Virus record (IMG/VR): IMGVR_UViG_3300037070_000444
Coordinates: 1 to 41,961 of that record
Source of the DNA: a virus
Reading direction: 5' to 3' (one strand)
Length of the DNA: 41,961 nucleotides
Shown here: piece by piece, positions 1-41,961 of the stretch
How positions within the stretch are numbered: position 1 is the stretch's first letter
Layout: each line of letters opens with the position of its first letter
Program-made: the position numbers and the translations under genes
Notes under the pieces: generated by a model
Database searches by the model: none
What the model saw: the letters and a program-made list of their open reading frames with translations, nothing else
Told to the model about the DNA's origin: nothing

Positions 1-327
1 GGAGTAGCCATCCGGCGTGTCCGGCCGCCCGAGCCTACCCCAGAATGCGGCCTTCTCTTCCGGCGGTGTCGCCTCGTTCGGAATGATGATCCCGCGGCCA
101 GCTTTGTCAGCGCCGAGCAGCCGCTCGAGTTCCGCGTAGGACTTCACCGCGGCAGCCTCGCTGTCCCATCCCTTGTTGAGCGCAATCGGCTTCAGGTCAT
201 CCGGTAACCGATCGGTCCACGCTGTGGCCGGTGCGCCTTCACCAGCACCAGCGCCGCCCGAACCTCCATCACCTGCCCCCGGTGCTCCGGGGTTGCCCGC
301 GCCTGCGGACCCTTCATCTGGTGGCAT
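1..327 (-). CDS. Capsid scaffolding protein, N-terminal part (continues at right end)
   Basis: This is the first 109 codons of a gene cut by the window edge. The start ATG at 327 follows a good ribosome site (AAGGAGA) just after the upstream gene ends at 348. The N-terminus is a low-complexity Gly/Ala/Pro linker of about 35 residues. An acidic helical segment follows, with a short PEEKAAFWGRLGRPDTPDGY stretch that is common in podovirus and siphovirus capsid assembly proteins. The frame rejoins exactly at the right end, giving a protein of 288 residues. It probably guides capsid assembly, from its place between the portal group and the capsid gene and its charged helical make-up. The last codon here (Ser) disagrees with the right-end copy (Lys), which suggests that the first three bases of the window are unreliable. 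Confidence 0.8.
   Translation of the reverse strand, partial: MPPDEGSAGAGNPGAPGAGDGGSGGAGAGEGAPATAWTDRLPDDLKPIALNKGWDSEAAAVKSYAELERLLGADKAGRGIIIPNEATPPEEKAAFWGRLGRPDTPDGYS
4..129. repeat. Terminal direct repeat, left copy
   Basis: These 126 bases are identical to 41836-41961. The three bases before each copy differ (GGA at 1-3, CTT at 41833-41835). The repeat lies inside the scaffold gene, and joining the two ends across it gives one open frame. It is either the overlap left when a circular or circularly permuted genome was assembled, or part of a true terminal repeat. The short length near a typical assembly k-mer favours the assembly explanation. Confidence 0.95.
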
Positions 328-347
328 CGTCGTTCTCCTTCAGGTTT

Positions 348-1145
348 CTATCGGAAGTGCGCGTACATGTGCGCGACAGCAGGATCGGCCGCAGCGTCGC
401 CGCCAATCATCGTGACCGCGAGGAATATGTCGGCCTTCGCGCCCGCTGCCAGAGCGATCCAGCCGCTGTCGATTACTCCCGTGTTCGTGAGCGACGCCAC
501 AACGGCGGAAGTCCCGATGTCCACGTAGTCACCAACAGTCGTGGAAAAAGACGTGTGGTACTTCAAAATCAACCGAGGGGTGTTCGCCGACGCGGACCCG
601 GTAGTGACACGCGCAATGAGCCGGCACTGCGTGTAACCCGTCAGGTCTATTTTGGTTATGTTTCGGTTTGCATTGTTGAAGAACTGCTCCGCTGTGGCCT
701 GATCAGTCAGGTTGACCGCAGTCGCTGCGTTCGCCTGGAAGACCACGACCGTCGCCAGTGTCGTGACAGGAACGTACACGCCAGAGTGAGCGTGGTTACC
801 CGCAGCTGCTTGGTTCGCTCCTGCGCCTATCGTGTGGTGCAGGCTCGACGCCCCGGCGTCGGTGTCCGGCGACTCGTGCGTATTCGCCTGCGCGAGCTTG
901 TTACCGTTAGTTGTCCCGGCGTGCGTGTGAGCGAGCGCCGGGTAGTCAGACGCATGGTTATGCCCGAGTGCGGAATACGCTGCATCAGCTTCGGCGGGCG
1001 TCAGGTAGCCGGGGTGCGCGTCCCCCGCCGCCTCGTGCGCCGCCACCGCTGACGCGCCCGAGTCGCGCTCGATGTCCCGAACAACCTGCTCCGTTGCAGC
1101 CGATGCTGCTCGCCTCTTCTCCCGAGTGGAGCGAGGCACCACCAT
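348..1145 (-). CDS. His-rich (HxH) fibre-like virion protein
   Basis: A 265-residue protein whose first half resembles a trimeric phage fibre shaft. It has a helical, charged start (residues 1-40), then repeats with the HxH motifs HNH, HTH and HAH between about residues 60 and 125. Such motifs bind metal along the axis of T4 gp12/gp37-type fibres. The last 130 residues are rich in Thr, Val and Ala and look like a beta-sandwich or jelly-roll head. It sits between the Bbp19-domain gene and the scaffold gene and shares its start region with the stop of the upstream gene (TGATG). The place in the head cluster rather than the tail cluster is odd. It may be a head fibre or a decoration protein that contacts the host or glycans. 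The function is inferred from motifs only. Confidence 0.65.
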   Translation of the reverse strand: MVVPRSTREKRRAASAATEQVVRDIERDSGASAVAAHEAAGDAHPGYLTPAEADAAYSALGHNHASDYPALAHTHAGTTNGNKLAQANTHESPDTDAGASSLHHTIGAGANQAAAGNHAHSGVYVPVTTLATVVVFQANAATAVNLTDQATAEQFFNNANRNITKIDLTGYTQCRLIARVTTGSASANTPRLILKYHTSFSTTVGDYVDIGTSAVVASLTNTGVIDSGWIALAAGAKADIFLAVTMIGGDAAADPAVAHMYAHFR

Positions 1146-1444
1146 CAGCCAGGCTCATCATCCGCGCGACTCTGGTACATCCGCTGCAGACCTATTAGGT
1201 CCGCATCACTCGTATCCAGATGCTCGCCGAACCGGCGGAACACCTCGAGGCGACCGATCGAGAGCAGCGTAGCGTGCGTGTCTATACCGTTCGGCCCGGT
1301 AACCGCGGGCGACTCGAGCACACGGCAGAACTCGCCCAGGTCCAGCATGACGACCTGAGCGTCGGGCGTGAGCTTCCCGTCGTTGTCGAGGAACAGGCGC
1401 CGGTATGCGTTGCGACGCTGCTGGATGCGTTCGTACTGGTTCAT
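1145..1444 (-). CDS. Bbp19-domain phage protein
   Basis: A 99-residue protein resembling the Bbp19 family, named from Bordetella phage BPP-1. It opens with a basic helix (YERIQQRRNAYRRLF). The motif around LTPDAQVVMLDLGEFCRV follows, then a segment with LSIGRLEVFRRF, which gives the family its recognisable pattern. These proteins sit beside portal and scaffold genes in many podoviruses and are thought to be virion or assembly factors of unknown action. Here it begins just after the portal stop (overlap at 1444) and ends at the start of the fibre-like gene, so it is translated as part of the head operon. Identity as a Bbp19-type protein is fairly secure; its molecular job is not known. Confidence 0.75.
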   Translation of the reverse strand: MNQYERIQQRRNAYRRLFLDNDGKLTPDAQVVMLDLGEFCRVLESPAVTGPNGIDTHATLLSIGRLEVFRRFGEHLDTSDADLIGLQRMYQSRADDEPG

Positions 1445-3090
1445 CAGTGATACAGCGGAACCGCCGGCACCCCCTGCGACCCGAGTTGTTGCGTCTCCGC
1501 GAGCGTCTTGGCGGTCTGCGCGGCTATCGGAGCGGCAGCGAGCATGTTCTGCAGTTGTACCTGTTGAGCGTCGTCCTTGAGAATTTCATCGACCTCTTCC
1601 GGCGTCCTGATGATCTTCGACGGAACGCCCTGAATTTCGGCGAGCATTCGGACTGCCTCGTGCATGTCAACGACCTTCGTAACGGATGGATCGACCTGAG
1701 CGAACACGCCAAGAGTCTCTGCGGTTCGCAGGATTGCAACGCCCTCCTCCGAGCGCTGGAGCCGGTTCAACGGCGATACGTACTCGATCTCAATCGTCCC
1801 GCCCGCCTCGATCAACTCTCGCGGTATCGGTGGAATCAGACCGGCATGACCACACAGATCGATATCGCGCTCGATCTGCGGTCCGAGTAATTCGGACTGC
1901 TGCCGACCCATCGTCGGCGCGATCAGCGCCCCCTTCTCCTGAGCCCTGAGCAGCGCCTCGGTCGCGGTGATCTGCGGAGAATCGACGAGGATCTGGAACA
2001 GCGTCACTAGGAAGTGGTCGTTGATCAGTTTCCGCTTACCATCGGTAATCTCGATGCCGAGGCCAATGTCGCCCTTGATCTCGGCCTGCATCGCCAGCGG
2101 CCGACCTTCCGCGGTCATGCCGCCGTAGTTCATCGCGTTAGGTCGCGACGCGAACGCCTGCAGCGAGTCCTTGTGCAGCAGCCACGGCGGATCAACCTTC
2201 TTGTGCGCGGCGCGCAGGATGGTCTTCTCCATCTCGTTCAGCATCTTGATATCGGGCAGCGCGAGCATCGCTGGCGAGCGGCCGTAGCTCTCGCCAGGCG
2301 CCGTGATCCCGCGACCGATCGAGTACGGCATCGTTCGGTAGCCGCCCTCGTCAACGGTCGCCTTCTCATCGACGCACACGTAGTAGCTCGAGTACTTCAT
2401 CCCGCGGTATGACCGATCGCGCGGGTTTGCCTCCTCGTTCGGCTTCACGCAATGCAGGAACGTGAACAGCTTCGGATCGCCCTCGTCGCCAGCCTTGACG
2501 ACCTTCTCTGGGAGCGGACCCTGCGTGAACTTCTGCTGCGCCTGCTGCCCGGTGTACAGGAACTCGCGGTGCACCGTGTCGTGCATACCGTACTGGTCCT
2601 CCGCGAACCACGTGTCTGCGAACGCGCACGCCGTGTAGCGAATCCCGCGTCCGAGCATGTCGTTCGACATCGAGACACCAGTCCCGAACGCTCCGATCGA
2701 CATGTACGCCTCGTGCATGTGGCTCGCGTAGTTCGAGCGCGACGCGTACCGGACCTGAAACAGCAACTTCGTGAGCGCCTCAAGGAACCGCGCCACGGCC
2801 GGCCGAGCGTTCAGCTTTTCGTCACGGACCCTGAGCCGGTGCCACTGCGCGGTGCGCGGCGTGAGATACGACTCCATCGCCGCACCGTACCGCGACAGCG
2901 CGAGCGCGGCCGTCGAGTCGAACATCTTCTCGGTGCGCTTCTCGCCCTGCGTGCCAGGCTTGTGCGTGAACGTCGCATGGTCCGGCCACACCCGCTCGGC
3001 GATCTCCTGGCAATGAGAATCGAGGACAGACCTGTCAGCCTTCAACCGACCGTGACGCTTGATCAGATCCTCGGCGCGATCGTCCATCAC
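1444..3090 (-). CDS. Portal protein (podovirus head-tail connector)
   Basis: A 548-residue protein of the head-tail connector family that forms the dodecameric ring through which DNA enters and leaves the capsid. The N-terminus (LIKRHGRLKADR, then ERVWPDHATF) and the following segment with AAMESYLTPRTAQWHRL are typical of T7/BPP-1-type portals. So is the mid-protein motif with GRSPAMLALPDIKMLNEMEK, in the helix that lines the channel. The C-terminal 60 residues are Gln/Ala-rich helices that would form the crown. Length fits the family (500-600 residues). The start ATG overlaps the stop of the preceding gene by four bases (ATGA), so the two are translationally coupled. This is one of the best-supported calls in the window. 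Confidence 0.9.
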   Translation of the reverse strand: MMDDRAEDLIKRHGRLKADRSVLDSHCQEIAERVWPDHATFTHKPGTQGEKRTEKMFDSTAALALSRYGAAMESYLTPRTAQWHRLRVRDEKLNARPAVARFLEALTKLLFQVRYASRSNYASHMHEAYMSIGAFGTGVSMSNDMLGRGIRYTACAFADTWFAEDQYGMHDTVHREFLYTGQQAQQKFTQGPLPEKVVKAGDEGDPKLFTFLHCVKPNEEANPRDRSYRGMKYSSYYVCVDEKATVDEGGYRTMPYSIGRGITAPGESYGRSPAMLALPDIKMLNEMEKTILRAAHKKVDPPWLLHKDSLQAFASRPNAMNYGGMTAEGRPLAMQAEIKGDIGLGIEITDGKRKLINDHFLVTLFQILVDSPQITATEALLRAQEKGALIAPTMGRQQSELLGPQIERDIDLCGHAGLIPPIPRELIEAGGTIEIEYVSPLNRLQRSEEGVAILRTAETLGVFAQVDPSVTKVVDMHEAVRMLAEIQGVPSKIIRTPEEVDEILKDDAQQVQLQNMLAAAPIAAQTAKTLAETQQLGSQGVPAVPLYH

Positions 3091-4745
3091 CGAGCCCCCA
3101 TCTTGCCAAACCCACCCATCCCGCCGATTGCGCCAGAGCGGGATGCTAACTCGACCTGCGTCGTCGTGATGGTGACCTCGATATCAACGTGCACCAGCGT
3201 CCCGGTCGCGCGGACCGTGTACGGACCGTGCGTGCCGAGGACGGTGTGCGTGACATCGATGTCGCCGGTGTCTGGATCGAGCACGGCCCATACCGGCAGA
3301 TCATCCTCTTCGGTCCAATCCCATGACGTCAGCGACTCGGATACCTGCTGTCCAACGTGCAGCGTCACCACCGAGCCAAGGTTGCCGGATTCGTTGATTA
3401 CGCCGGAACCGATCCGCAATGGCTCATCGGCAGCGCGCACGAATGTCTGTAAAGCGTATGTCGACCACCCCTCGCCGTCGTTGTTGTTGATCGAGGCGAG
3501 CAAAGTGAACACCGGACCCGCCGCCTCGACAGCGGACACGGCGCCGTTATCGCGCACGGACGCATCACTGATGGGCAGCGCAGTATTCGCACCGCCCACG
3601 TCACCGATCAGCGTTTTATAACGGACCTGAGATCCGACATCGATGTCAGGCGTGCCGGAAATTCGGATACAGTTCGGTGACGGTGGGTTTACCGGCGGGG
3701 TCTCGGTGATTACCGCATACGCCACCTTCGTCGTGCCGCCGTTCCCGACTGCCGGGATCATAGCAATAGAAAAGTTGTCGTCGCTTGTGTCTGGAATGTT
3801 GTTTGATAGAACAACCGGATAACTGACGCCATACAGCAGAGTGCCGATTGTCGGTGTGAACGTCGTTGTCGTAGGCGTCGCCGAAACGATGGTCTGCGCC
3901 ACACCACCGATAGTCAGCGAGGTCGGGTCGATCCCGCCCACCTCGTGGTTCGTGCCGGTCAGTACCGCGTTCGTGCCCTCGATCAGTGTGGCGATGCTGC
4001 ACGATGCAATCGTCGGCCGCTCAAAGTCTGAATAAGGCGGGTTGATCGGAGCCGCCGCTAAATTCACGCCAGTCGCAGGAGCACCGCCGCTCGATGTGGC
4101 AACCATATCCGCCGAGCCGATCAAGTCGGCCAGGTCATCGACATCAGACAGCCGCCAGAAATGTAGTGCGGCCCCCTCCCAAATAGCGCCAGAGTCTGCG
4201 TTGATCGTGCGAGGGTCTGGAATCGACTCGGTGTCATCGAGTCCTAGTCTCGCCTTTAGTGCGAGCACATCGGCATTTGACAGTCCGGCAATGTTCCAAA
4301 TGGACACGCCGGCAATCCTTACGTCGGTGTTGGCTCCGACGTTGGTAGGTCTGCCGCCGATGCGAATGTAATCGAACGCCTGGTCCTGCACACGCGATGT
4401 CGTGCCAGTCGCTCCGAACGCGCCGTCGTTCGCGCCGGCTCTGGACGTGGACGAAACGAACTTGGCCGAGATTGCGTGCCATGCTTCCACAGACTTGTCG
4501 GCATCGTCCGATGTCGCCGTGCTGTTCGTCGTCCCGTCAGCTTCGCGAGCTTGGCCGAGCCCGGACACGTTCACGTTAAGCCCGCGATAGCGCACGTCAG
4601 AACCGCTAGCTTTACCTGCCGTACATACCCCAACGTTCCGATGCGTGCTTGCCCAAATCCAAGCGTGGAACAGGAGTACGCCAGTATCCAGTCCGCTCGT
4701 GAGCGAAGCAGATAGGTAACCTGGGTTGCTGCAAACGACACTCAC
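3087..4745 (-). CDS. LamG/Ig-like virion or tail-associated protein
   Basis: A 552-residue protein that looks assembled from beta-sandwich domains. Residues about 1-185 resemble a concanavalin/LamG fold: a stretch with WHAISAKFVSSTSRA, then YIRIGGRP and the segment VRIAGVSIWNIAGLSNADV, which is a common ending of LamG domains. Residues about 240-340 resemble an IPT/TIG or Ig-like domain (TIEG..AVLTGTN, LTIGGVAQTIVSATPTTTTF). The C-terminal third is a cadherin/Ig-like beta region ending in a Gly/Met-rich tail. No catalytic motif was seen. It lies between the pectate-lyase-like gene and the portal, with four-base overlaps on both sides. It is probably a virion surface or glycan-binding protein; this is inference. 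Confidence 0.6.
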   Translation of the reverse strand: MSVVCSNPGYLSASLTSGLDTGVLLFHAWIWASTHRNVGVCTAGKASGSDVRYRGLNVNVSGLGQAREADGTTNSTATSDDADKSVEAWHAISAKFVSSTSRAGANDGAFGATGTTSRVQDQAFDYIRIGGRPTNVGANTDVRIAGVSIWNIAGLSNADVLALKARLGLDDTESIPDPRTINADSGAIWEGAALHFWRLSDVDDLADLIGSADMVATSSGGAPATGVNLAAAPINPPYSDFERPTIASCSIATLIEGTNAVLTGTNHEVGGIDPTSLTIGGVAQTIVSATPTTTTFTPTIGTLLYGVSYPVVLSNNIPDTSDDNFSIAMIPAVGNGGTTKVAYAVITETPPVNPPSPNCIRISGTPDIDVGSQVRYKTLIGDVGGANTALPISDASVRDNGAVSAVEAAGPVFTLLASINNNDGEGWSTYALQTFVRAADEPLRIGSGVINESGNLGSVVTLHVGQQVSESLTSWDWTEEDDLPVWAVLDPDTGDIDVTHTVLGTHGPYTVRATGTLVHVDIEVTITTTQVELASRSGAIGGMGGFGKMGAR

Positions 4746-6682
4746 GGATCAGGCCAGTATGGGTGTGGCTCGGGATGCGTCAACGGCGGGTTTACAGTGG
4801 TATCGGTACCAGGGCCGCTAAAGAAATCGCCATCGCGGTCCGACACATTGTCGATGATTCGAGCGGTAACTGCATCGCGCACACCTCCAACAGTGGCGCC
4901 AGCATGCCCAAGCACGTAATCCTCCGCGGATTCCGCCGTCATGAGGTCAGCGGAAGGAATCGAGAACGAACCCGTGGTCTCCTCATGCACCGTCGAACTG
5001 TAGAGGCTATTTGCGCCGCCTTGAATCAGACCCCACAAACCATCACTCGCATCACTGTCCTCCCCCACATTGCCGGACTGATACACGCCAGCGGCACTAG
5101 TGGGGCCGAGCTCATGCCCGGTGGTCGGGCGGTAAATTTCATTCCGTTTGCTTTGCGGTCCCTTGCGGTACAGGTTATTCACGAGATTGACTTTGCGGAC
5201 CGTGCCGCTTGGAGCGTTCCAGTTGTTGTAGAGCACGTTGTTCACCACATCGATGTACTCAGGACGCACCATCCTAGGAACCCGGTCGCGATTGGTTGTT
5301 ATGAGGTTGCGGTACAAAGTGATCCGCCGCGGAGTCACTATCTCCAAGTCGTCCTGCACCCCGTCGTTATCTCGATCACCTAGCCCGTGAGCCACCCAAT
5401 CGCTGTCCTGCTGCGCGATGTTCATCCCCATCGCGTGACCGTTAGCAGCACTACCATCAGCATTGAAGGTAACGCCTTCTGGGTGCCGCGACAGCTTGAG
5501 CCCCTCACCGATGACGCAGTCAACGATCGTTATATCGTGGCAGTTGCTCAGGAACGACGGTCCGCCGATGTCCGGCCCCCAGATCATGTCGCAGTGGTCG
5601 AGATAGATGTTGTACACATCGCGCGGATCGCCGACCACCGGATATGTGAACGTGCTGGCTCCCGTCACAGTGATTCTAGCGGGGACGTTATATTCGGTTT
5701 GATTGGCCCCGGAGATCGTCACATCCTGGCCGGTAGACCACCCGTGAGCACTCCCCGTAGTAACCGTCGCCACGTTCGCTGCTCTGGTAATGCTGCTGAC
5801 AGCCTTGGAGCCGGGGTTTGCAACGATCGTCCCGGTCGCCGGCGACGCCGGCAAACTTTGGCGCGTCCCGTTGCACGAGAGCGCATCACGTTCATCGGCA
5901 GTGTTTCTGTCCTGGCCGGCGTCGTTTTCGTCGTTGTCGTCGTCGTTTTCTTCGTCACCCGGACGCATGGCGAGGTTGCGAATGATGATGTTGTGCTCGT
6001 CCACAATCTTCAGCATCCCGCGCTTCACGACGAGCAAGTGACCTGCGCCAGAAAGTCCGTCGTATGTCAGATCGGACTTAACGTCGATGTCCCGATCAAG
6101 ATCCACGGTTCCCGACAGTGTCGGCGTCACAATCCGCGCGTGAGCGTACTCCAGCGCATAGCGCAGCGAACCGGGATCGTCATCATCATCCAATCGGTTG
6201 ACTTCAATGGCGACGCCACCAAACCCTCCGGTCGTGTCCGCGCCATAGCCGTACATCACCGCAGGAGCCTCCACGGTAGCCACAGTCCATGTTCCAGACT
6301 GCCCGTGAGCCGTCCACGCGACCGTCACAGCGGTTCCATACGACTCGCTGGTCAGTTTGCGTAACTGAACCTTGTGGCCCTGCGTCGAGAGGTTGCTAAC
6401 TCCAGACACCGCCACGGTAGAGATCGGCTCATCATCGATCGGATCTATGACGACGTTGGGCACCTTGTTACCCACAACGCTCAACAGGTCCGATCGCCAG
6501 CCGGTGTTTACATCCTCGCCGACCCAATTTCCGCCAGGCAGGCGGACGCGGAACTCATCCCCGCCCGCGTAAAAATCGAACGGCGATATATCCGCCCATC
6601 GCCCTGGTTGTGAGTGCAACAACCCGTCCGCCGCCAGCGCCACCCCGTAGGTGTTCGCATCGCATACAGGAGCAGCACACAT
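4742..6682 (-). CDS. Pectate-lyase-like tailspike / polysaccharide lyase
   Basis: A 646-residue protein with the signature order of a parallel beta-helix pectate lyase (PL1-like): YGYGADTTGGFGG at the fold entry, PGSLRYALEYA, IIIRNLAMRPGD, a DALS motif, IYLDHCDMIWG, and later DRVPRMVRPEYIDVVNNVLYNNW. An Asp/Asn-rich run sits at about residues 243-265. An inserted Ig-like domain of about 75 residues splits the helix. A loop DRDNDGVQDDLE near residue 435 matches thrombospondin-3/EF-hand calcium loops. There is no signal peptide, so it should act on the virion as a depolymerase rather than as a secreted enzyme. Start and stop overlap the neighbours. True substrate (pectate, alginate, capsule) cannot be told. 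It could be a catalytically dead binding spike. Confidence 0.75.
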   Translation of the reverse strand: MCAAPVCDANTYGVALAADGLLHSQPGRWADISPFDFYAGGDEFRVRLPGGNWVGEDVNTGWRSDLLSVVGNKVPNVVIDPIDDEPISTVAVSGVSNLSTQGHKVQLRKLTSESYGTAVTVAWTAHGQSGTWTVATVEAPAVMYGYGADTTGGFGGVAIEVNRLDDDDDPGSLRYALEYAHARIVTPTLSGTVDLDRDIDVKSDLTYDGLSGAGHLLVVKRGMLKIVDEHNIIIRNLAMRPGDEENDDDNDENDAGQDRNTADERDALSCNGTRQSLPASPATGTIVANPGSKAVSSITRAANVATVTTGSAHGWSTGQDVTISGANQTEYNVPARITVTGASTFTYPVVGDPRDVYNIYLDHCDMIWGPDIGGPSFLSNCHDITIVDCVIGEGLKLSRHPEGVTFNADGSAANGHAMGMNIAQQDSDWVAHGLGDRDNDGVQDDLEIVTPRRITLYRNLITTNRDRVPRMVRPEYIDVVNNVLYNNWNAPSGTVRKVNLVNNLYRKGPQSKRNEIYRPTTGHELGPTSAAGVYQSGNVGEDSDASDGLWGLIQGGANSLYSSTVHEETTGSFSIPSADLMTAESAEDYVLGHAGATVGGVRDAVTARIIDNVSDRDGDFFSGPGTDTTVNPPLTHPEPHPYWPDP

Positions 6683-6885
6683 CAGTCAGCGCCCACCCAC
6701 CGCGACCAAGCGGTGTTGACGATGATTGCAATGAGCCCGCCGAGCGACGTGGCAAGCAGCGTAGACATGGAAATATGCCCGATCTCGACGAGCCCCTGCA
6801 CGAACACATTCCCCGAGAGAACGCCGATCCCGCCACTCGCAGCGCGGTGGCTCCATGACGCGCCGCCTGACGGCACGACGTCCAT
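6682..6885 (-). CDS. Small single-span membrane protein
   Basis: A 67-residue protein with a Gly/Ser-rich first 40 residues and one hydrophobic segment at about residues 42-58 (TLLATSLGGLIAIIVNTAW), ended by WSRW. The start overlaps the stop of the upstream gene, and its own stop overlaps the start of the pectate-lyase-like gene (TGATG in both cases), so it belongs to the operon. I do not recognise a family. Size and single span would allow a holin-like role, but small phage membrane proteins of this size have many jobs, and nothing else supports lysis here. Confidence 0.5.
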   Translation of the reverse strand: MDVVPSGGASWSHRAASGGIGVLSGNVFVQGLVEIGHISMSTLLATSLGGLIAIIVNTAWSRWVGAD

Positions 6886-7193
6886 CAGGTGTTCGTGATA
6901 ACCGAGACTTTCATCCCCACGCCAGGTGGGACCACGAAGAAACGGTCAGCGTTGGCCGGCATCCGCATGTTCGTCACCGCGGCATCGGTGCCAGCGATGC
7001 TGAACCGATAGCTGCACACGGCATCCGCGTGGAGTTGCACGTACTTGGTGCGTGCGTGGAACGCTTCCGATGCGACCGCGACCCCGATGGTCAACTTCTG
7101 CGTCGCGAGCGATACCTGCAGCGGCGCCTGGATCGCCTGCCCGTTCGCGGCTGTACCCATCGCCTCGAACTCTTCGATGTACAGAGACGCCAT
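6885..7193 (-). CDS. Hypothetical virion-associated protein
   Basis: A 102-residue protein, rich in Ala, Val and Thr, predicted from its alternating pattern to be mostly beta. It begins MASLYIEEFEAMG and has a segment with AFHARTKYVQLHADAVCSYRF, then a Pro-Ala-Asn turn and VVPPGVGMKVSV at the end. The pattern is like small phage beta-barrel or head proteins, but I cannot name the family. It is tightly packed between the Pro-rich 83-residue gene (3-base gap) and the membrane protein gene (1-base overlap). It is probably made late, with the structural genes. Confidence 0.6.
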   Translation of the reverse strand: MASLYIEEFEAMGTAANGQAIQAPLQVSLATQKLTIGVAVASEAFHARTKYVQLHADAVCSYRFSIAGTDAAVTNMRMPANADRFFVVPPGVGMKVSVITNT

Positions 7194-7196
7194 CGG

Positions 7197-7448
7197 TCAC
7201 ACCCCCGCAAGTTGCTGTTTGCCGACCGGCGATGAACCCACCCCGGTAGGCGACGTGTAGAGACCTGCAGCGCGACCACGGCGCCGCCGAGCACGGTCCA
7301 GAGCGGACTGCTTGTCGCGCGCGTCGTCGATGGTGGGCGGTGGAGGGGGCGCTTCTGGCATGCCAGGCGTCTCGCCGAACCCGAGCATGTCGCCGAAAGC
7401 CGAGAGCGGCGCCAGTGACGCCTTGGCGAGTTTCTTCGCTGGACCCAT
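7197..7448 (-). CDS. Conserved Pro-rich phage protein downstream of terminase
   Basis: An 83-residue protein with a basic N-terminus (MGPAKKLAKASL), a proline run (EAPPPPPTIDDARDKQ), an Arg-rich helix (RARRRRGRAAGL) and a Thr/Gly ending with GKQQLAGV. This arrangement (proline run, then IDDAR, an Arg block, and a short L-x-G tail) is common in small uncharacterised podovirus and siphovirus proteins encoded next to terminase or portal genes. Their role is unknown; they may be minor head or ejected proteins. The leader contains a sequence shared with the primase leader (see 7464-7479). Confidence 0.6.
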   Translation of the reverse strand: MGPAKKLAKASLAPLSAFGDMLGFGETPGMPEAPPPPPTIDDARDKQSALDRARRRRGRAAGLYTSPTGVGSSPVGKQQLAGV

Positions 7449-7463
7449 CGGGAACCTCCGTCA

Positions 7464-7479
7464 GACAGCCGTCAGAGCG
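7464..7479. repeat. Leader repeat, copy 1 (shared with 14943-14959)
   Basis: The string GACAGCCGTCAGAGCG sits in the 49-bp gap between the terminase large subunit and the Pro-rich gene. A near copy with one extra A (GACAGACCGTCAGAGCG) lies in the short gap before the primase gene. In both places the leftward transcript would carry CGCTCTGACGG a short distance before a start codon. It may be a shared leader or promoter element, or chance. Confidence 0.35.
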
Positions 7480-7497
7480 GTCCTACGGAACCGGAGA

Positions 7498-8934
7498 CTA
7501 CCCGAACATGCTGTAGTCCGACAAGGCCACCGTCTGGCGGGGTCCGAGTTGCGCCGCGCCAGGGAGCATCCCAGACGGTATGTGACGGCGACCGAGCGCC
7601 AGGTAGCGCATCGAGTCCGCATAGTCGGACGCCCAATCGTGGACAGGTTCATCGCGGAACGTCTTGCGGAGTTCGTCCCACTCACGGTGGTATTCCCGCA
7701 TCCCATCGATCCCGCGCGCCATGCGGTCGTTCGCAGCCTGCTGCGCGTCCTCGAGGTTCTTGGCCTCGGCGATCTCGTGCGGCCAGGGAGCCGGCGTCTT
7801 GTTGAACTCGATGTCCTGCAGCAGCGTCCGAACAGCCGCGATGCCCATCTCGCGCGATCCTCGCTGGTCGACCGACAGAACGTAGGGCTTTAGCCCGTAC
7901 TTCTGCGCCTGCTCCGGCCGGCTGCTCTCGTTGCCCCACTCGTGGATCCCGCCGTCCGGCGGCCAGATGTTGAACGGCATCACCCACCCGCGAGACAGGA
8001 TCGCCCGAGCGTAGTAGTCGAGACCGACACCCGAGCCCGACAGGACATCGATGATCCGGATCCGGCCGTTCTCGAGGACCTGGAAAAACCACACGACCGT
8101 CTGGTCGCCCTTGCCAATGTCCCACGCCGAGAACACCGGCAGGCCAGGCACGAACGGATAGTCGCCCACCCGGCCAGCCTTCTCGAGGCGGTCCATGAGC
8201 GCACCGTAGTACGAGCCAGGGATCGCAGCGTTCCAGTCGCAGTACCACTCCTGCGCGATCAGCGCGTCGGCCTCGGCATACCCACGCTCGGCCCGGAGCT
8301 CGCGCCGCTCGGTGTCGATGATGTCCATCGAGACGGCGCCGGTCTGCTCAACGGTCAGGTGCTGCGTGTGCCAGGTCGGATCGTTCTTCGCGTACTCGTA
8401 CATCCGAAAAAAGTGATTCCTACCCCGTGGCGTGCTGATAAACATCGCCCACCCGCCGTTTTCCGCGAGGATCGGCCGGATAAACGCCCATGCGTTCGGA
8501 TCAGCCTGAGAGTACTCGGAGAACACCACGCCGACCGGCGGCGAACCGATCGCAGCGCCGAAGTTATCCGACCCCAGAACCTGCCACGTCGAGGCGTTGT
8601 GGAACTGCAGGAACATGTCCTGAGACCGGGTCGATGCGCGCAGCCCATCAGGAAACGCGTCGTCGATCCGCGTCCGGCCGGTGTTCGGATTCACCGCATC
8701 CCAGATCGCCTTACGCGCCTGGTTCGCCTTCGGCAGCATGTGCCAGTACGTGCCGACACGCCGATGTGCACCGACAGCAGCAGCCGCGAGCGCGAACTCG
8801 TCCTTTCCCGCGCGACGGTGCCAAGGCTCGCAGAACCGCGTTACGCCACGTTCGAACGCGAGCCACGCCTCGAGCTGGTAGTGCCGCGGCTCCCACCCGC
8901 GGGCAGGAAGCTGGATCCGGAGTTCACGTGGCAT
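7498..8934 (-). CDS. terL: Terminase large subunit
   Basis: A 478-residue packaging motor: an ATPase that drives DNA into the capsid plus a nuclease that cuts the concatemer. In the ATPase half, a Walker A variant RRAGKD lies at residues 40-45. Walker B follows (VGVVFSEY, Glu 140), then the coupling motif STPRG at 167-171. The nuclease half has the acidic motifs AWDIGKGD (Asp 272) and IIDVLSG (Asp 296) and a third acidic cluster, DWASDYADSMRYLAL, near residue 440. Length and motif order fit the podovirus TerL group in which the P-loop begins RRAGKD. It overlaps the small subunit gene by 11 bases. The call is firm. Confidence 0.93.
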   Translation of the reverse strand: MPRELRIQLPARGWEPRHYQLEAWLAFERGVTRFCEPWHRRAGKDEFALAAAAVGAHRRVGTYWHMLPKANQARKAIWDAVNPNTGRTRIDDAFPDGLRASTRSQDMFLQFHNASTWQVLGSDNFGAAIGSPPVGVVFSEYSQADPNAWAFIRPILAENGGWAMFISTPRGRNHFFRMYEYAKNDPTWHTQHLTVEQTGAVSMDIIDTERRELRAERGYAEADALIAQEWYCDWNAAIPGSYYGALMDRLEKAGRVGDYPFVPGLPVFSAWDIGKGDQTVVWFFQVLENGRIRIIDVLSGSGVGLDYYARAILSRGWVMPFNIWPPDGGIHEWGNESSRPEQAQKYGLKPYVLSVDQRGSREMGIAAVRTLLQDIEFNKTPAPWPHEIAEAKNLEDAQQAANDRMARGIDGMREYHREWDELRKTFRDEPVHDWASDYADSMRYLALGRRHIPSGMLPGAAQLGPRQTVALSDYSMFG

Positions 8935-9334
8935 CGGCAGGCGGCCCGAACTGCCGAACCTCCACGATCACCGTGGTGGGCGCCTTCTCCGAGTCCTTGG
9001 TCCACGACTCCGGCGCCCGGTTCTCCAGCCAGTACTTCGACGCGGGCAGGTTCCCAGGCTTCGACGCCATGTCGAATACCGCCTTCGCGACCTGAGCGTG
9101 AGCACGCACCGTCGCCACCTCGATCTCGCGCGAGTAGTGCTCGCGGATCTGACCCGGCCGCAGGTCGAGCTCGATGGCGATCGCCTCCACAGTGAGCCCG
9201 AGCGCCGTCATCGCCTCGACCTTGCCAGCCACGAGCTCGTCACGCTTGTGCGGCAGGACGTGACCAGTCAGCGGATCGCGGCCAGCGTCGCCGACTGGCT
9301 CGCCCGTTGGAGGGACGAATCGCTCGGTCGTCAC
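8924..9334 (-). CDS. terS: Terminase small subunit (probable)
   Basis: A 136-residue protein directly upstream of, and overlapping, the large terminase gene. Residues about 35-70 form a helix-turn-helix-like region (KVEAMTALGLTVEAIAIELDLRPGQIREHYSREI), as in phage small terminases that recognise the packaging site. The middle has a segment with AKAVFDMASKPGN, AYW-type KYWLENRAPESWTKD, and the end is a Val/Pro-rich tail. These patterns recur in small terminase or TerS-like proteins of BPP-1-like and related phages. Its start ATG overlaps the sulfatase stop by four bases (ATGA), so the accessory sulfatase gene is embedded in the packaging operon. Assignment rests on place and fold pattern rather than on a diagnostic catalytic motif. 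Confidence 0.75.
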   Translation of the reverse strand: MTTERFVPPTGEPVGDAGRDPLTGHVLPHKRDELVAGKVEAMTALGLTVEAIAIELDLRPGQIREHYSREIEVATVRAHAQVAKAVFDMASKPGNLPASKYWLENRAPESWTKDSEKAPTTVIVEVRQFGPPADAT

Positions 9335-10782
9335 GGCGCAGTCCTCGCGCTTGCCAACACTGCGAGCAGCGCAGTCCGCATATCCGCAACCCGTCCGCTC
9401 TGGCCCGGTTCATTCACTCGGTTGACCGCCTCGCCCGGATCAGTCGATAGCTTGTACAGCCCCACAGGTTGCTCCGAAGCGTTGCAAACCAGCTTCCAAT
9501 CGCCCGATCGGTACGCGAAGTGATTCCCGCTGATCCCGCCCGGATGGAGTTTGTCTGGCGAGTCAGCCTCGAACACCATGGAGTCGCGGACAGAGGAAGC
9601 CTCGCCCAACAGGATCGGCATCAGGCTCACACTGTCGCGACCCTGACTTGATTCCGTGTTGGTCAGATCCTCGAGCGTGGCGTACAGGTCATGCACGCCA
9701 ACCAGCGCGTTGCTGACACCCGAGAGACGATCGCCCCAGCGCATGATCAGCGGGACTCGATGCCCGCCCTCGTAGATCGTCGCCTTGTATCCGCGCCAGT
9801 TGCCGTTAGGTTTGTGCCCGTACTGTCCGGGCTCGCCGTTATTCGCCGCGCCGTTGTCGCTGCTTACGATGATGATCGTGTCATCAGCGATGCCCTGCGC
9901 CTCCAACTCGCGAACGACGTAATCGACCGTAGCGTCGAGCTCGATCAATCTGTCAGCGCGCGGCGTCATGCCGGACTGTCCTGCGACCAAGCGATCCCCG
10001 ATGGCAACAGGCGGCTTGTGCGGAACGTGTACAGATGTTGCGCTCACGTGCAGGAAAAACGGTTGCTCTGCCGAGCGGATGAATGCGGCAGCCTCGTCAA
10101 CCAGCGTCTGCCCAGTTTCGCGAGTGTTCCACTCAGGAAGGCCGATCCCTGCCGTACCGATCTCCGTATCGCCGTAGTTGCCCTTATGCCATGTGATCCA
10201 GTCATCGGGATTCCCGACCAACTGACCATCACGGAAATACGCATACGGCGGTTGCTGAATTCCACCGACCAGCACGAGCGACGAGTCGATCCCATGAGCA
10301 GATGGACCGTCGATCAGCCCTCGCGACAAATCAACGCGATCGTCTGCCGTGCTCAACTTCGCGAACGAATTCCCCCCGCGGATATACACCCGCGAGCCAA
10401 GGTGCCACTTGCCCACGAATCCGGTTGTATACCCAGCATGGCGCAGCATGTCACCGAGCGTCTCTTGGCCAGGCAGCATCTGAGATCCCGCAACGTGGTT
10501 CCACACGCCCCACGGCTTCCTGCCGCGCCACTGGTAATTCCCCGTCATGATGCTGTAGCGCGACGGGGCGCACTTCGACGCGGTTACGTGCGCGTCTGTG
10601 AATCGCAGCCCTTCGGCTGCAAGCCGTTCGATAGCTGGCAACTCCACCTTGCCGGCAGGATTGTTCGGCCTTACGTCGCCCCAGCCAACATCATCGCCAA
10701 GGATCAGCACGACGTTCGGTGCGGCTGCGAGGCCGCACGGCGTCGCGAACAGCAGAACGCACACCACGAGACAACGCATCAT
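9331..10782 (-). CDS. Secreted arylsulfatase (formylglycine-dependent, type I)
   Basis: A 483-residue sulfatase with a hydrophobic signal peptide (residues 3-20, then AA-AP), so it should be exported. It would hydrolyse sulfate esters, probably on sulfated sugars. All usual type I active-site parts are visible: the metal-binding DD at 30-31, CAPSR with Cys 71 (the residue converted to formylglycine) followed by TG at 80-81, GKWHLG (Lys 125, His 127), VHVPH (His 252), DN at 309-310 and GYK (Lys 333) before EGGHRVP. Cys-type maturation needs a host formylglycine-generating enzyme or an anaerobic sulfatase-maturing enzyme. A GTG start at 10809 adds nine residues but overlaps the methyltransferase gene. 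Sampled rows are 53-58 % GC against 70 % in terL, which suggests a recent acquisition. A sulfatase is not a standard phage gene. Confidence 0.9.
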   Translation of the reverse strand: MMRCLVVCVLLFATPCGLAAAPNVVLILGDDVGWGDVRPNNPAGKVELPAIERLAAEGLRFTDAHVTASKCAPSRYSIMTGNYQWRGRKPWGVWNHVAGSQMLPGQETLGDMLRHAGYTTGFVGKWHLGSRVYIRGGNSFAKLSTADDRVDLSRGLIDGPSAHGIDSSLVLVGGIQQPPYAYFRDGQLVGNPDDWITWHKGNYGDTEIGTAGIGLPEWNTRETGQTLVDEAAAFIRSAEQPFFLHVSATSVHVPHKPPVAIGDRLVAGQSGMTPRADRLIELDATVDYVVRELEAQGIADDTIIIVSSDNGAANNGEPGQYGHKPNGNWRGYKATIYEGGHRVPLIMRWGDRLSGVSNALVGVHDLYATLEDLTNTESSQGRDSVSLMPILLGEASSVRDSMVFEADSPDKLHPGGISGNHFAYRSGDWKLVCNASEQPVGLYKLSTDPGEAVNRVNEPGQSGRVADMRTALLAVLASARTAP

Positions 10783-10786
10783 CAGA

Positions 10787-11824
10787 TCAGCCACGAACCA
10801 CCTCCGCACTCAGACCAGACCACCGCTCCCACCGCTCCACGATAACCGTCGCATACGCCGGATCGAGCTCCACCAGCCGAGCACGCATCCCGAGCCGGTC
10901 AGCCGCAATCAGCGTCGAACCCGAGCCGCCGAACGGATCTAGCACCGTGTCGCCCGCCCGTGCGTTGTGACGCAGCATGCGCTCGACCAGCGCAACGGGC
11001 TTCATCGTCGGATGATACTCGGAGCGCTTCGGCCGCGGCTCGCGCATCACGGACGGCACAAGTTCCTCGACAACAGCGGCGCCATCGATGATGAGCACAC
11101 GGTCCCCAAGCGTGACCTGCCATCGCCCGTCCTCCATGCGCTGGAACGGTGAGCCCTCGCCGAGATCCATGACCGTCGTCTGCTTGCGCCCGCCATACCA
11201 GCGGTGCCGAGCGCCAGGCTTCCACCCGTACAGGATGGGCTCGTGCTGCCACTGGTAGTCCGAACGACCGAGTACCAGCGCGTCCTTGCGCCAGACGATA
11301 CACCCCGACAGCTTGAATCCCGCGAGTTCGAACGCCACCCGGAACTGCAGCCCACCCGTGTCGGCATGCGCCACGTACACCGCACCGCCAGGCTGCAGCC
11401 ACTGGTGCATCGCGCGGAACGACGCCTCGAGGAACGCACCGAAGTCCACGTTCGCCATCGCGTCGTTCAGGATCGTCCCGGCCTTGCCCGAGTACGCCAC
11501 GTTGTACGGCGGATCGGTCCAGATCATGTGAGCCTGCGCCGAGCCGAGCACCTCCTCGAGCACGAGCGGGTCGGTGGCGTCGCCCACGATCAGCCGGTGA
11601 GGACCGAGCGCCCAGACCTCGCCGACCGCACACCGGACGTGCCCGAGCGGAGGCGCATCGTCCGGATCCCGCTCGTCGGTAGGCTTCGTGAGCGCACCGA
11701 TCTCGTCCAGCGTGAACCCAGCCAGCGACAGGTCGAACCCATCGGTCCGCAGCGCCTGGAGCTCGAGCACGAGCATGTCCATGTTCCAGCCGGCATCGAG
11801 CGCGATCCGATTGTCCGCCAGCAC
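10787..11824 (-). CDS. DNA adenine/cytosine-N4 methyltransferase, C-terminal part of a split ParB-methylase
   Basis: The methylase half of a ParB-domain/methyltransferase gene. It shows the catalytic motif DPPYNVAYSG early in the domain, an internal segment ending PILYGWKPGARHRWY, and near the C-terminus HPTMKP and the SAM-binding VLDPFGGSGSTLIAAD. This order is that of a beta-class N6-adenine or N4-cytosine methyltransferase. Phages use these to modify DNA against restriction or to time replication. The open frame continues upstream of this GTG as LVGLTPAQQRALVLADNR. That is the natural continuation of the ParB domain encoded in the next frame (11590-12078). One base appears to be missing near 11861, so this is probably one gene broken in this sequence. 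Confidence 0.85.
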   Translation of the reverse strand: MLADNRIALDAGWNMDMLVLELQALRTDGFDLSLAGFTLDEIGALTKPTDERDPDDAPPLGHVRCAVGEVWALGPHRLIVGDATDPLVLEEVLGSAQAHMIWTDPPYNVAYSGKAGTILNDAMANVDFGAFLEASFRAMHQWLQPGGAVYVAHADTGGLQFRVAFELAGFKLSGCIVWRKDALVLGRSDYQWQHEPILYGWKPGARHRWYGGRKQTTVMDLGEGSPFQRMEDGRWQVTLGDRVLIIDGAAVVEELVPSVMREPRPKRSEYHPTMKPVALVERMLRHNARAGDTVLDPFGGSGSTLIAADRLGMRARLVELDPAYATVIVERWERWSGLSAEVVRG

Positions 11825-12078
11825 CAGAGCCCGCTGCTGCGCCGGCGTGAGCCCGACCAGTTGATCGTCGGGACCTGCTCGAGCTTCAGCCGCGTAGCAG
11901 CAGCCAGGCGGCCGTGACCAGCGATAACCGTGCCGTCCTCGCCGAGCAGGATCGGATTCGTGAACCCGAACTCAGTGATCGAGCGGGCGATGGTCTCGAC
12001 CTGGGCGACCGAGTGCGTGCGTGCGTTGCCGGCGTAGGGCGTCAGGCTCGAGGGCGCGCGGTATTCAATCGTAAGCAT
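11590..12078 (-). CDS. ParB-like N-terminal domain of methyltransferase (frameshifted)
   Basis: The first 73 residues form a ParB/sulfiredoxin-like nuclease domain: LTPYAGNARTHSVAQVETIA, FTNPILLGEDGTVIAGHGR and AATRLKLEQVPTIN. In phages this domain often leads a DPPY-type DNA methylase in one protein. After VPTIN (about 11861) the frame runs into unrelated low-complexity Arg/Ser sequence until 11590. The expected continuation (LVGLTPAQQR) is present in the other frame. The real protein was therefore probably about 430 residues, from 12078 to 10787. The missing base would restore AACCTGG from AACTGG. No slippery heptamer was seen, so programmed frameshifting is unlikely. Confidence 0.7.
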   Translation of the reverse strand: MLTIEYRAPSSLTPYAGNARTHSVAQVETIARSITEFGFTNPILLGEDGTVIAGHGRLAAATRLKLEQVPTINWSGSRRRSSGLWCWRTIGSRSMPAGTWTCSCSSSRRCGPMGSTCRWLGSRWTRSVRSRSLPTSGIRTMRLRSGTSGVRSARSGRSVLTG

Positions 12079-12304
12079 CAGCGGGATACATCCTCACCGG
12101 GTACGGCCGCTCGCTGTCGTGACGCCAGCCCGCACACCAGTCGAACTGCCGCACGGTGGGGAAGCCCACCATGACGGGCGGACGCTGACGACACGTCCCA
12201 TCGCCAGGCACTGGCCCCTTCGGATCAGGGTGCTCGCGGTAGTACCCGCACGTCCTGCAGGTCCGCTCGTACGGCAGGGTCATCCCATCGTTGACTTCGC
12301 TCAT
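12065..12304 (-). CDS. Small Cys-rich, zinc-finger-like protein
   Basis: A 79-residue protein with four or more cysteines arranged as CRTCGYY, then DGTCRQRPP and FDWCAGW. The first pair (C-x2-C) and the later cysteines would suit a zinc ribbon, and the tryptophans and tyrosines around them are typical of small phage zinc proteins. I do not recognise a family. Its start overlaps the stop of the HTH gene by four bases (ATGA at 12301-12304). Its end overlaps the ParB gene start by 14 bases, so translation is coupled. Confidence 0.6.
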   Translation of the reverse strand: MSEVNDGMTLPYERTCRTCGYYREHPDPKGPVPGDGTCRQRPPVMVGFPTVRQFDWCAGWRHDSERPYPVRMYPADAYD

Positions 12305-12618
12305 GACCGCTTATCGTAGCCGCGAGCACCGACGTTCGACAACGCCATCCACGCCACCCGAACCCGCGCAAACGCCTCTGGACCATACGCACCGAACGAC
12401 GGATGTTCAGCAGGCGGTCTCGGCCCGCGCTCGTGATCGCCACGCTTATGCGCGCTGTGACCAGTCAGCCGGTGACGACAGACCCAATTCGCGACAGTGT
12501 GCCGCGTCACGCCGTGCTTGCCGCCGATCTGCTCGTAAGTCAGCCCGGCCAGGATGTCCGCGAGCAGGACGTCGATGCCTGGGAATCTGGTCCGGTGACC
12601 GCCGCCTTGGGGTCTCAT
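12301..12618 (-). CDS. Helix-turn-helix DNA-binding protein
   Basis: A 105-residue basic protein. Residues about 18-50 read as a helix-turn-helix: LLADILAGLTYEQIGGKHG, then VTRHTVANWVCRHRL. The rest is charged and rich in His, Gly and Pro. The pattern resembles small GcrA/sigma-region-4-like or resolvase-type HTH proteins found in phage early and middle regions. It follows the candidate origin and small gene at 12615-12836 with a four-base overlap. It may regulate the methyltransferase, sulfatase or packaging genes downstream, but no binding site is proven. Confidence 0.6.
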   Translation of the reverse strand: MRPQGGGHRTRFPGIDVLLADILAGLTYEQIGGKHGVTRHTVANWVCRHRLTGHSAHKRGDHERGPRPPAEHPSFGAYGPEAFARVRVAWMALSNVGARGYDKRS

Positions 12619-12836
12619 GGCGCGTCCTCCCGAAACACCGCCTCAAGGAACGTGAGCAGGTCCAGGTCCGTGGCGCCCTCCTGCCCGACAGACCGGCCGA
12701 GCCGCTGGAACACCCGCTCGTAACACGACGTCACCACCATACGTGGCTGCGGGTCGAACGGCGGCGTCACGATGAACCCGTTCGCCACCCGCCGAATCAG
12801 CAAGCCGCCTGTAAGATCACTGTTGTCAGTCGCCAT
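12615..12836 (-). CDS. Hypothetical protein next to the candidate origin
   Basis: A 73-residue protein. The start at ATG 12836 is chosen because GAGGAGG lies about nine bases before it. The open frame continues upstream to 13004 only through the GTTACCC repeats. Residues 1-20 have GGLLIRRVANGFIV, followed by a Pro-rich TPPFDPQPRM segment and a C-terminal helix with DLLTFLEAVFRED. I do not recognise the family. It is the first gene after the iteron-like cluster in the leftward transcript and overlaps the HTH gene by four bases. Confidence 0.6.
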   Translation of the reverse strand: MATDNSDLTGGLLIRRVANGFIVTPPFDPQPRMVVTSCYERVFQRLGRSVGQEGATDLDLLTFLEAVFREDAP

Positions 12837-12854
12837 TCCGAGATCCTCCTCGCT

Positions 12855-13103
12855 GTTACCCGTTACCCGTACTGTTACCCGTACCCGTCGCCGTAAGTCT
12901 TTGATTTTTAACAACGTTACCCCGTTACCCGTGTTTCCCCACCTCCGCAACACTTCCCACATGCATGCGCGTGATGTGTGTGTGCGTGTACCCGTAATAC
13001 CCACGGATATAGGGGTAACATAGGTAACACGGGTAATTAGTTTTAGAATTCAATGTCATAGCTGTTACCCGAAGGCTCGCCCGTTACCTGTATTTCGGGT
13101 AAC
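12855..13103. repeat. Iteron-like cluster of GTTACCC repeats (candidate replication origin)
   Basis: Within 249 bases there are eight exact copies of GTTACCC. Six read forward at 12855, 12862, 12874, 12916, 12924 and 13064; two read reversed at 13013 and 13097. One-mismatch relatives occur at 13022, 13031 and 13083, and shortened GTACCCG units lie at 12881 and 12988. A T/A-rich stretch (TTGATTTTTAAC, 12901-12912) sits among them in otherwise GC-rich DNA. The cluster lies at the end of the primase gene and in the noncoding gap after it. This is the usual place for an origin bound by an initiator. The repeat is seen directly; the origin role is inference. Confidence 0.75.
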
Positions 13104-14917
13104 ACGTCCGGTCTGACCCAGGTTTTTTGTAGGATCCCCGCGGAATTGCGGAGTGGCTTGTTCTTCCACTTGAGCAGCCGCAGGATTCGCCCGGCCCGTT
13201 TCTGGACGAGTTGATCCTGCCGGCCGGGCTCGATCTTGAGCGCCTCTTCGAGGACCTCGTGGAGCAGGATGCGGTCGCGCGTGGTGCTCGCCAGGAAGCC
13301 GGAGATGATCGGTTCCCAGGCATCGGTCTCGCGGCGGGCGTCGGTTTCAGCGGCCTGCAGGTCGGCCGGGACGTCCCACCATGCCTCATGGCGTTTGTAG
13401 CGCGCCACGGCCTCGGCAAAGAGGATGTCGCGGTGCTCGCGGATCCAGTCGAGATCGGTGGCGAGACAGATGACCGGCCAGAATCGGCGAGCGCCGGTGT
13501 CGTCCTTCTGCCAGTCGTCGCGGTTTGTGGTGCCGGCCAGGACTGTGCGCCGCGGATGGTCTGCGGCATGGCGGTCGTAGGGTTTTCGGTAGCGATCGAC
13601 GCGGCAGGAGATCACGCCCTTGATGCGTTCGACCTCGGCGCGCGAGAAGGAATGCATTTCGGCGATTTCGACCAGCATGTGGCCGGTCATGATCGAATAG
13701 AAATCCTTGTGCAGGACCGACTCGTGGCACTCGACGTACCACTTCCCGCCGATGATCCCGAGTGCTGTGGATTTGAGCTTGCCCTGCTCACCCTCGAGCA
13801 CCGGGACCGTGTCGACCTTGGCGCCAGGTTCGAACACACGAGCGACCATCGACACCAGCCAACAGCGGCCCATCGCCTCGGTGAAGGCGTCGCGTTTGGA
13901 GCCGAAACCGACCGGAAACAGATCCTGCAGGCGATCGACACCGTCCCACTCGATCGACTCCAACCAGGCCCTGCACTCGTTCCGGATGTCGTGGTGGGCG
14001 GCCATCTGGGCCGCGTTGTCACATGTCTTGAGGGATATCTTGGTCAGGCCGATGTGGCGTTGCAGGTAGAGCTGCAGCTTGATCGAATCGACGTCCGACC
14101 ACTCGCGTTGCGAGCCCTGCCAGTCGGTCTGGACGGCGTCGAGGAACTCGTCGAACCAGACGTGCCGCGCGAGCTCCGGATCCTTCTCGATGGTGCGGAT
14201 GGCGTTGTCGAGGTTATCGTGCGGGGCGCCGTTGCCGTTGAGCGAAAGCTGCAGCGCGTCCCAAGCAGCGAAGCCTGCCGCGGCCGGTGGTTCCGGTTTC
14301 GGTTTCGAGACGGGGCGCATGCGCGGCCGGGACCATGACGAGAAGGCGTCCCAATCGAACCCGGCGTGTGTGGCGTTCCAGCCGTCCGAGTTGCCGTCTG
14401 GGTCGATGATCTTTAGGGAGTGACAGATCGGCTCGACGATCGTCGCCAGGTCGAACATCGTCTGGAGCCCTTCGACCCCGGCGTTCGGCCAGAGCACGAC
14501 GGTACGGCCGGCGAGCGGACGCCAGTCAGCCGCATGGGCGGCGAGGATTCCGCCCGGCCATGTGACGCACACGTACTTGCGGTCGCAGAACATCTGGGCG
14601 ACGGTGGCAGCCTCCTCGCCGTCACAGATCAGGACGGGTCGGCGTGGAGCAGCGGCGAGCCGATCGAGCCCGTAGAGCGGACGCGGATCCGGCCACATGC
14701 GTTCGATCCAGCCGTTATGGGACCACACCCACGGGATGAATACAGGTTCGGCGCCGGGCCGGTAATACTTGGCGACGTGCCCTAACAGCTCACCGCCAGC
14801 CCCACGATAAGGCCATGATTCGGTGGGTTTTCCGAACGACACGTCGCGCATGGACGGCGCCGGAGAGTCGGCCGGTACCGGCACGATGACGACCGGGGCG
14901 AGCGTGCCAGAGTTCAT
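13043..14917 (-). CDS. VirE-family primase/helicase (replication protein)
   Basis: A 624-residue replication protein. The N-terminal 180 residues resemble a TOPRIM-like primase domain (PVLICDGEEAATVAQM, then TWPGGILAAHAADW and TVVLWPNAG). The C-terminal half is a virulence-associated E (VirE) type P-loop ATPase. Its features are VPVLEGEQGKLKST at about 373-384 (a Walker A variant), VEIAEM followed by RAEVERIKGVIS, and RRTVLAGTTNRDDWQKDDTGARRFWP. This family primes and unwinds phage DNA with a host polymerase, which fits the lack of a phage polymerase here. The ATG at 14917 follows GAGGGGAACC. A candidate promoter and a 17-bp operator lie just upstream. The iteron-like cluster begins inside its 3' end. 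Confidence 0.85.
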   Translation of the reverse strand: MNSGTLAPVVIVPVPADSPAPSMRDVSFGKPTESWPYRGAGGELLGHVAKYYRPGAEPVFIPWVWSHNGWIERMWPDPRPLYGLDRLAAAPRRPVLICDGEEAATVAQMFCDRKYVCVTWPGGILAAHAADWRPLAGRTVVLWPNAGVEGLQTMFDLATIVEPICHSLKIIDPDGNSDGWNATHAGFDWDAFSSWSRPRMRPVSKPKPEPPAAAGFAAWDALQLSLNGNGAPHDNLDNAIRTIEKDPELARHVWFDEFLDAVQTDWQGSQREWSDVDSIKLQLYLQRHIGLTKISLKTCDNAAQMAAHHDIRNECRAWLESIEWDGVDRLQDLFPVGFGSKRDAFTEAMGRCWLVSMVARVFEPGAKVDTVPVLEGEQGKLKSTALGIIGGKWYVECHESVLHKDFYSIMTGHMLVEIAEMHSFSRAEVERIKGVISCRVDRYRKPYDRHAADHPRRTVLAGTTNRDDWQKDDTGARRFWPVICLATDLDWIREHRDILFAEAVARYKRHEAWWDVPADLQAAETDARRETDAWEPIISGFLASTTRDRILLHEVLEEALKIEPGRQDQLVQKRAGRILRLLKWKNKPLRNSAGILQKTWVRPDVLPEIQVTGEPSGNSYDIEF

Positions 14918-14942
14918 GGTTCCCCTCAGAGCGGACTGGCAG

Positions 14943-14959
14943 GACAGACCGTCAGAGCG
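14943..14959. repeat. Leader repeat, copy 2
   Basis: GACAGACCGTCAGAGCG differs from 7464-7479 by a single inserted A. It lies in the gap before the primase gene. The short string CGCTCTGA occurs a second time on the leftward strand just before the primase ribosome site. Confidence 0.35.
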
Positions 14960-14984
14960 TAGCGAGGTGTTGAGTAAATGGCAA
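14956..14984 (-). promoter_or_regulatory. Candidate leftward promoter of the primase gene
   Basis: On the leftward strand TTGCCA (complement of 14979-14984) is followed after 17 bases by TACGCT (complement of 14956-14961), and the primase ATG is about 40 bases further on. The -35 box lies inside the 17-bp operator motif. The -10 box is a weak match to consensus. Confidence 0.4.
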
Positions 14985-14985
14985 C
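14969..14985 (+). promoter_or_regulatory. Operator-like motif, copy 1 (GTTGAGTAAATGGCAAC)
   Basis: One of four copies of GTTGAG-N6-GCAAC. It is extended here to a GTGTTG/CAACAC inverted repeat (14967-14987). It sits between the VRR-NUC and primase genes and overlaps a candidate promoter. The likely ligand is the Cro-like protein encoded at 17443-17670; this is inferred. Confidence 0.6.
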
Positions 14986-14986
14986 A

Positions 14987-15367
14987 CTAGATTAGCCGCT
15001 CCACATCATCCATCGCCTGCTCCACGTCATGCGCGACGACAGCGATGCCGCCGGCCTCGGTAACCCGCTGGCGGAATATGACCTGCTCAGGCGATTCGCG
15101 GTCCTTGCCCGCCTTGACCTCAACCGCGAGGAACCGGCCCGTGCTGGTCCAGCCGATCACGTCCGAGCCCCCGACCACGAGGCCAGCGTGCAGCGGACGC
15201 GCGTTGCGGATCACCACGTCGCCAGGCAGCACATGCACTGTCGTGGCGACGTTGAAGCGGGTCGATTTACCGACCCACCCAACGCCCACGTTGTGGCGGA
15301 ATGCCCGATGCCCTGCTTGTGAGAGGGCGAGAAGGATTCGGGCGGTCAGGTCTCGTGACTGGCTCAC
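14987..15367 (-). CDS. VRR-NUC domain nuclease
   Basis: A 126-residue protein of the VRR-NUC branch of the PD-(D/E)xK nucleases. The core reads VVGGSDVIGW (Asp 69), then FLAVEVKAGKDR (Glu 83, Lys 85), SPEQVIF (Gln 95) and RVTEAGGIAVV, which is the family's full catalytic order. Stand-alone phage VRR-NUC proteins of this size are common beside primase and SNF2/DEAD helicase genes and may act as Holliday-junction or flap nucleases. The stop codon directly follows the operator motif. The start overlaps the upstream gene by four bases (ATGA). The helicase gene two places upstream is a typical partner. Confidence 0.88.
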   Translation of the reverse strand: MSQSRDLTARILLALSQAGHRAFRHNVGVGWVGKSTRFNVATTVHVLPGDVVIRNARPLHAGLVVGGSDVIGWTSTGRFLAVEVKAGKDRESPEQVIFRQRVTEAGGIAVVAHDVEQAMDDVERLI

Positions 15368-15573
15368 TCGCCGGCCGGATCGACCTCAACCGCCGACAGA
15401 ATCGTAACGCCAGCGTTCATCAGACCAATGATTTCCTTGGGTTTCGCGATCTCCGTCGAGAACAGAGAACGCGCCACACAAGCCACTGCACCGGACTGTG
15501 AGGGTGCGTCGACCAGCCAGACACGGCCGTCGTTGCCGGTTTCGGTTACTTTGTAGATACGCGTGATCGACAT
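15364..15573 (-). CDS. Hypothetical small beta-rich protein
   Basis: A 69-residue protein beginning MSITRIYKVTETG. It has a first strand pair ending RVWLVDAPSQSGAVACVA, a Ser/Phe helix and a last strand (VTILSAVEVDPAGE). This alternating arrangement is like small phage proteins encoded between helicase and VRR-NUC genes, but I cannot name a family. It follows the helicase gene by 15 bases and has a good ribosome site (AAGGAGAC) before its ATG. It overlaps the VRR-NUC start. Confidence 0.6.
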   Translation of the reverse strand: MSITRIYKVTETGNDGRVWLVDAPSQSGAVACVARSLFSTEIAKPKEIIGLMNAGVTILSAVEVDPAGE

Positions 15574-15588
15574 TTGTCGTCTCCTTGG

Positions 15589-16968
15589 TTATGCGCGCCT
15601 GCGGCGCCCGTTAAAAACAGCCTTAGCCCATCCAATCGGATTCTTGTACCGGCGGCCCTTTGCCAGCGCGACCAGATCCTCGAGCGTCTGCGCCTTGTTC
15701 GTCTCGCTGCGCTCCTTCCAGTACCGAGAGCGCCGAACCGTGTCCGGATCCATCTCCACGAGCTCGCCAGCGCGCTCCTCGACCTCGCGGCCATGAGGGA
15801 TCCAGACGTGCCCGCAGTCGCAGACGCGAACGTAGGCGCTCATCACGCGGTAGCAGGCCGGACACTGGCGAACCGCGACCACGACAGCCGCGGCGTTCTT
15901 CTTGCGCTTGGCGCCATCGAGCGACCAGGTGCGAGGATCGTCAGGGAGCCCGTGCCGGAGCGCGTTGCCAGCGTGGTCGAGGATGATGCACTCGCCGCCG
16001 TCCGGTTTCGGCCGGAGCCCGCGGCCCCACTGCTGCAGCGCGAGCCCGAGCGACTGCGTCGGCCGCAGGTTGATGACGCACTCGATGCCAGGCACGTCCA
16101 CACCCTCGCCGAACAGGTCCACGTTGCAGAGCACCTTGATGTCGCCAGCCGCGAACGACGCCAGCGCACGGTCGCGGAACGTGGTCTCGGAATCTCCATC
16201 GACGTGAACCGTCGGCACGCCCACGTGCAGGAACTGGTCGCGGACGTGGAGCGAGTGCGCGATCGACGCACAGAACACGATCGCCCGCTTACCAGGCGCC
16301 AGCTTCAGGTAGTGCATGACCGCGTCGCCTGTTATCGACGGCGTATCCATCGCATCGACCAGAGCCTCGGCTGCGAAGTCTCCAGCGCGCGAGCGGACTG
16401 CAGTCAGATCCGGAACGGACGGCGCGAACAGCCGGTACGGTGACAGGTAGCCGTCGCGGATCAGATCCGCGGTCGACGGTCCCTGCACCATGTCCTCGAA
16501 CCATGCGCCGAGCCCGGTGCCGTCGAGGCGCTCAGGCGTTGCCGTGAGCCCGACGTGATACGCGTCCGAGTGGTCGCCGATGATGCGCGCCCAGGTCGCT
16601 GCAGCGGTGTGGTGCGCCTCGTCGGTGACGATGAAGTTCGGCCGCGCCAGCTTGTGCCGGCGTTTGTCGAGCGTCTGGACCATGCAGATCTGGACCAGCG
16701 CGCCAGGCGATGGCCGGAACCCTGCAGCGACGATGCCGTGCGGGATCCCGACCTGGAAGAACGTCCGAGCCGTCTGCATGACGAGCTCGCGCCGGTGAAC
16801 GATGAACCACGCGCGCCGGCCACGTTCAGCCGCGGTCCCGAGCATGGACGCGGTGAGCGCCGTTTTACCCGAGCCGGTCGGTGACACGATCAGGCAGGAG
16901 CGGTGCGTCCGGAGTGAGGCGCGTGTCCGGTCGATCAGGTCGGTTTGGTAGGGCCGGAGCTCGATCAT
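15589..16968 (-). CDS. DEAD/DEAH-box (SF2) helicase with C-terminal zinc ribbon
   Basis: A 459-residue superfamily 2 helicase. The motifs appear in order: RPYQ (5-8), Walker A SPTGSGKT (29-36), DEAH (116-119), LTATP (141-145), an AIVFCASIAHS motif IV region, FGEGVDVPG, and QQWGRGLRP as motif VI. A Cys cluster follows (CPACYR, then CDCGHVW), likely a zinc ribbon, with a basic tail. This is the usual phage helicase that partners VRR-NUC and primase in replication. The start at 16968 is preferred because it overlaps the stop of the upstream gene by four bases (ATGA). An in-frame start eight codons earlier at 16992 is possible. Confidence 0.88.
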   Translation of the reverse strand: MIELRPYQTDLIDRTRASLRTHRSCLIVSPTGSGKTALTASMLGTAAERGRRAWFIVHRRELVMQTARTFFQVGIPHGIVAAGFRPSPGALVQICMVQTLDKRRHKLARPNFIVTDEAHHTAAATWARIIGDHSDAYHVGLTATPERLDGTGLGAWFEDMVQGPSTADLIRDGYLSPYRLFAPSVPDLTAVRSRAGDFAAEALVDAMDTPSITGDAVMHYLKLAPGKRAIVFCASIAHSLHVRDQFLHVGVPTVHVDGDSETTFRDRALASFAAGDIKVLCNVDLFGEGVDVPGIECVINLRPTQSLGLALQQWGRGLRPKPDGGECIILDHAGNALRHGLPDDPRTWSLDGAKRKKNAAAVVVAVRQCPACYRVMSAYVRVCDCGHVWIPHGREVEERAGELVEMDPDTVRRSRYWKERSETNKAQTLEDLVALAKGRRYKNPIGWAKAVFNGRRRRA

Positions 16969-17144
16969 GCGACGCGCACGCAGCGGACCCACCGCCGGAG
17001 TGGTCGGCGACGGTCTGCCGGATAAACCCGGTACACGCGGCCGGTCTCCGCGGTGTCCTCACGAGCAGCGAGCAGCACCACGCGGTACGTGACCCACACG
17101 AACTGCCGGAGATCGCCCACGCGCATGCCGTCGAAGGCGGTCAC
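16965..17144 (-). CDS. Small basic hypothetical protein
   Basis: A 59-residue protein read from GTG 17144, which overlaps the stop of the upstream gene (GTGA). An ATG six codons on, at 17126, is an alternative. The sequence (RVGDLRQFVWVTYRVVLLAARE, then Arg-rich RRRPLRRWVRC) is very basic with one beta-like core and suits a small nucleic-acid-binding protein, but no family is recognised. The stop overlaps the helicase start by four bases. The open frame extends upstream to 17285 only as a shadow of the neighbouring gene. Confidence 0.5.
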   Translation of the reverse strand: MTAFDGMRVGDLRQFVWVTYRVVLLAAREDTAETGRVYRVYPADRRRPLRRWVRCVRVA

Positions 17145-17446
17145 TCGGAGAGTTCCCGAACACGGCGCCGGAGCGCGTAAATCTGATTCTTCAGCCGCTT
17201 CCGCTCGGCCTTGAGTTCTTCGACGTCGAGCTTCGCGTTCATGATCACGATCTCGGCCCGCTCCATCTCGTGACGGTGAACCCACCCGATCCTCACCCGC
17301 TGCGTTGCGAGCGCATCGTTAAACTCGTCGTCGCGACGGAGACGCTGCTCCACCACGTCGGCGAACCGAACCCACTCGCCAGCGTATGCCGGCCGGATCT
17401 CCAGCCCGAATTCGGACACGACGATTTCGTAGGTCTGGATGCTCAC
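17141..17446 (-). CDS. Coiled-coil hypothetical protein
   Basis: A 101-residue protein with a beta-like first third (QTYEIVVSEFGLEIRPAYAGEW). Its C-terminal half is a strongly heptad-like helix: IVIMNAKLDVEELKAERKRL, then KNQIYALRRRVREL. It may dimerise. No family is recognised. It overlaps the Cro-like gene by four bases and the following small gene by four, so the three are one translational unit. Confidence 0.6.
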   Translation of the reverse strand: MSIQTYEIVVSEFGLEIRPAYAGEWVRFADVVEQRLRRDDEFNDALATQRVRIGWVHRHEMERAEIVIMNAKLDVEELKAERKRLKNQIYALRRRVRELSE

Positions 17447-17670
17447 TTCGCGATCAGATCCTCAGCCTTCAAATCCAGCCCGCGCTTCTTAGCCTCGCGC
17501 AGGATGTCGTACTGCCGAGCGGACGGAACCCGACCAGCGGTGCCGCCTTTATCGGCGGGCGAGTTCCAGCGCGAGACGGCGCCAGGCGAGATATCGAGCA
17601 CCCGAGCGGTCGCGCGCACCCCACCGAATGCCTTTATGACGCGATCGGCCGGGGTTTTTTTCTGTGCCAT
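17443..17670 (-). CDS. Cro/YdaS-like helix-turn-helix regulator
   Basis: A 75-residue repressor-like protein. Residues 8-33 form the helix-turn-helix (ADRVIKAFGGVRATARVLD, then ISPGAVSRW), followed by a basic turn with PADKGGTAGRVP and a helical ending (YDILREAKKRGLDLKAEDLI). This is the pattern of Cro/YdaS-type phage proteins. ATG 17670 is chosen since the sequence before it is promoter, though the frame stays open to 17862. It is the first gene of the leftward block and faces the rightward early operon across a 130-bp control region. It is the natural candidate to bind GTTGAG-N6-GCAAC. Confidence 0.8.
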   Translation of the reverse strand: MAQKKTPADRVIKAFGGVRATARVLDISPGAVSRWNSPADKGGTAGRVPSARQYDILREAKKRGLDLKAEDLIAK

Positions 17671-17695
17671 GAGGCGTTCCAATGAAGGTAACGGC

Positions 17696-17712
17696 GTTGA
17701 GCATACAGCAAC
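17696..17712 (+). promoter_or_regulatory. Operator-like motif, copy 2 (GTTGAGCATACAGCAAC)
   Basis: A copy of the 17-bp motif GTTGAG-N6-GCAAC. It contains the -10 box of the leftward promoter (AGCATA, the complement of TATGCT). A protein bound here should block the Cro-like gene's own transcription. Confidence 0.65.
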
Positions 17713-17729
17713 GGACGAAGTGTTGACAA
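17700..17729 (-). promoter_or_regulatory. Candidate leftward promoter of the Cro-like gene
   Basis: TTGTCA (complement of 17724-17729) and TATGCT (complement of 17700-17705) are 18 bases apart on the leftward strand, 30 bases before the Cro-like ATG. Both boxes are close to the sigma-70 consensus. The -10 lies within operator copy 2. Confidence 0.55.
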
Positions 17730-17751
17730 CGGTCATCGATGTTGAGACGAT
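17723..17751 (+). promoter_or_regulatory. Candidate rightward early promoter
   Basis: A perfect TTGACA (17723-17728) lies 17 bases before GACGAT (17746-17751), a weak -10. The rightward operon starts at 17803. The -35 box shares bases with the leftward promoter and with the small palindrome GTTGACAAC (17722-17730). The -10 lies in operator copy 3. Confidence 0.5.
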
Positions 17752-17757
17752 CGCAAC
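17741..17757 (+). promoter_or_regulatory. Operator-like motif, copy 3 (GTTGAGACGATCGCAAC)
   Basis: A further copy of GTTGAG-N6-GCAAC, over the -10 region of the rightward early promoter and 46 bases before the first rightward start codon. Confidence 0.65.
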
Positions 17758-17802
17758 ACCACAACAGGCGACCATCCCGGTCGCGAACTTGAGGACGAGA
17801 GA

Positions 17803-18078
17803 ATGAACGTAGAACAGATCACGATGACCCTGAGCGAAGAAATGGTACTCAAGGCGGTTCAATACTGGATGAACCGGCGCCTGATGCGCCAGCCGACCCG
17901 CCTCCTCGACATGAGGAAAAAGTACCAGTCCGACACCGAATACCAGATCACCATCGAGCGCGCGAGCGCCACGCCGGAGCCGAAGCGGATCGAGTGCAAA
18001 GAGTGCTGCCTCACCTTCACCGAGGGCGACTCGACCGGCTGCACGAGCCCCGGCTGCCCGATGCCGGCCACGGTCTAG
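17803..18078 (+). CDS. Hypothetical early protein with C-terminal Cys cluster
   Basis: A 91-residue protein, first in the rightward early operon. Residues 1-35 form a helix (EEMVLKAVQYWMNRRLMRQP), the middle is charged, and the end is Cys-rich: ECKECCLTF, then GCTSPGCPMP, which could bind zinc. No family is recognised. It begins about 50 bases after the early promoter and ends five bases before the next gene. Confidence 0.6.
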   Translation: MNVEQITMTLSEEMVLKAVQYWMNRRLMRQPTRLLDMRKKYQSDTEYQITIERASATPEPKRIECKECCLTFTEGDSTGCTSPGCPMPATV

Positions 18079-18083
18079 CCGCG

Positions 18084-18368
18084 ATGGCGCAACTGCACCC
18101 CAACGACCTAATCGCAGGCCCGCGAACGGTGACGATCGTCTCCGTTGGCGCGGCCAGGGACGGCGGACTGGTAGTCAGCCTCGATGATGGCTCGACGTAT
18201 CGCCCGAGCCTGCAGAACCAAAGCCGCATCGCCAGAGCATTCGGCCATGACGGCAGCGCATGGACAGGCAAGCGGATCCTGCTGTCCCGCTGCGAGTTCA
18301 TGTACGCATCCAAACCAATGACCGGCATACACGCGCGGCCGGTCGGGGAGCCAGCACCATGCAAGTAA
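18084..18368 (+). CDS. Hypothetical early protein, relative of the 19422 gene
   Basis: A 94-residue protein from ATG 18084, just after the stop of the preceding gene; the frame upstream is a shadow. It reads HPNDLIAGPRTVTIVSV, then STYRPSLQNQSRIARAFG, HDGSAWTGKRILLSRC and GIHARPVG. The same landmarks occur in the protein at 19422-20036 (DDLLVGPMDITVTKV, DGAAWVGRSMRLYC). The two look like diverged copies on either side of the RecE-like gene. The small, beta-rich fold could be an OB-type single-strand DNA-binding protein, but that is a guess. It overlaps the exonuclease gene by ten bases. Confidence 0.65.
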   Translation: MAQLHPNDLIAGPRTVTIVSVGAARDGGLVVSLDDGSTYRPSLQNQSRIARAFGHDGSAWTGKRILLSRCEFMYASKPMTGIHARPVGEPAPCK

Positions 18369-19183
18369 TCGAATCCCTCGCTCTCGAGGCGTACCACAAC
18401 CACCCAGCAGTCAGTAACACGCTGCTCGGCTACCTGAAGAAATCCCCCGCGCACGCGAAGGCGTTCATGGAAGGCGAGCGCTGGACCGAGACGCCAGCGA
18501 TGAAGGAAGGCACGGCGCTGCACTGCGCGCTGCTCGAGCCGGAGCGGTTCGCGATGGTTTATCGGCCGTTCGACACCGACCGCCGAACGAACGCCGGCAA
18601 GGCCGAGTACGCCGAGCTGCTCGCGACCGGCAAGATCCCTCTGAAGTCCGAAGCGATCGACCGCGTCTGGAAGATGGCCGGGAGCCTGCGCCGGATCCCG
18701 GTGCTCGAAGAACTGCTCCGGATCCCGCACCTCAAGGAAAATTCGGTGTTCTGGGTGGACCCGGTCAGCGGACTGGAGTGCCGGTGCCGGCCGGACATTT
18801 TCTGGCCGAGCCTTGGGATCCTGGTGGACATCAAGAAGTGCCGCGACGCGAGCCCGCGAGGATTCGCCAGAGCGCTCGATCACTACGACTACCACCGCCA
18901 GGACGCGCACTACCGGGCCGGCACCGGATCGACGCGGTTCATCTTCGCAGCGGTCGAGCCAGAGGCGCCATTCGCAGCGAAGCTGCACGAGATAGATGCG
19001 GCCTCGCTCGAGAACGGCCGCGCAGAGCGCGCAGAGTTGCTCAAGCGGTACGCAGAGTGTGCCGAGAGTGGAGTCTGGCCAGGTTACGGTGACGACATCA
19101 ACGAAGTGTCGCTGCCCGCCTACAGGTTCGGTGGCGATGACGCGGATGACATCGCGTTTACAGATGAGACGGAGGAAGCATGA
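18359..19183 (+). CDS. RecE-like exonuclease (PD-(D/E)xK)
   Basis: A 274-residue exonuclease that likely chews 5' ends of double-stranded DNA to make 3' tails for recombination. Diagnostic pieces are MKEGTALHCALLEPERF (48-64), SGLECRCRPDIFW (Asp 146), ILVDIKKC (Asp 157, Lys 159) and DHYDYHRQDAHYRAG, which match the RecE/DUF3799 family. A RecT-type annealing partner is expected nearby. None is obvious, but the neighbours at 18084 and 19422 are candidates for such a role. ATG 18359 is preferred over earlier in-frame ATGs because those fall inside the previous gene. Confidence 0.85.
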   Translation: MQVIESLALEAYHNHPAVSNTLLGYLKKSPAHAKAFMEGERWTETPAMKEGTALHCALLEPERFAMVYRPFDTDRRTNAGKAEYAELLATGKIPLKSEAIDRVWKMAGSLRRIPVLEELLRIPHLKENSVFWVDPVSGLECRCRPDIFWPSLGILVDIKKCRDASPRGFARALDHYDYHRQDAHYRAGTGSTRFIFAAVEPEAPFAAKLHEIDAASLENGRAERAELLKRYAECAESGVWPGYGDDINEVSLPAYRFGGDDADDIAFTDETEEA

Positions 19184-19425
19184 CACCCGAGATCCACGCC
19201 GCCCTCACGGCGCAATTTTCAAGGTCACCGCCGACGACCGGCGCGAACGGCCACGCCTACTGGATGGGTCTGGTCGGCCACAAACCACCGGCCACATCGA
19301 AAGGCACGCCGCGAGCCATCGCCTACGAAGCCGGTAAGGCCGCCCGAGCCACCGACATCTTCGCCGAGATGAACTCGGACGAGATGTGGGAACACTTCCA
19401 CCAATCAGGAGAGGTACGACCATGA
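19180..19425 (+). CDS. Hypothetical small protein after RecE-like gene
   Basis: An 81-residue protein, polar, with a basic middle (KPPATSKGTPRAIAYEAG) and an acidic C-terminal helix (IFAEMNSDEMWEHFHQS). Its ATG overlaps the RecE-like stop by four bases. The pattern resembles small phage proteins near recombination genes, but no family is recognised. Confidence 0.55.
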   Translation: MTPEIHAALTAQFSRSPPTTGANGHAYWMGLVGHKPPATSKGTPRAIAYEAGKAARATDIFAEMNSDEMWEHFHQSGEVRP

Positions 19426-20036
19426 ACGACGCCACCAACCTACGGGACACAGTGATCCCGAAGTCAGACCAACTGAACGCCGACGACCTGCTCGTCGGTC
19501 CGATGGATATTACCGTCACCAAGGTCCGTCGCGGGTCCGGCAAGGAGCAGCCGGTAGACGTCCACTGGAAGGGAGGCGAAGGGCGCCCGTTCAAGCCATG
19601 CAAGACCATGCGCCGCGTGCTGATAGCCGCCTGGACCGATGACGGTGCCGCGTGGGTAGGCCGCTCGATGCGCCTGTACTGCGACCCGGACGTTACGTTC
19701 GGAGACGTCAGGACCGGAGGAATCCGCATCTCGCACATGACGGATATCCAGAGCGACCCGCTGATTCTGGTGTTGACCGCAACGCGCGGCCGGAAAAAGG
19801 AATACCGGATTCAGCGCCTCGTGCTCGACGAACCGTGGGCAGACGCGTGGGGCGACACGATCGCAGGCGCGGCCACGGTCGATGAACTGCGTACCAGCCT
19901 GACCGAAGCGCTGGCCGAGGCGAAGCGGCGCAAGGATGCGCCTGCAGCGGCCAGGCTGCGATCGATCGCGGACACCAGGAAGGCCGAGATCGATCCGCCG
20001 CTGGAGAATCCGCCGATCGCGGATGAGCAGTCATGA
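19422..20036 (+). CDS. Early protein, possible single-strand DNA-binding/recombination partner
   Basis: A 204-residue protein from ATG 19422, eight bases after AGGAGAGG. Residues 15-125 are beta-rich (DDLLVGPMDITVTKVRR, GRPFKPCKTMRRVLIAAW, DGAAWVGRSMRLYC, FGDVRTGGIRISHM). The last 60 are a charged helix (SLTEALAEAKRRKDAPAAA). The first half matches the 18084-18368 protein in the order of its landmarks. Placement right after a RecE-like exonuclease is where RecT/Erf/SSB-type proteins usually sit, but no RecT or Erf motif was seen. Function is inferred from place and fold pattern only. Confidence 0.6.
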   Translation: MNDATNLRDTVIPKSDQLNADDLLVGPMDITVTKVRRGSGKEQPVDVHWKGGEGRPFKPCKTMRRVLIAAWTDDGAAWVGRSMRLYCDPDVTFGDVRTGGIRISHMTDIQSDPLILVLTATRGRKKEYRIQRLVLDEPWADAWGDTIAGAATVDELRTSLTEALAEAKRRKDAPAAARLRSIADTRKAEIDPPLENPPIADEQS

Positions 20037-20353
20037 TCAAGCCGCGCAAGGGGGACAGGGTGCTGATCGAGGCGGTGGTGGAAGGCGTGTCCAACGATGA
20101 TCTTATGTCATTGAAGATTGCCAATCGAACGACGCAGTTCATATCTGCGGAGTCGATTCACTCCATCCTCCCTCCCGACTGGAGCACGGTAGAGCGGGGG
20201 ACGCGGGTGGAGGTGAGCGACACGGATTCTGATTGGTTCGGCGCGATGTTCGTGTGTCATGTTCCTAACGTGATGCTCCCATTCAGCGCGATTCTGGACA
20301 CGGAAGTCCGCGTCACTGATTGGCAACGCTGCCGCCTCGCGCAGGAGGAATGA
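20033..20353 (+). CDS. Hypothetical early beta-rich protein
   Basis: A 106-residue protein that starts four bases before the end of the preceding gene. The sequence alternates strands and turns (GDRVLIEAVVEGVSND, then RGTRVEVSDTDSDWFGAMFV), and resembles a small barrel domain such as a KOW/SH3-type fold. Function is unknown. Its stop overlaps the next gene's start. Confidence 0.55.
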   Translation: MIKPRKGDRVLIEAVVEGVSNDDLMSLKIANRTTQFISAESIHSILPPDWSTVERGTRVEVSDTDSDWFGAMFVCHVPNVMLPFSAILDTEVRVTDWQRCRLAQEE

Positions 20354-20571
20354 TGGCTACCAACGACGGCGGGGAAATAAACGCGCTGCTGGACCTGTTG
20401 GAGGTAGAGAACACCCTCAACAGCCACGGTAATCCGTTTCGATGCCAGGATATTGAGTGCTGCCGATACGGGCAGAAACTCTGGGCCGGTGACTGCCAGT
20501 GCTATGACATGCAGGCGCGAGAACATCGCGAGAAGGTTCGCGCCGCAATCCGCGCTCGGGAGGCATCGTGA
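20353..20571 (+). CDS. Hypothetical Cys-rich early protein
   Basis: A 72-residue protein with five cysteines in a short span (FRCQDIECCRYG, then GDCQCYDM) and a helical ending rich in Arg and Glu. The arrangement suggests a metal-binding knuckle, not a known family. AGGAGG at 20343-20348 sits four bases before two tandem ATGs (20350 and 20353). The start is uncertain by one codon. Confidence 0.55.
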   Translation: MATNDGGEINALLDLLEVENTLNSHGNPFRCQDIECCRYGQKLWAGDCQCYDMQAREHREKVRAAIRAREAS

Positions 20572-20792
20572 TGGCTATGACGGATGACGAGATTCTGGCG
20601 CTGTGGCGCGCACCATACGACGACGGTGGCTCACTCAACGTATGCACCTTCGCCCGCGCCATCGCCGACCGTGCAGCAGAGGATGAGCGGGAGGCGTGTG
20701 CGAGGGTGGCTGCCACATACGGAACTGGAACATACGTAGGCGGCCATATCGCCGAGTTGATCCGCGCTCGTGGCACTGAGGGTCCAGCATGA
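20568..20792 (+). CDS. Hypothetical small helical early protein
   Basis: A 74-residue, mostly helical protein (DDEILALWRAPY, then CTFARAIADRAAEDEREACAR and HIAELIRARGTEG). It follows the previous gene with a four-base overlap. Its last codons (ARGTEG) are the first copy of an 18-bp sequence that is repeated after the next gene, which marks this gene's end as a recombination junction. The pattern is typical of small phage proteins of unknown function. Confidence 0.55.
   Translation: MMAMTDDEILALWRAPYDDGGSLNVCTFARAIADRAAEDEREACARVAATYGTGTYVGGHIAELIRARGTEGPA
20765..20782 (+). repeat. 18-bp direct repeat, left copy
   Basis: CGCTCGTGGCACTGAGGG lies at the end of the 74-residue gene and six bases before the PAPS-reductase-like ATG. 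An identical copy lies just after that gene (21588-21605). The pair brackets the gene exactly. Confidence 0.85.
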
Positions 20793-21586
20793 AGCACATC
20801 ATCAGTCTCGGCGCAGGAGTGCAGTCAAGCACAATGGCCCTCATGGCCGCACGCGGCGAGATCGGCCCGATGCCTGACTGCGCGATCTTCGCGGATACGC
20901 AGTGGGAGCCGAAGCGCGTGTACGAGTGGCTGGACTGGCTGGAGAAGCAACTGCCGTTTCCGGTGTACCGGATCAGTGTCGGCAACATCCGCGAGAGCAT
21001 CCTTGGAAATGCGGGTGACTCCGATGCGCGGGTCGCGAGCGTGCCGTACTTCGTCGCTGGCGGCGGACTGCTGATGCGCCAATGCACTAGTGAGTACAAG
21101 ATTCAGCCAATTCTTAGGAAGATTCGCGAACTGATCGGGCTCAAGCCGCGCCAGCGAGGGCCGGCGACCCCTGTTGTGTCGCAGTGGATCGGTATCTCGT
21201 TCGATGAAATGCAACGCATGAAGGCGAGCCGGGTCCGCTACATCGAGAACATATTCCCCCTGATCGACGCGCGCATGAGCCGCCACGACTGCCTGCGCTG
21301 GATGGAGCAACGGCAATATCCGATGCCGGAGAAATCCTCCTGCGTCGGCTGTCCATACCACGACAACGACCACTGGCGCGACATGCGCGACAACGATCCA
21401 GAGTCGTGGGCTGACGCGGTCGCGGTGGACGCTGCACTCCGGGCGACCGGGCCGCGCAGGGGAAAAAAGGAACTTGAGTACACACACCGCGATTTGGTCC
21501 CACTCTCGGAGGTCGATCTAACGACCCCGGCCGATCACGGGCAACTATCGTTTTTGGATGAGTGCGACGGGATGTGCGGGGTATGA
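20789..21586 (+). CDS. PAPS-reductase-like PP-loop protein
   Basis: A 265-residue protein of the phage branch of the phosphoadenosine-phosphosulfate reductase/adenine nucleotide alpha-hydrolase superfamily. It opens with a PP-loop variant (SLGAGVQSSTMALMA, residues 6-20), then CAIFADTQWEP and VYEWLDWLEKQLPFPVYRI. Near residues 184-190 it has the Cys pair SCVGCPYH, followed by DNDHWRDM. Members act in sulfate assimilation or, in phages, possibly in base or tRNA modification, so the substrate is uncertain. The gene is bracketed by an 18-bp direct repeat made from the end of its left neighbour, a sign that it was inserted as a cargo unit. The only other sulfur-related gene is the arylsulfatase. 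Confidence 0.8.
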   Translation: MKHIISLGAGVQSSTMALMAARGEIGPMPDCAIFADTQWEPKRVYEWLDWLEKQLPFPVYRISVGNIRESILGNAGDSDARVASVPYFVAGGGLLMRQCTSEYKIQPILRKIRELIGLKPRQRGPATPVVSQWIGISFDEMQRMKASRVRYIENIFPLIDARMSRHDCLRWMEQRQYPMPEKSSCVGCPYHDNDHWRDMRDNDPESWADAVAVDAALRATGPRRGKKELEYTHRDLVPLSEVDLTTPADHGQLSFLDECDGMCGV

Positions 21587-21587
21587 C

Positions 21588-21605
21588 CGCTCGTGGCACT
21601 GAGGG
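21588..21605 (+). repeat. 18-bp direct repeat, right copy
   Basis: Identical to 20765-20782 and starting two bases after the PAPS-reductase-like stop codon. Bases 20783-21605, 823 in all, therefore form one gene-plus-repeat unit. Confidence 0.85.
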
Positions 21606-21614
21606 AGGTGGGGA

Positions 21615-22058
21615 GTGAGTGACCCGATTTGTATGCGATGCAAGTTCCCGATGCCGGGCCGTGATGGATTCACGGTGCACGAATCAATGTGGGACTGCTT
21701 TGAACTTGTCACCGCCGACAACGAGCGGCTGAATCAGTGGTGCGAGAAATGGTCGTTTATGTTCCAAGGCGCACAGAAAGAAATCGAAGCCCTCCGCACG
21801 AAGCTGGAGCAGGTGGAGGGCGAACGGGATGCGCTGAAGGTGCAGGCTGAACAGTTTGCCGAGTTCGGGCTGGCAACTGTCGATGTGGCTCGCGAGCAAC
21901 TTGCAGACCTCACCGCCCAGCTTGAGCGGGCGAGGATGCCGCGACTGATACGCGCAGCCCTGCGGCGGTTGATCAATGATCCAGTGGTACAAACAGGTGC
22001 CAAGTTCCTCTCGGCTGACCTCACCGACTGGCTCGACCAGCAGGAGAAGCAGAAGTGA
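21615..22058 (+). CDS. Coiled-coil early protein with N-terminal Cys pair
   Basis: A 147-residue protein from GTG 21615 (GGGAGGTGGGGA before it). The first 30 residues carry a CMRCKFPMPGRDG zinc-knuckle-like motif. The middle is a long coiled coil (KEIEALRTKLEQVEGERDAL, then LADLTAQLERARM), and the end is basic then acidic (RRLINDPVVQTGAKFL). No family is recognised. It begins just after the right copy of the direct repeat. Confidence 0.6.
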   Translation: MSDPICMRCKFPMPGRDGFTVHESMWDCFELVTADNERLNQWCEKWSFMFQGAQKEIEALRTKLEQVEGERDALKVQAEQFAEFGLATVDVAREQLADLTAQLERARMPRLIRAALRRLINDPVVQTGAKFLSADLTDWLDQQEKQK

Positions 22059-22330
22059 TACCAGGATTCGATCAGACCGATCCGCCAGAAACGCTATGGC
22101 TGAAGTGGGGCGACGATCGCGCGTGGTACGGCGTCTGGTGGGACCACAAGCCGGAGCAGGAAGTCACCGAATACCGCCGCGCCGATCTAGCTTACCTACC
22201 GGATGAACTGGTGGAGGACTTACGCTATTACCTCGCGTACTACGAGGTAGGTGAAGACGATCCACGCGGGATGACCCTGCTCCACGCCATCCTCGCCGCA
22301 GTGCGCCCCACAGACGGAGAGAAGCCGTGA
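22055..22330 (+). CDS. Hypothetical acidic early protein
   Basis: A 91-residue, Trp- and Asp-rich protein (LWLKWGDDRAWYGVWWDHKP, then DELVEDLRYYLAYYEVGEDD). It begins with GTG overlapping the previous stop (GTGA). Such small, very acidic early proteins are common in phages and sometimes mimic DNA or inhibit host enzymes. That is a possibility only. Confidence 0.55.
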   Translation: MIPGFDQTDPPETLWLKWGDDRAWYGVWWDHKPEQEVTEYRRADLAYLPDELVEDLRYYLAYYEVGEDDPRGMTLLHAILAAVRPTDGEKP

Positions 22331-22572
22331 CGGATGGCGAGGTATGGCTCGAAGTCGAATTCTCCGGCGCACGCCGGATGCTCTGGGCTGACATCCTGCT
22401 CGACGGTGCCGAACCGTTCGCGTTCGACTTTTGGCGAGCGGCAAACGTGACGGCATTGAAAGTCCGCACCGACGGGACTATTGGCGGCAGAGTTCGCGTA
22501 GGCCCGGGTCCGCGCCGTCTAGTCATCGACCCGGTGTGGATCGAGAGGGTGATTATCGCGGGCGACTTATGA
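22327..22572 (+). CDS. Hypothetical small beta protein
   Basis: An 81-residue protein beginning with GTG, four bases before the preceding gene ends. The pattern alternates strands: EVWLEVEFSGARRMLWADILLDG and VRTDGTIGGRVRVG. Function unknown; it is part of the densely packed early operon. Confidence 0.5.
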   Translation: MTDGEVWLEVEFSGARRMLWADILLDGAEPFAFDFWRAANVTALKVRTDGTIGGRVRVGPGPRRLVIDPVWIERVIIAGDL

Positions 22573-22745
22573 CCAACACAACCCGCAACGCCCGCCGAGC
22601 CAGGCTGAAGCAACAGCACGTCGAGCGGATCGTCGAGCTCGAGCGCGAGAACGGTCTGCTGCGCGGACAGGTCGAGACGCTGGCCCGGACGTTGCGTGAG
22701 ATTCGTGCGAGGCAGGGTGTTGCGTTTCACTCAACGCACGGGTAA
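22569..22745 (+). CDS. Small basic coiled-coil protein
   Basis: A 58-residue protein beginning with ATG 22569, overlapping the previous stop. It is a single basic helix with heptads (RARLKQQHVERIVELERENG, then LRGQVETLARTLREI), probably a dimeric coiled coil. The gene's 3' end contains the fourth operator-like motif and a candidate promoter. Confidence 0.55.
   Translation: MTNTTRNARRARLKQQHVERIVELERENGLLRGQVETLARTLREIRARQGVAFHSTHG
22719..22735 (-). promoter_or_regulatory. Operator-like motif, copy 4 (reverse orientation)
   Basis: GTTGCGTTTCACTCAAC is the reverse complement of GTTGAG-TGAAAC-GCAAC and matches the other three copies. It lies at the end of the 58-residue gene. TTGCGT within it could be a -35 with TAATCT (22743-22748) 17 bases on, giving a promoter for the gene at 22777. 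Confidence 0.55.
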
Positions 22746-22776
22746 TCTCTCCGCTACACCTGCGGAGCCCGACAGC

Positions 22777-22980
22777 ATGATCAAGTGGTGGCTATACGAC
22801 GAGGACGCCGACATCGAGACAGAGATCGAGATCGACTACGACGAGACAGACGCCACGAACATCATCGCAGTTGATCCGATGGACCAGGACGTGACCCATC
22901 TGATCCCAGACAGTGACTGGCCGCGAATCATCAAGGAACTCATGGACAGTTACACAAGCCACGACGGGCCGCCGCTGTGA
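22777..22980 (+). CDS. Highly acidic small early protein
   Basis: A 67-residue protein, over a quarter Asp/Glu (YDEDADIETEIEIDYDETD, then VDPMDQDVTHLIPDSDW). Such proteins are frequent in phage early regions and may mimic DNA, but no family is recognised. A short hairpin (22749-22767, CTCCGC/GCGGAG) and a candidate promoter with operator copy 4 precede it, so it may have a start of transcription separate from the rest of the operon. Confidence 0.55.
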   Translation: MIKWWLYDEDADIETEIEIDYDETDATNIIAVDPMDQDVTHLIPDSDWPRIIKELMDSYTSHDGPPL

Positions 22981-23123
22981 GCCCGCGAGCGACCGCCGTA
23001 TTCGCGATCCTTGTCATGCTGCTATGCATCTTCGGCGACGCCATCGCCGACGCATGGTTCCCGGTGCCGGACATGTCGCCGGTGTGTGTTCAGTTTGGAG
23101 TTTGCAGGAATCTCGATGAGTGA
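22977..23123 (+). CDS. Small protein with N-terminal hydrophobic segment
   Basis: A 48-residue protein read from GTG 22977 (overlapping the previous stop, GTGA) to TGA 23121-23123. It has a hydrophobic stretch (AVFAILVMLLCIFGDAIADA) that could be a signal peptide or a membrane anchor, then a short polar tail with two cysteines. A secreted or membrane-bound small protein is likely; its role is unknown. It overlaps the next gene by eight bases. Confidence 0.5.
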   Translation: MSPRATAVFAILVMLLCIFGDAIADAWFPVPDMSPVCVQFGVCRNLDE

Positions 23124-23253
23124 CTACTACGAACAGCGCGCCCACCACCGAGCGCCCATGTACCGCTACCAGCTAATCGGATTCAGGATGCTCGCGATCA
23201 TCGTCGGGCTTGCGGTGGTGTGGCGGGTTATCGAGATCGCGTTGGCGGTGTGA
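23116..23253 (+). CDS. Small membrane protein at end of early operon
   Basis: A 45-residue protein from ATG 23116 with a polar start (SDYYEQRAHHRAPMYRYQL) and a single hydrophobic span (FRMLAIIVGLAVVWRVIEIALAV). The length and topology suit a small holin or another phage membrane peptide. The upstream open frame is a shadow. It is the last gene of the rightward block and its stop lies in a hairpin shared with the facing gene. Confidence 0.5.
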   Translation: MSDYYEQRAHHRAPMYRYQLIGFRMLAIIVGLAVVWRVIEIALAV

Positions 23254-23262
23254 CTCACCGCC
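23244..23262. terminator. Hairpin at convergent gene ends (possible bidirectional terminator)
   Basis: GGCGGTG (23244-23250) and CACCGCC (23256-23262) pair perfectly over seven bases with the loop TGACT. The stop codons of the two facing genes (TGA at 23251, and the complement TCA at 23255) fall in or beside the loop. No T-run follows on either strand, so it is at best a weak intrinsic terminator. Confidence 0.5.
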
Positions 23263-23587
23263 CGACCTTGTGCTCTAGTGCGGAGAGCCTGAGACGGATG
23301 GCTTCGAGCTCTGCTGCGACGGTAGGTGTCGCGGTCCTAGATCCTTGATTGTCGATACGCTCGGCAAGATGCTCAACGGCTGCGACTCTGCCCTTGACGA
23401 CATCGAGCCGCTCGTCGCGTAGCCGTAGATCTCTCTCAGCATCCGCCGCCCTGTAGCGATCGTCTGCCGACCCCACAGTATACAGGCCAGACAAAGAGCC
23501 CATACCGAGAGCAGCAACTGCAACCAACCGAAAAACAAGATCGTTAAATGAGCTTCGGTCACTGGATCGATCATCGTCTTGCCCCAT
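23255..23587 (-). CDS. Membrane-anchored coiled-coil protein (lysis or tail-associated?)
   Basis: A 110-residue protein with a short polar start, one hydrophobic segment at about residues 18-38 (LVFRLVAVAALGMGSLSGLY), then a coiled coil (RDERLDVVKGRVAAVEHLAE and AELEAIRLRLSALEHKV). This is the arrangement of hemolysin XhlA-like and i-spanin-like phage proteins. It is the last gene of the leftward late block, after the tail fibre, a usual place for lysis genes, but no endolysin is next to it. A second open frame (23275-23574) overlaps it. Function is inferred from topology. Confidence 0.55.
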   Translation of the reverse strand: MGQDDDRSSDRSSFNDLVFRLVAVAALGMGSLSGLYTVGSADDRYRAADAERDLRLRDERLDVVKGRVAAVEHLAERIDNQGSRTATPTVAAELEAIRLRLSALEHKVGR

Positions 23588-23652
23588 TTCTCATGGCCGC
23601 CTTTCTAAGGTAACCCCGTTTGCGCCACCCCAAAGTAGGGGAAACGCTGACA

Positions 23653-26097
23653 TCAGTACCGTGGAACGTACTTGACCGATGCGTAGTCGATCGTGATCGA
23701 ACTCGCCGCGTTCCCGACGTAAGCCCTGATCTCCAGCAGTCCGTTCCCGCTGATCGCCGCCGTGTCCGACGTGGTCGCCGCGCGTATCGTGTCGATCGCC
23801 GCGCCAACGGTCTGCCGAGTGACCGCCTTCCAAGTCGAGACCGTGATCAGGTTGATCACTCCGTCGATGCTCCACTCGTCGGCCAGCGTGCTGGTGAACG
23901 TCATGATCACGTCTCCATCCCAGAGCACATCGATGGTGTGGGCATCGGTCCCGGTGTTGACCCCGCCAGCCTTGATGAACAGCGCATCGCCCGCAGCGAA
24001 CGCAGCCGCAGCCACCGCACGGCTCACGAGCGAGTTACTCGACGCCGTCGCGACGATCGCCGTGGCGGACCCGTAGACCAGATTCATCGCCTCGACCTGC
24101 TCGCGCCCCGTGATCGTGTTCTGGCGAGAGTCCACGCCAGCCTGAGCCAGCGCGGTGAGCGCGCCGGACACAGCAGCCTCACCTGTCGGCAGACGGTTTC
24201 CAAGGAACCGAACCTGCGTCGCCGTCGAGTCCACGGTGATCGTGTCGGCGACCACATCGCGCAGGTCCACGTCGCGGAAGGTGATGTTCTTGCCGGGACC
24301 GATGTCGATCAGCTTGGCGCCGATGGTCGGGCAGATCACTTTGAGCCCGCGAACCTCGACGCCGAGTTCGTTTGCAGCAGCATCGGCCGTGAGCGAGAAC
24401 AGGTCGCCCGAAACGGACTTCAGTTTCCATGTCCCGCCTTGGATCAGGTTGTGTCCGAAGTCCATCCCCGAGACACCCTCGGCCAGAGGCTCGGCGTTCG
24501 AGACGGTGCAGCCGAACGCGATGGCTCCCATGTCCACGTCGCAGTTGATCACCTTGTTGTGGAGCGAACCCACCCCGAACTTCACCGCCAGCGCCGCGGT
24601 CGAGTCGAAGTACTTCCCGGTGCAGCCGAGCACGGTGTTGTGGTGCGCCCCCTCTGCGAACGTGAACACCCCGAGCGAGACAGCCGTTGTCGTGTCGGTC
24701 TGCTGGTGCGATTCGTTGTTGAGCACCATGCAGTCGTGAGAGAAGTACCCGAACTCCCACGAGCGCGAATCCACGTTGCCGCGGAAGTTGTCGAAGGTCG
24801 AATGCGCGGCCCCGTTCATACTCAGGATGTTGTTGCCGTACTCCTGAAAGCAGTCGCGCACGGTCAGATTTATAAACCCGCCATACCGCGACCAGGCATC
24901 GTTGAGCGAGCCGAACCGCGTCCCCTCGATCGTGACGTCGCGCACCATCTGCGGCGTGAAGTCGTTCCCGACGTGACCGAGGTTGTCAGCCGGACGCGAG
25001 ATCCGCATATTCGCGCAGGTCCGGTAGACCTTGTGGCGCAGCAGCACCTCGCCAGTCCCTGCATCGTGTCCTGCCGACACGTTGATCTGCTGATACGTGG
25101 GTTTGAAGTACCCGCCGCCCGTCGTGTAGCCGACAGAACTCCAGCAGTACAGAACCGTGCCTTCGGGATAGTTAGCGGCGTCCGCTGCCGTCGAACAGGT
25201 CACGCGGTCGTCATCCACCGTGACGTTGTCGAGCGCGTCGTAGCCGGCGTTGCTGTCCGTGAATCCGCCGTCGTCGTAGGTTCCGAGCACCAGGCACTGA
25301 CCAGACCCGCCGCTCGATGCCTCGTCGTTGAACACGAGCGGATTGCCGATGCCGATCATGTGCATTTCATCGCGGCCGATGATCGGCGTGGTCAGCCGGA
25401 TCAGGCCGGCATAGACCACGTACCCGGTCGAGTCGATCGCCGCCTGCATCGCCGCCGTGCTCGAGGCGACGCCAGTCGGATCGCCGCCGTACCTGCGGAA
25501 GTCGCCCGGCTGGTAGTAGTAGTACGTCGGCGTGACACCGGCCGCGATCTCGCCAGCGGTCCGCGGATACAGGTGCCCGCCGATCACCGAGCGCGACAGC
25601 GTGGTATCGCCGAGCGACTCGTAGAGCTCAGGATCGCCAGTCGTCTCGTCGAAGAAAAAGGCGTACTTGCCCTTGCGATTCTCGACGTCCAGCAACGTGT
25701 CCCAATCGACCGTGCCAGCCTCGCCGGCAGGGAACTGCATCGCCCGCCCCAACCGCGCGTCGAGTTGCAGGTCGATCAGCGTGCCGCGGTCGAACTCGCG
25801 CTCGAGCGTCTCGGCAGGGAATGAATCGTTGTTGATCCAGTCGGCCGGCTGCTCGATCGGCATGTCGAGTTGCACGACCACGTTCACGCCGGACGCAGGC
25901 GCCACGAGGAACGTGATCGAACCGCCCTCGTCCTCGTCCGCACCGTCCACCGTGTAGTGCGTGGTCAGCGTCTGCCGGGTCGCGTTGGAGTAGACCGCGA
26001 GATCGCTGTCCTCGAGGAACCGGAACGGCACCGGGAACTCGGTCGTGCTCCCGTCGCCAACGTACTCCGCGCGGACTTCGGTGGTGGATACGGTCAT
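23653..26097 (-). CDS. Tail fibre / tailspike with T7-type N-terminal domain
   Basis: An 814-residue tail protein for host recognition. Residues 1-150 follow the T7 fibre N-terminal pattern: TTEVRAEYVGDGSTTEFPVP, FRFLEDSDLAVYSN, then MPIEQPADWINNDSFPAETL and EREFDRGTLIDLQLDA. This domain fixes fibres to the tail. A pectate-lyase-like beta-helix starts with FRRYGGDPTGVASSTAAMQAAID (about residue 195) and runs on with many VRDCF-type rungs. The C-terminal 150 residues are beta-rich and may trimerise. The start at 26097 overlaps the previous stop (ATGA). The frame is open 291 codons further up, inside the ejection gene, and that part is a shadow. It could be a capsule depolymerase; active-site residues are not identifiable. 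Confidence 0.82.
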   Translation of the reverse strand: MTVSTTEVRAEYVGDGSTTEFPVPFRFLEDSDLAVYSNATRQTLTTHYTVDGADEDEGGSITFLVAPASGVNVVVQLDMPIEQPADWINNDSFPAETLEREFDRGTLIDLQLDARLGRAMQFPAGEAGTVDWDTLLDVENRKGKYAFFFDETTGDPELYESLGDTTLSRSVIGGHLYPRTAGEIAAGVTPTYYYYQPGDFRRYGGDPTGVASSTAAMQAAIDSTGYVVYAGLIRLTTPIIGRDEMHMIGIGNPLVFNDEASSGGSGQCLVLGTYDDGGFTDSNAGYDALDNVTVDDDRVTCSTAADAANYPEGTVLYCWSSVGYTTGGGYFKPTYQQINVSAGHDAGTGEVLLRHKVYRTCANMRISRPADNLGHVGNDFTPQMVRDVTIEGTRFGSLNDAWSRYGGFINLTVRDCFQEYGNNILSMNGAAHSTFDNFRGNVDSRSWEFGYFSHDCMVLNNESHQQTDTTTAVSLGVFTFAEGAHHNTVLGCTGKYFDSTAALAVKFGVGSLHNKVINCDVDMGAIAFGCTVSNAEPLAEGVSGMDFGHNLIQGGTWKLKSVSGDLFSLTADAAANELGVEVRGLKVICPTIGAKLIDIGPGKNITFRDVDLRDVVADTITVDSTATQVRFLGNRLPTGEAAVSGALTALAQAGVDSRQNTITGREQVEAMNLVYGSATAIVATASSNSLVSRAVAAAAFAAGDALFIKAGGVNTGTDAHTIDVLWDGDVIMTFTSTLADEWSIDGVINLITVSTWKAVTRQTVGAAIDTIRAATTSDTAAISGNGLLEIRAYVGNAASSITIDYASVKYVPRY

Positions 26098-28610
26098 TGC
26101 TCTGCTCCTACGATGTTTCCGACATTCGGCGCCCGCGCCTCTTCGACCGGCGCTCCCGGCGCCCACCACCACGTCGTCCCGAAGTCCCGCTGCGCCTTGG
26201 CCTTGGTCCGAGCCAGGTACCCAGGCGAGAAATGCTCCTGCAGGTTCTGGAAGATCAGATGATCTAACGCGGCCTTGGCGTACCAGAGGTTCATGCCAGG
26301 CGTCAGCCCGCGCCCCACCCGCACGGCCTCGGCACCGAAGTCCGTCTCTTCGCCGCGCGCAGCCTGGATCAGGTTCCCGCGCGTGAGCGCGTCGATGCCG
26401 GCCAGCGTCCCGACAGCAGGACCAGCCAGCGTCTCCACCATCGAGCGGCCCTGCGAGCTCGCCTCGTTGAACAGGAAGTCGCCGTAGATCCCGAGCGCGC
26501 CACCCTTGAGCAGCGCGGCCAGCATGTTGCGTGGCTTCGTGAGATCGCGCGGATCGCGCCCGGAGAAAACGTCGTTGATCTCCATCGCGACCGCCCCGAA
26601 GATCGTCTGCAGCGCGATGAGCGACGCCAGGTACCCGGCCTTGCCAGCGGCGCCCTCGTACATCGTGAGCGCCCGCTCGACGTGCCGCGTGAGCATCGCC
26701 TGCGGGAACGACTTGAACAGCATCACCGACCGCGCGAGCTCGCCCCAGGCAGTACCCGCCTGCGTGGCCGCCATGCCAGCCCGCTCGCGAGCGCCAGGTT
26801 CGATGACGGCTATGTCCTGCTCCTCGAGCACGATGGCCATCAGGCGCGACGCAGCGCGGTTCCGCTCGACATCCGTCCACGGACCAGCCGCCCGGTAGAT
26901 CGACTCCGGCGTGAGCACCGTGGATCGGTTCCCCCAATCCTCCGGCTGTGCCGCGCGCCAGATATCCCACGTCGCCTGGTCGAGTCCATGCGAGGCGAGC
27001 ATCCGGTAGTCCATCGCATGCAGGTCGGAGACATTCGCGACGTCCCGCGTGAGCGCGCCGATGGAATCCATCATCACCGACGAGAACGCGCGCCGGTTCG
27101 CCTCGGTCATGGCGTTGAGTCCGCCGAGCCGAAAGAACAGCGCGCTCATCTTCGCGGACCAGCGCGGACCCATCGAGTCCGCCGCGAACCGCTGCACGTC
27201 GTTCTGCATGGTGGACACCATGAGCCCCGCACGCCGAGCCAGTCGTTCCTCCACGCGGTCCGCCGGATTGAACGCCCGAAGCTGCGCCATGAAGATCTTC
27301 ATGGCCGGGAGCTTGTTGATGTGCGACGTGAGGTACAGCGTCCCGTTATCCGAGATCGACGTGATCGCAGCCGACCCGAGCAGCGCAATCGACAGGATCG
27401 CGCGCAGATCCCGCATGCCCCATGCCAGCCAGTTATCCAGACCAGGCGCACCGTTGCCCGCCACGTAGTCGTAGAGTTTCTCGATGCGCGCGACCTTCTT
27501 GTTCAGCGCCGGCAGCGACGCCGGATCCGCAACAGCCGCCTCGGAGTACGCCTGCTGCAGCATGGTCTCGAACTGGTGGTCGGAGTTCGGTGACCAGCGT
27601 TCGACGAGCGCAATGTCCCGAGACATGCGCGAGACGTGACCGGAGAGCGACTGGAACAGGTTGTGCTCGGAGTAGGAGCGGAACGCGTCGAGCGCGCCCG
27701 TGCCGTCCTTGAAGTGAATCTGCCGGTGAGCGGCGCCGCGGTTCGCCTTGACCGCACCGCCCGGCATCGGTTCAGGCTTCAGCTTGTTAGCACCATCGGT
27801 CGTGATGGTGAGCCAGGCACTCGACAGGAAGTCCCGCATCTCCGCGTCGTCGAACAGCGAGCCGTCCGGATGAACGTACTTGGAGCGGTCAACCCACTGG
27901 AAGAAATCGTCGACGAACTTCTGCTGGCCGAGCTTGACCGCGAGCTTGCGCGACCACGAGTGAGGCGTGCCCCAATTGTCCAGCTTGCCGATGTTCCCAC
28001 CGGCCGAGTTGAACCGTGAGCGCAGCGTCTCGGTCGCCTCGTCCCACGCCTTGACCGCCTGCTTGATCATCGGGTTTCCGGTGTCGGTCCCGTGCGCCTC
28101 GAGCACGAACGCGTTCTCCATGTCGCGGTTCGCGAACAGCCCCATGAACCGCGGACCGATCGCGTCCCACGCATCGACCAGCCGGGACATGGCGACCGAC
28201 TCAATACCGGCCGCCTCCTTCTCCACAGAAACCGTGTTGTTCTTGCCGTCGTTGATCGGCGCCAGCGTCCGCTCGATCGCGTCGAGCCGCGTGGCATCGT
28301 GCCCGTGCGCGACCTGCTCGTTCGTGTAGAGCTCGTTGGAGTCCCACGTCTGGATCGCCCGCGTTACCCGCAGGCGCTTCAAGTCCGCCTCTTCGACGAT
28401 CTCGCGCGCAGCCTCAGCCGCACCCTGGCGCAGACGGTCGACAACACCGAGCGCACGCCACGCAGCAGGATCCTGCCGAGCCAGTCGCTTCATAGCGTCG
28501 CGCACGCGGTCCTCGATCTTGCGCGCCTCGGCCACCTTCAACGGGCGACCGATCGCAGCCGAGACAGCCTGGATGCACGCCGACCTCACGTGCCGAACCT
28601 CATGGCGCAA
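26094..28610 (-). CDS. Large ejection protein with LPD38-like domain
   Basis: An 838-residue, mostly helical protein. The C-terminal part has SLIALQTIFGAVAMEINDVF, SGRDPRDLTKPRN and AALLKGGALGIYGDFLFNE, then a segment with SMVETLAGPAVGTLAGI. This is the signature of LPD38-type polyvalent-protein domains, common in the last and longest internal virion proteins of podoviruses (comparable to T7 gp16 in place). It is presumably packed in the head and ejected with the DNA to form a channel across the envelope. It has several hydrophobic helices that could cross a membrane. It overlaps the 1550-residue protein by 25 bases and the tail fibre by four. The start ATG at 28610 is inside the upstream gene; a later start is possible. 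Confidence 0.75.
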   Translation of the reverse strand: MRHEVRHVRSACIQAVSAAIGRPLKVAEARKIEDRVRDAMKRLARQDPAAWRALGVVDRLRQGAAEAAREIVEEADLKRLRVTRAIQTWDSNELYTNEQVAHGHDATRLDAIERTLAPINDGKNNTVSVEKEAAGIESVAMSRLVDAWDAIGPRFMGLFANRDMENAFVLEAHGTDTGNPMIKQAVKAWDEATETLRSRFNSAGGNIGKLDNWGTPHSWSRKLAVKLGQQKFVDDFFQWVDRSKYVHPDGSLFDDAEMRDFLSSAWLTITTDGANKLKPEPMPGGAVKANRGAAHRQIHFKDGTGALDAFRSYSEHNLFQSLSGHVSRMSRDIALVERWSPNSDHQFETMLQQAYSEAAVADPASLPALNKKVARIEKLYDYVAGNGAPGLDNWLAWGMRDLRAILSIALLGSAAITSISDNGTLYLTSHINKLPAMKIFMAQLRAFNPADRVEERLARRAGLMVSTMQNDVQRFAADSMGPRWSAKMSALFFRLGGLNAMTEANRRAFSSVMMDSIGALTRDVANVSDLHAMDYRMLASHGLDQATWDIWRAAQPEDWGNRSTVLTPESIYRAAGPWTDVERNRAASRLMAIVLEEQDIAVIEPGARERAGMAATQAGTAWGELARSVMLFKSFPQAMLTRHVERALTMYEGAAGKAGYLASLIALQTIFGAVAMEINDVFSGRDPRDLTKPRNMLAALLKGGALGIYGDFLFNEASSQGRSMVETLAGPAVGTLAGIDALTRGNLIQAARGEETDFGAEAVRVGRGLTPGMNLWYAKAALDHLIFQNLQEHFSPGYLARTKAKAQRDFGTTWWWAPGAPVEEARAPNVGNIVGAEQ

Positions 28611-31600
28611 TCCACCGCGGCGTCGAATCCCTTAGAGAGCTCGCCCGCCCGCTCGACCTCAGCGTCCGCAATGTCCGTGAGCGCGCGAGCGTTCGGCATC
28701 GTGGTCTCGTCCACCGGATCGCCGACGCGCGAGTAGAACTGACCGTCCATTTCCGCCTCGGCAGCGCGCGTGGCTTCCTCGATGGACGCGTAGATATCAC
28801 CAGTGTCCTCGCCGTCGATCGTGACCTGATACCTTAACTCACCGGGATTGTCTGGATTCTCGGCCTTGTCGATCCGCGCCTTCCCATTCGCCGACGTCCA
28901 CACATCCGCATCCTTGTTGGCCTTCCACGCCACCCGGCCAAGGTCATCGCTGAACAGGACGACGTTGAAACGGGCATCGGGCAAGTTCCACGAATGACCG
29001 CGCGTCTCGCCGTCAAGGAAGCGGTGGCCGGGGACGCCGAGTTCGCTCAACATGATGGAGGCGATCTCATCGTCGCCCGGAGAGTACGCTGGGTCTCCAC
29101 GACGTTCCTGAGCTTCGAAGATCGCCTGCACAACACGCGCGTCGAAATCCTCACTGCCTTCGCCCAGCCGACCGTCGATTCTTTTGATAAGCCGCACATA
29201 CGCAGACTGCCCGCCGCCGCGTCGAGTCGGATCTACCGGCCACTCGCCAAGCGTTCTGAACGCCGCCTTGACGTTGTCCGGCTGCTCCCGCATCGGCGCA
29301 TCCCAGATCATCAACTTGTCCCACTCCGCATCGTCCATGACGTGGCCGAACAGGGAGCCGGCTGGCTTCTCAGGTTCGTACCGCGTGATGTCAGGACGGA
29401 GCAGGACTTCGGTACCCTTCGTGATCTTGCCTTTGCCGTCGAACGCAATCTGATTGATCTCGTTCGCACGTTCCTCGGACACGTAGACCTGCGAGTCCTG
29501 GCTGTTCGGGTCGCGGAGTTCCCACCCGTCGCGCTCGACGGTCAGGTCATCGATAACCCGCAGCGATGCCTCAAGCCGCGCGACGCGATCCTGCTCGATC
29601 TTGATCCCCCCCTGCGTCCCCATGCCACGCGCGCGATATCCATGATTCAGCTCTGCCGCCGCTTGCGCCGCATCCGCCTCATCTGCAAGGCCGCTAAGGC
29701 CGACCAGATATGCTGGCTCGCCTTTCGGATCAAGCACGTTCCACTCGCCATCGATCAACGATGGCGTGAACCCACGCTCACGTTGCTCAAGAGAACGACG
29801 CGCGTTCGCCAAATCTTCCGTGAGTACAACCTTGACATGATCGATCGGCCAGCCTGACGCCGGATCAACCATATTCAGAATGTCGGCCATCGCCCCAGCA
29901 TCGCCCTTCATCTTGTGATGGACGATGCGGTCGCCGACTTGCCAGGCAGGATCATCGGCTCCGAACGTGATGAATTCACCGCCGTTGTAGTAGTCGAACT
30001 TGTCGCCGAACTTGGCGCGCAGCAGCACGCCTATCTCTTTCGCGCTGAAACCGTCCAAGCCGCCGAGACTCTGCAGCGCATCACCAAGCTCGCGGAACTG
30101 CTCCAGCGTCACGACTCGACCGTCGACGACTGTGACGTTTCCTGATCCCGCCTTCCGCTCCACCAGCCGATCCCGATACCGAGTCCGCGAGATCCACTCC
30201 TGCTGCGCGAGGTAGTGACCGTAGCCGAACGCCTGCGCGCCCTCGCCGGTGTTTATGTATTTCCAGCGCAGCCGTCCGAGCGGCGCACCTTCCTCTGCCG
30301 CGAACCCTTCAACCGGCGCACCGTGAAACAGCGTCATGTACCAGGGAGCCCCACCGCCAGCCTCGACCTCAGCCTGCCGAGCATGACGACGCAGCGACGC
30401 CACAGCCATCTGCTGCAGGTCAGCGACAGACAGATCCACGAACCGGCCGCCAGTCGTGCGGTACAGCCACTGACGCACCGACGCGAGCACCCGCTGCACG
30501 ATCGGCAGATCCGGTGCGTTCTCGATCAGGTACGCGAGCGTCTCAGCGCGGACGTGCTCCGGCCTGTTCGCCCGACCCTCGGCCAGCGCACGCGCGGTCT
30601 GGAACACCGGGTCGGTCTCGGCCCGAGCAGCGACCTCGTCCAGCACCCGCGTGTAGAGCTCGTCGCCGAGCAGGTCACGCATGCCGGCGTGCTCGCCGAT
30701 CTCGTGGAGCACCCGACCGCGGACCTGAGCAGGCGACGTGTTATCGGCCACGATCCACGCCTGCCCGTGCCAGTACATCCCGCCGACGTCGGCCGGATGC
30801 GGACCGCCAGGGAGGTCCGAGACGGACTGCACGACGCGCACGCGGCCAGCCTGCATGAGCCGATCGGACGAGCGGCCGAACGCAGCACGGAGCGTGGTGG
30901 TGAGGTTCTCGACGGTCGAGCGAGCGCCTGGCCCGCGCGAGTACATCGGCGCCTCGAGCGCCCGCTCCAGCGTCCGCATCTTGTCCGGCGCATTCGCCTC
31001 GAACATGGACGTCTGCTTCGGCGAGCCTACCGCGTTGACCCGCCGGTAGAACTCGCGGATCCCATCGCCCATCGCCCGAGCCGATCGAACGTTCTGGTCC
31101 AGGAACGTGACCAGCAGCCGCGCAGCCGGCGTGAGCTCGTCCCCAAGCGCGTCCATCTGCCGGAGCCACTCGTCGACCGAAGTCCCCTTCGCGCGCAGCG
31201 CCTCGAGCTTTTCCACCGCCGACACGAGATCGTCATGCAGGCCGATCGGATACAGATCGCCCCGCGCCATCGCCTCGCGCGAGTCCGCAACGACCGGCGC
31301 CACACGAGCCAGCGCAGCCGCGATGTTCCGCGAGCCCGGATCCACCGACTCGACCAAGCGCGACAGCGTCGGCGAGTCGCCGTAGGCGCGGAACAGGATC
31401 GCGTTACGGAGCCGGCCGGCACCCTCCGCGGACAGCCGCCCATCCGCGTCCATGATTCCCGCGCGCTGGTTCTGCGGCATGTGCCGCGCCCACTCGCGCA
31501 CGAACGGCATGTTCGCCGCGTGGTCGAGCGCACCGTCCTCACCGAACACGAACGCCTGGAAGTCGCCGAGCCGAGCCGCGTCCACCTTCGCCTGCTCGAG

Positions 31601-33238
31601 TGCGGACATGCGGAGTCCACCGCCCTCGTTCGAGAGCATCGCCGCGCGACCCACGTCCACGTCCTGCTCGAGCACGCGCACCAGCATCGGCTGCTGCATC
31701 GAATCGACCGCGTCGCCGAACTGAGCCTTCAGCGATTCCCGGTACGCACCAGCGCCGCCCTGCTCGTAGGCCCGACCGATCGCAGCAACCCGACCGTTGC
31801 CACCGATCACCACGCCATCAGGCGACAGAACCGGCGCACCGTAGTCCATGACCGGACCGTCCCCGAGCAGCCCCGGATCCAGGTTCGCCGCGATCTGCGC
31901 GACCTGCTCGTCCGACGCCACGCGCGTCCGGTCGCGGTACTGGTTCTCGGCCTTCGACATGGTCGCCTGAACGTCGGCCGCCTCGACCAGCACCAGGCGC
32001 GCAGGGACCGTGTCGCCACCGATCCGGATCGGAGTCCCCGGCCGCTCGGCCGCACCCGCCACGGACGAGGTAGCGCGCTCACCCGACACGACCAGCGACT
32101 CCAGCGAATCAGGCTCGACGATCAGGCCGCGCGACCGCGCCTCCTCTTCAAGGGCCCGGACCTGCGCGACCAGATCCCCGGCGCCGGCCCGGTCGAGCTC
32201 GTCGGCGATGATCGCCAGCGCATCGAAGTCCGGCCGCGCACCGACGAACCCGGCATCGCCGAGTACGCCCTCGATGTCCACCTTGCGCCCCATGACGATC
32301 TGCTCGAGCGCCCCGTTCAGCGCCGCTGCGTGCGCCTGCCGGGACTTCGTGTCCTTGGGGATGCCAGGCGCCGCGTCGATCTCCGCGTGCCGCTGTTCGG
32401 CCGCCACGAGCGCCGCGTCGACGGCGGACGGCGGAACCTCTGGCTTCGGTTTCCCTTCCGGCGCCTTCACCCGCGAACCCAGGAACCCGCCGAACGCAGC
32501 CCCGAGCACCGCCTCCGTGATCAGCGTCGTCGCGTCGAGCGGCGCGTACTGCTGTGCCATCTCGTCGTAGCCGCGCGCCTTGAGCCACTCGCTGACCGCG
32601 AAGCGCTCCGGCACACCCGTTGCCACGTTGATCCCGGCACCAGACAGCGCCCGCCACGCCAGGCGCCCCGTGAGCGCCGCAGGGAGCGCCACGCCAACAC
32701 CCAGTCCCAGACCCTCGGCCGCGCCCTTGCCGAGCGCCGTGCCAGGATCCAGCCCCTCGGACAAGCCCTCCTCGTAGCGCGTGAACCCGTAGGTGAGCCC
32801 GGACACCACCGCCGGGCGTCCAGTTACGGCCGAGGCGCCCACGAGCCCGAGCACGTCCGCCAGGCCAAACAGAACCTGACCAGCCGCGCCGGTGGTCTTG
32901 GGATCCGGCCGGAGCTCCACGAGGTGCCGTGCGCGCTGTTCCATCTGCGAATCGTCGGCCGCCTGCTGTTCCTCGAACGCCTTCTGCAGCCGCTCGCCGT
33001 AGACGCCGGTCTCGATCTCCGCGTTGATGCCCGCGAGCTCAGCGTTCGGATTCCCGGACGGCGTCGACATGGCGATCCGTGTGCCGGCGGACTTCAGGCC
33101 CGCGAGCGCCGCACCGCCGAGATCGCCCTCGAAGATGCCAGGCGCCTGCTCACGTTCCTGCAGGCTGGTGTCGGCCGGCTGCTCGAGCGGTTCCTGCAGC
33201 CCCTCGTAGCGCGCTCGCGGTGTGGCGAACATCGCCAT
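28586..33238 (-). CDS. Giant polyvalent ejection protein (ParB-like, zincin-like, ART-like domains)
   Basis: A 1550-residue protein from ATG 33238, which overlaps the preceding stop codon (TAATG). Domains in order: an N-terminal helical, glycine-rich region with membrane-like segments (about 110-190) and a DdrB-like ParB domain at about 410-560 (KAENQYRDRTRVASDEQV, then VIGGNGRVAAIGRAYEQ). At 845-850 a zincin-like HEIGEH lies in GRVLHEIGEHAGMRDLLG. Near 995 a region resembles the ADP-ribosyltransferase-like domain of polyvalent proteins (INTGEGAQAFGYGHYLAQ). Such chimeras are ejected with DNA and may act in the host cell. HEIGEH has one residue more than HExxH, so peptidase activity is doubtful. 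Domain names are from motif recall, not a search. Confidence 0.7.
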   Translation of the reverse strand: MAMFATPRARYEGLQEPLEQPADTSLQEREQAPGIFEGDLGGAALAGLKSAGTRIAMSTPSGNPNAELAGINAEIETGVYGERLQKAFEEQQAADDSQMEQRARHLVELRPDPKTTGAAGQVLFGLADVLGLVGASAVTGRPAVVSGLTYGFTRYEEGLSEGLDPGTALGKGAAEGLGLGVGVALPAALTGRLAWRALSGAGINVATGVPERFAVSEWLKARGYDEMAQQYAPLDATTLITEAVLGAAFGGFLGSRVKAPEGKPKPEVPPSAVDAALVAAEQRHAEIDAAPGIPKDTKSRQAHAAALNGALEQIVMGRKVDIEGVLGDAGFVGARPDFDALAIIADELDRAGAGDLVAQVRALEEEARSRGLIVEPDSLESLVVSGERATSSVAGAAERPGTPIRIGGDTVPARLVLVEAADVQATMSKAENQYRDRTRVASDEQVAQIAANLDPGLLGDGPVMDYGAPVLSPDGVVIGGNGRVAAIGRAYEQGGAGAYRESLKAQFGDAVDSMQQPMLVRVLEQDVDVGRAAMLSNEGGGLRMSALEQAKVDAARLGDFQAFVFGEDGALDHAANMPFVREWARHMPQNQRAGIMDADGRLSAEGAGRLRNAILFRAYGDSPTLSRLVESVDPGSRNIAAALARVAPVVADSREAMARGDLYPIGLHDDLVSAVEKLEALRAKGTSVDEWLRQMDALGDELTPAARLLVTFLDQNVRSARAMGDGIREFYRRVNAVGSPKQTSMFEANAPDKMRTLERALEAPMYSRGPGARSTVENLTTTLRAAFGRSSDRLMQAGRVRVVQSVSDLPGGPHPADVGGMYWHGQAWIVADNTSPAQVRGRVLHEIGEHAGMRDLLGDELYTRVLDEVAARAETDPVFQTARALAEGRANRPEHVRAETLAYLIENAPDLPIVQRVLASVRQWLYRTTGGRFVDLSVADLQQMAVASLRRHARQAEVEAGGGAPWYMTLFHGAPVEGFAAEEGAPLGRLRWKYINTGEGAQAFGYGHYLAQQEWISRTRYRDRLVERKAGSGNVTVVDGRVVTLEQFRELGDALQSLGGLDGFSAKEIGVLLRAKFGDKFDYYNGGEFITFGADDPAWQVGDRIVHHKMKGDAGAMADILNMVDPASGWPIDHVKVVLTEDLANARRSLEQRERGFTPSLIDGEWNVLDPKGEPAYLVGLSGLADEADAAQAAAELNHGYRARGMGTQGGIKIEQDRVARLEASLRVIDDLTVERDGWELRDPNSQDSQVYVSEERANEINQIAFDGKGKITKGTEVLLRPDITRYEPEKPAGSLFGHVMDDAEWDKLMIWDAPMREQPDNVKAAFRTLGEWPVDPTRRGGGQSAYVRLIKRIDGRLGEGSEDFDARVVQAIFEAQERRGDPAYSPGDDEIASIMLSELGVPGHRFLDGETRGHSWNLPDARFNVVLFSDDLGRVAWKANKDADVWTSANGKARIDKAENPDNPGELRYQVTIDGEDTGDIYASIEEATRAAEAEMDGQFYSRVGDPVDETTMPNARALTDIADAEVERAGELSKGFDAAVDCAMRFGT

Positions 33239-35184
33239 TATTTCGCGGCCGGAACGGTCAGCATGATCGGATTGCCGTCCTTGTCCGGGAGCCACGACTC
33301 GCCCGACATGACCATGTACTCGCCGTTCGCGCCGGTGTTGTAGAGCCCGACGTCACCCACATCCGTGTCGGGATAGCCGGCCTTCTCCCGCACCGCCGAC
33401 CACTGCGCCGACACCCGGTCCCGGAACTGGTCGGCAGGCATGCCATACGGCAGCACGACGCGAGCGGACGGCGTGTCGTTCCCAAACCAGTCCGTCGACC
33501 ACCGCGCGACGCCACCCGTGGCCGCGTCAATCGCCTTGGCAGCGATCGTCGTGTTCACCCCGGCCATCGGATCGCCCAGACCCTGCGACGCTGCAGCGGA
33601 CGCGTAATAGGCCTTGAACGCCTGGTACGCCGCCTCCTGCGCGTCAGGGTAGCCACGGTAGGCGTCGCCCACCTTGCCGTTCCACGTGGAACGCAGCAGC
33701 GACTCGGACGGCATCGGATAGTCCGCGCCACCCGCCGTGCGCGGTTTCAGCAGATCCTGACCGCGGGCGATCATGCGCGCGTTCTGCGCCGCACCCGCGT
33801 TCGCGATATTCCCGACCAATGCGGTGACCGGCGCATCCTTCGAAATCGCCTCCATCACCGAGCCGTAGACCGTGTCATCCGTGAGCGAAGCGCGCATCGC
33901 CAGCAGGCTCGAAACCTTCTGGTCGGCCGGCTGCGTGGCGATCCCCTGCGCGATCGACGACGCCTCGTCCTTCCCGAGCACCGACGCCGTGCCGTACTTC
34001 TCCAGCATCCCCGGCAGCGCAGCCGCACGCTTCGAGAGCTCGGCCGCGAACGCCTCCGGCTGCGACGGATCCAGCACGCCGATCCCGAAGTCCCCGGTGC
34101 TCACGGCATACGCCACCGGATCCTTGTACCGCGCCTGCACGATCTCCGCGGCAGCGCGCTGCTGGATCCCGATACCCTCGGCCGTGGTCGCGAACTGCGG
34201 ATCATCAGCGTCCGGCTGGCGATTCAGCACCGCCAGCAAGTCCGTGGTCTTGGCGCCCTTCATCGTCGAGACAGCCGCCGCAGTCTCGCGAGCGGTCGCG
34301 TAGCGCGCGTACTCAGCCTCGGCCACACGCGGATCCTGATACGCAGCAGCGAACTCCGCAGGCGTTCGAGCACGGTCAGTCGGAGCGATGCCGGTGCGCG
34401 CCATCGCCTCAGCGTTCTGCGTCTCCTGCCGGAGCGAGATGCCGAAGTCCTGCCGCAGCGCGCCGGCCTTCTGCTCGGCGTAGTTCGACGCGCGAGCCTG
34501 GTCCTCGGCACTCAGAACGTCCCACGCCTCACCACCCGGCTGCCATCCGGTCGGATCTTGGTCGATATCGCCGAGCGTCGCATGCCACGCGATCGAGCGA
34601 GTGTTCTGCAGCAGCGCCTGACGCGCCTCCGGTGGGACCGCGAGCCCCTTGATGACCGCGCCCCACTTCCCGATTTCATCCCCGGCCATGTCGGGATTCG
34701 CGTAGGCGAGCTTCGCCGACGTCGCGATCCCATCGTCGATCTGCTGCCCCTGATACCGCGCCCGCTCGTCGGCCTCGTACCCCATCGCCGAGCGGCCCCA
34801 CATCTCGCGCGAGCCAGCCAGGTGAGCGGTGAGCAGATCCCGTGCGTACTCAGACGGCGCGTTCGCGACCGCCTTGGTGGAGTACTCGTCGAACTCCTGC
34901 AGATACCCCTGCGTGAATCCGGACGCGCCAGGCGCCGCCTCGTTCTGCAGCGCGGTGAGCCGTTCCTGTTGCGCGAGATCAGCCTGGCCGGCAGCGTTCG
35001 CCGCCCAGATGCGGCCCTCCTGTTCCTCGCGCTGCACGCGTTTCTGCTCGAGCGCATGACCGAGCCGGCGTACCCCGTAGCCGAGATCCTGCAGACCTTC
35101 GCCCGAGCGATTGACTGGCGCATCGCCGACCGTCAAGCCCTGCGAAGGGAGAATCTGCTGCTCGTAGGTGGGGATCGTCGGCAT
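33238..35184 (-). CDS. Internal virion/ejection protein (gp15-like place)
   Basis: A 648-residue, Ala/Gln-rich helical protein. It begins IPTYEQQILPSQGLTVGDA, with a basic coiled segment (RLGHALEQKRVQREEQEGRI) and many regular heptads. The C-terminus has a GDPMAGVNTTIAAKAIDAAT segment, then AQWSAVREKAGYPDTDVG and an ending with SGESWLPDKDGNPIM. In place and composition it corresponds to the middle of the three T7 ejection proteins. It should be stored in the head and released into the envelope at infection. The gene follows the 152-residue protein by two bases and shares its stop with the start of the giant ejection protein. Confidence 0.65.
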   Translation of the reverse strand: MPTIPTYEQQILPSQGLTVGDAPVNRSGEGLQDLGYGVRRLGHALEQKRVQREEQEGRIWAANAAGQADLAQQERLTALQNEAAPGASGFTQGYLQEFDEYSTKAVANAPSEYARDLLTAHLAGSREMWGRSAMGYEADERARYQGQQIDDGIATSAKLAYANPDMAGDEIGKWGAVIKGLAVPPEARQALLQNTRSIAWHATLGDIDQDPTGWQPGGEAWDVLSAEDQARASNYAEQKAGALRQDFGISLRQETQNAEAMARTGIAPTDRARTPAEFAAAYQDPRVAEAEYARYATARETAAAVSTMKGAKTTDLLAVLNRQPDADDPQFATTAEGIGIQQRAAAEIVQARYKDPVAYAVSTGDFGIGVLDPSQPEAFAAELSKRAAALPGMLEKYGTASVLGKDEASSIAQGIATQPADQKVSSLLAMRASLTDDTVYGSVMEAISKDAPVTALVGNIANAGAAQNARMIARGQDLLKPRTAGGADYPMPSESLLRSTWNGKVGDAYRGYPDAQEAAYQAFKAYYASAAASQGLGDPMAGVNTTIAAKAIDAATGGVARWSTDWFGNDTPSARVVLPYGMPADQFRDRVSAQWSAVREKAGYPDTDVGDVGLYNTGANGEYMVMSGESWLPDKDGNPIMLTVPAAK

Positions 35185-35186
35185 GG

Positions 35187-35645
35187 CTAGCTGCTACCCA
35201 GGTACTCGCCGGAGCCACCGAGCGCCGTGCCAGCCGCCGCGTAGTAGCTCGCCTTGCGTGCCTGCCGCCCTCGGAACCGCTCGGCCTGGCCGGCGTTGTA
35301 CAGACCCGCCGCCTGCAACTGTCCCTCGTAGCGCGTGGTCAGCGCATCGAGCTCGGCCTCAACGCCAGACTGGCGCATGACATCCGCAGCCGACCCACCC
35401 ATGCCGCCACCCGACTGTGCGAACGCAGCGCGCTGCGACCCGAGGATCCGTCGTCCACGCCGACGCACCGCGTCCTCACGTTGACCGGCCTGCTGCAGCG
35501 AGACGTGCCTCGCCTGGTCGATCTGGCGCGCACGGAACTGCGACGCCTCGTGTTCAGCGTCACCCTGCTGCAGTTGCCCTAACGCCTGAAGCCCGGATCC
35601 ACCGAGCCCTATGAGTCTCCCGAACGGCTCAAGCGCTTCCATCAC
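35187..35645 (-). CDS. Small internal virion protein (gp14-like place)
   Basis: A 152-residue protein, Gly/Ala/Gln-rich: IGLGGSGLQALGQLQQGDAE, QFRARQIDQARHVSLQQAG, then GSQRAAFAQSGGGMGGSAAD and YYAAAGTALGGSGEYL. This AxQR.A.QSGGG pattern is found in phage internal virion proteins at the T7 gp14 place, which help build the ejection channel. It overlaps the acetyltransferase-like gene by 17 bases. Two tandem ATGs (35645 and 35642) make the start uncertain by one codon. Confidence 0.7.
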   Translation of the reverse strand: MMEALEPFGRLIGLGGSGLQALGQLQQGDAEHEASQFRARQIDQARHVSLQQAGQREDAVRRRGRRILGSQRAAFAQSGGGMGGSAADVMRQSGVEAELDALTTRYEGQLQAAGLYNAGQAERFRGRQARKASYYAAAGTALGGSGEYLGSS

Positions 35646-36102
35646 GAACCCTCGAATATATGGCCGCGTCCCGCCCGTCAGGCAGGTACCGCCGCATCAA
35701 ACCTTCAATCTCGAACCCGAGCATGCGGATCATCCGGTGACCCGGCAGGAACCCCGAGGCAACAATCGCCTCGACGCGCCGTACCGGATGCCGCTCTAGC
35801 AGGTCATCGAACGCGCGCACCACCCCGAGCATGTGCCGCTTCGCGTTCACATCGAGCAGCGACCACGCCTGCGCGCGGCCGGTCCACATATCGATCAGTC
35901 CGCACGACATCACCGGCCGGAACCCGTGCCAGAGCGAGTAACACGGACCAGACGCTGCGAGATCGCGCCCGTAGTCTGGTGCCAGGAGTTGCGGCCGCAT
36001 CCATGCCTGCGCGTCCTGCAACACCAGCCGGCCAAGGTGCCAAGGCTCGAACGGCACCACCTCGAGCTTCGCGGTCTCCACGATGATCTCCGGCACGCCC
36101 AT
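35629..36102 (-). CDS. GNAT-fold virion-associated protein (gp13-like)
   Basis: A 157-residue protein with the N-acetyltransferase (GNAT) outline: IIVETAKLEVVPFEPWHLGR, a strand with VMSCGLIDMWTGRAQAWSL, a helix (HMLGVVRAFDDLLERHPVRR) and a final segment with GHRMIRMLGFEIEGLMRRY. The acetyl-CoA loop (Q/RxxGxG/A) is not clear, so catalysis is doubtful. Proteins of this fold sit at the T7 gp13 place in many podoviruses and aid assembly of the inner virion. The gene starts at the stop of the tail stabiliser gene. An enzyme role cannot be excluded. Confidence 0.72.
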   Translation of the reverse strand: MGVPEIIVETAKLEVVPFEPWHLGRLVLQDAQAWMRPQLLAPDYGRDLAASGPCYSLWHGFRPVMSCGLIDMWTGRAQAWSLLDVNAKRHMLGVVRAFDDLLERHPVRRVEAIVASGFLPGHRMIRMLGFEIEGLMRRYLPDGRDAAIYSRVRDGSA

Positions 36103-38366
36103 CAGCCGTCCTGCGTGTTCATCTGTGGCATCAGCGCCACGATCGTAGCCGGCAGCGGCTGGTCGTTGATGTACCAGATGCGCCCCTCGCGGTCGTACTG
36201 ACCGGGGAACGGGTTCAATTCCTTGTCACCCGTAAAGATCGGCGGTGGCGACCCGAGCGGGTCCGACGCGGTACGGAACTGCAGCGTGTCGGTTAGATCC
36301 TCGGTCGGTCCCGCACGACCGCCGAGCGTGTCGAGCAGCCGCATGATCAGGCGGTGAATCCGTTTGATCTTCCCCTGCGCGGTTCCATCGGCAGCGCCAG
36401 CCTCCGGCCGCAACGTCGCGAGTTTGGCTGGGCACGGCAAACCGACGTGCACCACCGACGCAGACTGCTGCAGCGTGATCGAACCGCCGAACACCACGCG
36501 CTGCGGATGCGTCCCACCATCAGCCAGCACGTCGACCGTCTCGCCTTCCAGATGGTCGAGCCCCGTGATAGTTGTCGTCGCAGCGCCGTCGTAGGTGAGC
36601 CCGGAGTCCACGTAGAACGCGTCCTCCTGAGCGTCGCCCGTTTCCCACTCAGCCACCATTCGCTCGACGTAGCGCTTCGTTCCGCCGTCGATCGTTCGCT
36701 GCACGATCATCCACAGGTCGATGCGGTCGTTATCCGGTGACGGCACGCACACCACCGACTCCACGATCCCATCACCGCCGATCGGATGCCGATGCCAGCC
36801 GCCATACGGTGGCGACTCGTACTGCTCCTTGTTGAATGTGAAGCCACGCAACGCTCCATCGTCCCGCGCGCACCAGACGATCGAATGCGGCGCCTTCTGC
36901 CACGCCATCTGCACAATCGAGCGAGACTTGGGGATCGAGTGTGGCGCGAACACAGTCATGTCCAGCGCCTTGTACCCGTCCGACAGCGCGTCGTAGCTCG
37001 CCTCGCGCAGCACCCGACCATCCGCCTGAACGAACAGCGCAGAATCGCCAGCCTTCACCGCCTGAGCGCCTCGGCCGCCGTACCCGGAGATTTCCACGAT
37101 CCGGCAGTTTTCAGGACCGAACGGATCGGCCTCGGTCTGCTCGAACATCGCGAACTCGCTTCCAGCCGTACCGATCAGCAGAACCTTGCCAGGCGACACC
37201 CACGTGATGAGGTTCGCCTCCGGAGAATCGAGCGTGCGCGTGATCGCCTGATCCGCCACGACGTCGCCAGATTCATCGCGCGCCGAGAAGTCGTCGTACC
37301 CTTCAGGGACCGAGCACCAGACCTTCCGGTCCAGCGCACGCAGAAACACCAGCCGATTCCTGAAGAACGTCACGTGCGACGGATACCCAGGCACCGACCC
37401 CCACGAGCCGAACGCCCAACGCGTCGTCTTCTGGGCAACCAGCGTGACCTGCTGCGGCAGCGGTGAGAGCACGGTCATCGTCACAACCGTCGATGACGTG
37501 TAGGCGGTGATCACACCCCACCCGTAGCCAGGATCCTGAAACTGCCACTGGACCTTATCGTCGTTGCCGTCCCACTCCGCACCCTCGAAGTGCGTCGGAC
37601 GGACGGTCCCGGTGTTCGCCCCGTTCAGCGCCTTGTAAGTCTTGCCGTCCGACCGCCGGAGTTCGTTGGTCGAGATCGCGACGTCCGCCTCCCACTGCGG
37701 CGTGTCGCTGACCTTCTTGCGCTCGAGCAACAGCAGCCGACCGATATCAGTCACCGCGAACGTCGCGCCGTCAGCGGTGACGGTCACCGAGCCGGTCTGA
37801 GCCGAGGCGTACAGGGAAACCGTCTCATCCGGATCCGTGTCCTCGAACGGACCACCGATCGCCGTGAACGCCGACAGCGCCCACGAGGTCGCGCCGGAGC
37901 GGATCAGCACACGCGGCGCAAAGTCGGGATGGCAAATGTACAGAGTGTCGAGCGACTGCACGACCTCGAGCGCGAACGAACCGTCGTCGCGCGTGAGTGA
38001 TACAGCGGTGTACGGCGTCGTCACCTCGAGCGGCGTGTCCGGCGCCGACTCCAGCACACCGTTATCGGTGAACAGCCGGAGATACAGGTCGCCGAACTCG
38101 ATCACATAGGACTGCGTGGTGTTGAACTGGAAGCGACCGAGCCAGCAGCGGTCTCCCGAGTCCTTGACCTCGGCCACGAACATCGTGCCGCCGCGCCGCC
38201 GCGCCGGACCCTGCACGAGAGGGAAGAAGTTCTCCATCCGCCACAGAGCTGCAGCGTACTTCGATAGCTCGACGCGGCCCTCTAATTCAGGACCGAACTC
38301 GCCCGCGTTGAAACTCGACTGGATCGGTGAAGCCTTCGGCACATTCAGAGCCTCGAGATTATCCAC
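36102..38366 (-). CDS. Tail tubular/stabiliser protein (TTP-B-like)
   Basis: A 754-residue protein of the podovirus tail. The N-terminal signature ASPIQSSFNAGEFGPELEGR, then LSKYAAALWRMENFFPLVQG, with PARRRGGTMFVAEV, is shared by tail proteins that form the nozzle or stabilise the tail in BPP-1-like and related phages. The middle has an FGSWGSVPGYPSHVTFFRNR motif and a beta-propeller-like run (PGKVLLIGTAGSEF). It probably closes the tail tip. It is encoded beside the adaptor gene, overlapping it by 22 bases. Identification of the family is strong; the exact name varies in the literature. Confidence 0.8.
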   Translation of the reverse strand: MDNLEALNVPKASPIQSSFNAGEFGPELEGRVELSKYAAALWRMENFFPLVQGPARRRGGTMFVAEVKDSGDRCWLGRFQFNTTQSYVIEFGDLYLRLFTDNGVLESAPDTPLEVTTPYTAVSLTRDDGSFALEVVQSLDTLYICHPDFAPRVLIRSGATSWALSAFTAIGGPFEDTDPDETVSLYASAQTGSVTVTADGATFAVTDIGRLLLLERKKVSDTPQWEADVAISTNELRRSDGKTYKALNGANTGTVRPTHFEGAEWDGNDDKVQWQFQDPGYGWGVITAYTSSTVVTMTVLSPLPQQVTLVAQKTTRWAFGSWGSVPGYPSHVTFFRNRLVFLRALDRKVWCSVPEGYDDFSARDESGDVVADQAITRTLDSPEANLITWVSPGKVLLIGTAGSEFAMFEQTEADPFGPENCRIVEISGYGGRGAQAVKAGDSALFVQADGRVLREASYDALSDGYKALDMTVFAPHSIPKSRSIVQMAWQKAPHSIVWCARDDGALRGFTFNKEQYESPPYGGWHRHPIGGDGIVESVVCVPSPDNDRIDLWMIVQRTIDGGTKRYVERMVAEWETGDAQEDAFYVDSGLTYDGAATTTITGLDHLEGETVDVLADGGTHPQRVVFGGSITLQQSASVVHVGLPCPAKLATLRPEAGAADGTAQGKIKRIHRLIMRLLDTLGGRAGPTEDLTDTLQFRTASDPLGSPPPIFTGDKELNPFPGQYDREGRIWYINDQPLPATIVALMPQMNTQDG

Positions 38367-38944
38367 GAGTCATCGGGTAGAGGCTCCGATGGAATCTCCA
38401 GCGCGTTAGCTTCGAGCGCGTCATCAATCGCCCGCTTGTAGTCGATCAGCGCCGACTCGCGCTTGGTATTCGACTGCGTGATGCGCTCGCACCCCTGATC
38501 GGCCAGGCGCGATGCCACAGCCTCCACGAAGCACGCATCCCACTGCGCGGTGTCCTCGACAAACTGAATTCCGCGAATCGGCAGCGGCGCACCGAGGTCC
38601 GTGAGTATCTTGCGACCCTCGATCTTGTACGGCGCTTCGCTGTAACCGCGGTAGTCGGTGAGCGACACGCCGAGGTAGTACTCCGAAACCTGGATCACCT
38701 TCAAGCACCAAACCGGCTGCGTGTACTGGTACGCGAAGCCCCAATCAGGCGTGGCAACGTCAGCCGCGAGCGATGCGCGCCGGATCGCGAAGTTCCAATT
38801 GTTCGCCCGGAGCTCGTTCTTGACGACGGTTTCCCAAATGGCAAGCCCGACGCGTGCCGCCTCAGAGTCGTCCTGCATGGACGTGATGCGACCAGCGCCG
38901 AGCTTGATTAAGGCCCGATTGAAGATTTCAACTTGTGACGCCAT
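38345..38944 (-). CDS. Head-tail adaptor (tail tubular protein A-like)
   Basis: A 199-residue protein with the family opening VEIFNRALIKLGAGRITSM, DDSEAARVGLAIWETV and NELRANNWNFAIRRASL, then FAYQYTQPVWCLKVIQV. This is the pattern of T7 gp11-like adaptors that sit below the portal and carry the tail nozzle. A CFVEAVASRLADQ helix and a C-terminal Asp/Glu-rich tail complete it. The gene overlaps the stabiliser gene and follows two small virion genes. The family is well known, though the strength of the match was judged by eye. Confidence 0.83.
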   Translation of the reverse strand: MASQVEIFNRALIKLGAGRITSMQDDSEAARVGLAIWETVVKNELRANNWNFAIRRASLAADVATPDWGFAYQYTQPVWCLKVIQVSEYYLGVSLTDYRGYSEAPYKIEGRKILTDLGAPLPIRGIQFVEDTAQWDACFVEAVASRLADQGCERITQSNTKRESALIDYKRAIDDALEANALEIPSEPLPDDSWIISRL

Positions 38945-38953
38945 GTGTCAGCG

Positions 38954-39148
38954 TCACGCGATCGGCGTGGTTTCCTTGGTCATCAGGAACTGCAGGATCG
39001 CCTTGACCCCGTTGATCACCGCGAGCCGGTCCGCGTAGATCGAATCAGCCACGCGGAGCTCGACGGCCTCGGACGACGTCGAGCTGCCCTCGGTGACCTG
39101 ATGCGCGTGAGCCTCGCCTTTGATCACGCTGTAGAACTTGTCGGCCAT
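38954..39148 (-). CDS. Hypothetical small virion protein
   Basis: A 64-residue protein with a beta-like start (DKFYSVIKGEAHAHQV), a Ser/Thr turn, and a C-terminal helix (AVINGVKAILQFLMTKE). It lies between the 103-residue protein and the adaptor gene with short gaps on both sides. The place and the Thr-rich composition suggest a minor structural protein. No family is recognised. Confidence 0.55.
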   Translation of the reverse strand: MADKFYSVIKGEAHAHQVTEGSSTSSEAVELRVADSIYADRLAVINGVKAILQFLMTKETTPIA

Positions 39149-39156
39149 GTGAACCT

Positions 39157-39468
39157 CTACGGGAGTTGTTGCCCCAAATGCACGAAGGCTGCATTGAGCA
39201 TGTCCAAGAGTCTGTTCTTCGTGGTGACCACCGCCGTGTCGATCGTCACGACCATCGGCCCGGTCGCATCGTTGGCGGTCAGCGCGGTCACCGCTGCTGT
39301 CACCGCAGCGAGCTCGGTAGTCACGTCGGCGTTAGAGCCAGCGACAGCGTTAGCCGTTCCCACCGCACCGATCGCGGTCGTCAGGGTGGTAGTTAGCGTC
39401 GCCCGCACGTTCGTGCTCTCGGCCCGGTTTCCCGGTGAGATCCCGATCGCTACCTGCCTTAGTGCCAT
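39157..39468 (-). CDS. Hypothetical Ala/Thr-rich virion protein
   Basis: A 103-residue protein dominated by Ala, Thr, Val and Leu in helical repeats (RATLTTTLTTAIGAVGTANA, then DVTTELAAVTAAVTALTAND) and ending with NRLLDMLNAAFVHLGQQLP. Its composition resembles a trimeric helical stalk or head fibre. The gene lies just downstream of the cement-like protein. Its role is not established. Confidence 0.5.
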   Translation of the reverse strand: MALRQVAIGISPGNRAESTNVRATLTTTLTTAIGAVGTANAVAGSNADVTTELAAVTAAVTALTANDATGPMVVTIDTAVVTTKNRLLDMLNAAFVHLGQQLP

Positions 39469-39518
39469 ATCAGCGTCCTGTGTGGGAACAGGGAGCCGCA
39501 GGCGCTCCCCTCACCAGC

Positions 39519-40019
39519 TTACTTGGTGTACTGAACCTCGAGCGCCATCGTGGTCGCCATACCGTTTCCGGTAGTGGTCACGGTGGCCGCGATGTCGTAC
39601 TCGCGGTTCGGATCCGCAGACAGACCGAGAACACTCCAGAGCGGGAGACAGGACTCCGCAGTGGTGTACTCGCCGGATTCCCACGTCTGATCCGAGTTGT
39701 TGAACGGCCCGCCAGTGAGCGCGAGCGCCGCCGCGAACAGGTCCGCGTCGACAACCGCCGCACCGTTGTCGTCCGTCTGGTACACACCGATGTCGATCGC
39801 GCCTCCAGTCGTCGCGTCGCCAGTCGTCAGCAGCACCGCGTCGATCCGCGCGTTCGACGGCACCCGCACGAGCCGGATGATGTCGCCGGACGACTGCGTC
39901 GCCGATACGGTCGCGACCGATTTCGCGCTGTGCTTACGCCCAACGGAAACGTTCGCGTTCATCATCACCCGCGGCGTTGCAACCGCGTTCGTCAGCCAGG
40001 TCGAGTAAACAGTTGCCAT
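39519..40019 (-). CDS. Capsid cement/decoration-like protein
   Basis: A 166-residue, beta-rich protein (VYSTWLTNAVATPRVMMNAN, GDIIRLVRVPSNARIDAVLL, GGAIDIGVYQTDDNGAAVVD, YDIAATVTTTG). This is the composition and strand order of jelly-roll capsid proteins encoded right after the major capsid protein. In BPP-1 the gene at this place (bbp16) codes for a cement protein that braces the capsid. This one is longer but similar in place. Its start is 42 bases after the capsid stop. Identity is inferred from place and pattern. Confidence 0.65.
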   Translation of the reverse strand: MATVYSTWLTNAVATPRVMMNANVSVGRKHSAKSVATVSATQSSGDIIRLVRVPSNARIDAVLLTTGDATTGGAIDIGVYQTDDNGAAVVDADLFAAALALTGGPFNNSDQTWESGEYTTAESCLPLWSVLGLSADPNREYDIAATVTTTGNGMATTMALEVQYTK

Positions 40020-40061
40020 GCTAGATTTCTCCTTGAATGGCGGTCAATGAAGGATCAGGGA

Positions 40062-40964
40062 TCAGGCCCGGTAGCTTTCCACCGCATAGACCTTGTTCTC
40101 TTCCAGACGCGTCGCACCTTGCGTGATGGTCTGGTAGATCTGCCACGGTAGGGACTGCAGGTCCTTCCGTTGCGACACGTCGGTCTGCATGTCCTGCCAC
40201 ACGCCCAGGTGCATGCCGGACTTGCACCACGCCGGCAGCGTGACCTCGTTGGTGCCCGCACACAGCGTCTCGATTAACTCGGACTGCAGAAAGTTGAATC
40301 CAAGAAACTCGCGAACCTTGCCCTTCTCGAGCACCGGCGATTCGCCGTTCTTGAAGTCGCGCGAGATGATCTGGATATCGGACAGCAGCGCGGAGTGGTC
40401 CTTCGCGGTGATCCCGATGTAGACCTCCTCCTCGTCGAAGTCCACGTACTGCGACTCCATGAGTTCGCGCAGCGCCTTGATCTTCTCGACGTTCAGCCGA
40501 CTGTTGGACCCGCCGACCGCGACGTCGATCTCGTTCCCAGCAGTGAACGCAGTCGATCCGGCACCAGCAACACCCGTTTTCGCCGAAGCGAAGAACGCCT
40601 GGATGATCAGCCGGTCGGACTGGCGACCCGCAGCCTTCACGCCGTTCTGGACGTAAGACGAGTTTGGGTTGCCAACAACGGACCGGAGAATGTCGAGGTT
40701 GTCGACCATCTGCGGCAGGTCGAAGGATCGCGGATGAACCCACCGACGAGCAGTCGGCGCATCCACACGGCCCATCGGCTGGAACCGGCCGGTGACTTCC
40801 TGCATTTCGACAGCGCCCATCTGGTTCACCGGCGCCGCGCCGTCGCCGACGTAGCTGGTATCCACGGTCACGGTCGATCGGAACTTTCCGCCCTGCAGTT
40901 GCAGGAGCATGACGAGGTTGGAGCGGTACTGCTTGGAGAAGAAAACGTTGTAGTTCTCGGACAC
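40062..40964 (-). CDS. Major capsid protein
   Basis: A 300-residue capsid protein beginning with GTG 40964 after a strong ribosome site (CAGGAGG, eight bases before). The sequence follows the podovirus capsid pattern: NVFFSKQYRSNLVMLLQLQG at the start, MGRVDAPTARRWVHP, DRLIIQAFFA, VEKIKALRELMESQYVDFDE, and a C-terminal segment with GMHLGVWQDMQTDVSQRKD. The fold is expected to be HK97-like. It is downstream of the scaffold gene across a long noncoding gap, and the cement-like gene follows. This is one of the firmest calls after the terminase and portal. Confidence 0.9.
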   Translation of the reverse strand: MSENYNVFFSKQYRSNLVMLLQLQGGKFRSTVTVDTSYVGDGAAPVNQMGAVEMQEVTGRFQPMGRVDAPTARRWVHPRSFDLPQMVDNLDILRSVVGNPNSSYVQNGVKAAGRQSDRLIIQAFFASAKTGVAGAGSTAFTAGNEIDVAVGGSNSRLNVEKIKALRELMESQYVDFDEEEVYIGITAKDHSALLSDIQIISRDFKNGESPVLEKGKVREFLGFNFLQSELIETLCAGTNEVTLPAWCKSGMHLGVWQDMQTDVSQRKDLQSLPWQIYQTITQGATRLEENKVYAVESYRA

Positions 40965-41292
40965 TTTGTGTGCCTCCTGAAAAATGACGTTGCATCTTTC
41001 GGAAGGCTTGTCCGCGAACGGGGCCGATCCTTCGTCGTTTACGCCCGACGCTAGCGGCGTTCTTTCACGCGGTCTAAGGGGCGCCGGAGCGCTTGTCCTA
41101 TTGAGAGCTCACCCGCGGTCGTCGTTGTCAGGAAGGGAGACTCCGACCGCGGGCTTGCCCGCGGATCAGAACGCTACTACTGAAGGACGTGTCAGCGCAA
41201 GCCTACGATTGGGTGCGGCCACCATGGGTCCGTGGCACTGCCGTGCACCGGAATCGTGGTCACGGGTTGCCATGGCGGCCGACATCGAACCG
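40965..41292 (-). other. Noncoding gap between scaffold and capsid genes
   Basis: This is the longest gap in the genome (328 bases). No convincing open frame was seen in it. It holds the capsid ribosome site near 40970, a set of nested hairpins (41112-41164) and no clear sigma-70 promoter on the leftward strand. A leader or attenuator that sets the ratio of capsid to scaffold would fit, but this is inference. Confidence 0.6.
41112..41164 (-). promoter_or_regulatory. Mutually exclusive hairpins before the capsid gene
   Basis: Three related arms occur. CCCGCGGTCG (41112-41121) pairs perfectly with CGACCGCGGG (41144-41153) over ten bases. That second arm overlaps CCGCGGGC (41147-41154), which instead pairs with GCCCGCGG (41157-41164) over eight bases with a two-base loop. 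The two structures cannot form together, like an attenuator or RNA switch. No T-run follows, so a simple terminator is less likely. Confidence 0.55.
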
Positions 41293-41961
41293 CTACGCCG
41301 GATCTGGCCTGTTGTACGCGATGTCCTGCAGCATCTTCCACTCGGCCAGCTTCTGCGCGTTGCCAGCCTTCAGCGCCGCTGCATACGCCGGATCCGCCTG
41401 GTAGGCCGCCATCTGCGCCTCGGCCATTTCCGGAGTCATCTTGCCAGCGCTGCGAGCATCACTGTCGAACCCGTGCACTTTCGCCTCCGAGAATCCCACG
41501 CCACCCTTGGCGAACCCGCGCATTACGGTCTCGTAGCCAGCGACCGACGCGAACGCTGCGATGTGGTCTTCGGTGAATCCCATCTCGCGCATCGCGCGCC
41601 GCCCGAGCTCGACCTGAGTGTCGTACTGCGCGCCCCACGCCTTGTGCAGCGCCGTCTCGCCGGATTCCTTGTCCTGCGCCGCCTCGGTCTTGAACTGCGC
41701 GTCCATCGCGACCTGATACTCGTTCCACTTTCCCGTGACGAACAGCGCCTGGTCCGTGGTGAGGTTCCCTTCATGGAACCAGCCACTCGCGGTCTTGGCG
41801 AACTCGCCAGGATCACCCTCCGGCACCGGCAGCTTGTAGCCATCCGGCGTGTCCGGCCGCCCGAGCCTACCCCAGAATGCGGCCTTCTCTTCCGGCGGTG
41901 TCGCCTCGTTCGGAATGATGATCCCGCGGCCAGCTTTGTCAGCGCCGAGCAGCCGCTCGAG
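41293..41961 (-). CDS. Capsid scaffolding protein, C-terminal part (continues from left end)
   Basis: 222 residues of the scaffold gene, running off the right end with its frame open (codon boundary at 41961). The last 177 follow the terminal-repeat part: PEGDPGEFAKTASGWFHEG, a helical ALHKAWGAQYDTQVELGRR, FTEDHIAAFASVAGYE, and a final segment with QMAAYQADPAYAAALKAGN and NAQKLAEWKML. It joins the 1-327 part to give a 288-residue protein. Charged helices at the C-terminus are typical of scaffolds that bind the capsid protein. A scaffold or assembly protein is the best reading; a minor head protein is possible. Confidence 0.8.
   Translation of the reverse strand, partial: LERLLGADKAGRGIIIPNEATPPEEKAAFWGRLGRPDTPDGYKLPVPEGDPGEFAKTASGWFHEGNLTTDQALFVTGKWNEYQVAMDAQFKTEAAQDKESGETALHKAWGAQYDTQVELGRRAMREMGFTEDHIAAFASVAGYETVMRGFAKGGVGFSEAKVHGFDSDARSAGKMTPEMAEAQMAAYQADPAYAAALKAGNAQKLAEWKMLQDIAYNRPDPA
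41836..41961. repeat. Terminal direct repeat, right copy
   Basis: Identical to bases 4-129. Removing one copy gives a circle of 41,832 bp whose scaffold gene is uninterrupted. Confidence 0.95.

Follow-up and report, generated by a model that had tools for sequence, protein, structure and literature searches.

A predicted exported S1 sulfatase encoded in the packaging operon of a T7-like podovirus

Introduction

Sulfation is a main barrier to the breakdown of polysaccharides from algae, mucins and bacteria, and the sulfatases that remove it are usually deemed a bacterial monopoly. S1 Cys-type sulfatases require a formylglycine-generating enzyme (FGE). The closest described systems to the protein studied here are the carbohydrate sulfatases of subfamily S1_15 that Bacteroides and marine bacteria possess, among them PDB 7oze (BT1624), 6s20, 7p26 (BT4631) and the lambda-carrageenan galactose-6-sulfate sulfatases 9bas/9bau. 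On the phage side, tailspike depolymerases are likewise phage enzymes that act on bacterial surface polysaccharide. FGE homologues encoded by Pseudoalteromonas phages have been reported (PMC10232697), and the open-access literature, which was covered in part, yielded no account of arylsulfatases as auxiliary genes of phages.

Here we analyzed a sulfatase gene in a viral stretch of DNA of 41,961 nucleotides, the whole of which is referred to as the window. The original prediction, made from the letters of the window, was of a phage-encoded and exported arylsulfatase inside a packaging operon. The core of it stands, with a Cys-type S1 sulfatase, encoded by a phage and predicted to be exported, located in a genuine packaging operon.

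Results

The product of an open reading frame on the minus strand at 9331..10782 (ATG at 10782, stop codon at 9331-9333, 483 amino acids) matched the Pfam Sulfatase family PF00884 over residues 22-375 with 143 bits (E=1.4e-41; cut-off, 25). The motifs C71-A-P-S-R, DDVGWGD, GKWHLG, VHVPH, SSDNG and GYK were all found where they had been predicted. Alignment with 15 bacterial relatives showed that residues D30, D31, C71, R75, K125, H127, H252, D309, N310 and K333 were invariant, and that the phage protein kept 51 of the 52 columns invariant in the bacteria, at an identity of 33-40%. We take the established roles of these residues in the S1 family to be those of nucleophile (C71, within CAPSR), metal ligands (D30, D31, D309, N310) and sulfate contacts (R75, K125, H127, H252, K333). 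The AlphaFold model (pTM 0.84, mean pLDDT 74.7; loops 86-99, 130-149 and 193-221 poorly predicted) matched PDB sulfatases in a fold search with E-values down to 1.7e-31. Thus, the C/S-x-P-S/A-R signature of S1 formylglycine sulfatases, their metal ligands and sulfate contacts and their alkaline-phosphatase-like fold were all present, and the identity of the protein as an S1 Cys-type sulfatase with complete catalytic and metal residues appears near certain. Within PHROGs it belongs to phrog_19870, an unnamed family which takes in other phage sulfatases too.

The N-terminus MMRCLVVCVLLFATPCGLAAA (10720..10782, minus strand) was judged by its sequence to be a Sec-type signal peptide, with a maximum hydropathy over 11 residues of 2.99 in the h-region. 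No other gene among the 28 window genes tested reached 2.2, which agrees with the signal peptide that had been proposed together with the type I sulfatase domain and its full catalytic motifs. The protein consists of the predicted signal peptide and the sulfatase domain only. In this it differs from tailspike depolymerases, since it has no tail-attachment domain and would remove sulfate instead of cutting chains. An alkaline phosphatase or a phosphonate hydrolase without the Cys site, the alternative raised by the original prediction, was rejected: the PehA and Mn-arylsulfatase models scored far under their cut-offs, carbohydrate sulfatases of S1_15 headed the structure lists, and the protein retains the Cys site.

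By phmmer, profile and fold alike, the solved structures nearest to the protein were S1_15 sulfatases, some of which had been crystallised with galactose-6-sulfate. The phage protein shares with them the fold and the S1 active site, and differs from them in sequence (26-27% identity) and in being encoded by a phage within a packaging operon, whereas they are bacterial. Because these structures are the nearest ones, 6-O-sulfated galactose or GalNAc is our leading guess for the substrate, and not a result. Regarding maturation, no FGE family match was found in the phage genome, so that maturation of Cys 71 would have to come from the host, as had been anticipated. All 12 bacterial genomes carrying the closest relatives did match the FGE family, in one of them (G263) at no more than 0.4 kb from the sulfatase; since this family, PF03781, also includes proteins other than FGE, these matches are supportive only.

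The sulfatase gene lies between a DNA (N6/N4) methyltransferase gene (10787..11824, minus strand; PF01555, E=1.6e-26; phrog_498, E=1e-109), its upstream neighbour, and the gene of the small terminase subunit, terS (8924..9334, minus strand). The latter assignment (phrog_309, E=8e-9) seems real but weak. The gene of the large subunit, terL, was found at 7498..8934 on the same strand (phrog_2, E=7e-18; 30-44% identity to IMG/VR relatives). Reading of the junctions confirmed this arrangement as well as the proposed four-base overlap, the sulfatase stop and terS sharing exactly 4 bp (9331-9334, GTGA). At the other end, the junction with the methyltransferase gene amounts to at most 4 nt when ATG 10782 is taken as the start. 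A GTG at 10794, located within the end of the methyltransferase gene and preceded by a Shine-Dalgarno sequence GGAGG six nucleotides upstream (10783..10804, minus strand), may be a better start than ATG 10782. It would add MADL to the protein and overlap the methyltransferase stop by 8 bp. The sulfatase gene is tightly coupled to both of its neighbours. We also observed that a ParB-N domain (11590-12078) and the methyltransferase, both on the minus strand, lie in different frames, and that phrog_498 homologues have them fused. The frame break, which was identical in both contigs that carry it, corresponds to a frameshift or a split gene.

The GC content of the sulfatase gene was 61.4% (GC3 71.9%) versus 65.2% (GC3 82.7%) in terL, and the values of 53-58% against 70% on which the original prediction had built were wrong. 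Its codon use was the fourth lowest of 17 genes, near that of the genes at 348-1145, 3087-4745 and 4742-6682. The strongest codon outlier tested was a 324-amino acid open reading frame at 40021-40995 (minus strand; GC3 0.39) with no family match, which may be a false open reading frame; a capsid gene would be expected in this region.

A direct terminal repeat of 126 bp was present at 4..129 and again at 41836-41961, and another IMG/VR contig (3300037071_000963), 100% identical over 18.4 kb, spans the joined ends as well as the junctions of the sulfatase locus. Given the end repeats and this second contig crossing the joined ends, we consider the genome to be complete and circularly assembled. 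Its hallmark genes encode a T7-type portal, tail tubular and tail proteins, internal virion proteins, a tail-fibre N-terminus, the terminases, a VapE-like protein, a helicase and a VRR-NUC nuclease. The portal, or head-tail connector, is a podovirus marker (1444..3090, minus strand; phrog_332, E=8e-132) with at most 52% identity to other viral contigs, and the tail fibre gene lies at 23653-26970. Matches of portal, tail tubular and internal virion proteins to phrog_332, 394, 376, 418 and 1640 assign the virus to the T7-like podoviruses. No integrase was recognised among the window proteins scanned. The sulfatase was absent from nine out of nine terL relatives in IMG/VR, as far as sequence is present in those contigs, and no sulfatase was found around the portal relatives in the stretches where sequence is available. 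Since cousins by portal or terL do without a sulfatase, at least in the sequence available for them, the gene would be dispensable in this group. One of the cousins (L039) came from a rice-paddy metagenome, which says little on the host.

Relatives of the sulfatase were sought in about 690 bacterial genomes, nearly all from Verrucomicrobiota and Planctomycetota, and by scanning about 85,000 species genomes, one for each species, with a sequence pattern, which returned 24 loci. The best matches were Verrucomicrobiota and Planctomycetota proteins with 35-43% identity over the aligned stretches, and no relative closer than about 41% was found in the genomes of mainly these two phyla or in the pattern scan. 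The tree grouped the phage protein with 14 rows from Verrucomicrobiota and 2 from Planctomycetota, a 17-row set with an SH-aLRT support of 100, and gave it a branch length of 1.08 changes per site. Secreted sulfatases of the two phyla (L157, L129, L130, L128) share with it this tree set, signal-like N-termini and all the catalytic residues; they differ from it in sequence (35-40% identity over the alignment), in the long branch of the phage protein and in being encoded by bacterial genomes. Two features of auxiliary metabolic genes are present: the gene is of cellular origin, nested among bacterial sulfatases, and it is encoded by a podovirus genome with its hallmarks and end repeats. As judged from these comparisons, the acquisition is either old or fast-evolving, and would stem from a pool of sulfatases of the Verrucomicrobiota/Planctomycetota type. 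The donor phylum is provisional, as the best among the phyla sampled, mainly these two. The tree proposed for tracing the donor thus placed the gene among sulfatases of these phyla and revealed no recent donor. A polysaccharide-degrading donor, also proposed, agrees with the nearest relatives belonging to polysaccharide-degrading phyla. A recent gain of the gene was not supported, given the small difference in composition, the coupling to neighbouring genes and the lack of a close relative in the genomes searched.

The motif Y-x-T-x3-G-K-W-H-L was present in 48 contigs when 2.9 million from IMG/VR were scanned. Of these contigs, 43 encode sulfatase-like proteins, and many may be bacterial or proviral flanks. 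Terminase family matches, some of them weak, were detected in 7 of 26 sulfatase contigs examined. Sulfatases predicted to be exported, as judged by hydropathy alone, were found immediately after the genes for the major head protein and the connector (L228), behind those for a head protein and a tail sheath in a contig whose end cuts the sulfatase gene (L237), downstream of terL in a phage with a primase and part of a methyltransferase as well (L207), and near helicase and primase genes (L188). In five T4-like contigs (L206, L210, L217, L230, L248), a sulfatase without signal peptide lies between portal and head protease, with pairwise dN/dS values of about 0.1-0.25 that indicate purifying selection. 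All these proteins, including those of L234 (listed with L188) and L222, resemble ours in being S1 sulfatases of phage genomes, several of them exported and several beside structural or packaging genes. They are not close kin (L188 is about 27% identical), and the two phage proteins placed in the tree do not group. Phage sulfatases are therefore rare and not unique: the statement that such genes are not usually known from phages is true of reference phages and not of IMG/VR, where several other true phages carry one. Two further loci were observed. In the phage contig L189 (30-506), just upstream of terS/terL-like genes, the N-terminal part of a sulfatase is joined to an unrelated tail and represents a decayed gene or a chimera. 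In L225 (7471-11078), a sulfatase predicted to be exported precedes a short protein of membrane type and a lipoprotein-like open reading frame, neither with a PHROG match, which perhaps form a lysis cassette.

Sulfatases annotated in reference phages were discarded as precedents, since all three records opened contain bacterial DNA at the sulfatase locus (L190, MG065691; L191, MT835799; L192, CAKLQH020000010). They comprise an Acinetobacter contig, a bacterial region in the unverified record of Campylobacter phage A11a, and MT835799 ('Bacteriophage sp.'), a polysaccharide locus that contains a transposase and no fewer than five sulfatase genes. Significant matches in BFVD were confined to giant viruses and comprised sulfatases (Yasminevirus, Satyrvirus, Terrestrivirus, Tetraselmis virus 1) and one mimivirus phosphodiesterase. 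These viral sulfatases resemble ours in their S1-type fold, and differ in the eukaryotic hosts of their viruses, in TM-scores of 0.46-0.64 by query length and in an identity of 14-17%.

Within the same genome, a gene at 4742..6682 (minus strand) encodes a pectate-lyase-like protein without signal peptide that is a possible partner enzyme. Its match to the pectate lyase 9buj (E=5.7e-12) spans only about 100 residues, and VexL (6fi2) was matched with E=3e-4. This gene had a low GC3 and a codon use as atypical as that of the sulfatase, it had no Pfam match, and its sole relative found in IMG/VR was the identical contig. On the plus strand, opposite to the sulfatase, the gene at 20789-21586 resembles PAPS reductase (phrog_424, E=1e-49). 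As a sulfur-assimilation partner it was rejected, because it scored 11.9 bits in Pfam PAPS reductase against a cut-off of 22.5 and the ECGxH motif of CysH is missing; it probably encodes another N-type ATP pyrophosphatase-like enzyme.

Discussion

The sequence itself shows to which family the enzyme belongs, that its active site is complete, that it has a signal peptide, that its gene is coupled to the packaging operon and that the phage lacks a maturase. From these features we infer, with an assurance that falls somewhat short of probable, a late-expressed, host-matured and exported carbohydrate sulfatase that would desulfate host or matrix polysaccharide and aid the release and spread of the phage. 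An S1_15-like sulfatase would have been captured in ancient times by a T7-like podovirus and become part of its late packaging operon, where it would be translated late, together with the terminase. The FGE of the host would oxidise Cys71 to formylglycine in the cytoplasm, Sec would export the enzyme to the periplasm or to the outside, and 6-O-sulfate would be removed there from galactose- or GalNAc-type residues of a sulfated polysaccharide on or around the host. The matrix would thereby be loosened, perhaps with the pectate-lyase-like protein acting on the same material, and progeny would be released and spread without sticking to debris. That exported sulfatases adjoin late genes in unrelated phages is the best indication of a role late in infection and in release. 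A second carbohydrate-active candidate in the same genome could also speak for it, and against it is the fact that a sulfatase alone cannot depolymerise a polysaccharide.

Export, late position and the removal of a single group would fit equally well an enzyme that alters a sulfated surface glycan to which the phage itself binds, so that debris no longer traps progeny and rival phages are shut out, in the manner of a neuraminidase or of serotype conversion. This explanation, compatible with the same data as a role in release, is unlikely in our view; serotype conversion of a surviving cell, in particular, is hard to reconcile with a genome in which no lysogeny module was recognised. Freed sulfate might instead be imported and assimilated into sulfur amino acids for virions, as in an auxiliary metabolic gene for sulfur supply. 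The phrog_424 match at 20789-21586 would favour it, but that gene falls under the Pfam cut-off and is without ECGxH, a position in the packaging operon is late for feeding metabolism, and sulfate is seldom limiting in most habitats, so that we consider sulfur supply improbable and weaker than an aid to release.

Cousin phages without a relative of the gene and a mildly atypical codon use, on the other hand, are what would be expected from hitch-hiking bacterial cargo without present function. The conservation of nearly every family-invariant residue despite low overall identity, reading frames coupled with those of the neighbours and the purifying selection on the sulfatase of another, T4-like phage group all argue against such a passenger, to which we give little credence. 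Assembly chimera or bacterial contamination, suggested by the fate of the three reference records, is very improbable here: the terS junction overlaps, the methyltransferase junction amounts to at most 4 nt, and the window closes into a circle. The identity of the second contig across both sulfatase junctions is strong evidence, yet the assemblies may share samples and are not fully independent. A chimera, which the original prediction had named as the finding that would undo it, is thus ruled out at the assembly level, as far as the assemblies allow.

Extending an aid to release beyond this phage, exported S1 sulfatases might be recurrent and overlooked late phage genes, captured independently by unrelated lineages that infect bacteria coated with sulfated polysaccharide, and might serve as matrix- or receptor-desulfating release enzymes like the receptor-destroying enzymes of viruses; we put this forward as a rather doubtful possibility. 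If true, an exported phage sulfatase matured by the formylglycine system of its host would tie phage lysis to carbohydrate desulfation, and the hosts of such phages would be predicted to have both sulfated surface or matrix glycans and FGE. Clean examples like the present phage make the question testable, because no phage precedent was found in the literature covered and several database entries proved to be contaminated.

Not all phage sulfatases would act outside the cell, since those of the T4-like group have no signal peptide. In one member of that group (L206), a sulfotransferase gene lies near the sulfatase. In another IMG/VR contig of 150 kb (L222), a sulfatase also without signal peptide is located amid a run of sulfotransferase and glycan-type genes.

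Follow-up and report, generated by a model that had tools for sequence, protein, structure and literature searches.

Four operator-like 17-bp dyads and a Cro-type repressor gene in a podovirus genome with no detectable cI or integrase

The window analysed here, i.e. the whole stretch of 41,961 nucleotides of the virus record IMGVR_UViG_3300037070_000444, has a GC content of 64% and a rough noncoding content of 1.2%. Its first and last 129 bases (1-129 and 41833-41961) agree apart from mismatches in the first three bases, and this 126-bp overlap indicates that assembly closed the genome into a complete circle; the genes at its two ends are neighbours in the related contig L011. Tail tubular and connector proteins of T7/podovirus type are encoded. 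Nearly all genes are directed leftward, with a rightward block from 17803 to 23253, and the first leftward gene codes for a Cro-like protein of 75 residues. Neither an Rfam search of the window nor a megablast search against phage records gave a match.

Several other genes of this genome deserve mention. A sulfatase gene (9331-10809, minus strand; PF00884, E 1.5e-41) is flanked by the genes of the DNA methyltransferase and the terminase small subunit; relatives of it are rare, occurring in 20 of the roughly 50,700 phage records. The rightward early operon of the same genome encodes a PAPS-reductase-like protein (20789-21586, plus strand; phrog_424, 1e-49). Downstream of the primase gene, a 105-aa HTH_23/sigma-region-4-like protein (12301-12618, minus strand) is a candidate second regulator. 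The features of the region considered below are as follows:

13043-14917, minus strand: primase/helicase gene with a VapE-like domain, downstream of copy 1
14956-14984, minus strand: putative promoter toward the primase gene, TTGCCA-17-TACGCT, -35 box inside copy 1, weak -10 box
14969-14985, plus strand: putative operator copy 1, GTTGAGTAAATGGCAAC, in the 69-bp gap between the VRR-NUC and primase/VapE-helicase genes; matrix score 23.5
14987-15367, minus strand: VRR-NUC nuclease gene, upstream of copy 1
15589-16992, minus strand: DEAD/ResIII helicase gene of the leftward early operon
17443-17670, minus strand: gene of the Cro-like repressor, 75 aa, P22_Cro family, recognition helix SPGAVSRW (profile and AlphaFold/PDB comparison)
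17696-17712, plus strand: putative operator copy 2, GTTGAGCATACAGCAAC, covering the -10 box of the leftward promoter; exact motif and matrix
17700-17729, minus strand: leftward promoter (cro, helicase, VRR-NUC), TTGTCA-18-TATGCT, 9/12 consensus
17723-17751, plus strand: putative rightward promoter, TTGACA-17-GACGAT, perfect -35 box, weak -10 box; predicted by reading the sequence
17741-17757, plus strand: putative operator copy 3, GTTGAGACGATCGCAAC, covering the putative rightward -10 box; score 24.0, the best of the genome
17803-18078, plus strand: 91-aa ORF, first gene of the rightward operon, no known family
18260-19183, plus strand: exonuclease VIII-like (DUF3799) gene of the rightward operon
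22719-22735, minus strand: putative operator copy 4, GTTGAGTGAAACGCAAC, at the 3' end of ORF 22569-22745; score 15.0
22720-22748, plus strand: putative internal rightward promoter, TTGCGT-17-TAATCT, weak, 3/6 in the -10 box
22777-22980, plus strand: 67-aa ORF downstream of copy 4, no family

The initial annotation described four copies of the motif GTTGAG-N6-GCAAC, and all four are exact matches at the positions given above. As to placement, copy 1 separates the VRR-NUC and primase genes, and copies 2 and 3 share the 132-bp divergent gap upstream of cro. Copy 1 carries the full 21-bp dyad GTGTTG-N9-CAACAC, and the inner part of the sites is consistently asymmetric (GTTGAG/GCAAC). In dinucleotide shuffles, the control proposed at the outset, 0.01 copies were expected against the 4 seen. 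Matches with at most two mismatches numbered 15 against a background of 11.4, so the motif has no halo of near-copies; an additional GTTG-N9-CAAC at 6607 is coding and lacks the inner bases. When all gapped 6+5 motifs were considered, third-order Markov genomes contained on average 2.3 four-copy dyadic motifs. As the motif was picked after looking, its recurrence alone is weak evidence, and as sole proof it was set aside once the post-hoc choice had been corrected for. If the motif is defined from the two switch copies only, two more exact copies are found elsewhere, compared with about 0.01 expected.

Paired exact motifs occurred in three further matches of a viral collection besides the same virus; two of these were tandem repeats of clearly coding nature, the third was an array of near-identical repeats, and all were discarded. 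Among the listed matches to a looser paired pattern, only the same virus had a cro-like ORF.

The protein encoded beside copies 2 and 3 had been called Cro/YdaS-like, and the Cro half of this description holds: P22_Cro (Pfam PF14549) scores 39.6 bits, above the gathering cut-off of 30.2. YdaS of Rac and CP-933P is likewise an HTH regulator in the Cro position (PMC9986795), but the YdaS_toxin model reaches only 20.9 bits against a cut-off of 30. The AlphaFold model (pLDDT 89.8, five helices) best matches the Cro proteins of Xfaso1 (Z 8.3), P22 (6.7) and N15 (6.6) in the PDB, at 31-35% identity, and has their small all-helical HTH fold. The structure of the N15 Cro-operator complex is available (6on0). 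A dimer of the window's protein would probably bind the four putative operators.

The copies were originally said to overlap a candidate -35 or -10 box in each case. This is best seen at copy 2, which contains the -10 box TATGCT of the only match that a consensus promoter scan returned in the divergent gap; the other three copies have weaker boxes, and the rightward TTGACA-17-GACGAT was not reported by the scan. Copy 4 occupies the final codons of an ORF of 58 aa, and the next ORF starts 41 bp on.

Comparison with related phages, also proposed in the initial annotation, revealed the same 17-bp dyad on the flank of their cro genes. Annotated phages with a related protein are Limnohabitans phage DC33, ctEw122, ctQRb9 and Cobetia phage Carin1. 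In all four, cro heads a leftward block and diverges from a rightward exonuclease/RecT block, and the divergent gaps carry GTTG/GGTG-N9-CAAC/CACC dyads close to both ends. The GenBank taxonomy of DC33 (PQ492659.1) is Inoviridae, yet its 39-kb genome has the tailed-podovirus layout of ctEw122 and ctQRb9.

A scan for relatives added 80 loci. The spectrum of generic palindromes by spacing gave a modest signal only, at the odd spacings 15, 17 and 19, and an arm-specific test was therefore used, in which all 4-mer inverted repeats at all spacings were counted in the 350 bp that surround the start of cro, across 48 dereplicated loci and with the window excluded. The four most enriched dyads were AGTG-23, GTGT-21, TGTT-19 and GTTG-17 (the last 10 against 0.94 expected); being nested, they are parts of one 17-23 bp operator, AGTGTTG-N9-CAACACT. 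The signal persisted under strict dereplication to 34 loci (TGTT-19, 9 against 0.42; GTTG-17, 7 against 0.75). More distant relatives with the recognition helix HRTRVS[SN]W have GTAG-N9-CTAC, also at 17 bp, which indicates that the letters of the operator vary with the protein while the spacing is constant. A GTTG-N9-CAAC dyad beside the more distant Cro of L143 was set aside, as recurrence of its arms was not established. At the level of sequence, the window's sites thus form one class with those of its relatives.

A position matrix was trained on the switch sites of other phages, with the window excluded; the training sites were chosen with a pattern inspired by the window. The matrix ranked the window's four sites 1-4 in 42 kb, with scores of 24.0, 23.5, 15.0 and 13.7, the next match scoring 10.6. 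None of 150 Markov nulls reached 23.5, and the nulls averaged 0.59 matches scoring at least 13.7; copies 2 and 4 accordingly depend on the exact motif, and copy 2 also on its position. Of the four top sites of Carin1, two belong to the switch and the remaining two are in intergenic gaps elsewhere.

The occurrence of distal operator-like copies, defined as sites scoring at least 14.5 beyond 330 bp from cro, goes with that of the Cro gene. The cro-bearing loci, 518 kb in all, contained 65 such sites against 5 in shuffles, about 13-fold, whereas 305 kb of primase relatives (n=30, most without detectable cro) contained 2, the same number as in shuffles. One lineage departs from this picture: the L153-L181 group (helix NPSSVVRW, many contigs) has strong switch operators at about -110 and -28 from cro and, unlike most other cro lineages, no distal sites.

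The junction of the VRR-NUC and primase genes carries a site in all four close cro-bearing genomes (the window, L011, L146/L226 and L182/L227). At the VRR-NUC end it is found at 3463 in L011, 5547 in L226, 3127 in L227 and 1879 in L010, a contig cut before cro; L012 has a site near the corresponding junction. Four cro-less primase relatives with 6 kb of upstream sequence (L232, L233, L235 and L236) have no such site. Copy 1 starts at the VRR-NUC stop codon in the window, whereas the site of the relatives overlaps the last VRR-NUC codons, and this difference means that coding conservation does not explain the junction site. In the relatives the TTGC arm serves as the -35 box of a candidate promoter, with a TAATAT-like -10 box at 17-18 bp (TTGCGG-17/18-TAATAT in L010, L011 and L146; TAGAAT in L227), stronger than that of the window. 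Among the 180 orientations of 90 distal sites, 25 have a -10 box 16-18 bp beyond the TTG arm, compared with 2.7% for random GTTG. Within the rightward operon of DC33 and ctQRb9, a homologous gene is preceded by a site, a loose parallel to copy 4; that of DC33 is not among the top-scoring sites of its genome.

In the relatives, the leader from the distal operator-promoter to the next gene contains a conserved element of about 95 nt with the pattern GGGGCTTG...GCCTCAGTCCTGGCGCG...CGCGCC...CCAGG, followed by the start codon (L010:1915-2010, L011:3500-3595, L012:1680-1775, L146 about 13010-13110, L227 about 3163-3260). It folds into hairpins with a few compensatory changes, had no match in Rfam and was not seen in the window. 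It may represent a structured 5' leader RNA.

The closed window genome gave no match to HTH_3, to S24 or to the tyrosine integrase model. As the S24 model missed every CI here, those of the relatives included, the absence of cI depends on HTH_3, which in the same search was positive in the records of L146, L182, L011, L195 and L213; the integrase model was positive in those of L182, L195 and L213. The nearest relatives L146, L182 and L011 have a CI-like HTH_3 gene divergent from cro, at the place where the window has its 91-aa ORF (the same position by sequence inspection in L146 and L182). With neither a detectable cI divergent from cro nor a tyrosine integrase, an absence that the initial annotation had not mentioned, the window does not fit a lysis/lysogeny switch of lambda type. 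Neither the HTH_3 nor the integrase model matches in DC33, ctEw122, ctQRb9, Carin1 or zth2-2. Altogether, six genomes devoid of cI and integrase keep Cro (Carin1 by tblastn only) and 5/6 of them keep this operator class. That this class is retained where no prophage repressor is encoded suggests Cro as the protein that uses it.

Based on these observations, we suggest, with a probability of about 0.78, that the Cro-type protein of 75 residues, encoded by the phage itself, uses the four sites as its operators and would thereby shut the early and replication genes. The Cro dimer would contact the GTTG half-sites of the 17-bp dyad, whose full form of 21-23 bp is (A)GTGTTG-N9-CAACAC(T). Of the two early promoters, placed back to back, copies 2 and 3 would cover the -10 regions; the predicted -35 boxes overlap and share the palindrome GTTGACAAC. 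Rising Cro would then shut both its own leftward operon, with the helicase and VRR-NUC genes, and the rightward recombination operon. Each of copies 1 and 4 would provide an internal promoter with its -35 half, upstream of the primase gene and of the last rightward genes, respectively, and these promoters would be repressed together with the early blocks. Repression rather than activation is the probable mode of action, and Cro would serve in the lytic transition from early to late genes. The earlier proposal of one regulator for regulatory, early and replication genes is thus supported by the dyad flanking cro, the distal copies that track cro, and the conserved junction site with its promoter. 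Counting against this reading are the location of copy 4 within a short ORF, the promoter boxes at copies 1, 3 and 4, which are weak for a genome of 64% GC, the window-inspired choice of the matrix training sites, and the NPSSVVRW lineage with its switch sites only. Copy 4 is the least supported, because conservation of its position in close relatives is not demonstrated, and a chance origin of this copy alone is possible.

The proposed arrangement resembles several known systems. Like the window, P22, N15 and Xfaso1 have a small all-alpha HTH repressor encoded beside divergent promoters and palindromic operators over promoter boxes; however, the window is devoid of cI and has extra operators 2.7 and 5 kb away. 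The operators of N15 and phiKO2 measure 16 bp (PMC4997575), those of the window 17 bp with GTTG half-sites. Lambda OR and OL, used by CI and Cro, share with the window divergent early promoters, 17-bp dyads and a late-acting repressor, Cro. On the other hand, lambda has three plus three operators, whereas the window has two in the switch, with the promoters back to back in one gap, and a replication-gene operator inside the leftward operon, and it has no cI.

The phiKO2 prophage repressor binds three OR and two OL sites, the latter before the replication gene repA, while phiKO2 Cro occupies OR3 alone (PMC4997575). In N15/phiKO2, as in the window, operators of the switch class thus also lie at a distance, before a replication gene, but there they belong to the prophage repressor (CB in N15), which the window does not have. 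Since phiKO2 Cro is limited to OR3, distal sites in cI-bearing relatives could belong to CI, and it is this precedent that makes the cI-less window informative. With the CI-like genes of the nearest relatives, it also lends some weight to the idea that the four sites are CI operators inherited from a temperate ancestor, now bound by the CI of a host prophage or by nothing, with Cro using only one or two of them. We consider this unlikely: none of the HTH_3, S24 and tyrosine-integrase models matches the closed genome, the best two of its sites rank with the strongest, which is unexpected for decaying sites, and other cI-less phages retain theirs (in Carin1, all four are intergenic).

It is very unlikely that Cro acts at these sites as an activator or roadblock instead of occluding promoters. 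Copies 1 and 4 do overlap weak -35 boxes within operons, and sites in transcribed regions could stop elongation in the manner of the stoperators of Cluster A mycobacteriophages, which are also repressor sites spread along a genome (PMC9283540). However, stoperators are asymmetric and numerous, and through them the immunity repressor affects elongation, whereas the window has four dyads, with an asymmetric inner part, at putative promoters; such sites are palindromic, often with a -10 box at 16-18 bp. The -10 boxes are themselves covered at copies 2 and 3, and an activator in that position should get in the way of RNA polymerase.

Binding by another protein is highly improbable, even though the HTH_23 protein and an ORF with a ParB-like domain are both encoded in the window genome and a host regulator might be considered as well; operators are present where the cro gene is, and their letters differ according to the recognition helix of Cro. 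Among the checked relatives that keep the operators, none has a homologue of the HTH_23 protein, which, not being conserved, was set aside. Chance recurrence selected after the fact, which the Markov genomes made worth considering, is barely credible and is rejected for copies 1-3 by the external matrix, the conserved position of copy 1 and the cro-dependent distal density, all independent of the four-copy selection.

Returning to the Cro repressor, we somewhat favour a wider reading, in which a genome-wide regulon served by Cro only exists in podoviruses without cI and integrase, i.e. in the window, DC33, ctEw122, ctQRb9, Carin1 and possibly zth2-2, a possible member only since its switch sites are imperfect. 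Freed from a role in the choice between lysis and lysogeny, Cro would time lytic growth by repression through operators at both early promoters and at internal ones, e.g. those of replication genes. An incomplete literature search found no paper describing a GTTG-N9-CAAC operator or a Cro-only regulon. The 17-bp GTTG-N9-CAAC dyad is offered as a predicted operator code for the widespread, little studied P22_Cro subfamily, and the operators of its class are indicated to reach past the switch to replication genes. Pairs of phages with and without cI offer a natural setting in which to ask directly how Cro acts where lysogeny is not an option.
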